From NCBI GenBank assembly GCA_937863385.1, contig CALMBW010000020.1, forward strand, positions 310,001 through 374,000: DNA of 64,000 nt, read 5' to 3'. Under the pieces are notes generated by a model. It searched no databases and was not told where the DNA came from. It was given only the letters and a program-made list of their open reading frames with translations. The position numbers and the translations under genes are program-made. The stretch is from an uncultured Actinomycetes bacterium (lineage in GTDB: Bacteria; Actinomycetota; CADDZG01; WHSQ01). Below, in pieces: positions 1 through 64,000 of this stretch (position 1 is its first letter; the number at the start of each line of letters is the position of its first letter).

Positions 1-399
1 GACCGTCACACCAGCAGCATGGACCAAGCAGATGCGGTGCCGCCACAGAGAGGCTCTCAACAGCGGGAGATAGAGCCAGCGCTGGAAGAACCAGGGGTCG
101 ATATCTCTCTCAACCAGTATCTCTGAATCATGAAGCGGAAAACGCATCAAGGCGCCACGGTCCAGATGGTCACCGAACCGCAGACCTTGATCTGTCTGTC
201 CGGCGGGAACGGGCCACAGCCTGCCGGAGGGCTTTGCCACCTTGTCCACGAATCGGAATGTGATCTCGGTCGCCGCCTCGATGTGAGGCTCTGCCTTCAA
301 AGGCCCGAAGACGGTGTCGATCCATGCTGCAACCGGACCATTCAGATCTTCGAAATTGAACCGGACCTTGCCTGCGATAAGGCGCGTCATGCCGATCAT
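1..399 (-). CDS. HprK-like kinase-related protein, N-terminal 133 aa (partial, runs off left edge)
   Basis: The frame is open from an ATG at 399 down to base 1. The ATG overlaps the TGA of the upstream flippase as ATGA, so it continues the same operon. The visible part ends in a stretch reading ASLWRHRICLVHAAGVTV. This resembles the segment just before the P-loop in HPr-kinase-like proteins, where a similar 'LHAAAVE' precedes a nucleotide-binding loop; compare the protein at 33571-34488. The P-loop itself would lie outside the window, so activity cannot be judged. The family link rests on a short motif and is an inference. The position at the end of a polysaccharide cluster is consistent with a regulatory or modification role. 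Confidence 0.55.
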   Translation of the reverse strand, partial: MIGMTRLIAGKVRFNFEDLNGPVAAWIDTVFGPLKAEPHIEAATEITFRFVDKVAKPSGRLWPVPAGQTDQGLRFGDHLDRGALMRFPLHDSEILVERDIDPWFFQRWLYLPLLRASLWRHRICLVHAAGVTV

Positions 400-1820
400 G
401 CTCTTGCCTCCTCGGCACGGGGCGTCGAGCCCACGACCTTGCCACTCCACACGATCAACCACGCGAGTACACCGAATGCGGCGGCACCCACCGATGTCCG
501 AAGCAACACGTGGCCGGGTGTGACCATCACGACGAGAGCGAGTCCACCAGCAGCGACGGCACCTTGAGCCAGAGGCTTGAGCAACGAAGGCGCCAGATCG
601 GCAAGGTGACGACGCATCACGATCGTGAGGATCGCTTCGGTCGCTAGGGTTGCAACGATGGCGCCCTTATAGCCCCAGAAAGGGATCAGAGCGAGATTCA
701 AAGCGATGTTGGCGGATGCCCCGATAGCCGTGGCGACGGTTCGGGACCGTTGCCGGTCCGTTGCGTTCAGTGCCACCCCAGAGAGGCTGTTAACGAACCT
801 GAAAGGCAGTATCGGAGCCAGGGCTACGATGACCGCAGCCGTGCCCACGAAGCTCGACCCGTAGAGAAGATCGGAGATCGGGCGCGCCAGCACCATCAAG
901 CCGGCCGCAGCAGCAAGTCCAACGACCAGTTGCATCCGGTAGGTGGAAGCGAACAACGTCTTCAGCTCGGGATCGTCCGACGACCGAGCGCGCGATAGGA
1001 CCGGGTAAAGCGACGTGTTGAGTGCAGACGACACCATCGGGATGGTCATGATGATGATAGTTGCGGCGCTGTACAGACCGATCTCCTCAGGAGTTCGCAA
1101 CATCGCTAACAGCACGATGTCGAAACGAACGAGAAGTGAATTGAAGATGTAGCTGAAGCCCATCGGTACCGCAACGCGCAATAGACCCGGCCACTCATTG
1201 ACCTGAACCTTGAAACCGAGCTTGCCGTACTGGGATCTGTAGCACCTGATCGAAACGACCAGGTTCGCGACACGACCGGCCGCTAGACCAAGCATCGCAG
1301 CAGGAACCGACCCGCTGATGCTCAGAGCGATCGCCACTCCACCCAAACCAACCAGACCTTCGACGGCGAGGGCCAGGGTCTCGAGCTCCATACGCTCGCG
1401 GGCGTGAAACGCTGCACGCAGGATCAGCACCGGAGCGCTCAGTACAACGAAAAGGCCCCCCGCAGCCAATGCAAGTACCAGTTGGTGGCTGGCACCCGCT
1501 ATCCATGGGATGCCTGCTACCAGAACGCTTCCTACACAAGCAGAGAGCAGAGCCGGGGGCAGGGATACATCGACCTCGCGCGAGGTTCCATCACGGTTGA
1601 GTTCACGGACCAACCGATAGTCGAGACCGAGGGGAGCGAACAACGCCACCATCGATGCGATCGTCCACGCCAGCGTGAAGAGCCCGAAGCCCTGAGGACC
1701 GAGGGTGCGAGCCACGACCACCGCAACAACAGCTTTCGTCGCCCCGGAGATCCCGAAGGCGACGATCTGGCTGAAGGTGTTCTTGGCTACACGGCGGCGA
1801 TCCAAGGCGAGGGCGCTCAT
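396..1820 (-). CDS. Wzx-type polysaccharide flippase (MOP superfamily)
   Basis: This 474-aa polytopic membrane protein has an N-terminus typical of O-antigen/teichoic-acid flippases (KNTFSQIVAFGISGATKAVV, then ARTLGPQGFGLFTLA) and about 12-14 hydrophobic segments. Such proteins translocate lipid-linked oligosaccharides across the cytoplasmic membrane. A longer reading from 1943 would overlap the upstream dehydrogenase by 127 nt. I chose the ATG at 1820 because it overlaps the dehydrogenase stop as ATGA, as in other pairs of this operon, and gives the normal family N-terminus. It is notable that the cluster also encodes a PelG-like member of the same superfamily. Confidence 0.85.
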   Translation of the reverse strand: MSALALDRRRVAKNTFSQIVAFGISGATKAVVAVVVARTLGPQGFGLFTLAWTIASMVALFAPLGLDYRLVRELNRDGTSREVDVSLPPALLSACVGSVLVAGIPWIAGASHQLVLALAAGGLFVVLSAPVLILRAAFHARERMELETLALAVEGLVGLGGVAIALSISGSVPAAMLGLAAGRVANLVVSIRCYRSQYGKLGFKVQVNEWPGLLRVAVPMGFSYIFNSLLVRFDIVLLAMLRTPEEIGLYSAATIIIMTIPMVSSALNTSLYPVLSRARSSDDPELKTLFASTYRMQLVVGLAAAAGLMVLARPISDLLYGSSFVGTAAVIVALAPILPFRFVNSLSGVALNATDRQRSRTVATAIGASANIALNLALIPFWGYKGAIVATLATEAILTIVMRRHLADLAPSLLKPLAQGAVAAGGLALVVMVTPGHVLLRTSVGAAAFGVLAWLIVWSGKVVGSTPRAEEARA

Positions 1821-3175
1821 AGCTTGTAGATGTGCTCCGAGGTCATGCCGCCTAGTGCATTTCGGCAATCGAAAACCAATCGGGAACGCTGAGCGACCAC
1901 TGGCCACGAGTAGTCGGAGTGGTCGGTGAGGATCACAACACACTCAGCCAGCTCCAACTCCGTCTCGAGATCGGCCACGCTCTTGTGCAGCCGGTTGCCG
2001 ATCATCAGCTCGGGGACATGCGGGTCGTGATAGCGAACCCTCGCGCCCATCGAGTCGAGCTTCTCGGCGACCTCAGCTGAGGGCGAGTTCCTGGCGTCAT
2101 CAACGTCCTTCTTGAAGGCAACGCCGAGAAGGAGAAGGCGCTTTCCGGCCACTCCACCGAGGAGACTGTCGATCCGGGCAGTGACGTAGCACGGCATGGA
2201 TTCATTCACCGACTGGGAATTAACGAGCAACGGCATCTGCTCACCGTGCTGCTCGGCCTTCCACACCAGGTACAGCGGATCCACCGGGATGCAGTGCCCT
2301 CCAAGACCCGGACCGGGCTGGAACGGCATGTAGCCGAACGGCTTCGTCGAAGCGGCTGCTATCACTTCCCAGATGTCGATGCCCAACCGGTGTGCGACCT
2401 TGGCCATCTCATTCACCAATCCGACGTTGACGTTGCGGAAGCTGTTCTCTAGGAGTTTCGTCATCTCGGCAACCCTGGTTGAGGAAACCGTCACGACCGT
2501 CTCCAGGATGGTTTCGTAAAGGATCCGCATCAATTCGGTTGAATACGGACCTATGCCCGAAACGAGTTTGGGGATCTGGGTCACATCCCAATCGGACCCG
2601 GGGTTCATCCTCTCGGGCGACATCCCGAGGAAGAACTGCTCGTCGGCTGTCATGCCGGATGCCGCAAGGCGAGGCAGGAGCTCCTCTTCGGTGGTTCCCG
2701 GGTAAACGGTCGATTCGAGGATCGCGAACGTTCCCGGGCGAAGGTGGAAAGCGATCGCTTCCGTCGCTCGCACGACGGCAGAGAGATCCGGCTCGCCGTT
2801 CTCAACTGGCGTCGGAACGCAGATGATCACGATGTCAAGATCGCCGGCTTGCTCGAGTGAGAACGCAGCTTCGAACCGACCCGCCCTGGACATAGCACGA
2901 ACGAGACCCTCGTCGACGGTGGCCAACGGTGACTTACCTGCGCGCAGGCTCTCTACCTTTCCGAGGCTCATATCGATGCCGGTTACATGAAAACCCGCCT
3001 TCGAGTAGGCAAGAGCCAGAGGAAGACCGACGTAGCCAAGCCCGATGACGCCGATCCGTGCAGTTCGATCGTTGAGCTTGTGACGCATCTCGACGAACTC
3101 CTTGGGAGCACTATCGAACGCGTCGGCCTTCGGATCGAGCTTGTTGCTAGCAACAGCGCGGTGCTTCTGGATCAC
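1817..3175 (-). CDS. Nucleotide-sugar dehydrogenase (UDP-HexNAc/UDP-glucose dehydrogenase family)
   Basis: This 452-aa enzyme oxidises a UDP-sugar C6 hydroxyl to a uronic acid using two NAD+. The Rossmann motif GLGYVG is at 45-50, SPERMNPG is near 186-193, and the catalytic cysteine is Cys295 in GGHCIPVDP. The SPER-type motif favours the UDP-N-acetylhexosamine dehydrogenase (WbpA/WecC-like) branch, but the substrate is not certain. The start is a GTG with an AAGGGAGG ribosome site about 10 nt upstream. An internal ATG at residue 30 is an alternative, because the first 30 residues lie outside the fold. It follows the lipoprotein gene by 29 nt and overlaps the flippase start. It probably supplies an acidic sugar for the polysaccharide. 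Confidence 0.9.
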   Translation of the reverse strand: MIQKHRAVASNKLDPKADAFDSAPKEFVEMRHKLNDRTARIGVIGLGYVGLPLALAYSKAGFHVTGIDMSLGKVESLRAGKSPLATVDEGLVRAMSRAGRFEAAFSLEQAGDLDIVIICVPTPVENGEPDLSAVVRATEAIAFHLRPGTFAILESTVYPGTTEEELLPRLAASGMTADEQFFLGMSPERMNPGSDWDVTQIPKLVSGIGPYSTELMRILYETILETVVTVSSTRVAEMTKLLENSFRNVNVGLVNEMAKVAHRLGIDIWEVIAAASTKPFGYMPFQPGPGLGGHCIPVDPLYLVWKAEQHGEQMPLLVNSQSVNESMPCYVTARIDSLLGGVAGKRLLLLGVAFKKDVDDARNSPSAEVAEKLDSMGARVRYHDPHVPELMIGNRLHKSVADLETELELAECVVILTDHSDYSWPVVAQRSRLVFDCRNALGGMTSEHIYKL

Positions 3176-3204
3176 TGGTTCATAACCTCCCTTGAAGGGT
3201 GCGA

Positions 3205-4125
3205 CTAGCGCCAGCTGGGGGCGATGGCCCTGGCGGTAGTGAGCTTCCAGCGCAAGGCTCCTCCTGGGAGCGACTCGCCATCGGCTCGGTAAACGGCAAG
3301 GTGGTTCGCAGACAGCACCACGTACTTGCCATCCGGAGACCAGTCAGGGAATCGGTCGAGCGAGTCCGAGCCGATGATCCTGGTTACGTCGCCCGATCCA
3401 ACGTCGACCACGTAAAGCTGCCAGACGTCCTCCCGACGGTTCGACGAGAACACGATCTTGTCGCCGTCGGGCGAGAACCGGGGGAACAGATCGTCCCCAC
3501 CACCCGTGGTCAGCTGGGTTGTGTCACCGCTTTCCAGATCCAAGACGTAAAGCTTGTAGAACCCGTCGTCGGCGCGATGGCTGAAGACGATCCGATCGGA
3601 ATCGGGGGCCCAATCTGGGTACACGCTCTCACCCTCCGACGGACCAACCTCTTCGGGCTCTCCGCCGTCAGCGGCCATCCGATACAGACGCCAGTTCGAG
3701 TTGTCGTCTCGCAACGATGCGAACACGATCTCGTTGCCGTCTGCAGACCAGGTTGGGTAGTCGTCGGTGGTATTCCCCTCGGTCAAACGGCGAGGCGAGC
3801 CGGTTTCGCTCGACACCCAAAGGTTCGAGAACCCGTTGGGGCGGGTGACAGAGAAGACGATCTCGTCGTCGGTTGGCGAGAACTGGGGCGAACCTGCATA
3901 GCCAGGAGGCGTGTTGACCTGGGTACGAGCATTGGTCTCGAGATCCTTGATGTAGATCGCGGACTCACCCACTGCCAAGTCCTGCACGTAGGCGATCTTG
4001 CCGGGAAGAGCGCCGGCTTCCGGCGTCTTCTCACGCAGGCTCACAGGACGTCGCTCGCCTGTTGGAGCGCACGATGCGAAGACGCTCACTGCCGCAACGG
4101 CGATGATGATCTTGCGGGCTTTCAC
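3205..4125 (-). CDS. PD40/TolB-like beta-propeller lipoprotein
   Basis: This 306-aa protein starts at a GTG that overlaps the stop of the GT2 gene as GTGA. It begins MKARKIIIAVAAVSVFASCAPTG, a lipoprotein signal with lipobox FASC. After the cysteine come at least five PD40-type repeats, recognisable by motifs such as SPQFSPTDDEIVFS, YPTWSADGNEIVFAS, YPDWAPDSDRIVFS and FPRFSPDGDKIVFSS, forming a beta-propeller outside the membrane. A reading from 4509 would add 128 residues of out-of-frame GT2 sequence and is rejected. Its place between polysaccharide enzymes suggests an extracytoplasmic accessory or scaffold role. No catalytic motif is seen. Confidence 0.8.
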   Translation of the reverse strand: MKARKIIIAVAAVSVFASCAPTGERRPVSLREKTPEAGALPGKIAYVQDLAVGESAIYIKDLETNARTQVNTPPGYAGSPQFSPTDDEIVFSVTRPNGFSNLWVSSETGSPRRLTEGNTTDDYPTWSADGNEIVFASLRDDNSNWRLYRMAADGGEPEEVGPSEGESVYPDWAPDSDRIVFSHRADDGFYKLYVLDLESGDTTQLTTGGGDDLFPRFSPDGDKIVFSSNRREDVWQLYVVDVGSGDVTRIIGSDSLDRFPDWSPDGKYVVLSANHLAVYRADGESLPGGALRWKLTTARAIAPSWR

Positions 4126-5111
4126 AGTGTCACCTCTCCCACGAGGGGCTGAACCATGCCCCGGTTGATCGTTTCTTCGGTTTGAGAATCGATGCGCTCG
4201 AAGCGCATCGCACAGATCTGCTCGGATACCAAGCCCAGGCCGAGGATCATCACTGCACTCATGCAGAGGAAGATCGCCAGCGACCACATCGAAGCCCCGA
4301 GGATGGAAGCAACGAAAGCGGTGAGAGCTCCTGCTGCGGGCATCGCTGCAACCGGCAGAAAGACCTTCAGGGGTGAGAACAGCGTCGAGATCTTGAAGAT
4401 GATGGTTAGGAACTTGACGCCATCTGAGAGCATCCTGATCTTGCTCTGCCCCACTCGCTTGTGCGCCTCGAAGGGTACGTACAGAACCGAGTAGCCGGAC
4501 CTGAGGCACGACATGGTCAATGTCGTCGGCGTCGAGAAGCCGTTAGGAAGCAACGGTAGGAACTCTTGGGCGATCGAACGGCGGATCACTCGCATGCCAG
4601 AAGTCAGGTCATCGATCTTGCGACCCGTCATGTAGGACGCAAGCTTGTTGTAGAAGGCATTGGCCATCCGGCGCAGCGAAGATGCTTGGGTCTTCGGATC
4701 GCGTGCGCCCACAACCATGTCGTAAGGGCCGGCGAAGTCGAGCAACTTCAGAAGATCGGATGCCTTGTGTTGGCCGTCGCCATCCATGATCGCAACGAAC
4801 TCGCCCGTCGCAGCCCTGATACCGGACTTGACCGCGGCTCCGTTGCCCGTGTTGTAGGGAGCGGACACCACACGGGCGCCTGCTTCTATCGCCTTGAGCA
4901 CTGTCCCGTCCGACGATCCGTCGTCAACCACAACGATGTCGGCGTTCTGGCCTAGGGTGTCACGCAGATCGGCGATCACTTCGGCGATCACCGCTGCCTC
5001 ATTGAAGGCGGGGATGACAACCGTGACGCTTGGGATCGTGCGGATGCGACTCGTGTTCGACACCGTGTTGGCCGCGTGAGGCAGCGGTGGAGCCACCAAC
5101 TGGATCGTCAC
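4122..5111 (-). CDS. Family 2 glycosyltransferase with C-terminal membrane anchor (Dpm1/GtrB-like)
   Basis: This 329-aa protein has a GT-A domain with DDGSSD at 63-68 and DGDGQ at 110-114, the nucleotide-sugar and metal-binding motifs. Two hydrophobic helices lie near residues 240-300. This architecture matches polyprenyl-phosphate glycosyltransferases such as dolichol-phosphate mannose synthase and GtrB. The GTG start overlaps the preceding stop as GTGA. A polyprenyl-phosphate sugar made here could serve as donor for the GT-C-like membrane proteins encoded upstream; that link is inference from context. Confidence 0.88.
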   Translation of the reverse strand: MTIQLVAPPLPHAANTVSNTSRIRTIPSVTVVIPAFNEAAVIAEVIADLRDTLGQNADIVVVDDGSSDGTVLKAIEAGARVVSAPYNTGNGAAVKSGIRAATGEFVAIMDGDGQHKASDLLKLLDFAGPYDMVVGARDPKTQASSLRRMANAFYNKLASYMTGRKIDDLTSGMRVIRRSIAQEFLPLLPNGFSTPTTLTMSCLRSGYSVLYVPFEAHKRVGQSKIRMLSDGVKFLTIIFKISTLFSPLKVFLPVAAMPAAGALTAFVASILGASMWSLAIFLCMSAVMILGLGLVSEQICAMRFERIDSQTEETINRGMVQPLVGEVTL

Positions 5112-7291
5112 GGCAGCTTCACCTCCTCGGGGCTTGTAGGTCCGGTGTTGAACAGCTCACCCGGACGCCACAGGTAGTCCTTGAACTCCGGTGTGTCCTC
5201 GGCGCCGTCTACGTCAGGTGTGCGACTGATCCGGTACACCTTGATCTCGTCGTCTTCGTAGTAGACGGACATGTCGGTGTGGTAGCGCATGTAGAGCTCG
5301 GACCATGTGTACATGCGGGTAAAGATGCGTCCGCGCTTCTCCCGGTTGAAGTAGTACTCCTCGGTCGGACCGTCGGGAGCCAGCTCGGGAACCGGGTACA
5401 CCTCTTTCTCGACGAAGATGAAGACGTCCTGCGTCGGGATGGCGAGGATGTCACCGACATCACGAGCTCCACGAGGGATGCCCTGACGTGCGTTCATCTG
5501 GTAGCCGGGGTCGCGGGCAGAACGCAGGGATGCGTCCCTGGCGAAGACCCAACCTTCGATGAACCAGCCGTCGCCGAGGATCTGCTGACGCTGCTGAGGA
5601 GTACCCACGATCGTGTAGGTGAACCGCTCGTAGTCATTGGCGATCTGGTCAGTGATACGAGCGGTCGATTCGTACAGGATGTTGACCCGCTGCCGGGCCC
5701 GGGCCGGATAGTTCTCCGCGAACGCAGCAAGAGCCACGAAGCCTGCGACGATCGCTATGGCCGTTCCCAGCAGGAACTGCTTACGGGGCAACAACACCGT
5801 CAGAGCACCAAGACCACACGCGAAAGCCAGAGTTAGCAGCGGACCCACGATCTGCGCGGAACGGTTCGCATAGAAGTCGTCGAGGCCCAAGAAGCGGACG
5901 TCGTAGAGGACCAAGATCGCTGCCGAGATCGCACACAGCGACAACATGAGCACCCCCTTGGAACGGGTGCTTCGTGCAAACAGCAGCACGATCCCGGCAA
6001 CCACACCGATGATCACGCAGATGATCGCCAGACGAGCTATGGGGTTGTAGCCAAGCTCTCCATAGACGAGGTTGGCCCCGTTAGTGGTCTCTTCGCCTTG
6101 CTGGGCGAACGGGTTCGTGTTGTTGATGGGGCCGAACAGGCCGATGCCGGCAAGTCGTGCAAGCGGGATGTAGATGAATGCTGCGATACCTGCGATCGCC
6201 GCAGTCAATGTCGCTCCGACGGCGAACTTGAATCCGCCGGACAGGATCGCTGCGGTGAATGCACCAACAGCGGTCAGACCGATGAAGAACGGCAGAGGCA
6301 CCGGGTGGGTCATACCTATCGCCACCGAAGCGCAGGCGATCGTGATCAAGTGACCCTTGTCCCGGTGAAGGACGGCCAGCGCACCGAACGGCAGGGCGAT
6401 CACACCGATCGCAAGAGCCAGCTCCTGAGGGAGAGGACCGATCTGGCGGTACCAGGGCTCGTGCCACTCGGGCCGGGTTCCGAGGAAGCCGAACAACCCC
6501 GCAGCGAAGATGGCTGCGCCTGGGTTACTCGTGAGCCGCAGCGCCGTGTAGAAGATGCCGTACACGATCAGAGTACCCACGATGGGGCCAAGGAAGCGTG
6601 CGACGTCCAACATGCTCGCCTGGAAGGCGAACTTCGAGGTGAACGCCATGACCGAGGGCATGCCATAGGGGTAGATGCCGTCCATGTAGATCTGGTTCGC
6701 CGTGAGACCCTTCGCCCACGTCATGTGGACGTATGCGTCAGGAGGTGAGAGAGCGAGCTCGTTGAGGTTGCCTTCCACCCGGAGCCAGAAGGACCAAGCG
6801 AGAACGAGGATGACCGGGACGACAAGGAGGAGCAGGGCGATCAACCGGGAACCGCGGCGCAACTTGGTCGAGCCGGCGTTGTCCTGCTCGGGGGTGGTGA
6901 CATCCACGGTCTGGACCGGCTCGCTGCGCTTCTGAGAGTTGCGACGCATACGGACCTCGCCGCGCTCGGCAGCGTCACCGACCGCCACCAGGCGAAGGGT
7001 GAAGTGGTTCCAGGTGGCGCGGACCTTGTCACGGTTCCACCCGTTGGGACGCATCTTGAAGTACCAGAAGGCGATCAGGCACAGCGCCGCGATCATCAGG
7101 GTCTCGTAGAGGCGGAACACCACGAGGATGTGAGTGGCAACGATCACGACGGCGATCCACCGGATGAAGTTCGCGGTCAGGTGGTCAAGGACCGTACGGG
7201 CGCCGCTTGGCTTGGGGAGGATTATCCACGGGAGCAGGACGAACCCAACTCCGAAAGCTACGACAACTGAGATTAGTCGGATGGTATTCAT
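5108..7291 (-). CDS. Large polytopic membrane protein, GT-C-like; paralogue of the gene at 9203-11347
   Basis: This 727-aa protein has two N-terminal hydrophobic helices, a charged cytoplasmic stretch (about 80-148), roughly ten more membrane segments (150-500) and a soluble C-terminal domain of about 200 residues. The first long loop has SPPDAYVHM with Asp185; a D-x-Y motif at that place recalls the loop aspartate of GT-C glycosyltransferases such as STT3. The paralogue shares GTRPEWHEPW, THPVPLPFF, VGTPQQRQ, LGDGWFIE, WVFARDASLR, DGPTEEYYF and MRYHTDM. I do not recognise a named family, so GT-C is a structural guess. It starts 11 nt after the pelG-like stop and overlaps the GT2 gene by 4 nt. 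Confidence 0.6.
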   Translation of the reverse strand: MNTIRLISVVVAFGVGFVLLPWIILPKPSGARTVLDHLTANFIRWIAVVIVATHILVVFRLYETLMIAALCLIAFWYFKMRPNGWNRDKVRATWNHFTLRLVAVGDAAERGEVRMRRNSQKRSEPVQTVDVTTPEQDNAGSTKLRRGSRLIALLLLVVPVILVLAWSFWLRVEGNLNELALSPPDAYVHMTWAKGLTANQIYMDGIYPYGMPSVMAFTSKFAFQASMLDVARFLGPIVGTLIVYGIFYTALRLTSNPGAAIFAAGLFGFLGTRPEWHEPWYRQIGPLPQELALAIGVIALPFGALAVLHRDKGHLITIACASVAIGMTHPVPLPFFIGLTAVGAFTAAILSGGFKFAVGATLTAAIAGIAAFIYIPLARLAGIGLFGPINNTNPFAQQGEETTNGANLVYGELGYNPIARLAIICVIIGVVAGIVLLFARSTRSKGVLMLSLCAISAAILVLYDVRFLGLDDFYANRSAQIVGPLLTLAFACGLGALTVLLPRKQFLLGTAIAIVAGFVALAAFAENYPARARQRVNILYESTARITDQIANDYERFTYTIVGTPQQRQQILGDGWFIEGWVFARDASLRSARDPGYQMNARQGIPRGARDVGDILAIPTQDVFIFVEKEVYPVPELAPDGPTEEYYFNREKRGRIFTRMYTWSELYMRYHTDMSVYYEDDEIKVYRISRTPDVDGAEDTPEFKDYLWRPGELFNTGPTSPEEVKLP

Positions 7292-7302
7292 TCGCCCGCC
7301 TC

Positions 7303-8913
7303 TTAGAAAGAAGAGTAGTAGTAGTAGTCGAGCTTGCTAACGACCCTGATGGCGAGCACGAGGCTGAGTAGTGCGAACACAACAGCACCCGAGAACAGCC
7401 CGAACACCGCCCACCAGTAGCTGAAGAACCTGCTGAGCAAGAAGCCGACGATGATGTCGACCAACAGGGCCGGACCGGCAGCCATGATCGCAAGCGATGG
7501 CCGGGAGACCCAGAAGAACAGCGAGACGTTCAGCAGAGAGAAGGCGATCAGTGCATAGGAGACCGCTGCCCACCAGAACACCGTGACGCTGATGTCGTTG
7601 AACATGATGGCGATCTCGGGCACGTATCGAACCGCGTACCGAACACCGAAGTAAGCGATGAGGACTCCGGCGATGGCCATTACGAGGAACGTCAGCGCAC
7701 GCATCGTGAAGAAGCGCATGAACCAGTCACGGAAGCTTGAGGTCTCCTTCAGGGAGTACTCGAGCTGCCGGGGCTTGGTGAACTGGCTGAACCGGTAGAT
7801 CGCGTACTCCAGAGCGGCGAAGGCCGGCAATAGTCCCAGCAGGGCCCAGTTCAGTCCGACCTCGTAGTCGGTGCGGAACCAGATGAAGGACTGACGGAAC
7901 GGCATGCGGCCCGTCCAAGCGATGATCCGGTCGGCGAAGAGGAGACCGAAGTAGAGGAAACCGAAGAGCAGGAACGGAGCGACCGAAGCCATGAGCATCG
8001 TCACCCGTGGCAGCTTGGTCGAGATGGGCGTCCTTGGGTCTTTGTTTCGCCGGTGATAGAAGACCAGCAGCACCAGAGCACAGACCAACGAGAAGGCGGC
8101 TGCGCTGAGGATGCCGACCTGGTGGGCGGCGATGATCGGCCAGTCGAACCACTCACGGAAGATGTAGACGACCCCGATACCGAGTGCGATAGCAACCGAG
8201 AACAAGAACTCACGCTGAAGCATGTAGAGCAGTGCCAGGCACAGCCACAGAGCCGAAAGCGTCAGGTAGTAGAGAACGGCAACGTTGCGGTCGAGCGGCG
8301 AGATCACCGGGAACACTGCGAAGAACACCCAGAGGATCGCCGCCACGATCAACGTAAGGACAACACCGAGGGCCAGGAAGAAGGCGCTCACCTTCAAACA
8401 GAGCAGGAACATCCCCTGACGCAAGTACATGAGTCCCCGGCGACCGATCGCCTGCGTGATCCCACCTGCGATGAAATAGCTAAGGGCGGTACCTACACCG
8501 ATCGCCGTCGCACGGGTCACGGTGAAGTAGTAGTAGGCCCACAGCGAGTAGAGCAGCAACAGGATGGCGATGATCATGATCGTCATCGGCAACCCGAACA
8601 CTGCTCCACGGATGAAGAAACGCGGGATGGCCCGAAGCAGCGAGTCGGGCTTGTGCTTGTCGTATTCCTCGGTCTGGCGCCGGCGCTCTTTGTCCCACGC
8701 CCTGGTGCGACTGGCGTCCTGCTCGCGCTGGCGCCGGACAACGTCCTCGGCTAGTGCGAACACATCGGGCTGCCCGTAGAACCGGCGGGCGTCCTCGTCG
8801 GATAGTCCCATGGCCTCGAGGTGGGCGGCGGCTTCGTAGGAGCTTTCGAGCCAGCCCGTGTTCTGGGAAAGCTCGTCGACGAGCTCGTCGACTGTGGGCA
8901 TCGTGAGAGGCAT
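7303..8913 (-). CDS. pelG: PelG-like membrane protein (MOP superfamily, Pel exopolysaccharide synthesis)
   Basis: This 536-aa protein has about 110 cytoplasmic N-terminal residues followed by about 12 hydrophobic segments. The hydrophobic pattern, the LRQGMFLL region after the first pair of helices, the late SLLNVSLFFWVSRPSLAI stretch and an ending in LDYYYYSSF resemble PelG, the membrane partner of the glycosyltransferase PelF. PelG of Pseudomonas is shorter (about 456 aa); the N-terminal extension accounts for the difference. I took the ATG at 8913, preceded by AAGGAG and GAAGG. An ATG at 8901 is possible, and the frame stays open to 8997. The pelF homologue lies in the same cluster, which supports the call. 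Assignment is by pattern only. Confidence 0.65.
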   Translation of the reverse strand: MPLTMPTVDELVDELSQNTGWLESSYEAAAHLEAMGLSDEDARRFYGQPDVFALAEDVVRRQREQDASRTRAWDKERRRQTEEYDKHKPDSLLRAIPRFFIRGAVFGLPMTIMIIAILLLLYSLWAYYYFTVTRATAIGVGTALSYFIAGGITQAIGRRGLMYLRQGMFLLCLKVSAFFLALGVVLTLIVAAILWVFFAVFPVISPLDRNVAVLYYLTLSALWLCLALLYMLQREFLFSVAIALGIGVVYIFREWFDWPIIAAHQVGILSAAAFSLVCALVLLVFYHRRNKDPRTPISTKLPRVTMLMASVAPFLLFGFLYFGLLFADRIIAWTGRMPFRQSFIWFRTDYEVGLNWALLGLLPAFAALEYAIYRFSQFTKPRQLEYSLKETSSFRDWFMRFFTMRALTFLVMAIAGVLIAYFGVRYAVRYVPEIAIMFNDISVTVFWWAAVSYALIAFSLLNVSLFFWVSRPSLAIMAAGPALLVDIIVGFLLSRFFSYWWAVFGLFSGAVVFALLSLVLAIRVVSKLDYYYYSSF

Positions 8914-9202
8914 CAGACCTTCGCTCCTTGTGCGGATTTCCGCTTCTTTCCAGTCATTTCCTGGAAGAAACTTACGGAAAGCGGCGATCCGCTCCATCGG
9001 GCGGCGGGACCAATGTGTTCGGCCCTCTAGGCGTGAGCCTCCCTCCCTCTTGGTCGTAGCCCGTTTCTGCCTCGACTACGTAGTCACCCTCCGAGCGGCG
9101 CCGCGGCCCCGTGATCGGGCACCGGCTCGCGCCCGGGCTGACCGAGGCAGGGGGACACAGATAGCTCGCGGGTCAGTGCAGGGCAGGAAGGGCTCGGTCG
9201 TC
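8914..9202. other. 289-nt non-coding gap inside the polysaccharide cluster
   Basis: This is the longest gap in the cluster. I see no convincing gene on either strand. It holds a perfect 12-bp palindrome GACTACGTAGTC at 9074-9085 and an AAGGAG site just ahead of the pelG-like start. It could contain a secondary promoter for the downstream half of the cluster. Confidence 0.4.
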
Positions 9203-11347
9203 TCAGCGGTGGATCCGCTTGAGCTGGGGCTTGGTGGGACCGAAGTTGAAGAGCTGCCCGGGGAGCCAGGTGTAGTCCTTGAACTCCGGAGTATCAAGAG
9301 CTCCGGCAAGGTCCGGGATCCGGTTGATCCGGTAGACCTTTATCTCTTCGTTCTCGAAGTAGACCTGCATGTCGGTGTGATAGCGCATGTAGGTCTCGGC
9401 CCACTGATACATGCGAGCCATGATCCGGCCCCGCTTGATCGGATCGAAGTAGTACTCCTCGGTCGGGCCGTCTGCAGCAAGGGTTGGCCCCTCGAAAGGC
9501 ACCTTCTCGACGAATACGAAAACGTCTTGGGTGGGGATGCTCAACAACGTGCCGGTGTCCTCGGAGCCTTGTGGGTCGCCCTCACGAGCCGGCATCTGGT
9601 AGCCCGGGTCGCGCGCCGCCCGCAGCGAGGCGTCCCGGGCAAAGACCCACGCTTCGATGAACCAGCCGTCGCCGAGCACCACCTGTCTCTGCTGGGGAGT
9701 TCCGATGACGGTGTAGGTGTAGCGCTCGTAGTCATGGGCGATGCTCTGCGTCACCTTGATGGTCGACTCGTAGGAGACCGTCTCATAGGTACCTGCCGAT
9801 GCCGGATACGTCCGGCCCAGCAACCCCAGTCCGAAAACGCCAGCGGCGATCAGCGCCAAGCCGGAAGACAACTTCGCTCTAGGGATCATCAATGTGATCG
9901 AGGCAAAGCCAAGGCCAAGAACGATGGCTAACGACGGACCCACAACCTGGGCCAACCTGTCGGCGTAATACGGGTCGAGCCGAAGGTCGGTGACGTCGTA
10001 AAGGAAAACGATGACACCAGCGATCGCGCAAAGACCCAACAGTTTCCCGGCGCGTCGTCGGCCCTCGTGCGTCATCAACAACAGGACGGCTCCTATCAGG
10101 CCCAGTAACAGACCGGGGATGGCGAACCTCGCCACACCATGGAAACCGGCAGCGCCTACAGACAGAGGCACGGCAGCAACTCCCCCACCGGGATCTGCAA
10201 GGGGAGTGAGGTTGCGGATCGGCTCGAACAACTCGAGGCCTGCCAACTTGCCCAGAGGGAGGTAGGCCATGCCGGCAAGAGACGAGGCGATAGCGATGCC
10301 CGACACCAAGCCGGCTTCCTTGAAACCCCCTAGCAACAAGGCGCTGCCGAAAGCCCCCACCACGACGAGCAGGACAAAGAAAGGCAGGGGCACGGGATGA
10401 GTAAGGCCGATCGCGACGCAGGCTGCTGCGATCGTCCATAGATGGTCTCTTTCACGATCGACAACGCACATCACCGCCGACGGCAATGCCAACAAAGCGA
10501 TGGCCAGCCCAAGCTCCTGTGGAAGGGCCCCTGTCTGGCGGAACCAGGGTTCGTGCCACTCAGGTCGGGTGCCGAGCAACCCGAAAGCTCCAGCAGCGAA
10601 GGTTGCAGCACCGAAGTTGTCCGACAGGCGATAGACGACGTAGAAGATCCCGTAGACGATCAGCGACCCGATCAACGGGCCCATGAACCTCGTGACGTCC
10701 AGCATCGAAGCGAATCCATTCATCTTGCTGGTGAACGCGAGAATGGACGGGATCCCGTGCGGGTAGATCCCATCTACGTAGAGGTTGTTGTTGAGCAACT
10801 CTTTGGCCCAGGCCATGTAGTGATAGGTATCGGGGGGGCTCAGCGAGAGATGGCCCATCGCATAGCGAGCCCGCAACCAGAACGAAACTCCCAACACCAC
10901 AACCGGCACGACCGCCAAAGAGGCGATCCTTAGTTTCGAACGAGCAGGAACACCCGCGGGGGGCGGAGGCACAAGTCGCAGCCGGGGGATGGATGGGCCC
11001 ACGACGCGCCCGATGCGGTACTTGAGCTCGGTGCGATCGATGAGATCCAGAAGCCCAAGCAGCCGCACCCAAATCCATTCCTTCATCCGGTTCAGGGTCC
11101 ATCCGGCAGGTTTGGCCTTGGAGTAGTAGAAGCCGACGATGCAGAAGAAGATGACCGCGGCGAGCTCGAAGATGCCGAGGAGCGTCATCAGGTGGACGCC
11201 GACGATCACGAGACCCATCCAGCGAACCATGTTGATGGTCACGACATCGAGGACCGAGCGCGCTCCTTTGGGTCTGGGTAGCACGAAGTAGGGAACGATG
11301 ATGAACGCTGCCCCGAATGCCATGAGGACCATCAGCATCCGGAACAC
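9203..11347 (-). CDS. Large polytopic membrane protein, GT-C-like; paralogue of the gene at 5108-7291
   Basis: This 714-aa protein has the same plan as its paralogue: two N-terminal helices, a charged cytoplasmic loop, about ten further membrane segments and a soluble C-terminal domain. The loop motif here is LSPPDTYHYMAWAK with Asp173. Similarity spans the whole length but is patchy at the N-terminus, so the duplication is old. The start is a GTG at 11347 with a GGGAAG stretch upstream. It lies 90 nt after the pelF-type gene and 289 nt before the pelG-like gene. Substrate and activity are unknown; polymerisation or transfer of lipid-linked sugar is the working guess. Confidence 0.6.
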   Translation of the reverse strand: MFRMLMVLMAFGAAFIIVPYFVLPRPKGARSVLDVVTINMVRWMGLVIVGVHLMTLLGIFELAAVIFFCIVGFYYSKAKPAGWTLNRMKEWIWVRLLGLLDLIDRTELKYRIGRVVGPSIPRLRLVPPPPAGVPARSKLRIASLAVVPVVVLGVSFWLRARYAMGHLSLSPPDTYHYMAWAKELLNNNLYVDGIYPHGIPSILAFTSKMNGFASMLDVTRFMGPLIGSLIVYGIFYVVYRLSDNFGAATFAAGAFGLLGTRPEWHEPWFRQTGALPQELGLAIALLALPSAVMCVVDRERDHLWTIAAACVAIGLTHPVPLPFFVLLVVVGAFGSALLLGGFKEAGLVSGIAIASSLAGMAYLPLGKLAGLELFEPIRNLTPLADPGGGVAAVPLSVGAAGFHGVARFAIPGLLLGLIGAVLLLMTHEGRRRAGKLLGLCAIAGVIVFLYDVTDLRLDPYYADRLAQVVGPSLAIVLGLGFASITLMIPRAKLSSGLALIAAGVFGLGLLGRTYPASAGTYETVSYESTIKVTQSIAHDYERYTYTVIGTPQQRQVVLGDGWFIEAWVFARDASLRAARDPGYQMPAREGDPQGSEDTGTLLSIPTQDVFVFVEKVPFEGPTLAADGPTEEYYFDPIKRGRIMARMYQWAETYMRYHTDMQVYFENEEIKVYRINRIPDLAGALDTPEFKDYTWLPGQLFNFGPTKPQLKRIHR

Positions 11348-11437
11348 GTTCGTCTTCTTCCCTTGATCCTTCTCTCGAGCGCGAACGCTCTACTCGGTCA
11401 ACGTCCGGTTCTTCGAAGCTTGTGGAGCAGTGCGGAC

Positions 11438-13585
11438 CTAGGCGGTGTCGGACCGTCCGAACAGACCCGTGAGCGCTGTGGCGGCGGCGGCTCGGACCCT
11501 CGAATCGGGGTCGGAGCGCAACACGTCTGACAGCAGGCGGGTCGCCTCTGCGGGAGGCACGGCGGCACCGATCGAGGACACAGCCTGGAGCCTGACCTCG
11601 GCGCTCGGGTGCCTCAGCAGTGAGCGGGGGTCCTGGCCCACCGACGGACCGGTGACCGATGGTCCGCTCGTGACCGGAGCTGCCCCCGCAGGGACCGCTT
11701 CGATCGACGAGGGCTGAACGGTCGATTCCGGAGCCGTGATGGCCGGGCTGTGCGGTTCGGCTGACGCCACTACCGGTGCGATCTGCGGTGCCGGCTGGTG
11801 CACGGGGGTCCCGGCAGACGGCGCCTGCTGGACGACACCGGAGACCGGCATCATTCCACCGACGGCAACCGGTACCTGACCCTCGGCTCCCACAGCTTGA
11901 GCTGCCGGCTGTTGGGTCGCCGCCCGGCGCTGTGCATCCCGGGCCTGATCTGCGAGTCGACGGTAGGTGATCCGGTAACCCTCGATCGCGGCCTGGATGG
12001 TGAATCTGTTCAGCGCACGGTCACGGCATGCGGTCTCCAGCTCGGCCTTTGCCGCGGGATCCAAACGAAGCAGACGCAGCACACCATCGGCCATGCCTTC
12101 GACGTCACGAACCCTTGCGAGCAGACCGACATCTTCCACGGCTTCCGACACACCACCCACGTTGGTGGCGACAACCGGCTTCCCACACATCATCGACTCG
12201 ATGACGGTGTAGGGGAAAGCCTCCGAGATCGACGTCAACAAGGTGATATCACCCATGTTGAAGGCCTCGGCTGGGTTGTCGGTCGATCCCATGAACTTGA
12301 CAGTGCCCTCGAGGTTGAGCTCCTTGTGGAGCTTCTTGAGCTTCTCGTCATACTCCTCGTCACTGACCGGGCCGAAGTGCAAGAACTGCACGTTGGGGAT
12401 GTGCTTACGCACGAGGTTCGCCACGTGCAGCATCGTCTCGAGGTCCTTCAGCGGGTCGATACGTGACACCGACACGACCGTCGGTGCACTCGAACGTGCA
12501 ACCCTGCGAGGGCTGTAGGCGACCGGGTCGACCCCGTTGTAGATGACGCGGATCTTGTCCACTGCAGCACCGTTCAAGATCTCCCACCGGGTGTTGTAGC
12601 GGCACACCGGCGAGATCTGGTCTGCGAAGTGCAGGCATGTGCGGGCAACTGCAACGATCATCTGCATGAGGAACTTCTTGAGGTGATACGGGAACCCGTA
12701 GCGGCCGAGAGCGAGGTACTGCTCACGCATGTAGACACCGTGCTCGGTAAGTACGAACGGAGTGCCGCGCTCCATCTTTGCCAGGATGCCGGGGATGCCA
12801 CAGAATGCCGCGGCCGAACTGTGAACGACATCACCATCAGGAACCGGGAAGTCGAGCGGTGTCATCAACCGATACAGCCAACGCATCCCCTCGGTTGCGT
12901 CTGACAAGGTCGGCAGGTACTCGCCTTCGCCGTTGGAGGGATCGGCCGGACGAGGCGGGTGGAAGAGTTGACGGATCGAAGAGCGAACCTCTGAACGCGT
13001 GACCTTGTCACCGGCCGCTATGTACTCCTCGTGCACCTGGTCTTCGGCGACCGAACCACCGGAAGCCTCGAGCAGGAAACGCTTGAAGGTCTCCCATGCA
13101 GCAGCACTTCGGAAGGTCTGACGGAAGTCATTGCGCTTGAAGTAAAGGTGGATCTCGTACAAGAGCTGGCCGAAACGTCCGGGGTCGAAGTCTGCCGATG
13201 CGATCTCACGAAGCAGCTGCTCGAACAACGGGATGAACTTGTCACGCACGTCGCTCTCACTGGTGCGGCGGGACAGTGACATGACTCGGGCAGCCGGCAT
13301 GTCGATCGTGTATTCGGCCGGCTCTTCGACACCCCAGAGGGGGACGCCGGAGAAGTGACCCACGTTGTCCGGCAGGTCGTACTGAGCGTCGACGAAGGGG
13401 TTCATCATCAGCGCCCACACCGTGAAGTCAACCTCGGGCATGCCGCGCAGCAGGGTCTCGCACCAAGTCGACACACCGCCGCGGAAGTGCGGATACGTGC
13501 CCTCGGTGGTCAACACCACTTTGAGGTCGGATGTCTCCGCCTTCGGCTCGGATCGGGTGATAAGTGCGAAACCGCTATCTGCCAT
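11438..13585 (-). CDS. pelF: PelF-type GT4 glycosyltransferase with C-terminal HEAT-like extension
   Basis: This 715-aa cytoplasmic enzyme has the PelF N-terminal signature TEGTYP at 27-32 and GGVSTW at 36-41. A GT4 C-terminal domain starts at about 365 (VVSVSRIDPLKDLE) and includes the E-x7-E donor motif (Glu455 and Glu463). Classical PelF is about 500 aa and polymerises UDP-activated amino sugars for Pel polysaccharide. Here about 200 residues are added: a Pro/Ala/Val-rich linker (about 550-650) and a final HEAT-like segment (SLLRHPSAEVRLQAVSSIG, then SDPDSRVRAAAATAL). The ATG at 13585 has GGAGAG 9 nt upstream. The stop of the HEAT-repeat gene is 17 nt upstream, so co-transcription is likely. 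The tail may dock to that protein. Confidence 0.88.
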   Translation of the reverse strand: MADSGFALITRSEPKAETSDLKVVLTTEGTYPHFRGGVSTWCETLLRGMPEVDFTVWALMMNPFVDAQYDLPDNVGHFSGVPLWGVEEPAEYTIDMPAARVMSLSRRTSESDVRDKFIPLFEQLLREIASADFDPGRFGQLLYEIHLYFKRNDFRQTFRSAAAWETFKRFLLEASGGSVAEDQVHEEYIAAGDKVTRSEVRSSIRQLFHPPRPADPSNGEGEYLPTLSDATEGMRWLYRLMTPLDFPVPDGDVVHSSAAAFCGIPGILAKMERGTPFVLTEHGVYMREQYLALGRYGFPYHLKKFLMQMIVAVARTCLHFADQISPVCRYNTRWEILNGAAVDKIRVIYNGVDPVAYSPRRVARSSAPTVVSVSRIDPLKDLETMLHVANLVRKHIPNVQFLHFGPVSDEEYDEKLKKLHKELNLEGTVKFMGSTDNPAEAFNMGDITLLTSISEAFPYTVIESMMCGKPVVATNVGGVSEAVEDVGLLARVRDVEGMADGVLRLLRLDPAAKAELETACRDRALNRFTIQAAIEGYRITYRRLADQARDAQRRAATQQPAAQAVGAEGQVPVAVGGMMPVSGVVQQAPSAGTPVHQPAPQIAPVVASAEPHSPAITAPESTVQPSSIEAVPAGAAPVTSGPSVTGPSVGQDPRSLLRHPSAEVRLQAVSSIGAAVPPAEATRLLSDVLRSDPDSRVRAAAATALTGLFGRSDTA

Positions 13586-13602
13586 GTTGGTTCACTCTCC
13601 AG

Positions 13603-16467
13603 TTATTCGTCGGAGTCCTCGTCCTCACTCGGAGGACCCGTCAAACGCCTAAGTGCCGGTTCGATCGCTGCTACGACATCCATGTCCGGATCTGCGATGA
13701 AAGCTCGCTTCAGTGGCTCGATCGCCCGGGGGTCACCGAGCTCGCCGAGCACCTTGGCGGTCGTGGTGCGAACCTCTGCGTCGGGGTCGTCCAAGCGTGA
13801 GACCAAGGCATCGACCGCCTCGATCGCACCCATGGCCCCGATGCCCTCGACTGCACGCAACCGCTTCGCCGGACTGCGATCGTTCAGATCGCTCATCAAG
13901 CGTCCGACGGCGTCGGAGGCCACCAGGATCTCGCCGATCGCACGGCGCATCTCGGGAGTTGCTCCCTTTAGCGCCGTCAGCAACCGGTCGGTCGCCACCT
14001 CGCCGAGCTGCACCAGGAGATCGGCAGCAGCCCTGCGGTGGGTCGGGAACTTGAGCGCCCGCAGCAACAGCTCGACAACCGAGCCAGAGCTGTGACCGAG
14101 GAGCGCAGCGCGGGCTGCGTCACGCACCTCCTTGGAGGGGTCACGGGCACCGTCGAGCAGATAGGGAAGAACACGGTCGTCTTCGATGGCCTGCAAGACC
14201 TTGAGTGCCATCGAACGAACCTTGGTCTCGGGATCCCGCAAACGCTGTCCAACGGCATCGACAGCAGTGGGGTCCGGGGTGTCGAGGAGATTCGCAAGAG
14301 CTTCCGTACGGACCTCAGGCGCAGGATCGTCGAGAGAGGCCAGCATGCGGTCGGCGCTTCGACCCTCGAGGCGAGCGATCACGCGCAGGCCGAGCACCCG
14401 GTCGGTAGCCAAGGAAGACTCCAGAGCTTGCCGCCCGAGAAGTGTGACTGCTCCACGATCGAAGTCCTTCAGGACACCCAGGATCAGATCCTGAACATCG
14501 CGCGAGACTCCTCGCAGCGAGGACCACAAGACGGCGAGTGCTTCAGGGGCCGGGATCGCACCGAGATAGGCAACGGCTTGTGCGGCTACATCGGTGTTGT
14601 GGTCGTGAAGCGCCCGAGCAAGAAGCGAGACATCTTCCTCGGTGCCACCGGTGAGCAATCCAACCGCTGCAACTCGAACGTTGTCGTCTTCACTCTGAAG
14701 AGCTGTGTCGGCTGCGCGGAGGCGGACCGAAGTCTCTGCATCGGTGAAGGAATAAACCGAAGCCACTCGAGCCTTACCCGAGGAGTCGGTCGACAACAAA
14801 GTCATGAGTTGATCGGCGACCTGACCGGTTGGGGCAGTCCCACACGCTTCGATCGCCGCAAGGCGAACATTGGCGTTCGGATCGCTAAGGCCCTTGATCA
14901 GGGGCTCGGTGTTGGAACCATCGATGAGCCCGACGAGCGTGAGAGCGTCCAGACGCCGGGAAGGCTCGGGGTCTTCTTGCATCTCAGCGATCGCCTGCCA
15001 CGTTCGGGTGAAGGTCTTGAGCGACTCAGCGATGCGCGTCCGCTCGTCATGCGTCGGCGCGGCCAAGACGGCACCGATGATGTCGGGGACGAGTTCCTGC
15101 ATGTCGAGGCGAGCAGCGATGCCGGCGTTTCGCGCCTTCGTCGCAGCGTCGTCACCAGCGATGCCGGCACGCAACCACTTGGCAAGACGGTCGCCCTCCA
15201 TGGCCTTGAGGGCTTCTTCGGAGTGCGAACGGACTTCGGGCTGGGGATCGTCAAGGGCAGCGATCAGGGCCGAGAAGACCACGTCTTCAACCGGCTGATC
15301 TGAGGTCGATGGCGCGTAAGACATCGATCCAGCGGGAGCCGGGTCGTAAGCGTGGGCCGGCGCAACTGGAGCCACTTCGGCAACGCTATCCGCGACCGGA
15401 ACGACCTCAGCGGCTGGAGCCTCTTCGACGATCGGTGCAGCAACTTCGCTGGGGGCCGGGGCGAGGGCTCCCTCGTACTGTCCTGCTTGCAGCCTGGACA
15501 ATGCTCCGGTGGCGAGGTTCCTGATCTTGGCGTCCGCGTCAGAGACACCCTTTGCGAGCACCTCATACGAACGCTGCGACCCACTTTCGAGTGCCAAGGT
15601 TGCAGCGCCGAGACGAACCTCTGCGTTGCCCGAGCGCAGGCGGGAAAGGAGATCCTCCTCCGGCAGCACGCGAGCGATGAGGCCGAGTTCCCGGCGGAAA
15701 CGAGCCTTGAGGGTAGGCGCGAGGTTGGCCACGATCGCGACAACCCTGTCGATCGTGTGCGCTTCGAAGGGCCGCTGCACCGTCTGCAAAAGATGCGCAA
15801 GACCGGTTAGCCCTGCACCAACGACCGCTTCGTCCGATTCGGTTGCGAGTCGCTCGTAGAGGGTCTCGATGACCGACGAGTTCTGTGTGCGTCCAAGAAG
15901 AGCCATCGCTCGGGCTCGGATACCCGGATCCCAGTCAAGCGTGGCGGCTTCGACCGGGCCCAGGGGCGCGAGCTGAGGTGCACGTTCGAGCACCTGGAGT
16001 GAAAGAGCTCGCAGATCCTGTTCGGGGTCTTGCAATGCGATCGCCGCGGCGCTGACAAGGGGGCCGGTTAGTTCTCGCTGAAGGAGCTCGCGAAGCGCCG
16101 CCCGGCGCTGCGCTACATCTCCACCTGCGAGTGAGCGAGCGACTTCGTCATCGGCAGGGCCCGCATAAGTCTCTTGCATCGGAGCTGCTGCACCGGGTGC
16201 ATCGGTAGCTTCGTCACCGAAATGTTGGGCGACCTGCTGGTCGATACCCGGCGTGCCTTCTGCTACGGAAGCGGTCAGATCGATCTCGCCGGCAGCAGCA
16301 TCCTCTCCAAGGGCATCGGATCGCGTCACTGGAGGGGGAGCTTCTTCCGCATGCTGGATCGGCTCGTATGGCGCAGGCTCCTCGAAGGACTCCTGCTGGT
16401 TGTAGTCGTCCACCTGCCCGAGAAGAGCCTCGAGCAGCCCCACTTCTTTCTCCTTACGAGGTTTCAT
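13603..16467 (-). CDS. 954-aa HEAT-repeat scaffold protein
   Basis: This protein has no signal peptide or membrane helix and is predicted cytoplasmic. After a low-complexity acidic N-terminus (about 1-110) come two blocks of HEAT/PBS-lyase-type helical repeats, at about 112-340 and 400-945, joined by an Ala/Pro/Glu linker. Repeat cores include DPAPEVRTEALANLL, DPETKVRSMALKVLQ, DPSKEVRDAARAALL and DPDAEVRTTTAKVLGEL. The tail is acidic (SEDEDSDE). The ATG has GAGG 7 nt upstream. The next gene encodes PelF with its own HEAT-like tail. HEAT arrays usually mediate protein-protein binding, so an assembly scaffold for the synthase is the best inference. No enzymatic motif is visible. Confidence 0.8.
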   Translation of the reverse strand: MKPRKEKEVGLLEALLGQVDDYNQQESFEEPAPYEPIQHAEEAPPPVTRSDALGEDAAAGEIDLTASVAEGTPGIDQQVAQHFGDEATDAPGAAAPMQETYAGPADDEVARSLAGGDVAQRRAALRELLQRELTGPLVSAAAIALQDPEQDLRALSLQVLERAPQLAPLGPVEAATLDWDPGIRARAMALLGRTQNSSVIETLYERLATESDEAVVGAGLTGLAHLLQTVQRPFEAHTIDRVVAIVANLAPTLKARFRRELGLIARVLPEEDLLSRLRSGNAEVRLGAATLALESGSQRSYEVLAKGVSDADAKIRNLATGALSRLQAGQYEGALAPAPSEVAAPIVEEAPAAEVVPVADSVAEVAPVAPAHAYDPAPAGSMSYAPSTSDQPVEDVVFSALIAALDDPQPEVRSHSEEALKAMEGDRLAKWLRAGIAGDDAATKARNAGIAARLDMQELVPDIIGAVLAAPTHDERTRIAESLKTFTRTWQAIAEMQEDPEPSRRLDALTLVGLIDGSNTEPLIKGLSDPNANVRLAAIEACGTAPTGQVADQLMTLLSTDSSGKARVASVYSFTDAETSVRLRAADTALQSEDDNVRVAAVGLLTGGTEEDVSLLARALHDHNTDVAAQAVAYLGAIPAPEALAVLWSSLRGVSRDVQDLILGVLKDFDRGAVTLLGRQALESSLATDRVLGLRVIARLEGRSADRMLASLDDPAPEVRTEALANLLDTPDPTAVDAVGQRLRDPETKVRSMALKVLQAIEDDRVLPYLLDGARDPSKEVRDAARAALLGHSSGSVVELLLRALKFPTHRRAAADLLVQLGEVATDRLLTALKGATPEMRRAIGEILVASDAVGRLMSDLNDRSPAKRLRAVEGIGAMGAIEAVDALVSRLDDPDAEVRTTTAKVLGELGDPRAIEPLKRAFIADPDMDVVAAIEPALRRLTGPPSEDEDSDE

Positions 16468-16510
16468 GGCCTTACCTCACACTCCGTCCGCAGGGGAAGT
16501 TGCGTTGCAC

Positions 16511-16861
16511 TCAGCGGCGAGCGAGGGCCTCGAGGATCACGGCGCGAACCCGGTCTCCCGGTACGCCCTTCAAGATCGAGACACCCACTTGCTGCGTAGC
16601 GTGTTGCTGTGGACGATCGATCAACCTCACCAGAAGGGTCGATGAATCGGCGTCCACCAAGTCGTAGATCGAGGCCACATCCAGGCCTCCAGTTGCTGCA
16701 TCCACCAGCAAGACGTCCGGTTTGAACTCCCGGGCCAGGCGCACCGCTTCGAACCCGTCCGCAGCTTCCGCTACGACCGTCCAGCCCCATTCCCCTACCA
16801 AGCGCGCCAGCGCCGAACGGGCCGAGGCCCGAGGATCGGCCACGACGACCTGTAGGTTCAA
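16511..16861 (-). CDS. Receiver-only (CheY-like) protein, atypical active site
   Basis: This 116-aa single-domain protein has the receiver fold pattern. The phospho-acceptor candidate is Asp54 in LLVDAAT and the conserved lysine is Lys98 in SILKG. Only one acidic residue (Asp9 in VADPRA) is present where receivers normally have two, and the usual MP pair after the acceptor is missing. It may be weakly phosphorylated or a pseudo-receiver. The start is a TTG set by a strong ribosome site at 16868-16874. It lies 43 nt before the HEAT-repeat gene, so it probably belongs to that transcript. Confidence 0.7.
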   Translation of the reverse strand: MNLQVVVADPRASARSALARLVGEWGWTVVAEAADGFEAVRLAREFKPDVLLVDAATGGLDVASIYDLVDADSSTLLVRLIDRPQQHATQQVGVSILKGVPGDRVRAVILEALARR

Positions 16862-16867
16862 GAACTG

Positions 16868-16874
16868 CTCCTTT
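16868..16874 (-). promoter_or_regulatory. Ribosome binding site AAAGGAG fixing a TTG start
   Basis: Read on the minus strand, AAAGGAG lies 6 nt before the TTG at 16861. No ATG or GTG with a comparable site is nearby, so this decides the start of the receiver-only gene. Confidence 0.7.
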
Positions 16875-17016
16875 GCTGGTCATTTCTGGAAGATTGTGGT
16901 CCGGCAGCGCTCTTCAATCCATCCTGCAAAGCATGGAAAGGAGCAAGGCCGAGAGTCTTAGTCACCAGCGCTATGGAATGTAGTCCGCTCTAGAGCGGGA
17001 CGGTAGTCACTCGGAG

Positions 17017-17664
17017 CTAGCCCGGGAGCTTGACCAAGCGTTCTCGTATCGCCTTGGAGGCAGCCTGGGTCCGGTTCGTGACCCGGAGTTTCCTAAAGAT
17101 CGACGAGAGGTGGCTCTTGACCGTCTTCTCAGAAAGGAACAATGCGGACGCGATCTCGTCGTTGGTCGAGCCTTTGGCGAGAAGCTGCAGGACCTCCAGC
17201 TCGCGCTCGGAAAGTCCTTGACCGTCTTTCTCTTCGCCGCGGCCACGCGCTAGAACACGTTGCGCAACGGCAGGGTGAAGGTAGACACCTTTGCCCGTGA
17301 GAGCGGTTTCGATCGCTTCTGCGAGCTGTTGGCTGGACGCTTCCTTGAGGAGATAACCGGCCGCACCCGCGGCGAGCGATTGATCCACGTACTCCTCAGT
17401 GTCGTAGGTAGACAGCATCAGAACGGGAAGCTCAGAGTAGGACTCGCGGATCTTGTGAAGGGTCCAGATCCCATCGTGCTCGGGCATCCGGGCGTCCAGC
17501 AAGACGACATCGACGCTCTCGCTGCCAAGCACCGAGAGCGCCTCAGGGCCAGAAGAGGCCTCCACGACGCGCATCTTCAGCAAGGTCTCGAGCAGGAGGC
17601 GGATACCTTCCCGGACCACGCTGTGGTCGTCAACAAGCAGAACGGTCTTACGTTCAGTGTCCAT
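17017..17664 (-). CDS. NarL/LuxR-family response regulator
   Basis: This 215-aa regulator has a receiver domain with Asp12-Asp13, phospho-acceptor Asp57 (LLDARMP), a threonine in MLSTYD and a lysine in LLKEAS. A C-terminal LuxR-type helix-turn-helix follows from about 145 (LSERELEVLQLLAKG, then LSEKTVKSHLSSIFRKL). A TTG at 17697 would add 11 residues; I prefer the ATG at 17664, which begins right at the receiver. It lies 130 nt downstream of the histidine kinase, its likely partner, and upstream of the polysaccharide genes, which are probable targets. The 155-nt gap after it (16862-17016) may hold a promoter for the downstream operon. Confidence 0.92.
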   Translation of the reverse strand: MDTERKTVLLVDDHSVVREGIRLLLETLLKMRVVEASSGPEALSVLGSESVDVVLLDARMPEHDGIWTLHKIRESYSELPVLMLSTYDTEEYVDQSLAAGAAGYLLKEASSQQLAEAIETALTGKGVYLHPAVAQRVLARGRGEEKDGQGLSERELEVLQLLAKGSTNDEIASALFLSEKTVKSHLSSIFRKLRVTNRTQAASKAIRERLVKLPG

Positions 17665-17794
17665 GTTCCACCATCTTCTTCTATGACGCCCCGGCAAACC
17701 TGTACATACGGATAATCGGTAGGACTATCGTCTCAGGAGATCCGTCGGTAACCCCGCTTTTCCCATGGTCCGCTTGGCCCACCTGCCAGCAACA

Positions 17795-19273
17795 CTAAGC
17801 GACAACCTCTAACAGCATGCGCGTTCCTTCACCGGGAGTGGACTGGATATCCAACTTGCCTCCTGCAAGGCGCACCCGGGAACGGATTATCTGGAGGCCC
17901 TGGTGCAACCTGAAACCTTCGTCGGCTTGACCGGCCGGATCGAATCCCTTGCCTTCGTCTTCGACGGTGACGACGATGCTGTCCTCTTGGAAGGTCAAAG
18001 AGATCGTGGCCACATCGGTGCCGGCATGCTTGCGGATGTTCCCGACCCCCTCCTGGACCAGAGCAAAAACCAAGGCAAGGATGTCGGGATCAACGTCCCT
18101 GGGCGTTCCTTTCACGTCGTAGGTCAGTTCCAAACCCCATTGAGCCCCGAAGTCACCGATGAATCGCTCGAGTCCACCCGCGAGATCGGTCCACTCCGGT
18201 GCGTTAGGGGTCAACTCGAGGATCGCCCCACGCAGGGAGTCCAGTGCCTCAAGCACTGCGGTTCGCATCGCACGAACCATCTTGCGTGCGGCCTCTGGAT
18301 CCTCCATGACCTGATCGAGGACCTCCATCTGGATCGCGACATTGGTGAGCACTTGAGTGATGCCTTCATGGATCACTCCCGCGATACGAGCACGCTCGGT
18401 CAGCATCGCATTGTTGCGCGCCGCCGTTGTGTCCCGTCCCCGGCCCGCACTCGCTTCATATAAAGACGCTGCTGCGTCGGCCGACTCCATACCTTCGACG
18501 GCATCCCCGATCGCGACCGTGGTCCCCCATTGACCCCTCCCGAAGACCCAGCGGCGGTTGGTGGAAAGACCCAAGAGCTTGGCGATCGTATTCATCTGCT
18601 CGGAGGTGGGCGGATCGAGCTTCAAGGTTCCGGCATTGCGAAGGCGTGTAGACCCCGTAGACCAGTCGGCCCCGTTTCGATCTGCCCAGGCTGCATCGAG
18701 GTGGTCACGCTCCGGCCGCAACGCTACGAGTGTCACGCCCACGCCAAGACTGCCCAACGCAGCCAGAGCTGCGCCTTCATCGATCTCACCTTCCGCCAGC
18801 TTGCGGAGAACGGGGAGCCAACCGCCGAGGGCACGAAGCTCTCCAACCCTGGCCACGGAGTCATAGGTGCCCCTGATAGAGGCCCCCATCTTCGCCAGTG
18901 TTGGGGCTAGGTCGCTCTCGAGTAGCTCTGCGGCGGCGTCGGGGGCAGGGTTCTCGAAGAAGACAACCACGGGGCGCTCCGCAGAAGGGCACACCAATAC
19001 GAAAAGGCGCTCGACGCCTCCGGTGCCTAAGCGAAGCCCGGCGTGGCCGAGTTCGGGGGTCTCATAGAGATAGGGACCGTCTCCGGATGCCATCGCCTCG
19101 GCGAGGTGGATCAACAGGTCGTCCTTGTGCGAGGCCTCGCGCTGGTGAGTGACCCATCCCCTGCCGGTATCGAGGGCTATCAGCCACCGTTCTGCCCGCA
19201 GATACCCCGCGAGGACTTCGATGGCATCGCCAATGGGGTCGGCGGGACGGCTGATCCCCTCGTCCTGATCCAT
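17795..19273 (-). CDS. Soluble NarL-type sensor histidine kinase
   Basis: This 492-aa protein has no predicted membrane segment. The N-terminal 280 residues look like one or two GAF-like sensory regions (for example LRAERWLIALD). The dimerisation/phospho-acceptor helix (HisKA_3 type) is TERARIAGVIHEGITQVL with His302. The HATPase domain follows, with the N-box QEGVGNIRKHA and the G-boxes DEGKGFD and GLQIIRSRVRLAGGKL. It should phosphorylate the adjacent NarL-type regulator. A GTG at 19276 is possible; I chose the ATG at 19273, 7 nt after GGAGG. The absence of membrane helices suggests an intracellular signal. Confidence 0.9.
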   Translation of the reverse strand: MDQDEGISRPADPIGDAIEVLAGYLRAERWLIALDTGRGWVTHQREASHKDDLLIHLAEAMASGDGPYLYETPELGHAGLRLGTGGVERLFVLVCPSAERPVVVFFENPAPDAAAELLESDLAPTLAKMGASIRGTYDSVARVGELRALGGWLPVLRKLAEGEIDEGAALAALGSLGVGVTLVALRPERDHLDAAWADRNGADWSTGSTRLRNAGTLKLDPPTSEQMNTIAKLLGLSTNRRWVFGRGQWGTTVAIGDAVEGMESADAAASLYEASAGRGRDTTAARNNAMLTERARIAGVIHEGITQVLTNVAIQMEVLDQVMEDPEAARKMVRAMRTAVLEALDSLRGAILELTPNAPEWTDLAGGLERFIGDFGAQWGLELTYDVKGTPRDVDPDILALVFALVQEGVGNIRKHAGTDVATISLTFQEDSIVVTVEDEGKGFDPAGQADEGFRLHQGLQIIRSRVRLAGGKLDIQSTPGEGTRMLLEVVA

Positions 19274-19455
19274 CACAAGTCCTCCCGCTGCGGGCCCCTA
19301 GCGTCATTACTCTAGTACGAGGCATCTCGCCCGGACCGGAACCCGCCGGCTGCACGGCCTTCCGAAAGCCTCCGTCCACAATGTCATGCACGAGCGTACA
19401 TATATGGGAGGAATCCTCGCATAAGCCGCCAAGTCTTCAAGGTCGGCCCCAGCAC

Positions 19456-19461
19456 AGGAGG
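19456..19461 (+). promoter_or_regulatory. Ribosome binding site AGGAGG fixing a TTG start
   Basis: AGGAGG lies 6 nt before the TTG at 19468, immediately ahead of a clear signal peptide. This outweighs the in-frame ATG at 19381, whose extra 29 residues look unlike a secretion signal. Confidence 0.75.
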
Positions 19462-19467
19462 CATCTC

Positions 19468-21081
19468 TTGAAGCTTCGCGTTCTCGGACTCACTGGCCTG
19501 GTCTGTGCCTTGATCGCCAACCTTGCCCCGATGTCCGCAGCCTCGGCGCCGGATGCCCGGGCCTGGACCGAGGCTGCTACATCGGGTCAGTTGAGTCTTG
19601 CTCTGGCAGCCCACAAGAACAAGGTTCCCGCAGAGTTCATCGAACGCCTCGCGCATGTGCGACCCGACGGGACCTTGCAGGTGATGGTTGCCCTGACCGA
19701 GCGCGACGCCGCGATCGAAGGTTTCGTTGCCGATAACACGGCGTGGGCCAAGTGGTACGGAGATGCCCCGCGCTTTTGGGGGGCCGCGACCCAAGATCAA
19801 GTCATCGCACTGCTCGATCACCAGTCGGTCTCGTTCGTGGAGCCCGACTTCAAGATCTCGCACTTCCTTTCGACTTCGACCGTGGCGGCCGGCGCTCGCC
19901 CCGGTGCAACGAGCACGGGTGTGTGGTCCTACGACGCCACCGGCAACGCATTGCGCTCAGAGCTGCCTCAGATCACAGCCGATCAAGCCACAGGCAAGGG
20001 TGTCACCGTTGCCATCACCGACAGTGGCATCGACCGGACGCACTTGGACTTCGGAGGTTTCAACTGCACCCCGGCCCCCTATCAGCCGTGCCAGAGTCGC
20101 ATCCGGCGAGCGGTCACCACCGAGCACATGCTCGGCGGGTCCGATCTGGGCGACGCCACCCCAACCACCGAAGTTGCCAGCGGCCACGGCACTCACGTAG
20201 CCGGCATCGTTGCCGGCAACGCCTATTACGGACGGAACGCCGGCGCAGACACTGCCCGCTACGGCGGCGACGGCTTCAATTTCGGGATCGCCCCCCAGGC
20301 CGATCTCGTGAGCGTCAAGAACGGCGACACCTTATGGGCCGGACTCTCGACCATGGGGTTGCAGTGGACGCTCGACAATGCACAGCAGTACGGCATCAAG
20401 GTTTCCAACAACTCATGGGGATGCGTGGGCGGCTGCAGCTTCAATGGAGCCTCCGCGCTGGGACAGACATTCAAGGACCTGTACGAAGCGGGTGTGGTCG
20501 TCGTCTTCGCAGCCGGCAACGACGGTGGCAGCGATAACGGGGCCGCGCTCTCGGGCTATGCACAGAGTCCTTATGTCTTGGGAGTAGCCAACTACAACGA
20601 CACCGATAACAAGCTCGCCTCTTCCAGCAGCCGCGGCGCCAAGGCCGATTCGACCCTGCACGCCCCCGCTACCTGGACGCCCACTTCGGAGCCGGTGAAC
20701 GGAACCCGGCGACCCGACGTCGGTGCACCCGGCACCAGCATCTGGTCTGCACGAACGCTGACCGGCGGAGCAGCGTCGCTGATCCCCCGGCTGTGGGCGG
20801 ATGATGCTGGCCTCGGCGCAACCGGCTTCGTGCCCTACGTGACCATGTCCGGTACAAGCATGGCCGCGCCTCACGTTGCAGGTGCCGCCGCCGTGCTTTT
20901 CAGCGCTTGTGTGGGGGCCGAGGCTCTCGACGTGATGCGGGCGATCATGGCCGGTGCCAACGCCGCCACGATCCAGAAGACGACCGGGTCCGGCATCGCC
21001 GAGCCGTTCGAGGTCGGTTACGGGGCCCTCAACATCAGAGCATCTCTCGACTGGCTGGGATCGCAGAAGGGCTGCATCTAG
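19468..21081 (+). CDS. Secreted subtilisin-like serine protease (S8 family)
   Basis: This 537-aa protein begins with a signal peptide (KLRVLGLTGLVCALIANL, cleavage near ASA). An N-terminal propeptide-like region follows (VMVALTERDAA, SVSFVEPDF), then the peptidase domain. The catalytic triad is Asp185 (ITDSGID), His240 (SGHGTHVAGI) and Ser464 (MSGTSMAAPHVAG), with an oxyanion Asn in VSNNSWG or FAAGND. All motifs are intact, so it should be active outside the cell, maturing or degrading surface proteins. It is divergent from the histidine kinase gene; the shared intergenic region (19274-19467) must hold both promoters. Confidence 0.93.
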   Translation: MKLRVLGLTGLVCALIANLAPMSAASAPDARAWTEAATSGQLSLALAAHKNKVPAEFIERLAHVRPDGTLQVMVALTERDAAIEGFVADNTAWAKWYGDAPRFWGAATQDQVIALLDHQSVSFVEPDFKISHFLSTSTVAAGARPGATSTGVWSYDATGNALRSELPQITADQATGKGVTVAITDSGIDRTHLDFGGFNCTPAPYQPCQSRIRRAVTTEHMLGGSDLGDATPTTEVASGHGTHVAGIVAGNAYYGRNAGADTARYGGDGFNFGIAPQADLVSVKNGDTLWAGLSTMGLQWTLDNAQQYGIKVSNNSWGCVGGCSFNGASALGQTFKDLYEAGVVVVFAAGNDGGSDNGAALSGYAQSPYVLGVANYNDTDNKLASSSSRGAKADSTLHAPATWTPTSEPVNGTRRPDVGAPGTSIWSARTLTGGAASLIPRLWADDAGLGATGFVPYVTMSGTSMAAPHVAGAAAVLFSACVGAEALDVMRAIMAGANAATIQKTTGSGIAEPFEVGYGALNIRASLDWLGSQKGCI

Positions 21082-21135
21082 TGCCCCGAGTCATACCGTC
21101 GCATTCGGTGCAGGCGAACTAAGGACTCGGGACAC
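21081..21135. terminator. Candidate bidirectional terminator between convergent genes
   Basis: Arms GTGCCCCGAGTC (21081-21092) and GACTCGGGACAC (21124-21135) pair over 12 bp with one mismatch around a 31-nt loop. It sits between the stops of the subtilase (plus) and the propeller protein (minus). There is no clear T-tract and the loop is long, so strength is uncertain. Confidence 0.45.
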
Positions 21136-21163
21136 GGCCCAGGGCTCAGACCACCCACCAACA

Positions 21164-22267
21164 TCATCGGATCCCGACGAGACTTACCTCTCGCAGATCC
21201 TTGGACACATCGTCACAGGGGCCGTGTGGAACTTCACAGCGGCGCACTACCACCGCTCTGCCTTGCATAGAAACGAAGATGATCTCAGAGGGTCCCACCC
21301 ACAGCACCTGTCCGATGGCTCCCCGCGACCCCTTCACCGTGGTCGGGATGGGTGCGGTGGGGGAGATGGCAGCGATCACGTTGTCGCGACCGATCAGTGA
21401 CTCACCTACCAGGACCCCGGCAAGCATCGAGGAGTCGGGGCTCCACGCGCCGGCACCCAGCGAACGGCCGGAAGTGTTGATCGGGCTTGGTGCACCGAGG
21501 ACACCTTCGGTACTGATCGGATGGATGACCACCTCACCGTCGTCTGACGAAACTATCCAGCGACCGTCGGGAGAAGTCCCCCAGAACGAGGAAGGCGACA
21601 GTTCCAACACCTGCCGTCGTCCGTCGATGGCTACCTTCATGGTTTCGGGGGACCCCGTTTCGTGGCTCACAACCACCTCATCCCCCACCCACCCGAGGAC
21701 CCCCCAACTGCCCGGCTCGGTCAAGGTCTTGGCGCTCCCATCTCTATCGGCAACCACGAGCTCGGCCTCCCCCAAGCACGTCTCCGAGAAACACTCCCGA
21801 TCCTCTACGGGCCGCAAGAACGCGAGCCGGGTTCCCCCCGGGCTCCACATCGGAGCGAAGCCGGGGCCCAGATTGACACGATCCTCGGTCGCCAGATCCA
21901 CGAGAACAACATGGGGCTCATCGCCGAAGTCGCTATCCCTCGGACTACCCCGCTCGACCACCAGGGCCACCGATCCTCCATCGGGAGACGCCGCGACCTG
22001 CGCGGTACCGACCCTCAGCACCCGTACCGCGTTGTCTGCTTGACCTAACCCCGCCTGCATCAACCATCCACGCTCGACATAGAGAAGCGATGTCTGGGAC
22101 GAGGGCGACGGGCTTTCATCCATCCCTCCCTGAGAAGGAGTCTGGAGCGCGGACGACGGTGCCGGGGATGCCGGGACGCCCTGATCGACATCCTCCGGGG
22201 CTTCATCGGCAACTAGTAAGGCCCCGGCCCCGGCGATCGAGAAGGCGAGGCCCATGGCCAACCCCAT
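21164..22267 (-). CDS. Membrane-anchored beta-propeller (PD40/WD40-like) protein
   Basis: This 367-aa protein has one N-terminal hydrophobic helix (MGLAFSIAGAGALLVA), a Ser/Pro-rich linker and a propeller-like domain with blades such as QVAASPDGGSVALVVE, PMWSPGGTRLAFLR, WGTSPDGRWIVSS and GAWSPDSSMLAGV. It is probably anchored with the propeller outside. No catalytic residues are evident. It lies 23 nt downstream of the M15 peptidase gene on the same strand, so they form an operon. The ribosome site is weak and the true start could be slightly upstream. Confidence 0.65.
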   Translation of the reverse strand: MGLAMGLAFSIAGAGALLVADEAPEDVDQGVPASPAPSSALQTPSQGGMDESPSPSSQTSLLYVERGWLMQAGLGQADNAVRVLRVGTAQVAASPDGGSVALVVERGSPRDSDFGDEPHVVLVDLATEDRVNLGPGFAPMWSPGGTRLAFLRPVEDRECFSETCLGEAELVVADRDGSAKTLTEPGSWGVLGWVGDEVVVSHETGSPETMKVAIDGRRQVLELSPSSFWGTSPDGRWIVSSDDGEVVIHPISTEGVLGAPSPINTSGRSLGAGAWSPDSSMLAGVLVGESLIGRDNVIAAISPTAPIPTTVKGSRGAIGQVLWVGPSEIIFVSMQGRAVVVRRCEVPHGPCDDVSKDLREVSLVGIR

Positions 22268-22290
22268 CCGGGAACCGATCGGACTCCGGA

Positions 22291-23337
22291 TCAGTCTCCA
22301 CCTTGGTAGTCGCTCGGCTCTCCGGCTTCTTCGAAGGCTTCAACTTCTTGCTCGGAGGGCCGAGACGAACCCGAAGCCGTCGGACTGATCACCACGCCAC
22401 CCACTACGATCTGCGAATCTTCTGCGGACTCAGCACCCAGCTTGGTCTCGCCTTGTCCCCAGCACAGCTTTCCTTCCTCGTCCAGATCCCGGCCCTTCTT
22501 GTCTGTATCAGGCCACCACCAACCACGGGTTCCTTGCCATGCGATGTTCTCCAGCCGGATATCGAAATGATTGTGGCTGAGCTCCGAATAGCATCCGATG
22601 CCGTGGACCTGGCTTCCCCTTGCGATGTCGCGGGCCGCCCCGTTCTCGGTTTCCACGACACGCGAATCGACGGCCGCTCCGTAGAGGTGTTCTGACGCTG
22701 ATGCTCCACCGATGCACTCGTTGTAGGTAACGCTTCGGAAGGCCGAGTTGATGCCAATCGGCTTTTCTCCCGCTTTCGCCCGGATGGCTTCGAGGCGCCA
22801 CATCAAGCGCTTGATGTTTCTCTTCACCTTGCGCGGTGAGACCTTGCCGCCTCCGAAGGTCCCCGCATAGGCATTCGCATTGGCCGAACATGAGGCGGAG
22901 GAGTTCTGCGTGAACTCCTCCCAGTCGAAATGGGCCGTAGATCCGTCGGGATCCTGTAAGCGCTCGAGACGCTTTAGCACCCTTCGGCTCGCACGGCCCG
23001 ATAGCTTCAATCCCAGATACCCACGGAATCGCTCGACGGCTTTCGCCGTCTGCAAGCCGTAGCGGCCATCTATGACGAATTGCACCTGGTCTCGGGAGGG
23101 GAACCATCCCGCGACCCTGATCTGGAGAGCGCGCACTTCTTCGCCCTCGTCACCCACCTCGAGAGGACCCGAGAAGATCGACGTCCCAGCCGCCGAGCGT
23201 GCCCGGTGAACCTCACCGCCCAAGAAGGAAACGGAAACGCCCGTAGATGAGCCAGCCACGGAGAGGGCGAGTAAGACCGCTCCTAGTACCACAGACAGCC
23301 TCCGAAACCGTGGATTTTCACACCCATAGCGCCACAT
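22291..23337 (-). CDS. Secreted peptidoglycan-binding M15-type peptidase
   Basis: This 348-aa protein has an N-terminal hydrophobic signal (VVLGAVLLALSVAGS), a peptidoglycan-binding-1 domain at about 58-125 (LEVGDEGEEVRALQIRV, then FVIDGRYGLQTAKAVERF) and an M15-like domain at about 135-285. Probable zinc ligands are His217 and Asp224 (SEHLYGAAVD) and His257 (SHNHFD). M15 enzymes cut the D-Ala or L-Ala/D-Glu bonds of peptidoglycan; related domains can also be non-catalytic binders. A C-terminal acidic, Ser-rich tail follows. Direct repeats lie 20-60 bp upstream of the start. Confidence 0.8.
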   Translation of the reverse strand: MWRYGCENPRFRRLSVVLGAVLLALSVAGSSTGVSVSFLGGEVHRARSAAGTSIFSGPLEVGDEGEEVRALQIRVAGWFPSRDQVQFVIDGRYGLQTAKAVERFRGYLGLKLSGRASRRVLKRLERLQDPDGSTAHFDWEEFTQNSSASCSANANAYAGTFGGGKVSPRKVKRNIKRLMWRLEAIRAKAGEKPIGINSAFRSVTYNECIGGASASEHLYGAAVDSRVVETENGAARDIARGSQVHGIGCYSELSHNHFDIRLENIAWQGTRGWWWPDTDKKGRDLDEEGKLCWGQGETKLGAESAEDSQIVVGGVVISPTASGSSRPSEQEVEAFEEAGEPSDYQGGD

Positions 23338-23358
23338 TTACCCCAGTACGCACCAATA

Positions 23359-23397
23359 TGAAACTTAGGTAACTTCAATTTGAAACTTTGGGTAACT
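23359..23397. promoter_or_regulatory. Two direct repeats in a divergent promoter region
   Basis: TGAAACTTAGGTAACT (23359-23374) and TGAAACTTTGGGTAACT (23381-23397) are near-identical and offset by 22 bp, about two helical turns. The stretch is AT-rich compared with its surroundings and lies between the divergent M15 peptidase and NHL-repeat genes. This is what a tandem operator for a dimeric regulator looks like; the regulator is unknown. Confidence 0.5.
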
Positions 23398-23539
23398 CCC
23401 AAAAGGCAGATCCTGGAACTAGTCCTTCCAGCTATCCCCAAAATGACCCGCGGCTCAGGGGGTGTCGTCTAAATGTGGACATCGGGGCTGCCGAAGCGCT
23501 GGGGGTAAGCACTTGTTCCCCTCGCGCCAAGGAGTACCC

Positions 23540-26500
23540 ATGAGGAGGCTGTGGATCGGCGGCTGGCCTGTCATGCACTCGTTCGCGCCTCGCGATCCCC
23601 TCACCATGGACGCCGGAGCTACGGAGCGAGAACGTTTGCGGGCAGCACTGGCGCTGTTCTTCGTGGTCACGGTCCTCTTCAACGGCTTCATGCCGGCCCG
23701 CGGCGCGGCTAACGACATCAACACCGTGGCAGGCATCGGGGCTTCAGGGGGTGACGGCGGTCCGGCAACCGCCGCCATGATGAGGTCGCCCCAAGACATG
23801 GCGCTGGGGCCTGACGGGAGCATCTACATCGCCGACACCTGGAACCATCGGATCAGAGTGGTCGCCCCAACAGGAACCATCACGACTTTCGCCGGCATCG
23901 GCGAATCAGGCTTCTCAGGTGACGGGGGTCCGGCAACTGCCGCTCGATTCAGCTATCCCTACGGGATCGTTGTCGACCCGGCCGGCAACGTCTACGTCAC
24001 CGACATCGGTAACGCAGTGGTCCGCCGGATCGATTCAGCAACTGGCGTCATCACCACGATCGCAGGCAATGGAACAGAGGGTTTCTCAGGTGACGGGGGC
24101 AACGCGACCGAAGCGATGTTGAACGCGCCGCGCGGGATCACCCTTCATCCCACAACGGGTGACCTCTACATCGCCGACACCATGAACAACCGCGTGCGCA
24201 AGATCGCTCTGTCCACGGGAATCATCACCACGGTGGCAGGCGATGGTGGGTCTGGATCCGGTGGAGACGGCAGCCAGGCGACGTCTGCAGACATGAAGCA
24301 GCCCTCCGATGTCGCGTTCGACGCAGCAGGAAACCTCTACATCGCCGACACCGAGAACCATCGGATACGAAAGGTCGCCACGAACGGGATCATCTCGAAG
24401 TATGCCGGGGATGGAAGCCGGGGGTTCTCTGGCGATGGAGGGAACTCATTGAAAGCAAAGATGGATTCCCCCACCGGGATCGCCATCGATGCCAACGGAG
24501 TGATGTACATCGCCGACTCGGACAACAATCGCGTCCGCAAGGTCGCCTCGAACATCATGACGACTTACGCCGGAAACGGTGGTGGAACCTTCGCCGGAGA
24601 CGGAGGTGCAGCGATCGCTGCAGGACTTTCTCCCGAGCAGGTGACGATCGGCGCTGGTGGTTCGATCTTGATCGCCGATACCTGGAACCATCGGATCAGG
24701 AAGGTGAATTCGACCGGAAACATCTCCACGGTCGCCGGTGCTCCGCGGTTCAGCGGTGACGGGGGTCCTGCCACCCAGGCTGCGCTGAACTGGCCGGTTG
24801 GTGTGAGCATCTCGAGCTCAGCCGACATCATCATCACCGACTACCTGAACAACCGCGTGAGAAAAGTCAGCTCGTCGGGCACCATCACGACCCTCGCCGG
24901 AATCACGACCGCGGGGTCGGGAGGCGACGGCGGACCCGCTACCGCGGCCCAACTCAACCTGCCAGCAGATGTATCCACCAAGGCCGACGGCACGATATTC
25001 ATCGCCGACTCTGCAAACAACAAGGTGCGCAAGATCAGCCCTGCTGGGGTCATCAGCACGTACGCAGGAACCGGCACAGCCGGCAACAGCGGCGACAACG
25101 GTGCCGCTACCGCGGCGCGCCTGAACAACCCATCGGGACTGGATCTGGCCCCGTCGGGCGATCTCTACATCGCCGACTCCAAGAGCAACCGGATCCGGAA
25201 GGTCAACACATCCGGCCTGATCACGAGGTTCGCTGGCGAAGGAGGGACGGGCTCCAGTGGCGACGGAGGAAGCGCAGTATCCGCAAAGATGAACAACCCC
25301 GTTGACGTGGCGGTCGCTCCCGACGGTTCGGTCTACATCGCCGACTATGGCAACCACAAGATCCGTAAGGTCAGCACCGGCGGCATCATGACCACCGTGG
25401 CGGGTACCGGCACGGCCGGATACTCCGGAGATGGCGGTCAGGGTACGTCGGCGCAGCTGTCGAGCCCGGCGGGGGTCGCCGTGGACCCAGTGGGCAACGT
25501 CTACATCGCCGACTCAGGCAATAACCGCGTTCGCAAGCTCGACACGACCGGGGTCATCACAACGGTCGCGGGTACAGGGGCGCCAGGGTACTCCGGCGAC
25601 GGTGGTCCCGCCGTGAACGCGAGCATGATGTTCCCAGCCCGCGTAGCTCTCGACTCAGAGGGCAACCTCTACCTGGCGGACACACTCAACGACCGCATCC
25701 GGCGCGTAGAAGCACTCGGGGATCTGCCGGCCCCCACGATCCAGGGCTCAACTCCGGGCTCACCAGCCAACGACAACTCCCCGAAGCTCTACGGATCATC
25801 GGATGCGGGAACCACCGTCTCGATCTACGACACTCCGGGCTGCACGTCGGTGGCCGTCGCGACGGGTAGCGCGGCTCAGTTCGCGTCCCCCGGCTTCGCT
25901 GTTAGCGTCGCCGACGACTCAACAACCAACTACTACGCCAAAGCAACCGACTCGAATGGGAACGTGTCCCAATGCTCGTCGATCCCTTACGTGTTCGTCG
26001 AAGATTCTCAGGTTCCCACCGTGACGATCGACTCGGCACCGCCGAGTCCTAGCAGCGACGCCATCCCGACATGGACCTTCAGCAAAACCTCAGGATCGCA
26101 GGCCTCCTGCGAGCTCAGCCGAGGCGCAACGATCCTTTCTCCCTACGGTGCGTGCGCGTCACCTTTCACATTCGATCTAACCGCGGAGGTCGATGGTGAC
26201 TACACCTTCTCGGTGCGCGTTACCGACGCAGCAGGCAATGTCAGTCTGGTTGCGATCGATGAGTACTCTCTTGACCGCAGTGGCCCCGAGGCGAGCATCA
26301 CCACCTCGCCCTCATCCCCTGCGTCTGACGTTACCCCCGAATGGGGTTTCACCACGGAAGACGACACCAACGGTGAATGCCGGCTGAGCCGAGGTGCTGT
26401 CGTCATCTCGGACTACACCCCGTGCATCTCACCTGTCTCCTTCGATCTAACGTCAAGCGGCGAAGGCCTCTATGCCCTGGACGTGCGCGCCGTGGACGGC

Positions 26501-28222
26501 GTGGGTCTGCCGGGATACCCAGATACCTCCCTGTACGAGCTCGATCTGACGGGTCCCGCCGTTGCCTATACCTCGAACCCGGGCAGCGTTGGAGGTGACC
26601 TCACCCCTACGTGGACCTTCGATGCCGACTTGGGTGCCACTTCGGAATGCCGCCTCGATACAGGCGTTCAAGAGGTCTACGACTGGAGCGCATGCACCGA
26701 CAGTGTCACCTTCAACCTCGGCATGCAGATGGACGCGACTTACACAGTGTCGGTCAGGGCTTCGGACACGGCGGGAAACACAACGGTCATCACCCATGAC
26801 TACACGCTCGACTCGGCCGGTCCATCTGTCGACATCCTTTCGGGACCGGGTTCAACGGGTACCGATCGCACTCCTAGTTGGACGTTTACGACTGAGGGCG
26901 GAGCAACAACGGACTGCTGGCTGAAGTTCGATGACTTGCTCGTCCTGGAACAACCGGGGTGCGTATCACCAGTGACGTTCGATCTGACATCCGAACCAGA
27001 TGGCAACTACTCGTTCTTCGTTGACGCCACAGACGCAGGTGGCAACAAGGGTTCGGTCTCGTCATCCGGCTACTCCCTGGAAACCGAGCTTCCGATAGCC
27101 ACGATCACCTCGTCGCCGGTTACCCCCGGAAACAGCACCTCTGTTGGTTGGAGTTTCGACCTCTCCTTGTCCGCCACCGGCGCCGAGTGCAGGTTGGAAC
27201 GCGGCGCGACCATCCTGTCCGACTACACGTCGTGCACCAGTCCCGCCGTCTACAACCTGAGCGATTCTTCCGATGGCGTGCACACGTTCACGGTGCGGCC
27301 GATCAACGGCACGGTCCGGGGCGCAGCGCAGAACTCGAACTACACCCTGGATCGAGTCGGCCCCATCGTCAGCATCGAACAGCGTCCTGGCGAGATCGAT
27401 ACCGACAGAACACCTACCTGGAGCTTCGCAACCGAGGGCGGAGCAACAACAAGTTGCGAGCTGAACGGTGATCTGGGCGTCATCGAAACAACGCCCAACT
27501 GCTCGAGCCCCAAGACCTACGACCTGAGCGGTGAACCGGACGGTGTCTTCATCTTCACGGTCCAGGGAACCGACGAGGCCGGAAACACCGGCGCAACGGA
27601 ATCGGACTCATTCACGTTGCAAGAGCCCGAGCCAACGCCTAGCCCGACGGGGGAGCCGACTCCTACACCTGAGGCAACTCCCACCGCGGAACCCGCTCCA
27701 TCTCAAGAACCGACGGGGGAGCCTTCGCCCGAACCAGAGCCGACCGAGGAGCCTGAGGAACGGGGCGATGGCGGCGGGGGCGGCATCCCACCGTCGGACG
27801 CCACCGAGCCGGACGAGCCGGAGGCTCCGGGCACAACGGACCCGATCCCCGCAGACCCGGTCGATCCGCAACAGGAACCGGTGATGACCCACCCGAACAA
27901 CAAGACCAGGTCGGTGGTACCGGGCCTTCCCACGGCGCAAGAGCTCGCCGAACGTGCGACAGCTCCAGTTGAGCTGGTCGAGAAGGTCGAAGCGATCTCA
28001 GGGCCGGGTCTGCCCGAAGGATCCGAGCCCCAGACGCCTGGTTTGGTATCTCAGGTGACCAGGGCTGCTGCCGACGTCGTGAAGGGATCTGCCTTCCCCG
28101 GGACCTTGGTCTTCATGGTCTTTGCGTTCCTGATGCTTCAGGACCGCCTCGATCGTGCCGACCCAAAACTAGCGCTTGCTCCGGTGAATCCGGATCCCTA
28201 CCTGGACTTCCGTCCGGGCTAG
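23540..28222 (+). CDS. Giant cell-surface protein: 12 NHL repeats, 6 Ig-like repeats, proline-rich stalk, C-terminal membrane helix
   Basis: This 1,560-aa protein starts at an ATG 5 nt after AAGGAG. An N-terminal helix (ALALFFVVTVLFNGF) is the export signal. I count 12 repeats of about 56 residues with pattern TVAG-G-GxSGDGGPAT-A-LxxPxG-NLYIADxxNxRIRKV, typical of NHL propellers and enough for two six-bladed rings. Six Ig-like units of about 90 residues follow, each with a TWxF strand, a paired Cys and a D(G/A)xYxFxVxA(T/S)D motif. A Pro/Glu/Thr-rich stalk comes next, then a helix (GTLVFMVFAFLML) and a short positively charged tail. The order suggests a membrane-anchored extracellular adhesin or sensor. 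The diguanylate cyclase gene follows after 12 nt. Confidence 0.85.
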   Translation: MRRLWIGGWPVMHSFAPRDPLTMDAGATERERLRAALALFFVVTVLFNGFMPARGAANDINTVAGIGASGGDGGPATAAMMRSPQDMALGPDGSIYIADTWNHRIRVVAPTGTITTFAGIGESGFSGDGGPATAARFSYPYGIVVDPAGNVYVTDIGNAVVRRIDSATGVITTIAGNGTEGFSGDGGNATEAMLNAPRGITLHPTTGDLYIADTMNNRVRKIALSTGIITTVAGDGGSGSGGDGSQATSADMKQPSDVAFDAAGNLYIADTENHRIRKVATNGIISKYAGDGSRGFSGDGGNSLKAKMDSPTGIAIDANGVMYIADSDNNRVRKVASNIMTTYAGNGGGTFAGDGGAAIAAGLSPEQVTIGAGGSILIADTWNHRIRKVNSTGNISTVAGAPRFSGDGGPATQAALNWPVGVSISSSADIIITDYLNNRVRKVSSSGTITTLAGITTAGSGGDGGPATAAQLNLPADVSTKADGTIFIADSANNKVRKISPAGVISTYAGTGTAGNSGDNGAATAARLNNPSGLDLAPSGDLYIADSKSNRIRKVNTSGLITRFAGEGGTGSSGDGGSAVSAKMNNPVDVAVAPDGSVYIADYGNHKIRKVSTGGIMTTVAGTGTAGYSGDGGQGTSAQLSSPAGVAVDPVGNVYIADSGNNRVRKLDTTGVITTVAGTGAPGYSGDGGPAVNASMMFPARVALDSEGNLYLADTLNDRIRRVEALGDLPAPTIQGSTPGSPANDNSPKLYGSSDAGTTVSIYDTPGCTSVAVATGSAAQFASPGFAVSVADDSTTNYYAKATDSNGNVSQCSSIPYVFVEDSQVPTVTIDSAPPSPSSDAIPTWTFSKTSGSQASCELSRGATILSPYGACASPFTFDLTAEVDGDYTFSVRVTDAAGNVSLVAIDEYSLDRSGPEASITTSPSSPASDVTPEWGFTTEDDTNGECRLSRGAVVISDYTPCISPVSFDLTSSGEGLYALDVRAVDGVGLPGYPDTSLYELDLTGPAVAYTSNPGSVGGDLTPTWTFDADLGATSECRLDTGVQEVYDWSACTDSVTFNLGMQMDATYTVSVRASDTAGNTTVITHDYTLDSAGPSVDILSGPGSTGTDRTPSWTFTTEGGATTDCWLKFDDLLVLEQPGCVSPVTFDLTSEPDGNYSFFVDATDAGGNKGSVSSSGYSLETELPIATITSSPVTPGNSTSVGWSFDLSLSATGAECRLERGATILSDYTSCTSPAVYNLSDSSDGVHTFTVRPINGTVRGAAQNSNYTLDRVGPIVSIEQRPGEIDTDRTPTWSFATEGGATTSCELNGDLGVIETTPNCSSPKTYDLSGEPDGVFIFTVQGTDEAGNTGATESDSFTLQEPEPTPSPTGEPTPTPEATPTAEPAPSQEPTGEPSPEPEPTEEPEERGDGGGGGIPPSDATEPDEPEAPGTTDPIPADPVDPQQEPVMTHPNNKTRSVVPGLPTAQELAERATAPVELVEKVEAISGPGLPEGSEPQTPGLVSQVTRAAADVVKGSAFPGTLVFMVFAFLMLQDRLDRADPKLALAPVNPDPYLDFRPG

Positions 28223-28234
28223 GAAGGAGAAGAG

Positions 28235-29842
28235 ATGGCATCGAGATCGCCTAAGGCTGTAGCGGACGAGCTGGTTCCCCTCGCTCAGCGCGTCCGGTAC
28301 ATGCAGATGTTCCGGGTGCTGATGGTTCTCGCCGTTCTAGGCTTCTCGGCCTACTCGCGCTCCACACTCGATGCAGACCTAACACTTCTCCTAGCGGCGA
28401 GTGCCGGTTACATGCTGCTATCGGGCCTCGGCGAGATGCTCTGGCGCCATCTCGGCAAGCGAAACCTGCATCTGTTCGGAGCGCTTCTCATCGTCGACGG
28501 CATCTACCTCGCCTACGTCAACCTCCACTCTGGCGGGATATCGAGCCCGTTCCGGTCCTTGACCCTGTTGCATCTCATCGCGGTCACACTTCTCGCGTCG
28601 TATCGGACCGGTCTGAAACTTGCCATCTGGCACAGCTTGCTACTCGTATCCGTCTACCAGAGTGAGGTGGCGACCGCCACACAAGATGGTGTCGACGGAG
28701 CAGCGCTGAACGTTCAGTTCCATGAGCTGGTCGCATTCGTTTCGATCTTCTGGCTCGTTGCATTGGCAACCGCAACCTTTTCGGCAGTGAACGAACGAGA
28801 GTTGCGGCGGCGCAGGTTCGATCTCGAAGCCCTCGCGATGATGGCACAACGATTGGAAACGACCAATGATGCCCACGCCGTTGCCGAGATCATGCTGGAT
28901 AGCTTGTTGGACAGCTTCGGATTCCGCAGAGGGGTCGTGTTGGGAGCTCGCGGATACAAGGTGGCCCTATTGGCCGACACAGCAGACGACGAAGAAGGGG
29001 CCGGACGGTTCTTGGGCGTCGACCAGATCATGCACAAGGCATGGGAAACACGGCAGACACAATTGGTAGCCGGGCTAGACCGGCGCCGCAATCCGTGTCT
29101 CTCGGGGCTAATCGGGAGCAGCAGCAACGTGATCGTTGTCCCTCTGATCGCCGAAGGCGGAGCAGCCGGAGTTTGCGTTCTCGAACACTCCATCAAGCTC
29201 GGCTCCCGGGTAGAGCGACGGGTCGTGACGATGGTTGAGCGATTCTGTTCACAAGGCGCTATGGCGTTGCGCAACGCCGAACTGGTTCAGGAGCTGCAAG
29301 ACATGGCGACCACCGACCCCCTTACAAAGATCGCGAACCGTCGCGCGTTCGAGTCAACCCTGCATCTGGAACTAGCCCGCGCGGCAAGAGCCGGAACCTC
29401 ACTCAGCCTCATCATGATGGACATCGACCACTTCAAGAAATTGAACGACACGCACGGACACCAGAAGGGGGATGAGGTCCTCAGGGCCGTCGCTAACGAG
29501 CTCCAGCAGCAGAGTCGCAGCTTTGACACGGTCTCACGCTTCGGCGGCGAGGAGTTCGCTATCGTCCTTCCCGGGTGTGAGCTCGCCGAGGCGATGCAAA
29601 GCGCCGAACGATTCCGCCACGCCATCACTGCCTTGCCATCTACTACCCCCGTGACGATGAGCGTAGGAGTTGCGAGCTTCCCAGCGCACGCAACCGATGC
29701 GGGTTCCTTGATCGAGCAGGCAGACCTCGCCCTGTATGAAGCCAAACGGGGGGGCCGTGACCAGGTTGCTGCTCCTGCGGAAGCGGTTGTGGTTGCAGAA
29801 GCCAACGCATTCATGAGCTTCCTGGAGAGCAACCCCAACTAG
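28235..29842 (+). CDS. Membrane diguanylate cyclase with GAF and GGDEF domains (PelD-like layout)
   Basis: This 535-aa protein has about five membrane helices (20-185), a GAF domain (about 205-345) and a GGDEF domain (about 355-520). The active-site motif is GGEEF at 437-441. An allosteric I-site RxxD (RSFD, 428-431) sits exactly five residues before it, so the enzyme should make c-di-GMP and be product-inhibited. Metal-binding MMDIDHFK is present. Helices-GAF-GGDEF is the same order as PelD, the c-di-GMP receptor of Pel systems, but PelD has a degenerate GGDEF. GGAAGGAG precedes the ATG. It is co-transcribed with the giant NHL protein. Confidence 0.93.
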   Translation: MASRSPKAVADELVPLAQRVRYMQMFRVLMVLAVLGFSAYSRSTLDADLTLLLAASAGYMLLSGLGEMLWRHLGKRNLHLFGALLIVDGIYLAYVNLHSGGISSPFRSLTLLHLIAVTLLASYRTGLKLAIWHSLLLVSVYQSEVATATQDGVDGAALNVQFHELVAFVSIFWLVALATATFSAVNERELRRRRFDLEALAMMAQRLETTNDAHAVAEIMLDSLLDSFGFRRGVVLGARGYKVALLADTADDEEGAGRFLGVDQIMHKAWETRQTQLVAGLDRRRNPCLSGLIGSSSNVIVVPLIAEGGAAGVCVLEHSIKLGSRVERRVVTMVERFCSQGAMALRNAELVQELQDMATTDPLTKIANRRAFESTLHLELARAARAGTSLSLIMMDIDHFKKLNDTHGHQKGDEVLRAVANELQQQSRSFDTVSRFGGEEFAIVLPGCELAEAMQSAERFRHAITALPSTTPVTMSVGVASFPAHATDAGSLIEQADLALYEAKRGGRDQVAAPAEAVVVAEANAFMSFLESNPN

Positions 29843-29927
29843 CATCACCCCCGCCTCTCGGCGCTCGACAGGCCGGGACTGCGGTGTAGAGGAACTCCCG
29901 ACCACCAGCATGCGTTAGAACCAGACG

Positions 29928-30614
29928 ATGGAGCAGACCCCCAACGTCATCGACCTCACGCAGCCCCTCGGGCAGCACACCGTTCTGTGGCCGGGAAGCA
30001 AGCCATTCGAGACTTCACTCGATGCCACCTATGGAAGCGCAGGGATGTACTTCCGCAGCCTCACGATGCCCGAGCACTCGGGCACCCACCTAGACGCGCC
30101 TTCTCATTTCCACCCCGAAGGTGACCACGTCGTCGACATCCCCGCACATAAGCTCGTGGTTCCGGCGCACGTCATCGACGTTCGTCACCTCGTTTCCGGC
30201 GACCCAGCATTCACGCTCGACGCATCGCACGTTGAGGAGTTCGAGACCCAGCACGGCCGGATCGGGCCGGGGTCGGCCGTACTGATCTGCACCGGCTGGG
30301 ACCGCTTTTCCACCGATGCCCACGCCTATGTCGGCGCGCTAGGTGCCACTTCCTTCCCCGGTGTCGGGGTTGATGCAGCCCGCTTGCTCGTTGAGCGCGA
30401 GATCGTCGGACTCGGTATCGACACCCTTGGCGTTGACCCCGGCTATTCCACCGACTACCCCGTGCACTTCACGACCCTCCCGGCCGGCTTGTGGCATCTG
30501 GAAGGTTTGATCAACCTCCACGAGCTGCCCCCGACCGGCACCCTGTTGGTCGTGGGCGCCTTACGTCTGGTGGATGGGTCCGGCACTCCCGCCCGCGTCT
30601 TCGCCCTCGTGTGA
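29928..30614 (+). CDS. Cyclase-family metal hydrolase (kynurenine formamidase-like)
   Basis: This 228-aa enzyme has the signature HSGTHLDAPSHF, which carries the metal ligands of the cyclase/KynB family (Pfam Cyclase). It begins with IDLTQPLGQHTVLWPG, a normal N-terminus for the family. These enzymes hydrolyse cyclic or N-formyl amides and related bonds. No other kynurenine-pathway gene is nearby, so the substrate is open. It stands alone, 86 nt after the diguanylate cyclase and just upstream of tRNA-Lys. Confidence 0.85.
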   Translation: MEQTPNVIDLTQPLGQHTVLWPGSKPFETSLDATYGSAGMYFRSLTMPEHSGTHLDAPSHFHPEGDHVVDIPAHKLVVPAHVIDVRHLVSGDPAFTLDASHVEEFETQHGRIGPGSAVLICTGWDRFSTDAHAYVGALGATSFPGVGVDAARLLVEREIVGLGIDTLGVDPGYSTDYPVHFTTLPAGLWHLEGLINLHELPPTGTLLVVGALRLVDGSGTPARVFALV

Positions 30615-30641
30615 GGGTTAGGCTCGCACCGCCTTTTCGGC

Positions 30642-30716
30642 GGGCCCCTAGCTCATCAGGTAGAGCACCGGACTTTTAATCCGGCGGGCAGGGTTCGAGT
30701 CCCTGGGGGCCCACCA
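30642..30716 (+). tRNA. tRNA-Lys (anticodon TTT), CCA encoded
   Basis: The acceptor arms GGGCCCC/GGGGCCC pair over 7 bp. The anticodon stem CCGGA/TCCGG encloses loop CTTTTAA, giving anticodon TTT. The T-arm is CAGGG-TTCGAGT-CCCTG. The discriminator base is A and CCA is encoded (30714-30716). Confidence 0.95.
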
Positions 30717-30783
30717 ACCTCTGTTCCCTCCTGCTGCTCGGCTTCCTTCATCTACGAGAGCCTTCTGCCGATGCCACGTTTAA

Positions 30784-30842
30784 GTTGGCCATACCTTCTG
30801 TTAACAACTTCGGCCAACAGTTGGCCGTTTCTGTTAACAGAA
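30784..30842. promoter_or_regulatory. Nested palindromes and direct repeats upstream of the hydrolase-like gene
   Basis: The stretch contains GTTGGCC followed by TTCTGTTAACA twice (30784-30806 and 30820-30839). It also has a perfect 15-bp dyad GGCCAACAGTTGGCC (30812-30826) and a 14-bp palindrome TTCTGTTAACAGAA (30829-30842) that ends just before the ribosome site. It looks like a multi-site operator for the gene starting at 30859. Confidence 0.6.
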
Positions 30843-30858
30843 CGAGGAGAGGGGCAGT

Positions 30859-31791
30859 TTGCAGCGCCGAAAGACACTCATCCCGCTGATCGTGACCCTG
30901 CTGGCGATCGCCGTACCGGCTGGGGCCATCGATCCCTTCCGCCCATCTGGAGGCACGGAACGCCAGGACCAGCCGCGAGCTATCCGTCTCACCTCGACGC
31001 AGCAACTCGATCTCTCCCCTTACGAGGGACTCGGTACTTGGATCGACATGTACGACGCGGATCCGTGGAAATACCCGGAGCTTGCCGTCGCCGACCTGGC
31101 CCAGCGGGGCGTTCAGACCATCTACCTCGAGACGGCGAACTGGCACAAGCCCGCCGGACCCCTATTCAAGCCCACCAAGATCGGTCGCTTCATCGAAGCC
31201 GCTCACCAGAACGGCATCTATGTGGTGGCTTGGTACGTGCCGGGCTTCAAGAACATCTACAAGGACAAGAAACGGATCCGAGCGGCCCTCGACTATGTCT
31301 CACCGCTGCAGGAAACCTTCGACTCGTTCGCGCTGGATATCGAGTCGACCGTCATCAACGACTACACCAAGCGTGTTCGCCGGATGACCCGGTTGTCTGC
31401 ATGGTTGCGCGAGAAGGTCGGGCCAGACTATGCGATGGGCGGAATCGTGCCCGATGTGCAGTCTTTGTTCTGGGGAGACTTCCCCTACGCGACGGTCGCC
31501 GCATATTTCGACGTGATGATGCCGATGAGCTATTTCACCTACCGAGTAAGTGGCCGGGCAGCAGTGAAGAGTTATGTGACGGCAAACTTCACCGAGATCC
31601 GAGCCGAAGTTGGGGATCCCAGCTTGCGGATCCACAACATCGGCGGAATCGGTGGAAGAAGCACCAGGCGCGAAGCGCGCGCCTACACGAACTCGGTGCT
31701 GAACAACGGCGGCATCGGGGGTTCTTACTACGATTACCCGATCACGGCCGAGCGGGAGTGGGAGGAGCTGTACCCGCTGATCGGGCTTTAG
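30859..31791 (+). CDS. Secreted TIM-barrel glycoside-hydrolase-like protein
   Basis: This 310-aa protein starts at a TTG about 9 nt after AGGAG and has a signal peptide (KTLIPLIVTLLAIAVPAGA). The rest has an alternating beta/alpha barrel pattern: GTWIDMYD, GVQTIYLETANWHK, GIYVVAWYVPGF, FDSFALDIEST, VMMPMSYFTY and GGSYYDYP. Asp and Glu in ALDIEST at a strand end are candidate catalytic residues. I cannot place it in a numbered GH family. Upstream palindromes suggest tight regulation. A role in processing the cell's own exopolysaccharide is possible but speculative. Its stop overlaps the stop of the convergent ABC-F gene by 3 nt. Confidence 0.6.
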   Translation: MQRRKTLIPLIVTLLAIAVPAGAIDPFRPSGGTERQDQPRAIRLTSTQQLDLSPYEGLGTWIDMYDADPWKYPELAVADLAQRGVQTIYLETANWHKPAGPLFKPTKIGRFIEAAHQNGIYVVAWYVPGFKNIYKDKKRIRAALDYVSPLQETFDSFALDIESTVINDYTKRVRRMTRLSAWLREKVGPDYAMGGIVPDVQSLFWGDFPYATVAAYFDVMMPMSYFTYRVSGRAAVKSYVTANFTEIRAEVGDPSLRIHNIGGIGGRSTRREARAYTNSVLNNGGIGGSYYDYPITAEREWEELYPLIGL

Positions 31792-33383
31792 CTCACCGCG
31801 ACGTCCTCGTATGGCGACACCAAGGATCCAGTGACCCCACCGTCGTCATCGAACAACAGGAACCGGTCGAATAGCTTCATGAACCACCTGTCGTGAGTGA
31901 CCGCGATCACGGTGCCCTTGAAGTCGATCAACCCCTCCTCCAGCGCCTCTGCCGAATCAAGATCGAGATTGTCCGTCGGTTCGTCTAGCAAGAGCATCGT
32001 CGGCCGATCTACCTCGATCATCAAGAGTTGGAACCGGGCCTGCTGCCCGCCCGAAAGCGAGGGGAAAGGGGTGCGAGCAGCAAGCGACAACTCGTAGCGC
32101 TTCAGTGCAGACATCGCCCGGCTCATCTCGATCCCGCGTTTGAGAAGCACTTCAAGGATCGAACGATCGACAAGGTCCGGCCGCTCGTGCAGTTGGGAGA
32201 ACAATGCCGGCTCGACCCTTGCTCCCAACTTGAACGACCCGGAATGCACGATGTCTTGGCCACCGAGAAGCTTAAGGAAATGGCTCTTTCCGGTTCCGTT
32301 CGGACCGAGCACTGCAACACGCTCGCCGTACCAGATCTCGGTATCGAAAGGGTCCACCAACCCCGCGATGCAAAGGCCCTCGATCCGCAGTGCGATCTTT
32401 CCCGTGCGGTCCCCTCCGAGCTTCATCGAGATGTTCTGCTCCTCGGGGCGCTCGCGGGGGGCCTCGGTCTTCTCGAAACGTTCGATCCTTTTCTCGGTCG
32501 AACGCGCTTTGGACGCGAACTTGTCGTTGTATGACGCCTTGCGTTTGAATTCCTTCATCAAAGAAATGAGCCGATCGTGTTCGGCTTTGTAAAGCTTGCG
32601 TTCCTCTTCGATACGCGTCACACGAGAACCTCGCGCTTGCTGGTAGGTCTCGAAAGAACCGGCGTGGACCCACGAACCGTTGCCCTCGATGGTGATCACA
32701 CGCTGCGAAGTGGCCGCGAGCAGCGCGCGGTCGTGACTCACGAACAAGATCGTCTTTGGGCTGGAATTGATGGCAGCTTCGAGCCAGCGTTTACCCGGAA
32801 CGTCGAGGAAGTTATCCGGCTCGTCGAGCAGAAGGACATCGGCATCAGATCGGAACAACGACTCCAGCGCGATCCTCTTCTGCTCTCCCCCCGACAAGGT
32901 ATCGAGCAGGCGCGGCCCGAGTTCGTCCAGCGACACACCCATCGCCGCGCCGCAACATGTGTCCCACAGAACCTCGAAGTCGTAGCCACCAACCTCGCCC
33001 CATCGAGCCAGCGCGTCCGCGTAGCGCATCTGCGCCTTCTTGCCGTGAGGCCTAGCAACGATGAACTCGGCCGCCACCAGCTCTTCGGCCGCACCCTGCA
33101 CCGCCGGTGGAGCCAGAGACAGCAGGAAGTCCCGGACCGTCGTCTCGGCTCCATGGGTGCCGATGAACTGGCGCATGTAACCCACGCGGCCGTCGATGTG
33201 GATGGATCCTGCCGTCTGCTTCTCCTCGCCCGCTATCAGCCTGAGAAGGGTGGTCTTGCCGGTCCCATTGGCGCCGACCAGGGCAGCGTGCATCCCGTCT
33301 GCGACACGCAGCGCCACTCCGTCGAACAGACGGCGGCCTCCGGGGAGGTAGTAGGAGAGTTCGGACACTTCGATCACGGCCAC
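31788..33383 (-). CDS. ABC-F family ATPase (ribosome-associated type)
   Basis: This 531-aa protein has two ABC domains and no membrane segment. The first has Walker A GANGTGKTT, signature LSGGEQKRIA and Walker B LLLDEPDNFLD. The second has GPNGTGKSH, LSGGQQARFQ and LLLDEPTDNLD. A charged linker between them (EEERKLYKAEHDRLISLMKEFKRKA) fits the ABC-F P-site tether. ABC-F proteins act on ribosomes during stalling or confer resistance to ribosome-targeting drugs. The frame is open to 33491, but the first 36 residues do not fit the family. GTG at 33383 (or 33377, AVIEVSEL) is the likely start. Confidence 0.88.
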   Translation of the reverse strand: MAVIEVSELSYYLPGGRRLFDGVALRVADGMHAALVGANGTGKTTLLRLIAGEEKQTAGSIHIDGRVGYMRQFIGTHGAETTVRDFLLSLAPPAVQGAAEELVAAEFIVARPHGKKAQMRYADALARWGEVGGYDFEVLWDTCCGAAMGVSLDELGPRLLDTLSGGEQKRIALESLFRSDADVLLLDEPDNFLDVPGKRWLEAAINSSPKTILFVSHDRALLAATSQRVITIEGNGSWVHAGSFETYQQARGSRVTRIEEERKLYKAEHDRLISLMKEFKRKASYNDKFASKARSTEKRIERFEKTEAPRERPEEQNISMKLGGDRTGKIALRIEGLCIAGLVDPFDTEIWYGERVAVLGPNGTGKSHFLKLLGGQDIVHSGSFKLGARVEPALFSQLHERPDLVDRSILEVLLKRGIEMSRAMSALKRYELSLAARTPFPSLSGGQQARFQLLMIEVDRPTMLLLDEPTDNLDLDSAEALEEGLIDFKGTVIAVTHDRWFMKLFDRFLLFDDDGGVTGSLVSPYEDVAVS

Positions 33384-33434
33384 GGCGCCCAGTATCCCCA
33401 AGCGCCGTGGGGGCCGCGGCCACTCTGCTGCGAT

Positions 33435-33464
33435 TACGTAGCAACAGCACGTACCTACGTAGCA
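33435..33464. promoter_or_regulatory. Direct repeat TACGTAGCA x2 in a divergent promoter region
   Basis: TACGTAGCA occurs at 33435-33443 and 33456-33464, offset by 21 bp or two helical turns. It lies between the divergent ABC-F and HprK-like genes. A palindrome with the same TACGTA core is found at 9074-9085. It is a possible tandem operator. Confidence 0.4.
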
Positions 33465-33570
33465 CTCGTCCTGCGACCGCCCGGCCCCCACAACGCTGCC
33501 TTCGCAGGATGGAAGGAACTGGGTGAAGTGCCAGCATGTGGTTTCCAGGAACTACAAGGAGCCGGGATAC

Positions 33571-34488
33571 ATGCAATACCTTCCAGCGGCACGAGGAACG
33601 GCCTTCGGGTTCGAGATCCATTCCAAGCTGCCGATCGGCCACCTCCGCAATGGGGAGGGTGACCCGCTAGAGATCGTTGCAGAGGACATCCCAGAGCGCC
33701 CCGGCGCACAGGACAAGCTGCTGATCGAGTGGAAGCCGCCGGCCAGCTCCTTCACCGCCCGTCTCTACCATGACGGCCACCGCTTCCTTTTCTTCGTGGC
33801 CGGAACCGGTTGGTTCCGCATCGAACCCACGGTCTCCCGTATCACCGTGCCCACTACCAACGACCTCTCGAAGATCGAAGACAAGCTGTGGGGTATCCCT
33901 GCGTTGCTGTGTTTCACCGCCCGCGGCGACCACGCGCTACACGCCGCCGCGGTGGAAAGCAACGGCGGCGCCGTGCTGATCGCCGGATCCAACCGGCTGG
34001 GTCGCTCCGCGATCTCCGCACACTTCGCGACCTCGGGATCACGGGTGCTCAGCCAGGACCTGGCCTGTCTCCGGATCACCCAGCACATCGGGCTGGTTCC
34101 CGGCCCCTCGAGACTCACGCTTCCGAAGTCCTTCGCCGGCGATCTCGACATGTCGTCAGGCAACGGGACGTGGTCCCAACACAAGGACACGCTCACCCTC
34201 GACGCCACACGGCGCGGCACCTGCAAGCCCGTCCCGGTCCGCTCGATAGTGCTCCTGAGGGCCGGAGACTCGACCAGGCTAGATCCATTGATCCCCGCTC
34301 AAGCGGTGTCGGATCTTTGGTCAACGAGCTTCCGCTTGCCGACCGAAGACGACCGTTCGCGCTGCTTCCAAGGTGTTGCAGACATCGCAACCAACGTTCC
34401 CGTCTGGGTCCTGCAACGTGACACCGCCGACACCGACCTTCACGGTCTGGTCGAACGCATCTCATCCGCCGCCCTCGAGTACGCCTAG
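33571..34488 (+). CDS. HprK-like protein with degenerate P-loop
   Basis: This 305-aa protein resembles the HPr-kinase-like family. HALHAAAVE precedes a loop reading GSNRLGRSAIS where active members have GxxGxGKS/T; the key Lys is replaced by Arg. After the loop, SRVLSQDLACL fits the acidic Walker B-like strand. ATP binding is therefore doubtful. The ATG at 33571 has AAGGAG about 9 nt upstream. A GTG at 33523 is a weaker alternative. A related protein starts at the left edge of the window (1-399). Its function is unknown. Confidence 0.55.
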   Translation: MQYLPAARGTAFGFEIHSKLPIGHLRNGEGDPLEIVAEDIPERPGAQDKLLIEWKPPASSFTARLYHDGHRFLFFVAGTGWFRIEPTVSRITVPTTNDLSKIEDKLWGIPALLCFTARGDHALHAAAVESNGGAVLIAGSNRLGRSAISAHFATSGSRVLSQDLACLRITQHIGLVPGPSRLTLPKSFAGDLDMSSGNGTWSQHKDTLTLDATRRGTCKPVPVRSIVLLRAGDSTRLDPLIPAQAVSDLWSTSFRLPTEDDRSRCFQGVADIATNVPVWVLQRDTADTDLHGLVERISSAALEYA

Positions 34489-34502
34489 GAGGTAACGACC
34501 AT

Positions 34503-35507
34503 TCAGCGCTGGGAAGAACGTTCGAGTAGTGGATGCTCCGACTTCTGGTGGAGGAGACGTCTGGTCCCTTCCCGGGCCACGGTCGTCACCGCATGGCGGT
34601 CGAAGCTGCGCATCGCATTCGAGCCAAGCTGTCGCAACTCGTCGATCGACGGACGGATCACCAGAACATCGATCCCCAACGACCTCGCCTGAACCACTTC
34701 CTTCTTCAGCGAGCGGGCGAAGAACTGCCGGGTCAGCATCGGCCCCCACACCTTGGGATCGAGTGACATCGCGCCTTCGCCGCGATAGCCGAGTGGGGCT
34801 ATGCAGATGATCCGGTCGCAGCTTGCATGCACGGCCAGATCCAGAGAGGTCGCGCTGTATGCACCTCCGTCGACGTACTGACCTCCGTTGATCTTCACGG
34901 GTGGGAACACGCCCGGGATGGCCGTCGATGCCAGAACCGCATCCGGCAACGGAGCCTCGGGAGCCGCCGGGTGTCCGAAAGCAACACGCTTTCCGGTGTA
35001 AAGCTCGACCGTCGAGATCATCAGTCCTTCGCGTGGCCACTCGTGCGGTAGCTCTTCCCTGAAGCGCTCGCGCGTGCGGTCGGTCGCGTACATGCCGGAG
35101 GGAAAGAGTCTCCGCAGGTGTTGGAGTGGAGCCTTGCCCTTGGTCAAACGATGCAGATGCCCACGCGACGAGGCCAAGGCGAAGGCCGATCCGACATACC
35201 TACGGAGACGTTCGTGACCGGAGCTCCATTTGGGTTCGAAGATCTGCGCCACCTGCTCGTCCATCGACTCGGGGTCCTTGGACGCATTGGGATGCCGCCG
35301 ATACGCGTAGTCGTAGAAGTCGGTCTGTTTCCAACCGGACGCTAGGTAGGAGCCGATGATCGCTCCTGCGCTCGTCCCAACGATGACATCGGCACCGGTG
35401 ACATCGATACCTCTATCGTCCAGAGCTTTGAGCGCGCCGGCGTGATAGGCGAGTCCGATCAGTCCGCCGCCACCGAGCACTAGGCCTAGCTTGCCCCCTG
35501 ACATCAA
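34503..35507 (-). CDS. Patatin-like phospholipase
   Basis: This 334-aa protein has the oxyanion loop LGGGGLIG, the nucleophile elbow GTSAG (Ser46) and the second half of the dyad, Asp213, in YVDGGAYS. All are intact, so lipid acyl-hydrolase activity is expected. No signal peptide is seen, so it is probably cytoplasmic or peripheral. A second Met at residue 2 makes 35504 an equal start. It is convergent with the HprK-like gene (14-nt gap) and divergent from tRNA-Glu. Confidence 0.88.
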   Translation of the reverse strand: MMSGGKLGLVLGGGGLIGLAYHAGALKALDDRGIDVTGADVIVGTSAGAIIGSYLASGWKQTDFYDYAYRRHPNASKDPESMDEQVAQIFEPKWSSGHERLRRYVGSAFALASSRGHLHRLTKGKAPLQHLRRLFPSGMYATDRTRERFREELPHEWPREGLMISTVELYTGKRVAFGHPAAPEAPLPDAVLASTAIPGVFPPVKINGGQYVDGGAYSATSLDLAVHASCDRIICIAPLGYRGEGAMSLDPKVWGPMLTRQFFARSLKKEVVQARSLGIDVLVIRPSIDELRQLGSNAMRSFDRHAVTTVAREGTRRLLHQKSEHPLLERSSQR

Positions 35508-35543
35508 CCCATCGTAAGCCGCGCTACCCTTGCCTCGAAACGA

Positions 35544-35618
35544 GGCCCCATCGTCTAGCCAGGTCTAGGACGCCGCCCTTTCAAGGCGGTAGCACGGGTT
35601 CGAATCCCGTTGGGGCCA
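35544..35618 (+). tRNA. tRNA-Glu (anticodon TTC), CCA not encoded
   Basis: The acceptor arms GGCCCCA/TGGGGCC pair over 7 bp. The anticodon stem CCGCC/GGCGG encloses CTTTCAA, giving anticodon TTC. The T-arm is CGGG-TTCGAAT-CCCG. The 3' end reads A followed by CCCC, so CCA must be added. A 20-bp copy of part of it lies 106 bp downstream. Confidence 0.95.
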
Positions 35619-35632
35619 CCCCAGTTCTAAAA

Positions 35633-35655
35633 CCATCGCCGCAGGACGGCGATGG
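35633..35655 (-). terminator. Rho-independent terminator for the SQR-like operon
   Basis: The 9-bp stem CCATCGCCG/CGGCGATGG has a 5-nt loop. Read on the minus strand the hairpin is followed directly by TTTTAGAAC, so it fits termination of the operon ending at 35707. It may also end tRNA-Glu transcription. Confidence 0.65.
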
Positions 35656-35687
35656 CGGCGTCCCGCCGCACGTCACCCCCCACCTCG

Positions 35688-35707
35688 CAAGGCGGTAGCA
35701 CGGGTTC
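35688..35707 (+). repeat. 20-bp copy of tRNA-Glu anticodon-arm/T-arm sequence
   Basis: This block is identical to 35582-35601 inside tRNA-Glu and ends at the T-loop. The flanks differ. Its last base is the final base of the SQR-like stop codon. It looks like an attachment-site scar or a partial tRNA duplication. Confidence 0.7.
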
Positions 35708-36858
35708 TAGAGCCAGCGGTTCATCCAATACTTCTCGAACGCGACCTTGGCTAAGTGCCAGTGTCTGCCGGGGCGGCGAAGGGTTATCTCGGGTCCATCG
35801 GGCGCGAAGAAGTCACCGCTTGCATACGCGGCAGCTCCATCTCCAAGCTCTACGAAACACGCTCCTTTCCCATCGAAGGTCGCGTGTTGTGCTTGGCCCT
35901 TGACTTCGGCGGCGACGCGCTCGGCCACCACCTCGGCTTCGGCATGTGCGAAGACACCGGCTTTGGGCAGGAACTTTCCGCCTGCTATGGGTATCGCAGT
36001 CACGTCACCAAGCGCGTAGATGCCATCCGTCCCGGTGCTCAAGCTATGACGGTCTACGGGGATGAAGCCGCTCTCTCCAGCAAGCCCACTGTTGCGCACG
36101 ACTTCTGGCGCGCGGTGCGCGGGAACGCCCAGCAATAGGTCATAGGAAGTCTCGGTGCCGCCCTCGAAGATCAACCGGCGAGATGGTGCCTCGACCCGTT
36201 CGACGACCTTGTTGGAGTGAAAGCCGATACCGCGCGCCGCCAGCATGCCGGCCACCGCCTTTCCCAGCTCGGGCCCCGCCGTCGGCATCGGAAGTGGTTC
36301 TGGCGTGTAGATATCGATCTGGCTCGCTCCTCGTACCCCGCGTTTGCGCAACAACGCTTCGGTGAGAAACGCAGCCTCGTAAGGAGCCGCCGGACACTTA
36401 TACGGAAGACGAGACACCATCACCGCAACCCGGCCCCCTTCGAAATCCGAAAGCGCCCGCTGCGCGTCGCGCGCGCCTTCGAGTGAGTAGAGGTTGTGCG
36501 CCGCCTCATCGAACCCAGCGACATCGGTGGGCGCCAGTTCGGCACCGAGCGCCACCACCAACTGGTCGAACCCCACCGTCCCGCCGGTCGTCTCGAGCGT
36601 GCCCTTATCGAGATCGATCGCCTCCACGCTGGCGCTGATCAACTCGATCCCCCGGCGGCTCAGTCGCGAGAGCTCCTTGGTCACCTGCTTGGGCGCGCGG
36701 GTTCCATCGAGCACCCACAACAACGATGGTGCGTAGGTGTAGACGGTCGAGCGTTCGACCACAACGACCCGATGATCATCACCGAGTTGCTTTCTGAGTT
36801 TCGTCGCGGCAACCAATCCGCCGGTACCTGCACCGAGAACCACGACCGTTTCCGACAT
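35707..36858 (-). CDS. Sulfide:quinone oxidoreductase-like FAD protein
   Basis: This 383-aa flavoprotein begins with the FAD motif VLGAGTGGLVAA and has a second conserved block YALGDVTAIP near the C-terminus. The segment RLPYKCPAAPYE is characteristic of the SQR/FCSD group and contains one of the redox-active cysteines. I did not find a clear second and third cysteine pair, so it may be a type other than classical SQR. The ATG at 36858 has AGGAG 7 nt upstream; a longer frame to 36900 overlaps the DsrE gene. DsrE and an ArsR-rhodanese remnant upstream place it in a sulfide or persulfide response. Confidence 0.8.
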   Translation of the reverse strand: MSETVVVLGAGTGGLVAATKLRKQLGDDHRVVVVERSTVYTYAPSLLWVLDGTRAPKQVTKELSRLSRRGIELISASVEAIDLDKGTLETTGGTVGFDQLVVALGAELAPTDVAGFDEAAHNLYSLEGARDAQRALSDFEGGRVAVMVSRLPYKCPAAPYEAAFLTEALLRKRGVRGASQIDIYTPEPLPMPTAGPELGKAVAGMLAARGIGFHSNKVVERVEAPSRRLIFEGGTETSYDLLLGVPAHRAPEVVRNSGLAGESGFIPVDRHSLSTGTDGIYALGDVTAIPIAGGKFLPKAGVFAHAEAEVVAERVAAEVKGQAQHATFDGKGACFVELGDGAAAYASGDFFAPDGPEITLRRPGRHWHLAKVAFEKYWMNRWL

Positions 36859-36872
36859 GGGATAGCTCCTGC

Positions 36873-37226
36873 CTAGAACGACACGACTTGGTCGGCCCAC
36901 AGTGTCCAGTCGGTGAGCTCGTCGAGGGTTGAACGGCGGGCACCCTTGTTCAACATCTCGTCCGTCACGCCACGGGCATCAAGGCACGTCCCGCAACAAC
37001 CGATCTCTGCCCCATGACGTGCAGCCGACTCGATCATGCGGTCCAGGTGGTAGTAGCCGTTGGGGAGCTTCTGGTTCGCCATCGCGCATCCGACCGCATC
37101 CCCCAGCAGGAACACACGGACCTCGGCGTCATCGCGATGTGAGAGCGAACCTGCCAAGCGCAATCCGTTGTACGAGCGTTCGGTTCCGTAGGGCGGATCG
37201 TTGAGGATCAGCAGCAGTTTTTTCAT
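36873..37226 (-). CDS. DsrE-family sulfur-relay protein
   Basis: This 117-aa DsrE/DsrF/TusD-like protein has the typical KLLLILNDPPYGTERSYNGLRLA start, the VFLLGDAVGCA strand and a C-terminal CCGTC cysteine cluster that can carry persulfide. Its ATG overlaps, as ATGA, the end of the rhodanese remnant frame, and its stop is 14 nt from the SQR-like start. Handling of sulfane sulfur is the expected role. Confidence 0.88.
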   Translation of the reverse strand: MKKLLLILNDPPYGTERSYNGLRLAGSLSHRDDAEVRVFLLGDAVGCAMANQKLPNGYYHLDRMIESAARHGAEIGCCGTCLDARGVTDEMLNKGARRSTLDELTDWTLWADQVVSF

Positions 37227-37422
37227 GACGCCTCCCTGCTAACGGTTTCAACCGGCAGTCCTGCTAGTCGCCACTCGGGGAACCCACCTTCCAAACGACG
37301 AGCGCTTCGGCGCTTCGCTCACCTTGCGCCAGGAGATCGAGGAGCTCGATCCGCTTTGGACTGGCGACCGCCTTCCCGACCCGAGCGAACTGCTCGTAGA
37401 GGGAGTCCTCCCGGTTGCTCAT
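37223..37422 (-). pseudogene. ArsR-rhodanese fusion gene with internal deletion
   Basis: From an ATG at 37422 the frame reads MSNREDSLYEQFARVGKAV and SPKRIELLDLLAQGERSAEAL. This is the N-terminus of ArsR regulators that are normally fused to a rhodanese domain. It then runs into a stop at 37264 after 52 residues. In another frame the DNA continues as LEGGFPEWRLAGLPVETVSREAS and stops at 37223-37225, overlapping the DsrE start. That is a typical rhodanese C-terminus. The recognition helix and most of the rhodanese domain are missing at a junction near 37286-37293. The simplest reading is a deletion of roughly 500 nt that also shifted the frame. Confidence 0.8.
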
Positions 37423-37427
37423 AGACT

Positions 37428-37451
37428 CTATTCTAGAGTTCTTTAGAATAG
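37428..37451. promoter_or_regulatory. 24-bp dyad operator of the ArsR-type sulfide operon
   Basis: CTATTCTA (37428-37435) and TAGAATAG (37444-37451) form a perfect 8-bp inverted repeat with an 8-bp spacer. It ends 5 nt before the ATG of the ArsR remnant. Its AT-rich composition and position match ArsR-family operators. Confidence 0.65.
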
Positions 37452-37500
37452 TTCGCTACCATCGAGCCGGGGCTCAGGGCTGGGCAACGGCGAGGAGCGG

Positions 37501-37812
37501 CTACTCCTCGATGATCTCCCACTCCACGTTGCCCTCATCGTCGGTTTGGACCACGCGGACCTGAACGGACTCACCAGAGGTATCCGTAGCGGTGCACTCG
37601 AAATTGAGGCCCTCTTCCTCGTCCATCTCTTCGGGACATTCCACGGATTCCATCTCGACACCGGTCTGTTCCTCGATACCGTCGAAGATGCCGTTCTCCA
37701 GCTTCTCCATATCGAGCCCGCTGCTACCCACAGATGCCTCGAACGAACATGCGGAGAGAACGATCGCGCCCACCACGATCGCCGCAACAAGATGACCCAT
37801 TCTGGTTTTCAT
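37501..37812 (-). CDS. Small DUF4333-type lipoprotein
   Basis: This 103-aa protein has a lipoprotein signal with lipobox LSAC at the end of a hydrophobic helix (AAIVVGAIVLSAC). The mature part has the DUF4333 pattern: LENGIFDGIEEQTGVEMESVECPEE, a second cysteine in NFECTATD, and VQVRVVQTDDEGNVEW. The two cysteines probably form a disulfide. DUF4333 proteins are common in Actinomycetota and have no established function. The gene stands alone. Confidence 0.8.
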   Translation of the reverse strand: MKTRMGHLVAAIVVGAIVLSACSFEASVGSSGLDMEKLENGIFDGIEEQTGVEMESVECPEEMDEEEGLNFECTATDTSGESVQVRVVQTDDEGNVEWEIIEE

Positions 37813-37956
37813 GAAGGCATCTAAGCAAACCGGCGGGCAGTTGTCCGGTCGAACGGCTACATTCGCCGCTATGGCGTTGCCGTCGCCTCAGGGGTCAGCT
37901 GCTTTCCCTCCACCAGTAGACCCTCAAAATGCGCACCAACCGCGGGACGCGTCTGA

Positions 37957-38334
37957 TCAAGCGGCCAGCGTGGACACACCGTAGGGACCCAGCCGCGGAT
38001 CTCGCGTGACTATCGTCAACCCTTCAGCCGACGCCTGCGCAACCAACATGCGATCGAAGGGATCGTCATGATGCCTAGGGAGGGTGCCTGCCGAGTAGGC
38101 ATGGGCGACCGATATCGAGAGCGGTTCAAAGCGGTTCAGTTCGATCTGCCTTTCAAGATCGCTCGGTGCCTCGAGCTTGCCGAGGGCCTGCTTGATCGCG
38201 ATCTCCCAGGCCGTTGCTGCGCTGACGAACACGACTGACGCCGGATCGGCGATCGCAGCCTTCGATGCGCCGTTCAGAGAGGGGTCGTTCGCCAACCACC
38301 AGAGGAGCACGTGAGTATCGAGTAGGAGCCTCAC
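37957..38334 (-). CDS. vapC: PIN-domain toxin (VapC-like)
   Basis: This 125-aa PIN protein has the acidic active-site residues Asp6, Glu44, Asp91/Asp94 (HDDPFDRML) and Asp112 (TRDP). These coordinate Mg for RNA cleavage. Its GTG start overlaps the antitoxin stop as GTGA, the standard arrangement for translational coupling of a toxin-antitoxin pair. All key residues are intact. Confidence 0.92.
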   Translation of the reverse strand: MRLLLDTHVLLWWLANDPSLNGASKAAIADPASVVFVSAATAWEIAIKQALGKLEAPSDLERQIELNRFEPLSISVAHAYSAGTLPRHHDDPFDRMLVAQASAEGLTIVTRDPRLGPYGVSTLAA

Positions 38335-38567
38335 GGGCGTTCACCTCGGAAGGCAGCAGCTACCTCGGGAGGCAGTTCGTCGAAATCGGGGGCTATCCGC
38401 ACCCTTCCCTGCCAAGCCCCCGGCGAACGTGGACCGGAAGCCTCTTGATAGGGAACGAGCCGCGCAACGGGCTTGCCCGCCTTTCCTATGACGATCTCCT
38501 CTCCCTGGGCTACTCGTTCCAGCAACCGGGAGAGGTGGGTCTTAGCATCATGGACATTGAAGAGCAT
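38331..38567 (-). CDS. Phd/YefM-type antitoxin
   Basis: This 78-aa protein begins MLFNVHDAKTHLSRLLERV and continues GEEIVIGKAGKPVARLVPY, the Phd/YefM DNA-binding fold. Its C-terminal part should wrap the PIN toxin. GAGG lies just before the ATG. Three TTAGT elements upstream are candidate autoregulatory sites. Confidence 0.9.
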   Translation of the reverse strand: MLFNVHDAKTHLSRLLERVAQGEEIVIGKAGKPVARLVPYQEASGPRSPGAWQGRVRIAPDFDELPPEVAAAFRGERP

Positions 38568-38590
38568 GCGTTCCTCTCACTGCTTTCCAG

Positions 38591-38618
38591 TTAGTCTTTC
38601 CGACTTAGTTTACTTAGT
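38591..38618. promoter_or_regulatory. Triple TTAGT element upstream of the toxin-antitoxin pair
   Basis: TTAGT occurs at 38591, 38605 and 38614; the last two are part of ACTTAGT repeated with 9-bp offset (38603-38609, 38612-38618). It lies 24-51 bp upstream of the antitoxin ATG and is a plausible autoregulatory operator. Confidence 0.4.
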
Positions 38619-38655
38619 CCACCAACTGCAAGCAAGCCCCTCGATACGGCCCTCC

Positions 38656-39627
38656 CTAGAGCAGAGCGCGCAATTGATCTGGGGTTGCATTGCCGCCGCT
38701 GCAGATCAGAGCGATCTTCTTTCCCGCCAGGCGATCCTTGAGCGCCAGGGCAGCGGCCAAGGGAGCGGCACCGGCCGCTTCGACCAGATTGCGGGTGGCC
38801 TCGATCATCCTCAGCTGAGCGTCTGCCAGCGCTTCATCCGAGACGAGCACGAAGTCGGCGAGATGCTCGCGCATTATCTTCTGAGGGAACTCGAAAGGCG
38901 CTCCCGTGGCGAGCCCCTCGGCGAATGTCTTGTTGGGGGCGGTGACGAGAGCACCCTGCTTCCATGAGAGGTAGGCGGCCGGCGATGCCTCGCTCTGGAC
39001 CCCGATCACTTCGACGTCCGGTTTCAGACCTTGAACCACAACACACGCTCCAGCGGCGCCACTGCCCCCACCGATCGGAACGATGATCACCTCGATACCC
39101 GGTTCGGCCTCGAGTATCTCCAAGGTGTGGGTAGCTACCCCTGCGACAAGCAGCGGTTCGTCGCCCGAGTTGACGTATCGGTAGCCATGTTGCGCGCTGA
39201 GGCGTGCCGCGTTCGCCTTTGCAGCTTCGAAGTCCACCCCTTGAACGATCACTTCGGCCCCCAGATCTTCGATCGCCCGGACCTTCAGCGGGTTCGCGCC
39301 TTGAGGTACGCAGATCTTCGCTGTGATCCCGAACAGAGAGGCACCGAAAGCAACCGACTGTCCGTGGTTGCCGGTCGACGCCGCGATCACTCCGGTCGCG
39401 CGTTCGTCATCGGACAACCGCCCGCACAGATTCACTCCACCACGCACCTTGAATGCGCCGGTGGGGAGGTGATTCTCGTGCTTGACATAGATCTCGGCCC
39501 CCACAGCGCGCGACAGAACGGGACTCGGATAAAGGGGAGTCTTGGGCAGATGGTCTGCGATCAAAGCTGCGGCAGACCTAACGTCTGCGAGGGTGGGAAC
39601 CACAAGCGCATGGGAAGAGATGCTCAT
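38656..39627 (-). CDS. PLP-dependent threonine/serine dehydratase-like enzyme
   Basis: This 323-aa fold-type II PLP enzyme has the Schiff-base Lys60 in PTGAFKVRGG, the substrate loop ASTGNHGQS and the phosphate-binding PIGGGSGAAG. The length matches catabolic, single-domain threonine dehydratases and serine racemases, with no ACT regulatory domain. It should deaminate L-Thr or L-Ser to 2-oxobutyrate or pyruvate; racemase or hydroxyaspartate activity cannot be excluded. It is divergent from the metalloprotease gene (80-nt gap). Confidence 0.88.
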   Translation of the reverse strand: MSISSHALVVPTLADVRSAAALIADHLPKTPLYPSPVLSRAVGAEIYVKHENHLPTGAFKVRGGVNLCGRLSDDERATGVIAASTGNHGQSVAFGASLFGITAKICVPQGANPLKVRAIEDLGAEVIVQGVDFEAAKANAARLSAQHGYRYVNSGDEPLLVAGVATHTLEILEAEPGIEVIIVPIGGGSGAAGACVVVQGLKPDVEVIGVQSEASPAAYLSWKQGALVTAPNKTFAEGLATGAPFEFPQKIMREHLADFVLVSDEALADAQLRMIEATRNLVEAAGAAPLAAALALKDRLAGKKIALICSGGNATPDQLRALL

Positions 39628-39707
39628 CCACCCAGGATATTCGCGGGCCCTCGTTCGCCCAAGTGCACCGGGGGCTAGTTAGCACCGGCAGGCCGTAGCG
39701 TGTGGGG

Positions 39708-41123
39708 ATGTACGAAGACGAAGGCATGCCCGACGTTTTGAGCAGCCGCAGATGGGTTCGATGGGTGGCGGCCCTGGTGATCCTGGCGCTACTAGGTGGA
39801 TCCAGCTACTACATCAACGGGTTGCTACAAGGGGCCGATCCGTCGCGCCGCGATCTCGAGGATGTTTCGCCGTCGGACAGACCCGCCAATGCTTTCGCTT
39901 GCGGAGGAACGACTCCCGTCGATCCCATCCCAGACGACGCCACGGGAACCGAGCAGCTGAGAGAGATAACGGCACGCGTGGAGACACTGCGCGAGCTGAT
40001 GCGAAAAAAACCCATCACATCCGAGTATCTGACCGGTGAACAACTGCTGGCCGAGGTCCGAAAACTCAACGAAGAAGGGTACTCACCGTCGGAGATCGAT
40101 CGCGACGAACGGATCCTGCGCACACTCGGTCTCATCGAGTCAGACGACGAGTTGTCGGAGATCCTCGACGCTCTTGCCGGTCAGGTTGCCGGCTTCTACG
40201 ATCCGCGCGACGGCCGGCTCGTCGTGGGCTCCGAGCGTGGTGCATCTGTCGAACCAGCCGCCGAGCTCACCCTTGCTCACGAGATCCAACACGCATTGGC
40301 CGACCAGAGCTTCGAGTTGCCGATCGAAGAAGAACCCGACGGACCCGACCTCGATCGAGCCTTGGCTCAGCGGTCCTTGGTGGAAGGAGACGCCACCCTG
40401 CTGCAACAGCACTACGCAACCGCGCTACTGACGGCCCAGGAAGCAGGCGAGATCCTCGACGACCCGGCCACCAGGAAAGCGATGCGGGATCTAGCCGACA
40501 TCTCTTACCCGATCCGAAGGAGCTTTGAGTTCCCCTACAGCTACGGCCTCGCCTTCGTGTGCGATCTCTATTCCTCGGGAGGGTGGGCAGCAGTGGATGC
40601 GGCCTATCGATCACCTCCCACCACGACCGCCCAGGTCTTGTTCCCGCATCGCTACGCGATCGAAGAAACCGCGCAGGTGGCACCGGAGCTTGCGAGCCCA
40701 GATGCCGGGTGGGAACTACGCGAAGAGGCTTCGGTGGGGGCCGCTGATCTGCTCGTGATGTTCGAAGCCCCCGGTGGCAACCCGGCGAGCAAGCTGAACG
40801 ACCCGCTGGGCGCGGCAGCAGCTTGGGCCGGAGGTTTCATGTGGTCATGGTCAAAAGGTCCCGACGACCTGATCGGCATCAGCTTGGTGCAACGTCGAGG
40901 TGACTACGACCTCTGCGCTTCGATGCACGCGTGGTATCTGAAGGCTTTCCCCGACGGCGGCAGCCAGCCCCGCAGAGGCAACGAAGCGCTGGTCTATGAG
41001 GGACGCGACAGGGCCGGGGTGCTCGCTTGCACTCAGAGCTGGGTAGCGATGGCCATCGCTCCCGATGTCGAGACCGCACGAAGCATCCTCGAAACACGCG
41101 GGGTCGTCGCTGCTAACTGGTAG
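39708..41123 (+). CDS. Membrane-anchored HEIQH metalloprotease-like protein
   Basis: This 471-aa protein has one N-terminal membrane helix (VAALVILALLGGSSYYI) and an extracytoplasmic remainder. The zinc-binding motif HEIQH is near residue 191, in AAELTLAHEIQHALADQ, and LVEGDATLL about 35 residues later supplies a possible third ligand glutamate. This gluzincin-like layout suggests a peptidase. Cys residues in FACGG, LAFVCDLY, YDLCAS and VLACTQ could form disulfides. A GTG two codons upstream (39702) is an alternative start. The GNAT gene follows after 16 nt, so the two are probably co-transcribed. Confidence 0.75.
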   Translation: MYEDEGMPDVLSSRRWVRWVAALVILALLGGSSYYINGLLQGADPSRRDLEDVSPSDRPANAFACGGTTPVDPIPDDATGTEQLREITARVETLRELMRKKPITSEYLTGEQLLAEVRKLNEEGYSPSEIDRDERILRTLGLIESDDELSEILDALAGQVAGFYDPRDGRLVVGSERGASVEPAAELTLAHEIQHALADQSFELPIEEEPDGPDLDRALAQRSLVEGDATLLQQHYATALLTAQEAGEILDDPATRKAMRDLADISYPIRRSFEFPYSYGLAFVCDLYSSGGWAAVDAAYRSPPTTTAQVLFPHRYAIEETAQVAPELASPDAGWELREEASVGAADLLVMFEAPGGNPASKLNDPLGAAAAWAGGFMWSWSKGPDDLIGISLVQRRGDYDLCASMHAWYLKAFPDGGSQPRRGNEALVYEGRDRAGVLACTQSWVAMAIAPDVETARSILETRGVVAANW

Positions 41124-41139
41124 TAGGTAACGTCTATCC

Positions 41140-41808
41140 GTGGAATTCGAGGGCAAGCTCCGCGACGGCTCGAGGGTCCTCTTTCGGCACATCCGTCCCG
41201 ACGACAAAGACCGGTTGCGTCTGGGATTCGAGATGCTGTCGGAAGCATCTCGCTACCGGCGATTCTTCCGGTTCATCGATCACCTAAGTGACGACGACCT
41301 CCGCTACCTGACCGAGGTCGATCTCAAAGATCACTACGCATGGATCGCGGTGCTCCCCGACGAGAAAGGTGAACCGGGACTGGCTGTGGCGCGCTGGATC
41401 CGTATCAAGTCCGAGCCTGAAGTTGCGGAGGCTGCCATCACTGTCATCGACGCCTACCAAGGTGAAGGGCTCGGTTCGACACTCCTCTGGCTGCTCGGGC
41501 GCTCGGCCGTCGAGAACGGGCTGACGGCTCTGAGGGTTTGGGTGCAGGGCGAGAACGTTCAAGTGCTCGCGATGCTCGCCGACTTCGGGGTCAAGCCGCA
41601 GAGGTGGGAGGGCGGCGTCAGTGAGGTAGACATCCCATTGCCGACCGAACTTGCTTACTGGGATCAAGATCCCGCCAAGATCGTTTTGAAAGCCGTGGCA
41701 TCGGGAGAGATCCGCGCCCATCAACACTCACCGCTGAGCGGCGCCGCCCTCTCGGCCCCAAGCGAAACGGGCCTCGAGGACTCAGATGGCGCCCCTGACC
41801 GGACTTGA
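41140..41808 (+). CDS. GNAT-family acetyltransferase
   Basis: This 222-aa protein has the GNAT acetyl-CoA motif AYQGEGLGSTLL (Q-x-x-G-x-G/A) after the beta-4 strand AAITVIDA. The N-terminus (LRDGSRVLFRHIRPDDKDRL) is like the GNAT domain of protein lysine acetyltransferases of the Pat type. The substrate is unknown. The start is GTG. The last 7 codons run antisense through the 3' end of tRNA-Asp; the C-terminal tail (about 190-222) is low-complexity and probably dispensable. Confidence 0.82.
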   Translation: MEFEGKLRDGSRVLFRHIRPDDKDRLRLGFEMLSEASRYRRFFRFIDHLSDDDLRYLTEVDLKDHYAWIAVLPDEKGEPGLAVARWIRIKSEPEVAEAAITVIDAYQGEGLGSTLLWLLGRSAVENGLTALRVWVQGENVQVLAMLADFGVKPQRWEGGVSEVDIPLPTELAYWDQDPAKIVLKAVASGEIRAHQHSPLSGAALSAPSETGLEDSDGAPDRT

Positions 41809-41864
41809 ACCGGCGACCTTCACCTTGACAGGGTGACGAGCACTCCAGACTGCTCCACAGGGGC
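41787..41864 (-). tRNA. tRNA-Asp (anticodon GTC), CCA encoded
   Basis: On the minus strand the acceptor arms GCCCCTG/CAGGGGC pair over 7 bp. The anticodon stem TCACC/GGTGA encloses CTGTCAA, giving anticodon GTC. The T-arm is GCCGG-TTCAAGT-CCGGT. The discriminator is G and CCA is encoded at 41787-41789. It overlaps the end of the GNAT gene on the other strand. Confidence 0.95.
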
Positions 41865-41921
41865 TCAGGGAGACGTACCTTACTTCATATGCAGCAGGGT
41901 CTTGCTATCCTGCCTGCTCCC

Positions 41922-41997
41922 GGCGAGGTAGCTCAGTAGGTAGAGCACACGACTGAAAATCGTGGTGTCGACAGTTCGATTCTGTCCCTCGCCACCA
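41922..41997 (+). tRNA. tRNA-Phe (anticodon GAA), CCA encoded
   Basis: The acceptor arms GGCGAGG/CCTCGCC pair over 7 bp. The anticodon stem CACGA/TCGTG encloses CTGAAAA, giving anticodon GAA. The T-arm is ACAG-TTCGATT-CTGT. The discriminator is A and CCA is at 41995-41997. It is divergent from tRNA-Asp with a 57-nt shared promoter region in which TATCCT (about 41906-41911) is a possible -10 box. Confidence 0.95.
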
Positions 41998-42017
41998 GCG
42001 ATACCGGGCGCGAGAAA

Positions 42018-42036
42018 GGCCACCCCTTGGGTGGCC
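42018..42036. terminator. Hairpin terminator after tRNA-Phe
   Basis: GGCCACCC/GGGTGGCC form a perfect 8-bp GC-rich stem with a 3-nt loop, 21 nt after the tRNA. It is followed by CTTGCTCCCC, so the T-tract is poor. A smaller CCCGA/TCGGG hairpin at 42045-42060 could serve the convergent bldC gene. Confidence 0.55.
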
Positions 42037-42082
42037 CTTGCTCCCCCGAATCCTCTCGGGTTCCCTCCTTGCGGAGTGGTTC

Positions 42083-42274
42083 TTAGACTTCTCCCTTGAC
42101 TCCCTCGAGGAACTTCTTGACCTCATCCGCCCGATAACGGCGGTGGCCACCAAGAGTCCTGATCGAGGAGAGCTTGCCCGCCTTCGCCCAGCGCGTGACC
42201 GTCTTGGGGTCTACACGAAACAGCGCTGCGACCTCGGCTGGCGTGAGGAGCGCGTCATCCTTCTGCGCCTTCAT
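42083..42274 (-). CDS. bldC: BldC-family small MerR-like DNA-binding regulator
   Basis: This 63-aa protein is almost all one winged helix-turn-helix: LLTPAEVAALFRVDPKTV, RWAKAGKLSSIRTLGGHRRY, then RADEVKKFL. This matches Streptomyces BldC closely, including the GGHRRYR wing. BldC controls the timing of development and binds direct repeats cooperatively. The ATG at 42274 has GGAGG 7 nt upstream, which outweighs a reading from 42313. A leucine/valine dehydrogenase gene close by recalls the Streptomyces neighbourhood. The 273-nt stretch upstream (42275-42547) should contain its promoter; I see no gene there. Confidence 0.92.
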   Translation of the reverse strand: MKAQKDDALLTPAEVAALFRVDPKTVTRWAKAGKLSSIRTLGGHRRYRADEVKKFLEGVKGEV

Positions 42275-42547
42275 AACTTTCCCTCCGATCCTGTGATCGA
42301 GCTCTTCGATCACGATCCCGTCAACCCGGTCGTGCCTTACCTGCGGCTTTTACCGGACATGTCTGAATCATCGTCCAGGCTCAAGCCCGTTGAAATGGCT
42401 ACATAGGGTCATCTTTGGGCGTTTCGTAACTACGGTCCGGTAGTCCCACCCAACTAGTCCTAAACCCGTCGAAAGCGGACAGACGGCCCCTCAGCTTGCT
42501 TAGCTCAGTACGGACATGGAGTGGCTGACAACGCTTGGGTTCGCGAG

Positions 42548-43348
42548 CTAATTCACGACTTCCATCGCCCTAACGGCAGACCATCTCTCGGTGAGCTCCT
42601 GAAAGGTACGGCCGGCTTTCAAGACGTCTCCGGTCTCCAAGGCTTCGAGGCAGGCCCAGACATCTGCAGCGGACTGATCCTCGAGCAGATCCTCGTCGTC
42701 GAACAGACCCGCGACGGATCCGTAGTCGAGCTCGATCAAGCCGTCCTCGGGGAACTCGTCGAGCCACCCGGTCAGCTCCTTGACCGCGCCGGTTATCTGG
42801 TCGTCGATCCACGACGACTCCAAGATCTCGTGAGCCCGCAGAAGCCGAGCCTTCGCGACGGACAATGACGTCTCGTAACGGACCCGCAAGCCGTGCCGGT
42901 CTTCGGTAAGGATCCGCTCGGGCCCTTCGAATGCAGCGAACCAGCGCAGGGGGACGTGCCAGTTAGCGTGGATGATGTGGTTGCGCATCTCGGGATGGCT
43001 CTCTTCGAGCTCGGCCAGCTCGTGCGCCGCCCGGTGGGCGAACTCTTCCCCGACGAAAGCCTCAGCTACCTCGTCTGGAACGCTGCCCCGGAAAGCGAGC
43101 AAACCCGCAAGCATCCGCAAGCGAGTCCGCCACGGACACACGAGCAACTCACCGTCAACCGTCTTAGTGAACGCCCCCTCGGTTGGTGTGGGCTCGATGC
43201 TCGGAAGGTAGGAACGCAGCAGCCACTGCTTGGAAGAGGTGAGGTCCTTTCGATCGTGCTCCTCATCGGCGCCGAGCAGGGCAGGGTCATCGAGACCCTC
43301 GATGGCCGAGAGCGGCTGGTAGACACGCAAGTAGGCGGTTCTTGTCAT
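42548..43348 (-). CDS. Conserved hypothetical protein next to bldC
   Basis: This 266-aa soluble protein has no signal peptide or membrane helix. It starts TRTAYLRVYQPLSAI and contains CPWRTRLRMLAGLLAF, a run of charged helices (AAHELAELEESHPEMRNHI), HVPLRWFAAF and a C-terminal DIWACLEALETGD-like acidic region (exactly DVWACLEALETGD). I do not recognise a domain. The frame extends to 43483, across the divergent dehydrogenase's promoter and start. I chose the ATG at 43348, though one at 43357 is equally possible. It lies upstream of bldC on the same strand. Confidence 0.7.
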   Translation of the reverse strand: MTRTAYLRVYQPLSAIEGLDDPALLGADEEHDRKDLTSSKQWLLRSYLPSIEPTPTEGAFTKTVDGELLVCPWRTRLRMLAGLLAFRGSVPDEVAEAFVGEEFAHRAAHELAELEESHPEMRNHIIHANWHVPLRWFAAFEGPERILTEDRHGLRVRYETSLSVAKARLLRAHEILESSWIDDQITGAVKELTGWLDEFPEDGLIELDYGSVAGLFDDEDLLEDQSAADVWACLEALETGDVLKAGRTFQELTERWSAVRAMEVVN

Positions 43349-43460
43349 CCGGCCCATGTTAGACCGGCACAATCTCAACGCCTCGGAGCCTCCGATAACA
43401 TCTGGTGATCCGAACTCTTTACTGGGGCGCAACGACGCGTCCGATAGGGGGGAATCACCG

Positions 43461-44552
43461 ATGGGAGTGTTCGAACGCATCACCGGCGATGGGTACGAAC
43501 AGGTTGTCTATTGCAGCGACGATCAGTCCGGGCTAAAGGCCATCATCGCAATCCATTCGACCGCGATGGGTCCCGCACTCGGAGGCACGCGCTTCTATCC
43601 CTACGACAATGAGGAAGAAGCGATCATCGACGTCCTCCGATTGTCCAAAGGGATGACCTACAAGGCCGCTGCTGCAGGTCTTGACCTGGGGGGCGGCAAG
43701 GCCGTCATCATCGGCGACCCCAAGCGAGACAAGAGCGAAGAGCTCCTGCGCGCCTACGGGCGTTTCGTGGAAACCCTCGGCGGTCGGTACATCACGGCGG
43801 CCGACGTTGGTACGACGCTAGAGGACATGGACACCGCTAGGCGCGAGACCCGCTGGGTAACAGGGTGCTCGCACACCTATGGAGGCTCCGGTGACCCCAG
43901 TCCCGTCACCGCGTACGGAGTGTTGCAGGGCATCAAGGCTTGCTCCCTAGATGTCTTCGGTGATGCGTCGCTCAAGAACCGCACCGTCGCCCTCCAAGGT
44001 GTCGGAAAGGTAGGACACGCGTTGTGCGGCTACCTCGTGGAAGAGGGTGCAAAGGTAACCATCGCCGACATCGATGTGGATAACCTCGCTCGCGCTGTAG
44101 CCGACTTCGGAGTCGAAACGACTGTACTTGCCGACATCCACAAGATGGACGTCGACATCTTCGCCCCTTGCGCACTCGGTGGTGGGATCAATGACGAGAC
44201 CATCAACGAGTTCAACTGCAAGATCATCGCCGGTGCCGCAAACAACCAACTTGCCCGGCCCGAACATGGCGACAAGCTTCGCGACCTTGGCATCCTGTAT
44301 GCGCCGGACTTCGTCATCAATGCGGGCGGTCTCATCAATGTCGAAGACGAACTGCGCGGATACGACCGCGAGCGTGCGATGCAGAAGGTCTTGGGGATCT
44401 ACAAGGCCATGCAACTGATCTTCGGTCTTGCGAAAGAGCGCGGCATCTCCACCTCGCAGGCCGCGAACGAGTACGCCGAGGATCGCATCCGAAAGATCTC
44501 TCGCATCCGCCTCGTCCGAACCGCCGAGTACGGACCGAGCTCGAGCAACTGA
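43461..44552 (+). CDS. Branched-chain amino-acid (Leu/Val) dehydrogenase
   Basis: This 363-aa enzyme of the Glu/Leu/Phe/Val dehydrogenase family has active-site Lys68 (GMTYKAAAAG) and Lys80 (DLGGGKAVI). A Rossmann motif GVGKVGHALCGYL serves NAD binding. It deaminates branched-chain amino acids to 2-oxo acids. The ATG at 43461 lies 6-8 nt after a GGGGGGAA ribosome site. Its stop overlaps the E1alpha start by one base (TGATG), making a pathway operon with the 2-oxoacid dehydrogenase genes. Valine versus leucine preference cannot be read from sequence alone. Confidence 0.92.
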   Translation: MGVFERITGDGYEQVVYCSDDQSGLKAIIAIHSTAMGPALGGTRFYPYDNEEEAIIDVLRLSKGMTYKAAAAGLDLGGGKAVIIGDPKRDKSEELLRAYGRFVETLGGRYITAADVGTTLEDMDTARRETRWVTGCSHTYGGSGDPSPVTAYGVLQGIKACSLDVFGDASLKNRTVALQGVGKVGHALCGYLVEEGAKVTIADIDVDNLARAVADFGVETTVLADIHKMDVDIFAPCALGGGINDETINEFNCKIIAGAANNQLARPEHGDKLRDLGILYAPDFVINAGGLINVEDELRGYDRERAMQKVLGIYKAMQLIFGLAKERGISTSQAANEYAEDRIRKISRIRLVRTAEYGPSSSN

Positions 44553-45670
44553 TGGCGATGGAGATCATCCGCATCATCGGTAACGGCTCGGAGGTTCCAG
44601 ACGCGCCTGTACCGGAAGGATTGGGGGGAAAGGATCTCCTCGAGCTGTATCGCTGGCTGATCCTTCTGCGGACCTTCGACGAACGCGCCGTTGCACTGCA
44701 ACGCCAGGGGCGGATCGGCACCTACGCGATCTACTGGGGCGAGGAAGGCACCCAAGCGGGAGCGCTCTATGCGTGCGAAGAGACCGACTGGGTCTTTCCC
44801 AGCTACCGACAGAACTCGATCGGGATCCTGCGGGGTGTCAACCCTGCGACGATCTACGCGTGGTGGCGCGGGTACGGCGGCAAGCTTGGTTTCTACAATC
44901 CCCGCGATCACCGCACGGGGCCGATCTGTGTGCCCATCGCGACCCACCTTCCCCACGCCGTCGGCGTCGCGTGGGCAGCCAAGCAGCGCGGTGACAGCGT
45001 TGCTTCCCTCGCATGGTTCGGTGACGGGGCAACCTCCGAGGGCGACTTCCACGAGGCCTTGAATTTCGCGTCGGTATGGAAGGCACCCACCGTATTCTTC
45101 TGCGTGAACAACCAGTGGGCGATCTCCACGCCGTACCACAAGCAAACGGCCTCGCAGACGATCGCCGAAAAGGCCTCGGGCTACAACATGCCGGGCGTTC
45201 GCGTCGACGGCTTCGATCCCGTTGCCTGTTGGAAAGCAACCCGCGATGCACTGGACCGGGCCCGCGCCGGCGAGGGTCCGACACTCATCGAGGCGTACTG
45301 CTACCGGATCGCCCCGCACGGAACTGCAGACGACCCACGTCTGTACCGAGATGAGTCCGTGACAGAGCGATGGCGTCCACTCGAGCCCGTCAACCGGATG
45401 ACCGGTTTCCTACAAAGACTCGGCATCCTCGATGAGGACAAAGAAGCTGCGATCAGGGCCGAGGCCAAAGAACTGATCGCTGCTTCGGTCAAAGAGATGG
45501 AGTCCTACACCCAACCCGGCCAAGAGGTCCTGTTCGATGGTGTCTACGCATCGGGTCGCCCGTGGACGTTCGATGAGGGGCTCGAGGAACTGCGGTCGGT
45601 CGAACGCGCTGCCGAGGTCAGGCCGGTGGGTCCCGTCCCCGCATCCTCCGAGCAAGGCGGGGATGTCTGA
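44552..45670 (+). CDS. bkdA: Branched-chain 2-oxoacid dehydrogenase E1 alpha subunit
   Basis: This 372-aa protein carries the thiamine-diphosphate motif GDGATSEGDFHEAL ending in FFCVNN, with the conserved YRQNSIGILRG region before it. E1alpha with E1beta decarboxylates the 2-oxo acid and transfers the acyl group to lipoyl-E2. It overlaps both neighbours by one base, implying translational coupling. The company of an amino-acid dehydrogenase supports branched-chain substrates over pyruvate. Confidence 0.92.
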   Translation: MAMEIIRIIGNGSEVPDAPVPEGLGGKDLLELYRWLILLRTFDERAVALQRQGRIGTYAIYWGEEGTQAGALYACEETDWVFPSYRQNSIGILRGVNPATIYAWWRGYGGKLGFYNPRDHRTGPICVPIATHLPHAVGVAWAAKQRGDSVASLAWFGDGATSEGDFHEALNFASVWKAPTVFFCVNNQWAISTPYHKQTASQTIAEKASGYNMPGVRVDGFDPVACWKATRDALDRARAGEGPTLIEAYCYRIAPHGTADDPRLYRDESVTERWRPLEPVNRMTGFLQRLGILDEDKEAAIRAEAKELIAASVKEMESYTQPGQEVLFDGVYASGRPWTFDEGLEELRSVERAAEVRPVGPVPASSEQGGDV

Positions 45671-46680
45671 TGGCGTCTCTAACCATGGTCGAAGCACTCA
45701 ATCTCGCACTTCACCAAGCGATGGAGGCCGACGACCGCGTCGTGCTTCTCGGCGAGGACGTCGCTCAGACCGGCGGAGTCTTCAGGGTCACTGCCGGACT
45801 GTTGGACCGCTTCGGCGAGTCACGCATCGTCGACACTCCCCTCGCCGAAGCCGGCATCGTCGGAAGTGCGATCGGCATGTCTCTTTACGGACTACTTCCG
45901 ATCGTCGAGATCCAGTTCGACGTCTTCGTGTATCCCGGCTTCGAGCAGATCGTCACGCACGCCGCACGGTATGCCTGGCGCAGCAAGGGAGAGTCTCCGG
46001 CTTCGATCGTCATCCGTATCCCCTACGGTGGTGGAGTCCGGGCGCCCGAACTCCACTCCGATTCACCCGAAGCTCTGTTCGCTCACGTCCCAGGATTGAA
46101 GGTTGTATGCCCCACCACTCCGTCCGATGCACGTGACATGTTGCTCGCTGCGATCGAAGACCCAGACCCAGTCGTCTTCATGGAGCCGAAGCGCATCTAC
46201 CGAGCCGGTCGGGAAGAGGTGTCCGAGGAACTCCCGTTCGAGATTGGTAACGGCCACGGAGCCCCGGCCGAACTACTCAGCACTGCGCGCGTAGCGCGCG
46301 AGGGAACCGACCTAGCGATCATCACCTACGGCGCGACGGTTCCCCTGTCGGTCCAAGCTGCCGATGAGTTGGCTTCGGATCGCGGGATCCAGACCAAGGT
46401 TCTCGACCTACGCTCGCTCTACCCCTTCGATATCGAGGCCATCTGCTCTGCGGCCTCTGAATGCGGGCGGGTCTTGGTGGTGCACGAGGCTCCGCGTCAT
46501 GCAGGTCTGGGGGCCGAGGTCTCGTCACTCATCCACGAGCGGGTGATGCTGGACCTGCATGCACCCGTGATGAGAGTCACCGGGTTCGATGTCCCCTTCC
46601 CTCAGTTCGCGAACGAGGACGACTACCTTCCGTCTGTTGCCCGGATCAAGCAGGGCGCGAACAAGGTCTTGGACTGGTAG
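45670..46680 (+). CDS. bkdB: Branched-chain 2-oxoacid dehydrogenase E1 beta subunit
   Basis: This 336-aa transketolase-like protein has LNLALHQAMEADDRVVLLGEDV at the start, TPLAEAGIVGSAIGM, and a C-terminal domain with LRSLYPFDIEAI and VVHEAPRHAGLGAEV. The length and order match E1beta subunits. It is coupled to E1alpha (TGATGG overlap) and abuts the E2 start. Confidence 0.93.
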   Translation: MASLTMVEALNLALHQAMEADDRVVLLGEDVAQTGGVFRVTAGLLDRFGESRIVDTPLAEAGIVGSAIGMSLYGLLPIVEIQFDVFVYPGFEQIVTHAARYAWRSKGESPASIVIRIPYGGGVRAPELHSDSPEALFAHVPGLKVVCPTTPSDARDMLLAAIEDPDPVVFMEPKRIYRAGREEVSEELPFEIGNGHGAPAELLSTARVAREGTDLAIITYGATVPLSVQAADELASDRGIQTKVLDLRSLYPFDIEAICSAASECGRVLVVHEAPRHAGLGAEVSSLIHERVMLDLHAPVMRVTGFDVPFPQFANEDDYLPSVARIKQGANKVLDW

Positions 46681-48009
46681 ATGGCCGACTTCAGACTGCC
46701 CGATCTCGGAGAAGGGGTCACCGAAGCCGAGATCGATAAGTGGCTCGTCAAAGAGGGCGACGTGATCGAGGAGGACGCCCCCCTCGTTGAGGTGATCACC
46801 GACAAAGCCACAGCCGAGATCCCTTCACCGTTCGCAGGTACCGTCACTAAGATCTACGCGCAAGCCGGCGACGTCGTTCCGGTCGGCACGGTGCTCGTCA
46901 CCGTTTTGGGTGAGCACGAGACGGCCCACGAAGCCCCGGCCCCCCCGGCAGCTCCTCGGCCCGGACCGACCGCACCACCGGCCGCGTCGCACACCCCACC
47001 CCCGGTTCCCTCTTCGACCTTGCCTCTCGCGCCGCCCGCGCCGGCAGAAAGGTCTCCGGCTCCACCCCCCTCGTCTCACCCTGCGTCCACGCATGCAACG
47101 GTCAAGGCGATGCCGCCAGTGCGCAAGCTCGCGCGCGATCTCGGAGTGAACCTCTCGGCTGTCACCGGTAGCGGCCCAGGCGGTCGCATCCTGCGCGAAG
47201 ACGTGGAAGCAGCCGCCGGTGGTACTCACCACCCTTCGACGAGCGCGGCTCCAGCGGCTCCCCTTCGCACTGCTCCTCGCGCTGCCGTCTCGCAGTTACC
47301 CGTTCCCCCGGGCGGCAGACGCGAGCCGTATCGCGGCGTGCGCCGCACGATCGGTGACCGCATGCAGCAGGCGCACTTGGTCGTCCCTCCCGTGACTCAT
47401 GTGGAGGAATGCGACGTGACCGAGATGGACGCTACGCGCAAGCTCGCGAACGAACGCAACCCTCAACTCCCCAAGCTGACCTATATGCCCTTCATCGTCA
47501 AAGCTGCGGTTGCGTGTTTGAAGCAATACCCGGCCTTGAATGCATCACTTGACGAAGAGGCTGCAGAGATCGTCTATCACGACCGGCACGACATCGGCAT
47601 CGCCATCGATACACCGGCGGGACTGACGGTCGGCGTCATCCGGGATGCTGGAACCTTGCGGCTTGGAGATCTTGCCCGAGAGATCGACAGGCTTGCTAGC
47701 GCTGGACGTGAAGGTCGTCTTTCACCCGATGACATGCGCGATCCCACCTTCACCATCTCAAGCCCAGGAGGATCTTTCGGGGGCTTACTGGCGACCCCGA
47801 TCGTCTTTCACCCGCAAAGCGCCATCCTGGGAGTGCACCGAGCGAAAGAGCGACCGGTGGTACGAGACGGCCAGATCGTGATCCGCAAGATGATGAACAT
47901 CTCAACCACGTTCGATCATCGGATCCTCGACGGCATGACCGCAGCTCGCTTCACCCTCGACCTGATCGAACTGTTGGAGCACCCCGCAGTGCTCGCGATG
48001 GAGAGCTGA
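46681..48009 (+). CDS. bkdC: Branched-chain 2-oxoacid dehydrogenase E2 (dihydrolipoamide acyltransferase)
   Basis: This 442-aa protein has one lipoyl domain with the modified Lys42 (VITDKATAEIPSP), a long Pro/Ala-rich swinging linker (about 80-140), an E3/E1-binding domain (VRKLARDLGVNLSAVTGSG, then GGRILREDV) and a catalytic domain ending FDHRILDGMTAARF with the active-site His and Asp. No E3 (lipoamide dehydrogenase) gene is in the window. Its stop is 12 nt from the convergent FG-GAP gene. Confidence 0.95.
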   Translation: MADFRLPDLGEGVTEAEIDKWLVKEGDVIEEDAPLVEVITDKATAEIPSPFAGTVTKIYAQAGDVVPVGTVLVTVLGEHETAHEAPAPPAAPRPGPTAPPAASHTPPPVPSSTLPLAPPAPAERSPAPPPSSHPASTHATVKAMPPVRKLARDLGVNLSAVTGSGPGGRILREDVEAAAGGTHHPSTSAAPAAPLRTAPRAAVSQLPVPPGGRREPYRGVRRTIGDRMQQAHLVVPPVTHVEECDVTEMDATRKLANERNPQLPKLTYMPFIVKAAVACLKQYPALNASLDEEAAEIVYHDRHDIGIAIDTPAGLTVGVIRDAGTLRLGDLAREIDRLASAGREGRLSPDDMRDPTFTISSPGGSFGGLLATPIVFHPQSAILGVHRAKERPVVRDGQIVIRKMMNISTTFDHRILDGMTAARFTLDLIELLEHPAVLAMES

Positions 48010-48021
48010 GGTCTTTCTAGG

Positions 48022-49869
48022 TCAGCACGCCGGGTTGCCGTCCGACCTCACGACCTGCTTGGGCGCCATCCCTTTGGGGCCGAACCACCGAGACCACAAC
48101 TCCCGTCCAGAGCCACCATCGATCACCGAATAGTAGGTGGTGGACTTGGGACCGTAAGCCTGATGGAGGATCTCCACACAACGGCTTTGGGTCACATCGA
48201 CCGCTTCGGCGTATCCATCCCAGCGGCGATCCAGCAGCTCCGCCTCGGCCTCATAAGCAAGCGCCAGCAACTCGTCTCCACGATCACCCGTCAAGGCACG
48301 CAAGGAGATCCAACCTTGGCCCCCATCGCTCTCGAACAGGTCATCGCCCTTTCCGTCAACGGAGCCGAAAGCCGGGTAGACACCCTTGTCACTCTCGAAA
48401 AGAGTCTTGCCGTCGCGACTGTCGATAACAAAGAATCGGGATTCTTCGAAAGTGGGATCTTGATAGGCCCACATCGAGACAACGTTCTCGTCTAGATGAT
48501 CTGGCTGCACGTCGCCCCCGCGGTACGAGTACGCGAACCCATCACTGAAGCAGAGCTTGCGGGGGCACGGCAGTGCCTCGAACGTCCACTCGATGGTGCG
48601 CTTGTATAGGACGCGGCCATCGCCGCGCAGGGCAACGCGCTCCAACTCGAGTCGATGACCTTCTCGATCGTACGAGTCCTTCTCGATGAAGACATCGGAA
48701 ACCCCATCTCGATCCACGTCGCCGTTAGAGAACAGATTCCCACCAGCCCGGGTCCACAACTTCACTCCGGAAGCACCGTCGAACATGTGCACCATGTATC
48801 GCGTTCCGTTCGGACGCGACGGTGCGATCAAACCGACGTCTGGCACACCGGACATCACTACCTGGGGCAGCTCGATCGGGATGGCGTAGTAGTAGAGCGG
48901 TAAACCTGACTCGGTCCAGATGTTCAAACCCGTGCGGCCGTTGCGCACGTACAGCGTTCCGCCACTCGATGGAACGCCCTGACTCTCATCCAGGTCGACG
49001 CCGATCCCGTTCGCGATCGCATAGTCGTCCAAGCCATCGTCGTCCAGGTCGCGAACACGCAAGGGGATGGGCATGAAATCGAGACCCACCTCGATCGTTG
49101 GATGCGCGAAGTCCGACCCATCACGGCCATCGATCGTTACGACCCTGGTCGCCGTTGTCGAGCTGAGAAGACCTCCGGTGAAAGTAGCCAAGCCGAGGAT
49201 CAGATCCTCGGCCTTGCCCTCGTATCCGTCGTAACGCTGCAAGATGAGGGGGAAGTCCTGATAGACGTAGGTGACGATCGAGTCTTGCGACAGCGACGGA
49301 TAGGACTTGCGCCACAACTCCTTGCCCGATCCCGAGAGCGCATCGAGCGTTAACGCGCCATCGGTTGGCGAGGTGGTGAAGAACGAGAACAACCCACCGA
49401 TGACGAGAACCCCGTCGTCACCCTTCTCCCCAAGTCGGAGGCCCGCGGGAAAGACCCAGTCGTCCCACTCCAGATTCCATAGCTTCTCGCCCGTCTTACC
49501 CTCGCGAGCGCGCAGGATCGTGTGCGCTTCTTCGCTCGCGGTGAGACTCTGCCCGGAGAAGTCGAACGAGAACGTCACCTCCGACTCGATGATGTCCTGG
49601 CTGCCATTTCCGTTCAGATCTCCGACGAGAGAGGGGTACATGAACGTGTCTGTGTCCACCGACTGACGCTTGGCAAGCATCTCGGTAAGGACGCGGGGGG
49701 CGCCCATCTCGGTAAGCATGCGAAGGCCGGTTTGATAGCGAAGCTCGTGGAGCTCTTTGAGGCCCGCGATCTTCGTCGATGAAGGATCGCCGGCTGTTGC
49801 AGGTCCAGGCGCGACCAGGACGGTGGCAGCCACCACCAGGCACAGCCAGGCCCGCAACATCCTCCCCAT
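48022..49869 (-). CDS. Secreted FG-GAP/integrin-like beta-propeller protein
   Basis: This 615-aa protein has a signal peptide (RAWLCLVVAATVLVAPGPATA). Calcium-binding FG-GAP loops include GDLNGNGSQDI, RDLDDDGLDDYAI and GDVDRDGVSDVFI. Between them are PQQ-like motifs such as LDALSGSGKELWRK, FDGASGVKLWTR and VIDGGSGRELWSRWF. A seven- or eight-bladed propeller is likely. A C-terminal SRCVEILHQAYG and final Cys may form a disulfide. The start is uncertain: ATG at 49869 or 49860, with an upstream frame to 49917. Function is unknown; it adds to the set of extracellular propellers in the window. Confidence 0.75.
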   Translation of the reverse strand: MGRMLRAWLCLVVAATVLVAPGPATAGDPSSTKIAGLKELHELRYQTGLRMLTEMGAPRVLTEMLAKRQSVDTDTFMYPSLVGDLNGNGSQDIIESEVTFSFDFSGQSLTASEEAHTILRAREGKTGEKLWNLEWDDWVFPAGLRLGEKGDDGVLVIGGLFSFFTTSPTDGALTLDALSGSGKELWRKSYPSLSQDSIVTYVYQDFPLILQRYDGYEGKAEDLILGLATFTGGLLSSTTATRVVTIDGRDGSDFAHPTIEVGLDFMPIPLRVRDLDDDGLDDYAIANGIGVDLDESQGVPSSGGTLYVRNGRTGLNIWTESGLPLYYYAIPIELPQVVMSGVPDVGLIAPSRPNGTRYMVHMFDGASGVKLWTRAGGNLFSNGDVDRDGVSDVFIEKDSYDREGHRLELERVALRGDGRVLYKRTIEWTFEALPCPRKLCFSDGFAYSYRGGDVQPDHLDENVVSMWAYQDPTFEESRFFVIDSRDGKTLFESDKGVYPAFGSVDGKGDDLFESDGGQGWISLRALTGDRGDELLALAYEAEAELLDRRWDGYAEAVDVTQSRCVEILHQAYGPKSTTYYSVIDGGSGRELWSRWFGPKGMAPKQVVRSDGNPAC

Positions 49870-49968
49870 CTCAGGACATTTCGACCTTCGTCCTGTGGGC
49901 ACCTTCCGGCCGAGCACGGATCCTGCCGACCCTTGCGGAAGACTGGGTGTGGCGGGGCCCGGTACCGG

Positions 49969-50922
49969 CTAACCCTGGGGTTTCGGCCCCACGGTGTTGC
50001 GAAGCGTGCCGATCCTCTCGATCTCGAGTTCGACCACGTCGCCGGGCTCCAGCCTGCGGCCGAGGTCGAGGCCACAGCAGCCGCCAGGAGTGCCCGAGCC
50101 GTAGACGTCGCCGGGATATATGTCCTCGGAATTGCTCACATGCTCAACCATCTGGGACCACGACCAGTGCATCTTCGAAGAGCGGTCCCGGCCCCATTCC
50201 TCGCCGTTGACCCGGCAGATCATCTCGAGATCGGGCTCCACACCAACCTCGTCCGCGGTCACGATGCAGGGACCGAACGCGTTGGCGAAATCTTTGCCCT
50301 TGGCAGGGCCCAGCCACGCAGTCACTTCCTTCATCTGCACATCACGAGCCGAGAAATCATTGAACACCGTGAATCCAAAGATGTGGGCGGCCGCCTGGTC
50401 CGCCGTCACGTCGCGGCCACGGCGGCCGACGATCATCGCCATCTCCAATTCGAAGTCGAGATGGTCGGTGTAACGAGGCCAGTTGCACACTTCATCGGGT
50501 CCCAATGTCGCTCGGCGATTCCCCTTGTAACAGACGGGAGCCTCGTACCAGTAGGGGGGAACCTCTGCGTTGCGGCGCTCGGCGCCGAGCTTCACGTGGC
50601 TTTCGAACGCCAAGAAATCCCGAAGCGACGCGATCAGGTTCATCGGACACAGCAATCGATTGATGGGATCTTCGAAATCGACGGTCAAGTCGTCCAGGCC
50701 GCTGGCGGCACGCGCCACATCGCTGACCTCACTCCACACCTCGGGACCTGCTTCGATCAGACCCAAGGTCGATGCCAGGAAATGATCGCGTTCCGGCTGC
50801 AGCCGGGTTCCGGTGACGTCATCCCAAGCTTCGATCAGATCCACCGGCTTCTCGTCGCCAACAGAAACGGCGAGGCGGGGCTGGTATCCGCCCCGCCTCG
50901 ATGCATACCGGTAGATCCTCAA
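49969..50922 (-). CDS. Fumarylacetoacetate hydrolase-family protein
   Basis: This 317-aa protein has the FAH-fold metal site: Glu residues in DFELEMAMIVG and FNDFSARD with the following DVQMKE. It also has WLGPAKGKDFANAFGP and SGTPGGCCGLDLGR, normal for the family. In this operon it should hydrolyse fumarylacetoacetate or maleylacetoacetate at the last step of homogentisate breakdown. The frame is open far upstream (to 51363) inside the dioxygenase gene. I chose the TTG at 50922, which overlaps the dioxygenase stop as TTGA and gives the family start MRIYRYASR. An ATG at 50949 is the alternative. Confidence 0.85.
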   Translation of the reverse strand: MRIYRYASRRGGYQPRLAVSVGDEKPVDLIEAWDDVTGTRLQPERDHFLASTLGLIEAGPEVWSEVSDVARAASGLDDLTVDFEDPINRLLCPMNLIASLRDFLAFESHVKLGAERRNAEVPPYWYEAPVCYKGNRRATLGPDEVCNWPRYTDHLDFELEMAMIVGRRGRDVTADQAAAHIFGFTVFNDFSARDVQMKEVTAWLGPAKGKDFANAFGPCIVTADEVGVEPDLEMICRVNGEEWGRDRSSKMHWSWSQMVEHVSNSEDIYPGDVYGSGTPGGCCGLDLGRRLEPGDVVELEIERIGTLRNTVGPKPQG

Positions 50923-52034
50923 TCGAGCAGGCCCATACCTTTGGCCCATGAAGTCGTGTACTCGCCGATGACCACAGACTCGGCTTCGGGTGTGAGCTGC
51001 AGCGGCCGCTCTGTCTCCACCATGACTGCAACCTCTTCCGTCCGAGTCAACTCCTTCGACTTCTCGATCGCTGCGGGTTGAGGCCCATGGTGCACGCCCT
51101 GCGGGTGCAACGTGAGGTAGCCAACGTCGATCCCGGCGCGAGAGAAGTAGTTGCCCGAGTGGTAGAAGAGCACCTCGTCTGCGTCGATGTTCGCGTGATA
51201 GAAGGGCACCTTCAGAACCTCTGGATCCTCCTCGAGCGGACGTGGGACGAACGAACAGATCACGAAACCCTCGTTCTTGAACGTGCAATGCGCGCTCGGG
51301 GGCATGTGATAGCTGGGGGAGTAGACCGGCCGGTGATCGAGGATGTTCAGCTTCACCGGGCATAGGTCACCCTGCCACCCGACGACATCGAGCGGATGCC
51401 ACTTGAACCACAAAGAAGTGAAAGTCTCGTCACGCTTGACGCGGACCTCGAAATCACCCTCTTCATCGTGTGGGTCTGGTTCGGGAACCACCAGGACACC
51501 TGGGTCGAACATTGCGTGACGCCCCATCAAGCCTCGGTCTGGGATACCGAACTCGCCGGTGCCTTCGATGATGAAGAAGAAGTTGTCCTCACCATTGGGC
51601 ACCACTCGGTGCGTGGTGCCTTTGGGGATGATCACGTAGTCACCCGGCACGTAGCCGAGGGGGCCGTAGTCCGTCTCGATGGTGCCTTCACCACGGTGAA
51701 CGAAATACATCACGTCACCATCGGAGTCCCTTAGGAAGTAGGGCATCGCAGCGGTGCGGCGACTGACGTACAGGCGGACGTCCTCATTGTGGGCAACCAA
51801 GGCCCAGGTACCGTCCTCCTCGACCTGATCCTGCGGCTTGATCTCGTTCAGATCCAGAGCGCGGGGCTGCAGTGGGCCGTCGATACGCGTCCACGCGGTC
51901 GGTGGATGCATCCGGTAGAGGTGTGAGGCGCGCCCGAAGAAAGTTTCGCGCCCGTGCTCTTCCTCGTAGGTTCCTTGTGGGATCGAAACGTGTGCTTGCC
52001 TGCTGACCTTGCCCTTACTGAAGACGAAATCCAT
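50919..52034 (-). CDS. hmgA: Homogentisate 1,2-dioxygenase
   Basis: This 371-aa cupin-type iron enzyme opens the ring of homogentisate to maleylacetoacetate. Candidate iron ligands are His280 and Glu287 in PFYHANIDADEVLFYH and a His in 310-316 (HPQGVHHGP). The double cupin pattern (YVPGDYVIIPKGTTHRV) is clear. It is shorter than the eukaryotic enzyme (about 445 aa), as in many Actinobacteria. It abuts the HPPD stop with no gap. Confidence 0.9.
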   Translation of the reverse strand: MDFVFSKGKVSRQAHVSIPQGTYEEEHGRETFFGRASHLYRMHPPTAWTRIDGPLQPRALDLNEIKPQDQVEEDGTWALVAHNEDVRLYVSRRTAAMPYFLRDSDGDVMYFVHRGEGTIETDYGPLGYVPGDYVIIPKGTTHRVVPNGEDNFFFIIEGTGEFGIPDRGLMGRHAMFDPGVLVVPEPDPHDEEGDFEVRVKRDETFTSLWFKWHPLDVVGWQGDLCPVKLNILDHRPVYSPSYHMPPSAHCTFKNEGFVICSFVPRPLEEDPEVLKVPFYHANIDADEVLFYHSGNYFSRAGIDVGYLTLHPQGVHHGPQPAAIEKSKELTRTEEVAVMVETERPLQLTPEAESVVIGEYTTSWAKGMGLLD

Positions 52035-53171
52035 CTACAGGTTCCCCCGTTCGGCCTGCTCGCGTTCGATGGATTCGAACAAGGCCTTGAAATTGCCCGC
52101 CCCGAATCCACGGGACCCATGTCGTTCGATCAACTCGAAGAAAACGGTGGGCCGGTCCTGCACCGGCTTGGTGAAGATCTGCAGAAGGTAGCCCTCTTCA
52201 TCCTTGTCTACGAGGATGCCCGTCCGCGCAAGATCCTTGACCTGGGTTTTGATCTCGGGCACACGCTCGATCGCGTCGTCGTAATAAGTGGCAGGGATGC
52301 GCAGGAACTGCAACCCGAGTTTGCTCATCTCATCAACGGCGGAAACGATGTCCGAGACATTCAACGCGATGTGCTGAACCCCCGGCGAGCCGTAGTACTC
52401 GAGGTACTCCTCGATCTGTGACTTCTTGAGTCCTTCGGCAGGTTCGTTGATGGGCAGCTTGATCTTGCCCTCGCCGTCCCACACGACCTTCGACATCAAT
52501 GCGGAGTACTCGGTCGAGATCTCCTCATCAGAGAAATGGCGCAGCTCGGTGAACCCCATGATGCGTTCGTAGAACGACACCCACTCGTTCATCATCCCGA
52601 GCTCGACGTTGCCGACGACGTGATCGATCGACTGCACCCCGAATCCACTCACATTTGGGTCGGTGACTCGGTCCCCTTCGACAGGCGTGAAGTGCCCAGC
52701 CGCATTGAGCGGGACGAAGCCCGGGAAGAACAGGCCCGAATAGTCCTGACGGCTTATCAAGGTGTGGATCGTCTCGCCGTACGTCGCGATCTCGGCTTTC
52801 ACCACCTTGCCGTACTCGTCTTCGTAGACCTTTGGCTCGGCGACACTCACGGCCCCGTGCTCGATCGCCATGTTGTAGGCGTCTTCCGCGTCAGGGACCC
52901 GCAGGGCAACGTCGTGCACTCCGTCGCCGTGGGCTTTCACGTGGTCGGCGATGGGCGAGTCGGGCGACAGAGCACCGGTGAAGACCAAGGTCACCTCACC
53001 TTGCCGGCACACGTAGGAGACGCGATCGCGGCTACCGGTTTCAAGGCCCGCATAAGCGATAGGTCGGAAACCCAGGGTCCGGTAGAACTGGGCCGCTTGG
53101 CGAGCATTACCCACGAAGAACTGGATGTAGTCAAACCCTTGGATCGGGAAAGAGTCCTCATGCTGTGTCAT
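52035..53171 (-). CDS. hppD: 4-Hydroxyphenylpyruvate dioxygenase
   Basis: This 378-aa enzyme converts 4-hydroxyphenylpyruvate to homogentisate. The iron triad is His184 (SIDHVVGNV), His267 (GVQHIAL) and Glu346 (FFELIER), with the C-terminal lid RGFGAGNFKALFE. The length is typical. It is the first gene of the tyrosine-catabolic operon. AAGGGGG lies just before the ATG, and TTATCCT about 45 nt upstream could be the -10 box. No tyrosine aminotransferase is in the window. Confidence 0.95.
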   Translation of the reverse strand: MTQHEDSFPIQGFDYIQFFVGNARQAAQFYRTLGFRPIAYAGLETGSRDRVSYVCRQGEVTLVFTGALSPDSPIADHVKAHGDGVHDVALRVPDAEDAYNMAIEHGAVSVAEPKVYEDEYGKVVKAEIATYGETIHTLISRQDYSGLFFPGFVPLNAAGHFTPVEGDRVTDPNVSGFGVQSIDHVVGNVELGMMNEWVSFYERIMGFTELRHFSDEEISTEYSALMSKVVWDGEGKIKLPINEPAEGLKKSQIEEYLEYYGSPGVQHIALNVSDIVSAVDEMSKLGLQFLRIPATYYDDAIERVPEIKTQVKDLARTGILVDKDEEGYLLQIFTKPVQDRPTVFFELIERHGSRGFGAGNFKALFESIEREQAERGNL

Positions 53172-53238
53172 ACGAACACCCCCTTGTGTTTGTAGGCCCC
53201 AGGATAACGCGCCCGGAACCGATCTCTGCGGGCGAGGG

Positions 53239-54759
53239 TTAGGGAAGATCGGTTAGAGCAAGGCGCAGGCGGACCCCTGCCCACTCGGGAACGGGCTCGC
53301 CGTGATCGATCCGATGATGGACGCCTCGCGATTCGGTACGAAGCAACGCGGCGCGAGCCATCAAACGAGCCAGGATGGCAGCGGACCGAAGCTCGAGGAC
53401 ACTGCGGTCATCGGTGATGGGAAGGCGAGCCAGATCCTCGAGTGCGGCGGGGAGACTCCGCAGGTTTGTCGGATCCCGCTCGATCCCCATAGCGTTCGTA
53501 CACAGGTCTCTCAGACGGACCCACGAATCATCAGCGTCGATCTCGACGGGTTCCAGGTCGACGTCCCCCATGGGCTCCTTGGGCTTGCCCGTTCGCTGCC
53601 CTGCTATCGCTCGGGCGGCGCGACGCCCGAACACCAACGCTTCGGCCAGCGAGTTCCCGGCAAGACGGTTCGCGCCGTGAACTCCGGTATTGCTGCATTC
53701 TCCGATCGCATAGAGCCGGGGGATCGTCGTTCGTCCATCGAGATCAGTCTGGATGCCCCCCACGAAGTAGTGGGCTGCCGGCGCTACCGGGATCAGATCG
53801 CGAACCGGATCGATACCGTGACGCACACAACCTGAGTAGACGGTGGGGAACTCCTTCTGCCAGATACCTGGATCAAGGTGTCTGCAGTCGAGCCACGCTC
53901 CCTTGCGTGAAGAGATGGCACGAGCAACGACGTCTCGTGGTGCCATCTCACCGTCAGAGTGGTGGTCGAAAAGGAATCGCCTGCCATCTGCATCCACGAC
54001 GTGCGCTCCAGCACCTCGCAAAGCTTCCGTGACGAGCACACGTTGATGTCCCAACCCCGCTGCCAGTGCCGTGGGGTGGAACTGGACGAACTCGAGATCT
54101 GCAAGGCCGGCGCCCGCCTCCCAGGCGAGGACGATCCCGTCCCCTGTTGCCCCAGCAGGGTTCGTGGTCGAGTTGAAGATCGCACCGATCCCACCGGTCG
54201 CAAGAACCGTTGAATTGGCTTGGACGCGAACCACACCTTCCTCCGTTAGCACCCAACCTCCGACACAACGTCCGTCCACCACATCAAGCCGCAGACATGC
54301 CCCTTCGATCCGCTTAACGCGTTTGCTTGCGTGCTGACGCAGGGTCGCCATGATGGCCGCACCGGTCGAGTCCTCGTGGTGAGCCGAGCGAGATACCGAC
54401 TGACCTCCCTCGCGCGCTAGGTGGAGGGTTCCATCGGGGTTGCGATCGAAGTCACATCCAAGCTCCGCTAGTTCCATGATGCATTCGGGTGCTTCGTAGC
54501 AGAGAACCTGCACTGCAGAAACATCGGCATGACCTGCCGCTACCCTCAGGGTGTCCTGAACGTGAAGGTCGGGAGAGTCGTCGGGACCCAGCGCGGCAGC
54601 TACTCCTCCTTGCGCCCACGGCGACGACCCCGAACGTTTCTTTCCCTTGTCGCACACAAGGATCTCTGTTGGTTGCGGCAGATGCAGAGACGCATACAAC
54701 CCGGCCGCGCCAGCCCCCACGATGAAAACATCGGTCTTGACCGAGGGGACCGTGTTCAC
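53239..54759 (-). CDS. nadB: L-aspartate oxidase
   Basis: This 506-aa flavoprotein has the FAD motif FIVGAGAAGLYASL, the HEDSTGAAIM active-site region, QFHPTAL and GANRLAGNSLAEALVFGRRAA. These are characteristic of NadB rather than succinate dehydrogenase. It oxidises L-Asp to iminoaspartate for NAD synthesis. nadA and nadC are not adjacent here. The GTG start abuts the stop of the enoyl-CoA hydratase, so they are co-transcribed. Confidence 0.93.
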   Translation of the reverse strand: MNTVPSVKTDVFIVGAGAAGLYASLHLPQPTEILVCDKGKKRSGSSPWAQGGVAAALGPDDSPDLHVQDTLRVAAGHADVSAVQVLCYEAPECIMELAELGCDFDRNPDGTLHLAREGGQSVSRSAHHEDSTGAAIMATLRQHASKRVKRIEGACLRLDVVDGRCVGGWVLTEEGVVRVQANSTVLATGGIGAIFNSTTNPAGATGDGIVLAWEAGAGLADLEFVQFHPTALAAGLGHQRVLVTEALRGAGAHVVDADGRRFLFDHHSDGEMAPRDVVARAISSRKGAWLDCRHLDPGIWQKEFPTVYSGCVRHGIDPVRDLIPVAPAAHYFVGGIQTDLDGRTTIPRLYAIGECSNTGVHGANRLAGNSLAEALVFGRRAARAIAGQRTGKPKEPMGDVDLEPVEIDADDSWVRLRDLCTNAMGIERDPTNLRSLPAALEDLARLPITDDRSVLELRSAAILARLMARAALLRTESRGVHHRIDHGEPVPEWAGVRLRLALTDLP

Positions 54760-55545
54760 CTAACGGCCTTGGAACTCTGGCAGGCGGCGATCGAAGAACG
54801 CTTGCACACCCTCGATGTGATCTGCGGTGGCTCCGGCTGAGGTCTGTGCCGCCACCTCATCATCGAGTTGTTCATCGAGAGTCTTGCCCGCCGCTCCGTA
54901 GAGCAGGGCCTTGGTAAGCGCATAGGCGGCAGTAGGCCCGGACGCCAGTTCGGTCGCCCGCTGTCGCCAAGCGGTCTCGAACTCATCCGCCGGCACGACT
55001 TGCTCGTAGATCCCCCACTCGGCCGCCTTCGAAGCGTCTAAAGGGTCGCCCGATGAACAGAGGCTCCACGCACGGGCTGTTCCAAGCATGCGCGCCAGGA
55101 ACCACAGAGCCCCCGAGTCGGGAACGAGACCGACCTTGATGAAGGCAAGGACGAGCTTGGCATTCTCGCTCGCGACCCGATGGTCACACGCCAACGCAAC
55201 ACTCGCCCCGGCCCCCGCAGCGACTCCGTTCACGGCCGCTAGAACCGGCTTGGGGGCCGATGTCAAAGCTCGGATCAGGGGGTTGTAGCGCTTGACCAAG
55301 GTGTCCCCGAGAGGGGGCGCTTCACCACGCCGATACCCATCTGCAAGGGCACCGAGATCCTCTCCCGAGGAGAACGCACGGCCGCTGCCGGTGATGACGA
55401 TGCAACGGACCCGGTCGTCAGAGGCAGCCTCGTTGACCGCATCGAGCGCCGCTGCTCCCATCTCGTCATCGAAAGCATTGAGGACGTCGGGCCGGTCCAG
55501 CGTTACAACTCCGAGACGATCGGACACCTCGTAGCGAAGCGACAT
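54760..55545 (-). CDS. Enoyl-CoA hydratase/isomerase family protein
   Basis: This 261-aa crotonase-fold protein has LDRPDVLNAFDDEM, the oxyanion-hole segments GSGRAFSSGEDL and GVAAGAGASVALACD, and the helix KVGLVPDSGALWFLARMLG. The Asp in PDSG replaces the second catalytic Glu seen in hydratases. This fits isomerase-type members such as PaaG rather than classical enoyl-CoA hydratase. The ATG at 55545 begins with the family start MSLRYEVSDRLGVVTLDRP. Phenylacetate genes are absent, so the pathway is not certain. Confidence 0.88.
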   Translation of the reverse strand: MSLRYEVSDRLGVVTLDRPDVLNAFDDEMGAAALDAVNEAASDDRVRCIVITGSGRAFSSGEDLGALADGYRRGEAPPLGDTLVKRYNPLIRALTSAPKPVLAAVNGVAAGAGASVALACDHRVASENAKLVLAFIKVGLVPDSGALWFLARMLGTARAWSLCSSGDPLDASKAAEWGIYEQVVPADEFETAWRQRATELASGPTAAYALTKALLYGAAGKTLDEQLDDEVAAQTSAGATADHIEGVQAFFDRRLPEFQGR

Positions 55546-55676
55546 GCATCCAGCGTATCCGGCAGCCACACTCGGCGCAGCAAAGGCATCGCTTCGGCGC
55601 GTCGGCCCTACGTTTCGGAACTTCGCCAGGTAAGAGCGTTCGAGACGAAAGAAAGTCCCTGTTAGGTGCGCGGCCG

Positions 55677-57125
55677 CTAGGCACGTGGCCGTTCGGTGGA
55701 CGGGGGTTGCTCGAGAACGTGCTTGCTACGAAGCTGCTCTTCGGGGATAGCCACGGGGTACTTGGACGAGAAGCACGCGGTGCAGAAGTCCTCGGCAGGG
55801 ATCTGCGTCGAGGTCACCATCCCGTCGAAAGACAAGTAGGCCAACGAGTCGGCACCGATATGAGCTTGGATCTCTTGAACCGTCATGTTCGCCGCGATCA
55901 GATCGTCCTGGTCGGGCATGTCGATCCCATAGAAGCAAGGCCATTTGATCGGCGGAGACGAGATGCGCATGTGCACCTCGCGAGCCCCCGCCTCCCGCAG
56001 CATCGTCACGATCTGACGGGTTGTGTTGCCACGGACGATCGAATCATCGACCACGACGACTCGCTTTCCGGCGATGACTTCCCGCAGCGGGTTGAGCTTC
56101 ATCCGGATGCCTTGTTGGCGCATCGACTGCGTCGGCTGGATGAACGTGCGCCCCACGTAGCGATTCTTGACGAAGCCTTCACCGTAGGTGACCCCGGAAG
56201 CCTCTGCATACCCCTGAGCGGCGGGGACACCGCTGTCGGGCACCGGCATCACGAGCTCGGCCTGCACGTCCGATTCGCGCGCTAGTTGCTGGCCCATCCG
56301 GTAGCGGGTGGCGTACACATTCTGTCCCATCAACGTCGAATCGGGCCGGGCGAAGTAGACGTGCTCGAAAACACAGGCCGCAGGCTTGATCTCTGCGAAT
56401 CGATCACTCGTCAGACCATTGACATCGATCGTGACCAACTCACCCGGCTCGACATCTCGGATGAACCGGGCACCGATCAGGTCGAGCGCACAGGTTTCGG
56501 AGGCCAATACCCAACCTCCGTTCTCCAGCCGGCCGATGCTCAGGGGCCTGAAGCCATGAGGGTCACGCGCTCCGAACAGGCGAGCTTCGCTGAGGATCGT
56601 GAACGAATACGCACCCTTCAACTTAGGAAGCACGTCCAGGATCGCAAGCCGCAGATCGCCTGCGGTAGCGCGAGCGATGTGGGACGCCACTAGATCGGTA
56701 TCCGACGACGACGCGAGACGCGCTCCGCGCGGGGTCGGATCGCCGCCTGCCTCGTGGAGCAGTTTCTTGAGTTCGATCGGGTTAACCAGGTTGCCGTTGT
56801 GAGCGAGTGCGATCTGGCCGTCCGGAGAACTCTTGTACGTCGGCTGGGCGTTCTCCCACGACGACGAACCGGTGGTCGAGTAGCGGGTGTGACCGATCGC
56901 CACGTGACCCTGGAGGCTCTTCAATACGGTTTCGTCAAAGGCTTGGGATACGAGACCTAGCTCTTTGTAGACCAGCACGCTCTGACCATCAGCGATGGCG
57001 ATGCCTGCAGACTCCTGGCCTCGATGCTGGAGCGCGTACAGGGCGTAATAGCTAAGGCGCGCCACGTCCTCGCCGGGGGCGAAGATCCCGACGACACCAC
57101 ACTTGTCCCGCGCTTCTGTCGTCAT
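55677..57125 (-). CDS. purF: Amidophosphoribosyltransferase
   Basis: This 482-aa enzyme catalyses the first committed purine step. A short propeptide MTTEARDK precedes the catalytic Cys9 of the glutaminase domain ([10 protein letters not shown]). The phosphoribosyltransferase domain has the PRPP motif [14 protein letters not shown]. Cys residues in IKWPCFYG and [12 protein letters not shown] fit the Fe-S cluster type. It overlaps purL as ATGA and is the last gene of the operon. The 131 nt downstream (55546-55676) show no clear terminator. Confidence 0.97.
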
Positions 57126-59302
57126 GAGGCGATCGTAGGTCCTGCTAGAGCGTCTGCCAGGGAATGCGCCGCAACATGCTTCGCGTTCTCCAATGACACG
57201 GTGAACCCTCCGAATCGAAGCTCTGTTCCTCCCACCGTCCCGATCTGCTGGACGGTGACACCTCGTTTCTCTGCGGCTTCGGCTACCTGCCTGGCGTTGT
57301 CCGGGGCGCAGCTAACCACCACCCGCGCCGGGGATTCGCTGAAGAGGAATCTATGGTCGGCAGGCAGGTCACAGTCGAAGCCGCGGCCCCCGGCGATCGC
57401 AGATTCCGCCAAACTGATAGCCACACCGCCATGTGAACAGTCGTGCGCGGAACTCAGCGAACCGGCAACTTCGACCAAAAGATCGATCATGTCTCTGGCG
57501 TCGGCGAGATCAACCTTGGGGGGACGGCCGGCGATCACCCCGTGCACCCGAGAAGCGAACTCACTGCCACCGAGATCTGCCGGGTCGGTGTCTCCCAGAA
57601 GGAGCAACACATCGCCGTCACCACTCAGCGCTGAACCCACTGCCGCGTCCGGGCGATCGAGCACCCCGATCATCCCGATCACGGGGGTGGGGAATATCGG
57701 GCGCCCTGAGGTCTCGTTATAGAACGAGACGTTCCCACCCGTGACCGGTGTTCCGAGTGCCTTGCAGGCATCGCCGATGCCTTCCACAGCCTGTGCGAAC
57801 TGCCACATCACGTCGGGTTTCTCCGGGTTGCCGAAGTTGAGACAGTTAGTGACCGCCAGTGGCCTGGCTCCGGTACAGGCCACGTTCAGAGCAGCCTCGA
57901 CCACCGCCGATCGAGCACCTTCGTAGGGATCCAGGTAGCAGTAGCGACCATGTCCGTCGGCGGTGATCGCCACCGCAACATCGCTGTCGGGAAGCCGGAT
58001 GACGGCCGCGTCTCCTCCCGGACCCTGCACCGTGCCGAGGAAGATCATGTGGTCGTACTGCTCCCACACCCACGACTTGTCGGCGACGTTCGGGGATGCA
58101 AGCACGTCGAGGAAAGCTTGCGCGAGGTCGGGAGGTTCCTTGTCTCCGGGATCTGCTGCTTGGATCTCATCGATCCAACCGGGTCGCTCGTACGGGCGTT
58201 CGTAAACCGGACCTTCATCGGCGAGCGACACCGCCGGTACGTCGGCGATAGTCTCGCCGGCCCCATCCACGACCTTCACCGCATCTCCGTCGTCGACGCG
58301 GCCAACGACCCCCGCGTGCAGGCCCCACTTCTTACAGATATCCAGGACGCGCTGGACGTTGCCGGGCTCGACAACCGCCATCATGCGCTCCTGGGATTCC
58401 GAGATCATGATCTCGAATGGCTCCATCTGTGGCTCACGCAGGTGAACGGCATCCAATCGCACCGTCATCCCGGTTCCGGCTTTCGCCGTCATCTCACTGA
58501 TGGGACATGAGATCCCGCCCGCCCCAAGATCTTGGAATCCAACCAACAGGTCCTCACGGATGAGTTCGAGACAAGCCTCGATCAGGAGTTTCTCGGTGAA
58601 GGGGTCGCCGACCTGGACGGAGGGACGCTTCTCGTGACTCTCATCATCGAACTCTGCCGAAGCAAGAACGCTAGCTCCACCGATGCCGTCACGGCCTGTC
58701 GACGAGCCGATCAGGATCACTGCGTTGCCCGGACCCGTCGCTTTCCCATTCATCAGTTTGGTGTCGATCACGCCCAAGCAAGCAACGTTCACCAACGGGT
58801 TCTCGGCGTAGCAGTCTTCGAAGACCACCTCTCCACCAACCGTCGGCACACCGATCGAGTTGCCGTACGACGAGATCCCGTGAACGACACCGTCGACGAG
58901 GTAACGGGTACGCGCTTCGTCGAGGGGGCCGAACCGCAAGGAGTCGAGCAGGGCGATCGGCCGGGCACCCATCGACAGGATGTCCCTAACGATCCCACCA
59001 ACACCCGTTGCTGCACCGTTCACCGGCTCGACGAAGGATGGATGGTTGTGTGACTCGATCTTGAAGGCAACTGCCTTGCCGGGAGCTACCTCGATGATCC
59101 CGGCCCCCTCACCCGGTCCTACCAAGATATGAGGACCCTCGGTGGGAAGGTTGCGCAGGTGCACACGCGACGATTTGTACGAGCAGTGTTCGCTCCACAT
59201 CACCGAATACATCGCTAGCTCCGTGTAGGAGGGATCGCGGCCCAGCCGGTCTTGGATGGCCTTGTATTCCTCGTCGGTCAAACCAAGATCGCGATGGATC
59301 AC
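57122..59302 (-). CDS. purL: Phosphoribosylformylglycinamidine synthase subunit PurL
   Basis: This 726-aa protein is the small-type PurL, which needs separate PurS and PurQ, both present just upstream. Motifs include [12 protein letters not shown] with the catalytic His, [18 protein letters not shown], and the second-half repeat [10 protein letters not shown]-like [17 protein letters not shown]. The GTG start lies 18 nt after the purQ stop. It converts FGAR to FGAM with ammonia from PurQ. Confidence 0.97.
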
Positions 59303-59320
59303 AGGCTCGGCGTTCCCTTC

Positions 59321-60004
59321 CTACGGCGCGGACACGAGAGACGGACTACTTGCAAGGATCGAGCGCAGGATCACCGCTCCGTCGGTGCTACCTAGCAGCG
59401 CCTCGCATGCTCTTTCAGGGTGGGGCATGAGACCGAACACGTTTCGCTCGGGATTGCAGATGCCGGCGACGTCGTCGAGAGACCCGTTGGGGTTGTCGAC
59501 GTAGCGCAGAACGATCTGGTCGTTGGCCTTCAACTCGTCAAGCACGTCAGGCTCCGCGTACCAATTCCCCTCGAAATGATTGATGGGGATACGAAGCACG
59601 TCTCCGGGCGAGGCTGCGTTTGTGAACGGGGTCGACGCGTTCTCGACCCGAAGATCCACCCACTTGCAAAGGAACTTGAGGCCCGCGTTCTTACGGAGCG
59701 CCCCCGGCAGCAGGCCAGCCTCGCAAAGGATCTGGAAGCCGTTGCATATCCCGATCAGCAAACCACCCGCGTCGGCGAAAGATCGGACGGCATCCATGAT
59801 CGGCGAGAAGCGAGCGATCGCACCGGTGCGCAGGTAGTCGCCATGAGCAAAACCGCCCGGCAACACAACCACGTCGACCTCGGGAAGGGTCTCTTCGTCA
59901 TGCCAGACCGAGACGACGTCCGCCCCCAGGTCGCGGAACGCCTTCTGTGCATCGAGATCGCAGTTCGAGCCCGGGAAGACCACTACTCCCACGCGCGGAT
60001 TCAC
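59321..60004 (-). CDS. purQ: Phosphoribosylformylglycinamidine synthase subunit PurQ
   Basis: This 227-aa class I glutamine amidotransferase has the nucleophile in [19 protein letters not shown] and the His/Glu pair in MPHPERACE. It supplies ammonia to PurL. The GTG start overlaps the purS stop as GTGA. Confidence 0.97.
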
Positions 60005-60249
60005 GAAACGGTCACCTCGTAGGACTCGATCACGGGGTTCGCCAACAGCCGCTCACACATCTCCTGGATGCGAGCGTACGCCTCTTCTTCGGAGGAGGCT
60101 TCGACGGAAAGCTCGATGTGCTTGCCGACCCGGACCCCTTGCACACCCTCGTACCCGAGCGCGGGTAGTGCCCGCTCGATCGTCTGACCTTGAGGATCGG
60201 AGATCCCCGGCTTCAACAGCACGTTCACGACTGCGTCGAACTTCGTCAT
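60001..60249 (-). CDS. purS: Phosphoribosylformylglycinamidine synthase subunit PurS
   Basis: This 82-aa PurS has [19 protein letters not shown] and [18 protein letters not shown], then [10 protein letters not shown], and matches the family along its whole length. It assembles PurQ with PurL. The ATG at 60249 has GGGAG 8 nt upstream and starts 4 nt after the stop of the membrane protein gene. Confidence 0.95.
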
Positions 60250-60253
60250 CGAT

Positions 60254-60961
60254 TCAGCTCCCAACTAACGCGACGGCCGCAGATCGCACTCCTGCGACTA
60301 TGCCGGCGAGGCACACCACGGCTACGAGGCACGCTCCGATGGCGCGGCCCCGGCTCGATCCCGCAACCACACGCGCTCCCTTGACCATCAGGGCGGCGGA
60401 CCACGCAGCCAGCACAACGCTTAGGGCGATGGACAGCGCGGCCCAGGCCGATGAAACGGAGTCTGCGGGACGACCAGAGGTGAACGCCTCGGGACCGACG
60501 ATCAGGATGTCGGCCGGCAACAACAGCGCCAATGCTAATAGCTGGGGGAATGCCGCAGCACCCCAGATCAAGCGGAAGGTACCTGCAGCAGCATCACGGG
60601 TGTGAGCTACCAAGGGGGCGAGCAGTCCCCATAGGAACTGGGCAGCTAGTCCCAAGACGCCCGCCCCCACAGCCCCCGCAAGCAAGAACCCCCAACGGAA
60701 ATCAGTGGGGGCAACGTCTCGCAATCCGAACAATGCAGACAACTTCAACCACAGCACGAACAGCGATGCCCCACCCGCGAACGACAACACGTAGGGCGTG
60801 TACCCCTCTACGGGATGACTATCCGCACGCGCTCTCTTCTTGAGCAGTCTGCGCGCCGCTTCGAACCCCGCAGTGGGCGAGATGAGAACGGAACGAAGTG
60901 TTGCGCCTAAGTGTGCAGAAGAAGTGAGCCGGTCGGCGGTATCGGTGGTGCCTGAGCTCAA
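60254..60961 (-). CDS. Yip1-like multi-pass membrane protein inside the purine operon
   Basis: This 235-aa protein has about five hydrophobic helices (VLSFAGGASLFVLWLKLSAL, GFLLAGAVGAGVLGLAAQF, FPQLLALALLLPADILIV, ALSIALSVVLAAWSAAL, ACLVAVVCLAGIVAGV) after a cytoplasmic start. FRLIWGAAAFPQLLALALL and the general pattern resemble YIP1-family proteins. I chose the TTG at 60961, which overlaps the purC stop as TTGA; a longer frame goes to 61090. Its tight packing between purC and purS implies co-expression, but no purine-related function is evident. Confidence 0.65.
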   Translation of the reverse strand: MSSGTTDTADRLTSSAHLGATLRSVLISPTAGFEAARRLLKKRARADSHPVEGYTPYVLSFAGGASLFVLWLKLSALFGLRDVAPTDFRWGFLLAGAVGAGVLGLAAQFLWGLLAPLVAHTRDAAAGTFRLIWGAAAFPQLLALALLLPADILIVGPEAFTSGRPADSVSSAWAALSIALSVVLAAWSAALMVKGARVVAGSSRGRAIGACLVAVVCLAGIVAGVRSAAVALVGS

Positions 60962-61839
60962 GCTCCGATCTCCGCAAGCCACTCGTTGAACGAGCGCCCT
61001 GTCAATCTCTCGTAGGCCTCGACGTATCGATCGCGTGTCGCTTGGACGACTTCTTGTGGGAGGTCCGGTGGGGGCGGTTCGTGATCCCATCCCGTCGAAT
61101 CGAGCCAGTCACGGACGTACTGTTTGTCGAAGCTCGGCTGACCCTTCCCGGGCTCGTAAAGGTCGACCGGCCAGAAGCGACTCGAGTCCGGCGTTAGCAC
61201 CTCGTCGATCAGGATCACTTTTCCTTCGTGGATGCCGAACTCGAACTTCGTATCCGCGATGATGATCCCGCGTTCCAACGCGTCCGCCGCGCACTTCTCG
61301 TAGACGCCGAGCGCGTAGCTCCGGGCGGTGTTGTAGATGTCCTCACCGGCGACCTCGGCTGCTTGCTCCTCGGTGATGTTCTCGTCGTGACCGGTAACGG
61401 CTTTGGTGGCCGGAGTGAGGATCGGCTCGGGCAACTTCTGGGACTCGACGAGACCGCCGGGCAACTTGTGCCCGCAGACCATGCCGTTGCTCTTGTACTC
61501 CTTCCATCCGGATCCCGAGAGATAGCCCCGAACCACGAACTCGATCGCGATCGGCTCTGCGCGATGGCAGAGCATCGACCGTCCGGCCTTATCGGGAACA
61601 TCGACATCGGGGAGGTCTGCTGCTGCCACCGAGATCATGTGGTTGGGACAGATGTCCTCGGTCATCTTCAGCCAGTGTTCGGTGAGCGCGGTGAGTACCT
61701 TTCCCTTATCTGGGATCGCCTGCGGAAGCACAACGTCATAGGCACTAACCCGGTCAGACGCCACCAACAGAAGTTGGTCCTCGCCGAGTGCGAACAGTTC
61801 TCTTACCTTGCCGGATCCAACATGGGTTGCGTCGCTCAA
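60958..61839 (-). CDS. purC: SAICAR synthetase
   Basis: This 293-aa enzyme begins SDATHVGSGKVRELFAL and has LLVASDRVSAYDVVL, EFVVRGYLSGSGWKEY and IIIADTKFEFG with LIDEVLTPDSSRFW, the SAICAR synthetase signatures. The length fits the longer (yeast-like) class. The TTG at 61839 has AGGAG inside the end of purB. The frame is open to 62550 but that part is shadow of purB. Confidence 0.95.
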   Translation of the reverse strand: MSDATHVGSGKVRELFALGEDQLLLVASDRVSAYDVVLPQAIPDKGKVLTALTEHWLKMTEDICPNHMISVAAADLPDVDVPDKAGRSMLCHRAEPIAIEFVVRGYLSGSGWKEYKSNGMVCGHKLPGGLVESQKLPEPILTPATKAVTGHDENITEEQAAEVAGEDIYNTARSYALGVYEKCAADALERGIIIADTKFEFGIHEGKVILIDEVLTPDSSRFWPVDLYEPGKGQPSFDKQYVRDWLDSTGWDHEPPPPDLPQEVVQATRDRYVEAYERLTGRSFNEWLAEIGA

Positions 61840-61844
61840 GATAG

Positions 61845-63143
61845 CTACAGCTCCTGAAGTCGGTGAAAGATGGTTTCCAGGTGTCCAAGATACCGGGCGG
61901 GGTCGAAGCAATCGTCGATTTCCGAAGGCTCGAGGACCGCCAAGACCTCCGGATCGGACTTCAGCAACTCGAGCAGGGGCGTCTGCTCGTCCCAGGCACG
62001 CATCGCCGATCTCTGGACCAGCTCGTAAGCCTGCTCTCGCTGGAGGGTGCCCTTGCCCAACAACGCCGTCAGCACCGATTGAGAGTGGACCAGGCCGAAG
62101 GAGGCGTCCAGATTGGCAAGCATCCTGTCCTTGTCGACCACCAGACCGTCGATGACCCAGCGCATCTTGTCCATCATGTAGTCCAGCAAGACGCACGCGT
62201 CGGCGAAAGTGACCCTCTCGACGCTGGAGTGACTGATGTCTCGCTCGTGCCACAACGCGATGTTCTCGAAGCCGGTCATGGCGTAGGCGCGCAGCAGACG
62301 CGCCTGTCCACAGATGCGTTCGCAGATGATCGGGTTGCGCTTGTGGGGCATCGCCGATGAGCCCTTTTGGCCCTTGGCGAAGGGCTCGCGAGCCTCGCGT
62401 ACCTCGGTGCGCTGCAAGTGGCGGATCTCTTGGGCGAGACGCTCGAGGCAAGCTCCTACGACGGCGATAGCCGAGAGCAACTCGGCATGGCGATCGCGCG
62501 CCGTGACCTGTGTGGCGACCGGTTCGATGCTCAGCCCGAGACGCTCGCATACGTACGCCTCGACCTCTGGTTGCAACTGCGAATACGTACCGACCGCTCC
62601 AGAGATCTTTCCGACCGCTACCGCGTCACGGGCTGCCCGAAGACGCTCCCGGCCCCGCGCTAGCTCGAACGCGTATCCCGCGAGCTTCAGACCGAATGTC
62701 GTCGGTTCCGCGTGGATGCCGTGTGTGCGACCGACACACAGGGTCTCGCGATGCTCGACGGCCTTTTCTTTCACGGTCTGCGTGAGGCGCCCGATCCCCT
62801 CAACCAAGAGGTCTCCTGCATCCCGCAGGGCCACAGCGGTCGCCGTATCCAAGACATCAGACGAGGTCATCCCGTAATGGATGTGGCGGCCTGCTTCGCC
62901 GACGTTCTCCCGCACGTTCTCGACGAAAGCGACCACATCGTGATGACGAACCGCTTCGATCTCGGCGATACGTTCGACGTCGAAGGCGGCCTTCTCCTTG
63001 ATCTCGCTGAGGTCTTCGACGGGGACCTCTCCCAGGCGAACGCGCGCTTCGACGGCCAGCAGCTCTACGTCGAGCCAGCGAGAGAACTTCGCGCGCTCGG
63101 AGAAGATCGCCGCCATCTCTTCACGGCTGTACCTGGGGATCAC
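61845..63143 (-). CDS. purB: Adenylosuccinate lyase
   Basis: This 432-aa enzyme of the fumarase/aspartase superfamily has the signature KGSSAMPHKRNPI and the catalytic His in RTHGIHAEPTTFG. SSDVLDTATAVAL is also typical. It acts twice in purine synthesis, on SAICAR and adenylosuccinate. The GTG start lies 22 nt after the purE stop. The purC start follows its stop by 5 nt. Confidence 0.96.
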   Translation of the reverse strand: MIPRYSREEMAAIFSERAKFSRWLDVELLAVEARVRLGEVPVEDLSEIKEKAAFDVERIAEIEAVRHHDVVAFVENVRENVGEAGRHIHYGMTSSDVLDTATAVALRDAGDLLVEGIGRLTQTVKEKAVEHRETLCVGRTHGIHAEPTTFGLKLAGYAFELARGRERLRAARDAVAVGKISGAVGTYSQLQPEVEAYVCERLGLSIEPVATQVTARDRHAELLSAIAVVGACLERLAQEIRHLQRTEVREAREPFAKGQKGSSAMPHKRNPIICERICGQARLLRAYAMTGFENIALWHERDISHSSVERVTFADACVLLDYMMDKMRWVIDGLVVDKDRMLANLDASFGLVHSQSVLTALLGKGTLQREQAYELVQRSAMRAWDEQTPLLELLKSDPEVLAVLEPSEIDDCFDPARYLGHLETIFHRLQEL

Positions 63144-63165
63144 GAACGAATCCTACGAGGACGCA

Positions 63166-63630
63166 CTAGAGCTTTAGACCCTCGCTCATCTCGCGCTTGA
63201 AAGAGGCGAGCTTGTCCACGAGTGAGTCATCACCCGTGGCGAGTATCTGCACCGCCAGGACACCGGCGTTCTTGGCCCCACCTATGGCGACCGTGGCAAC
63301 CGGCACGCCCGGAGGCATCTGGACACAGGAATACAGCGCGTCGGCCCCAGCCAACGACTCTTGATAGAGGGGTACTCCGATCACCGGAAGGGTCGTATGG
63401 GCAGCGACCACACCAGGCAGGTGAGCAGCCAGCCCCGCCCCAGCGATGATCACCTTGAGGCCGCGATCGACAGCACTGGTGGCATAGTCGGACACACGCG
63501 CAGGCTTGCGGTGTGCAGACATGACTTCGATCTCGAACTCGACCTCGAAACGATCGAGGACCGCACCCGCCTTCTCCATCACCGGCAGGTCCGATTCACT
63601 ACCCATCACGATCCCAACCAACGCACTCAT
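63166..63630 (-). CDS. purE: N5-CAIR mutase (class I PurE)
   Basis: This 154-aa protein has IVMGSESDLPVMEKA, VMSAHRKPARV, AGAGLAAHLPGVVAAHTTLP and GGAKNAGVLAVQIL, matching class I PurE along its length. The ATG at 63630 has AAGGAG 5 nt upstream and overlaps the purD stop as ATGA. purK is not in the window. Confidence 0.96.
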   Translation of the reverse strand: MSALVGIVMGSESDLPVMEKAGAVLDRFEVEFEIEVMSAHRKPARVSDYATSAVDRGLKVIIAGAGLAAHLPGVVAAHTTLPVIGVPLYQESLAGADALYSCVQMPPGVPVATVAIGGAKNAGVLAVQILATGDDSLVDKLASFKREMSEGLKL

Positions 63631-64000
63631 GAAGTCTCCTTTTCCTGTGCCCGCGCCGCGATATCGGTGCGCATGTGTTTTCCATCGAACGAGATGAGTT
63701 CTGCTGCTGCATATGCCTTGGTTCGTGCAACCGAAAATGTATTGCCGAGGGCGCTGACGGCAAGCACGCGGCCCCCAGAAGTTACGAGCCGGTCCGAGTC
63801 GCGTCTGGTGCCCGCGTGGAAGACGGCGACATCCGGACTTCGCGCCGCCTCCTCGATCCCGGTTATCTCGACACCCGTTCCGTATGGGCCGGGATACCCC
63901 TTCGAGGCGAGCACCACCGAAACGCAGGTGTCGGTGGACCACTTAACGTCCACGCCAGACACGTCACCGCTGGCGCATGCCGCACAGATCGAGCCCAGGT
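63627..64000 (-). CDS. purD: Phosphoribosylamine-glycine ligase, C-terminal part (partial at right edge)
   Basis: The frame is open to the window end and covers about 124 C-terminal residues. CVSVVLASKGYPGPYGTGVEI, VFHAGTRRD, TSGGRVLAVSALGNTFSVARTKAYAA and a final domain with FDGKHMRTDIAARA match the PurD C-terminal domain. The N-terminal ATP-grasp part lies beyond 64000. It is the first visible gene of the purine operon. Confidence 0.93.
   Translation of the reverse strand, partial: LGSICAACASGDVSGVDVKWSTDTCVSVVLASKGYPGPYGTGVEITGIEEAARSPDVAVFHAGTRRDSDRLVTSGGRVLAVSALGNTFSVARTKAYAAAELISFDGKHMRTDIAARAQEKETS

Follow-up and report, generated by a model that had tools for sequence, protein, structure and literature searches.

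A predicted Pel-type polysaccharide locus with a divergent PelG and added partners in two classes of Actinomycetota

Introduction

Known Pel systems are thought to rely on PelD and PelE for activating PelF and PelG and holding them, and work on the extracytoplasmic addition of side chains has normally dealt with O antigens and cell-wall polymers. What, then, is to be made of a locus in which PelF and PelG homologues are encoded with a different set of partners? A lineage that retained PelF and PelG while exchanging their partners would reveal the minimal parts of the machine, and would show a route by which a synthase passes from control by c-di-GMP to control by a different signal. It would also, if the assignments proposed below are true, link synthase-dependent polymers with extracytoplasmic side-chain addition. 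The locus lies in a 2.77 Mb genome (G000) from an Actinomycetota class that is small, with 24 genomes in the comparison set. The window is the whole stretch of 64,000 nucleotides that was analysed (C20:310001–374000). The original prediction, made from the window alone, was that the locus could represent a distinct actinobacterial synthase family.

Results and Discussion

Organisation of the locus

All of the genes named in the original prediction were found on the minus strand and matched their descriptions, including PelF, a PelG-like protein, a HEAT-repeat protein, two polytopic paralogues, a GT2 and a propeller lipoprotein. The cluster is headed, as predicted, by a sensor histidine kinase (17795–19276; HisKA_3 4.8e-10, HATPase_c 1.1e-10), which is its first gene, a NarL/LuxR-type response regulator (17017–17697; Response_reg 4.2e-28, GerE 3.5e-23) and a stand-alone divergent receiver protein with a TTG start (16511–16861), for which the Response_reg score of 25.3 bits is below the cut-off of 30.2. 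An ORF at 16464–16883 was rejected in favour of this overlapping receiver frame. The nucleotide-sugar dehydrogenase that had been counted as part of the cluster is indeed present, but at 1817–3175 (TIGR03026, 404.7 bits, with Pfam support) it lies outside the interval 3205–19273 to which the cluster had been confined. It is followed on the same strand by a Wzx/MOP-type flippase (396–1820; Polysacc_synt 9.6e-32), whose ORF is open to 1943 and whose start was placed at an internal Met.

From PelG through the GT2 and the propeller lipoprotein, neighbouring genes overlap or are separated by gaps of at most 11 bp, and a further 29 bp leads to the dehydrogenase, such that all neighbours from polytopic B to the flippase overlap or lie no more than 29 bp apart. 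The spacing suggests a single transcription unit, and does so most clearly for the genes from PelG onwards.

The PelF and PelG homologues

The gene at 11438–13585 had been described as a PelF-type GT4, and the HMM search bears this out, with a match to NCBIfam PelF (NF038011) of 151.6 bits, where the curated cut-off is 100, and a match to DUF3492 (PF11997) of 146.5 bits. In an alignment of 10 PelFs, those of canonical operons included, R375, K380, E455 and E463 (EX7E) were invariant. By family membership and conserved catalytic residues the product is a PelF, with a predicted activity and sugar. It also carries its own C-terminal HEAT tail (HEAT_2) at about residues 650–710 which, among the 10 PelFs compared, is limited to those of the window, L004, L048 and L049. 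A search of the available literature for PelF with HEAT repeats found no paper.

The protein encoded at 7303–8913 had been called PelG-like. Its ORF is open to 8997, and relatives begin at a Met at 8913. PF16933 matched over most of its length, but the score of 20.6 bits is under the 29-bit gathering cut-off, and a direct hhalign comparison with two canonical PelGs gave no significant match. As the direct match was not significant, a PelG from the L050 locus of genome G356 was used as a bridge. This protein, which is encoded with PelF, an Agd3/CE18-type deacetylase and a GH114-like protein (the last assigned by reading its sequence), aligns end to end with the window PelG (E 1e-30), and hhalign against actinobacterial PelGs that adjoin PelF gave 99.5% (E 8.5e-23). 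Apart from the diverged full-length relative in G356, a profile built on the window protein plus two relatives found full-length matches in genomes G007, G014 and G179 and in no others; in further genomes it matched the N-terminal 55 residues of PelGs adjoining PelF. The N-terminal helical domain of the window protein is common to actinobacterial PelGs. A sequence search of the PDB with the PelG profile found nothing useful, and a structure model from a three-row alignment had a pLDDT of 44.4.

The PelF and PelG trees agree with each other. In both, the window, L004 and L048 group inside an actinobacterial clade, and the window clade stands apart from the canonical operons of G033 and G383. 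Because of the matching trees, the hhalign result and the full-length match to a PelG that sits beside PelF, a deacetylase and GH114, we consider the product of 7303–8913 to be a divergent PelG by descent, and a predicted polymer exporter, even though it fails the strict PF16933 test.

Relation to other Pel loci

The proposal of a distinct synthase family did not survive these comparisons, as both PelF and PelG belong to a broader actinobacterial PelFG clade, other loci of which carry PelA-type deacetylase and/or GH114 genes. Four of these loci (L050, L051, L052 and L055) share the PelG N-terminal domain with the window and have an Agd3/CE18-type deacetylase and/or GH114, but their PelF is without the HEAT tail and no HEAT or polytopic protein was found with them. 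Canonical Gram-positive Pel loci have been published (PMC7112168, PMC7112194), as have operons with PelFG only (PMC7112194), and for this reason we rank the locus as a variant of Pel. Our sequence comparisons thus describe a divergent Pel-type system with added partners, found in two Actinomycetota classes, and no new class of synthase; the synthase assignment itself is well supported.

The pelDEA(DA)FG operon of Bacillus cereus ATCC 10987 (PMC7112168, PMC13254593) shares with the locus a DUF3492/GT4 PelF with EX7E and a PelG-type exporter in the operon. No PelD, PelE or PelA_DA was recognised in the locus here, whereas PelF has its HEAT tail, PelG its extra N-terminal domain, and a HEAT protein, two-component genes and polytopic proteins are added. 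The earlier statement that no PelA could be recognised holds for the locus, since domain scans of the cluster genes found no PelA_DA deacetylase, but not for the genome, where both PelA-type halves exist unlinked: a deacetylase homologue at C7:87705, which has 44% identity with the PelA_DA of a canonical pel operon, and a GH114 homologue at C27:41555 (295.6 bits). A PelA_DA homologue was undetected in G007, G014 and G179 with a profile that also misses the deacetylase of the Streptomyces-like pel locus of G352, a deacetylase that is homologous by direct comparison. PelD was not found among the cluster genes, and the search with PF16963 matched no genome, even those with pel operons. The scanned locus genes likewise included no TPR protein, in keeping with the earlier remark that no PelE was recognised, and PelB and PelC would not be expected in a Gram-positive organism.

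These findings bear on a simpler account, namely that this is an ordinary divergent Gram-positive Pel, making partially deacetylated poly-GalNAc with unlinked PelA-type processing, and that the HEAT, two-component and polytopic genes lie beside it by chance or through a loose relation. The reported PelFG-only operons and the unlinked PelA_DA and GH114 homologues would fit such an account, which we nevertheless hold to be rather unlikely; the PelF HEAT tail, found only in this clade, is one point against it, and others follow below.

HEAT-repeat and two-component proteins

The HEAT-repeat protein (13603–16467, 954 aa; HEAT_2 9.3e-56 in 8 stretches) has no transmembrane segment and is 44% identical to its counterpart in G007. 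The HEAT gene lies directly upstream of PelF in G007 and in G014, where the contig (L004) holds the C-terminus of the protein. The order kinase, response regulator, receiver, HEAT and PelF is wholly kept in G007, with the response-regulator homologue at L060:4622–5344 and the receiver homologue between it and HEAT. In G179, which belongs to the second class, no HEAT gene adjoins PelF and an exonuclease-like gene is found upstream instead, as the account of ordinary Pel with loose neighbours would allow. The expected co-occurrence of HEAT with pelF is therefore seen within one family, where the HEAT and two-component genes recur together, but does not extend to the second class. Since it is missing beside PelF in G179, the HEAT protein is neither universal nor essential to the PelFG core. 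The kinase has one weak hydropathy peak and is probably cytoplasmic.

The biosynthetic complex of B. cereus is held to consist of PelD, PelE, PelF and PelG, with PelE called a protein–protein interaction hub and PelF activated once PelD binds c-di-GMP (PMC13254593). In the canonical actinobacterial pel operon L057, a PelE-like protein with both HEAT and TPR repeats is encoded next to PelF, which makes it plausible, by analogy, that the HEAT protein is a functional substitute for PelE. The HEAT protein here is soluble, much longer and without TPR, and the likeness, so far as it is shown, is one of repeat class. We propose that it acts as a cytoplasmic scaffold, with the stand-alone receiver as a candidate control subunit.

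The polytopic proteins

The two polytopic membrane proteins, A (9203–11347) and B (5108–7291), are 51% identical. Protein A has no Pfam match, and B matches PF10131 at 19.2 bits, below the cut-off, as the only one of seven family members to do so. Across the seven homologues D185, R282-Q283, LPQE at 287–290 and H329-P330 (B numbering) are invariant. A sequence search of the PDB with the polytopic profiles gave nothing useful and no relative among solved GT-C structures, and the structure model of B, from a three-row alignment, had a pLDDT of 35.5, too low to judge its fold. From the topology, the invariant loop Asp and the sub-threshold PF10131 match, we infer that both are candidate GT-C glycosyltransferases.

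That polytopic genes would accompany the Pel core elsewhere was confirmed: the polytopic profile matches the same four of 397 Actinomycetota genomes as the full-length PelG, and no others, while a broader profile adds to these four a single 19.8-bit noise match. The four genomes represent three genera and two classes. By counting alone the chance of such co-occurrence is about 1e-9, a figure that ignores kinship, as three of the four genomes are from one family, and the four hence amount to two independent lineages. In the window, G014, G007 and G179, a polytopic gene directly follows PelG. Both the confinement to the same genomes and this invariable adjacency speak against the polytopic genes being chance neighbours of an ordinary Pel. 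We regard the assignment of PelF and PelG to their families as established, and likewise the conserved linkage of polytopic genes to them.

A separable candidate glycosylation module

The GT2 (4122–5111), which has a hydrophobic C-terminal region, gave its best PDB matches to ArnC, DPM synthase and GtrB sll0501, and its top NCBIfam matches to AglJ/PpgS. ArnC, dolichol-phosphate mannose synthase and GtrB make polyprenyl-phosphate sugars, which are the donors for GT-C enzymes, and the GT2 is accordingly predicted to be of the polyprenyl-phosphate sugar synthase type. It is 63% identical to the GT2 that follows the second polytopic gene in G007. The TolB-like propeller lipoprotein (3205–4125; PD40 1.9e-27, VFASC lipobox) has a GTG start that overlaps the GT2, and its homologues adjoin polytopic genes in L004, L074 and L075 and, by position, in L073.

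After the second polytopic gene of G007 come GT2, propeller, dehydrogenase, flippase, HprK-like protein and GT4, in the order of the window and its continuation, the propeller, dehydrogenase, flippase and GT4 being assigned by position and length. In G179 a separate contig carries GT2, propeller, polytopic, GT4 and dehydrogenase genes. Since both blocks lie apart from PelFG, the polytopic/GT2/propeller/dehydrogenase/flippase block is a separable module. A recurring non-classical set of partners around PelFG, as originally predicted, is thus supported, but this part of the set also occurs away from PelFG, a point in favour of the simpler, ordinary-Pel account.

Three-component pathways, made up of a polyprenyl-P-sugar synthase, a MATE flippase and a GT-C enzyme, are an established means of adding side chains (PMC11127046). 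The locus resembles these systems (GtrAB-Gtr, and MATE flippase with GT136) in having a GT2 synthase-like protein, a MOP/MATE flippase and a large polytopic protein in an operon, and two of the parts, the GT2 and the flippase at 396–1820, are assigned by sequence. It differs in that the polytopic proteins are only candidate GT-C enzymes, and in that the module is coupled to a PelFG core.

The same genes could be taken for a Wzx/Wzy-type surface glycan cluster, in which the polytopic proteins would be polymerases or ligases acting on lipid-linked repeats, the Wzx protein would export these, PelF would be one glycosyltransferase among others and PelG a second flippase. The presence in one cluster of a Wzx-type flippase, an additional GT4 and GT2, an HprK-like kinase and a sugar dehydrogenase would be expected of such a system, as would a module separable from PelFG. 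We think it distinctly unlikely, however, because the genes scanned included no recognisable Wzz or initiating phosphoglycosyltransferase, the GT2 is of the polyprenyl-monophosphate type, and PelF is a DUF3492 synthase with its residues conserved and shares an operon with PelG.

Separability could also mean that two unrelated glycan systems happen to be adjacent, a regulated PelFG from kinase to PelG and a lipid- or protein-glycosylation module from polytopic B to the epimerase-GT2. In G007 the two halves do form distinct blocks, either of which has polytopic, propeller and flippase genes of its own, and in G179 the second block is on another contig. In G000, however, the genes of the two are joined and interleaved, PelG being flanked by polytopic A before it and polytopic B immediately after it, and each half retains a polytopic gene in the relatives, which makes unrelated neighbours very unlikely.

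A model for the locus

The reading that we prefer, and to which we would give an even chance, is a Pel-type synthase in which PelD and PelE have been replaced by HEAT and receiver proteins, and which is coupled to an extracytoplasmic glycosylation module of the three-component type. Pel polysaccharide is an alpha-1,4 polymer of GalN/GalNAc. In the cytoplasm, PelF would build a chain of amino sugars from a UDP-sugar, and the divergent PelG would export the chain during synthesis. In place of the c-di-GMP receptor PelD and the PelE hub, the soluble HEAT scaffold would engage the HEAT tail of PelF, and the kinase, response regulator and receiver-only protein would supply a phospho-signal for control. 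The GT2 would load a sugar onto polyprenyl phosphate, the MOP flippase would turn over the charged lipid, and the polytopic GT-C-like proteins would transfer the sugar to the exported chain outside the membrane, where the propeller lipoprotein may serve as an outer-face accessory. Processing of the polymer by the unlinked homologues of PelA-type deacetylase and hydrolase would still be possible.

Within this model, HEAT/receiver control and side-chain decoration are put forward as hypotheses. Their strongest form, in which phospho-relay control, through receiver and HEAT docking on the HEAT-tailed PelF, replaces c-di-GMP and the paired, undescribed GT-C proteins add side chains to give a branched Pel, is a tentative and somewhat doubtful extension.

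Extent of the cluster

The cluster continues past the start of the window to about C20:304761, with genes for an HprK-like protein, a GT4 and an epimerase-GT2 fusion, and its far end is reached before genes for a regulator, NAD synthase and glutamine synthetase. We discarded a 459-aa 'unknown' ORF of the downstream cluster (L002:14812–16191), since it reads antisense to an HD-GYP-type gene. Close to the far end of the cluster, the opposite strand carries an HD-GYP-type gene.

Genes in and around the glycan cluster

Close to the end of the glycan cluster lies an HD-GYP-type gene, encoded on the opposite strand, both in the window's own genome (plus strand of L002, which carries the cluster beyond the window start; 14866-16155) and in its relative G007 (minus strand, L073:17778-19913). 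Its position is kept between the two genomes, and its product is possibly a c-di-GMP phosphodiesterase. Between G007's two glycan blocks sits a DUF3473 polysaccharide deacetylase (L073:7347-8225), which was not found in the window's cluster.

Beyond the cluster's first gene, the kinase, and transcribed divergently from it across ∼100 bp, is an S8 subtilase (window 19381-21081); the domain scan placed an NHL propeller and bacterial Ig-like repeats in a 1586-aa protein (window 23462-28222).

In a canonical pel operon of an actinobacterium, the PelE-like protein (L057:8399-9331) carries both HEAT and TPR repeats. The relative G179 has a further PelF, an orphan with no adjoining PelG, which bears a HEAT-like tail (L049:1557-3605).

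Next to the GH114 gene of L079, two neighbouring YD/RHS-like repeat proteins (8629-10653 and 11462-13336) are near-identical with differing C-termini, a pattern also seen in polymorphic toxin arrays.
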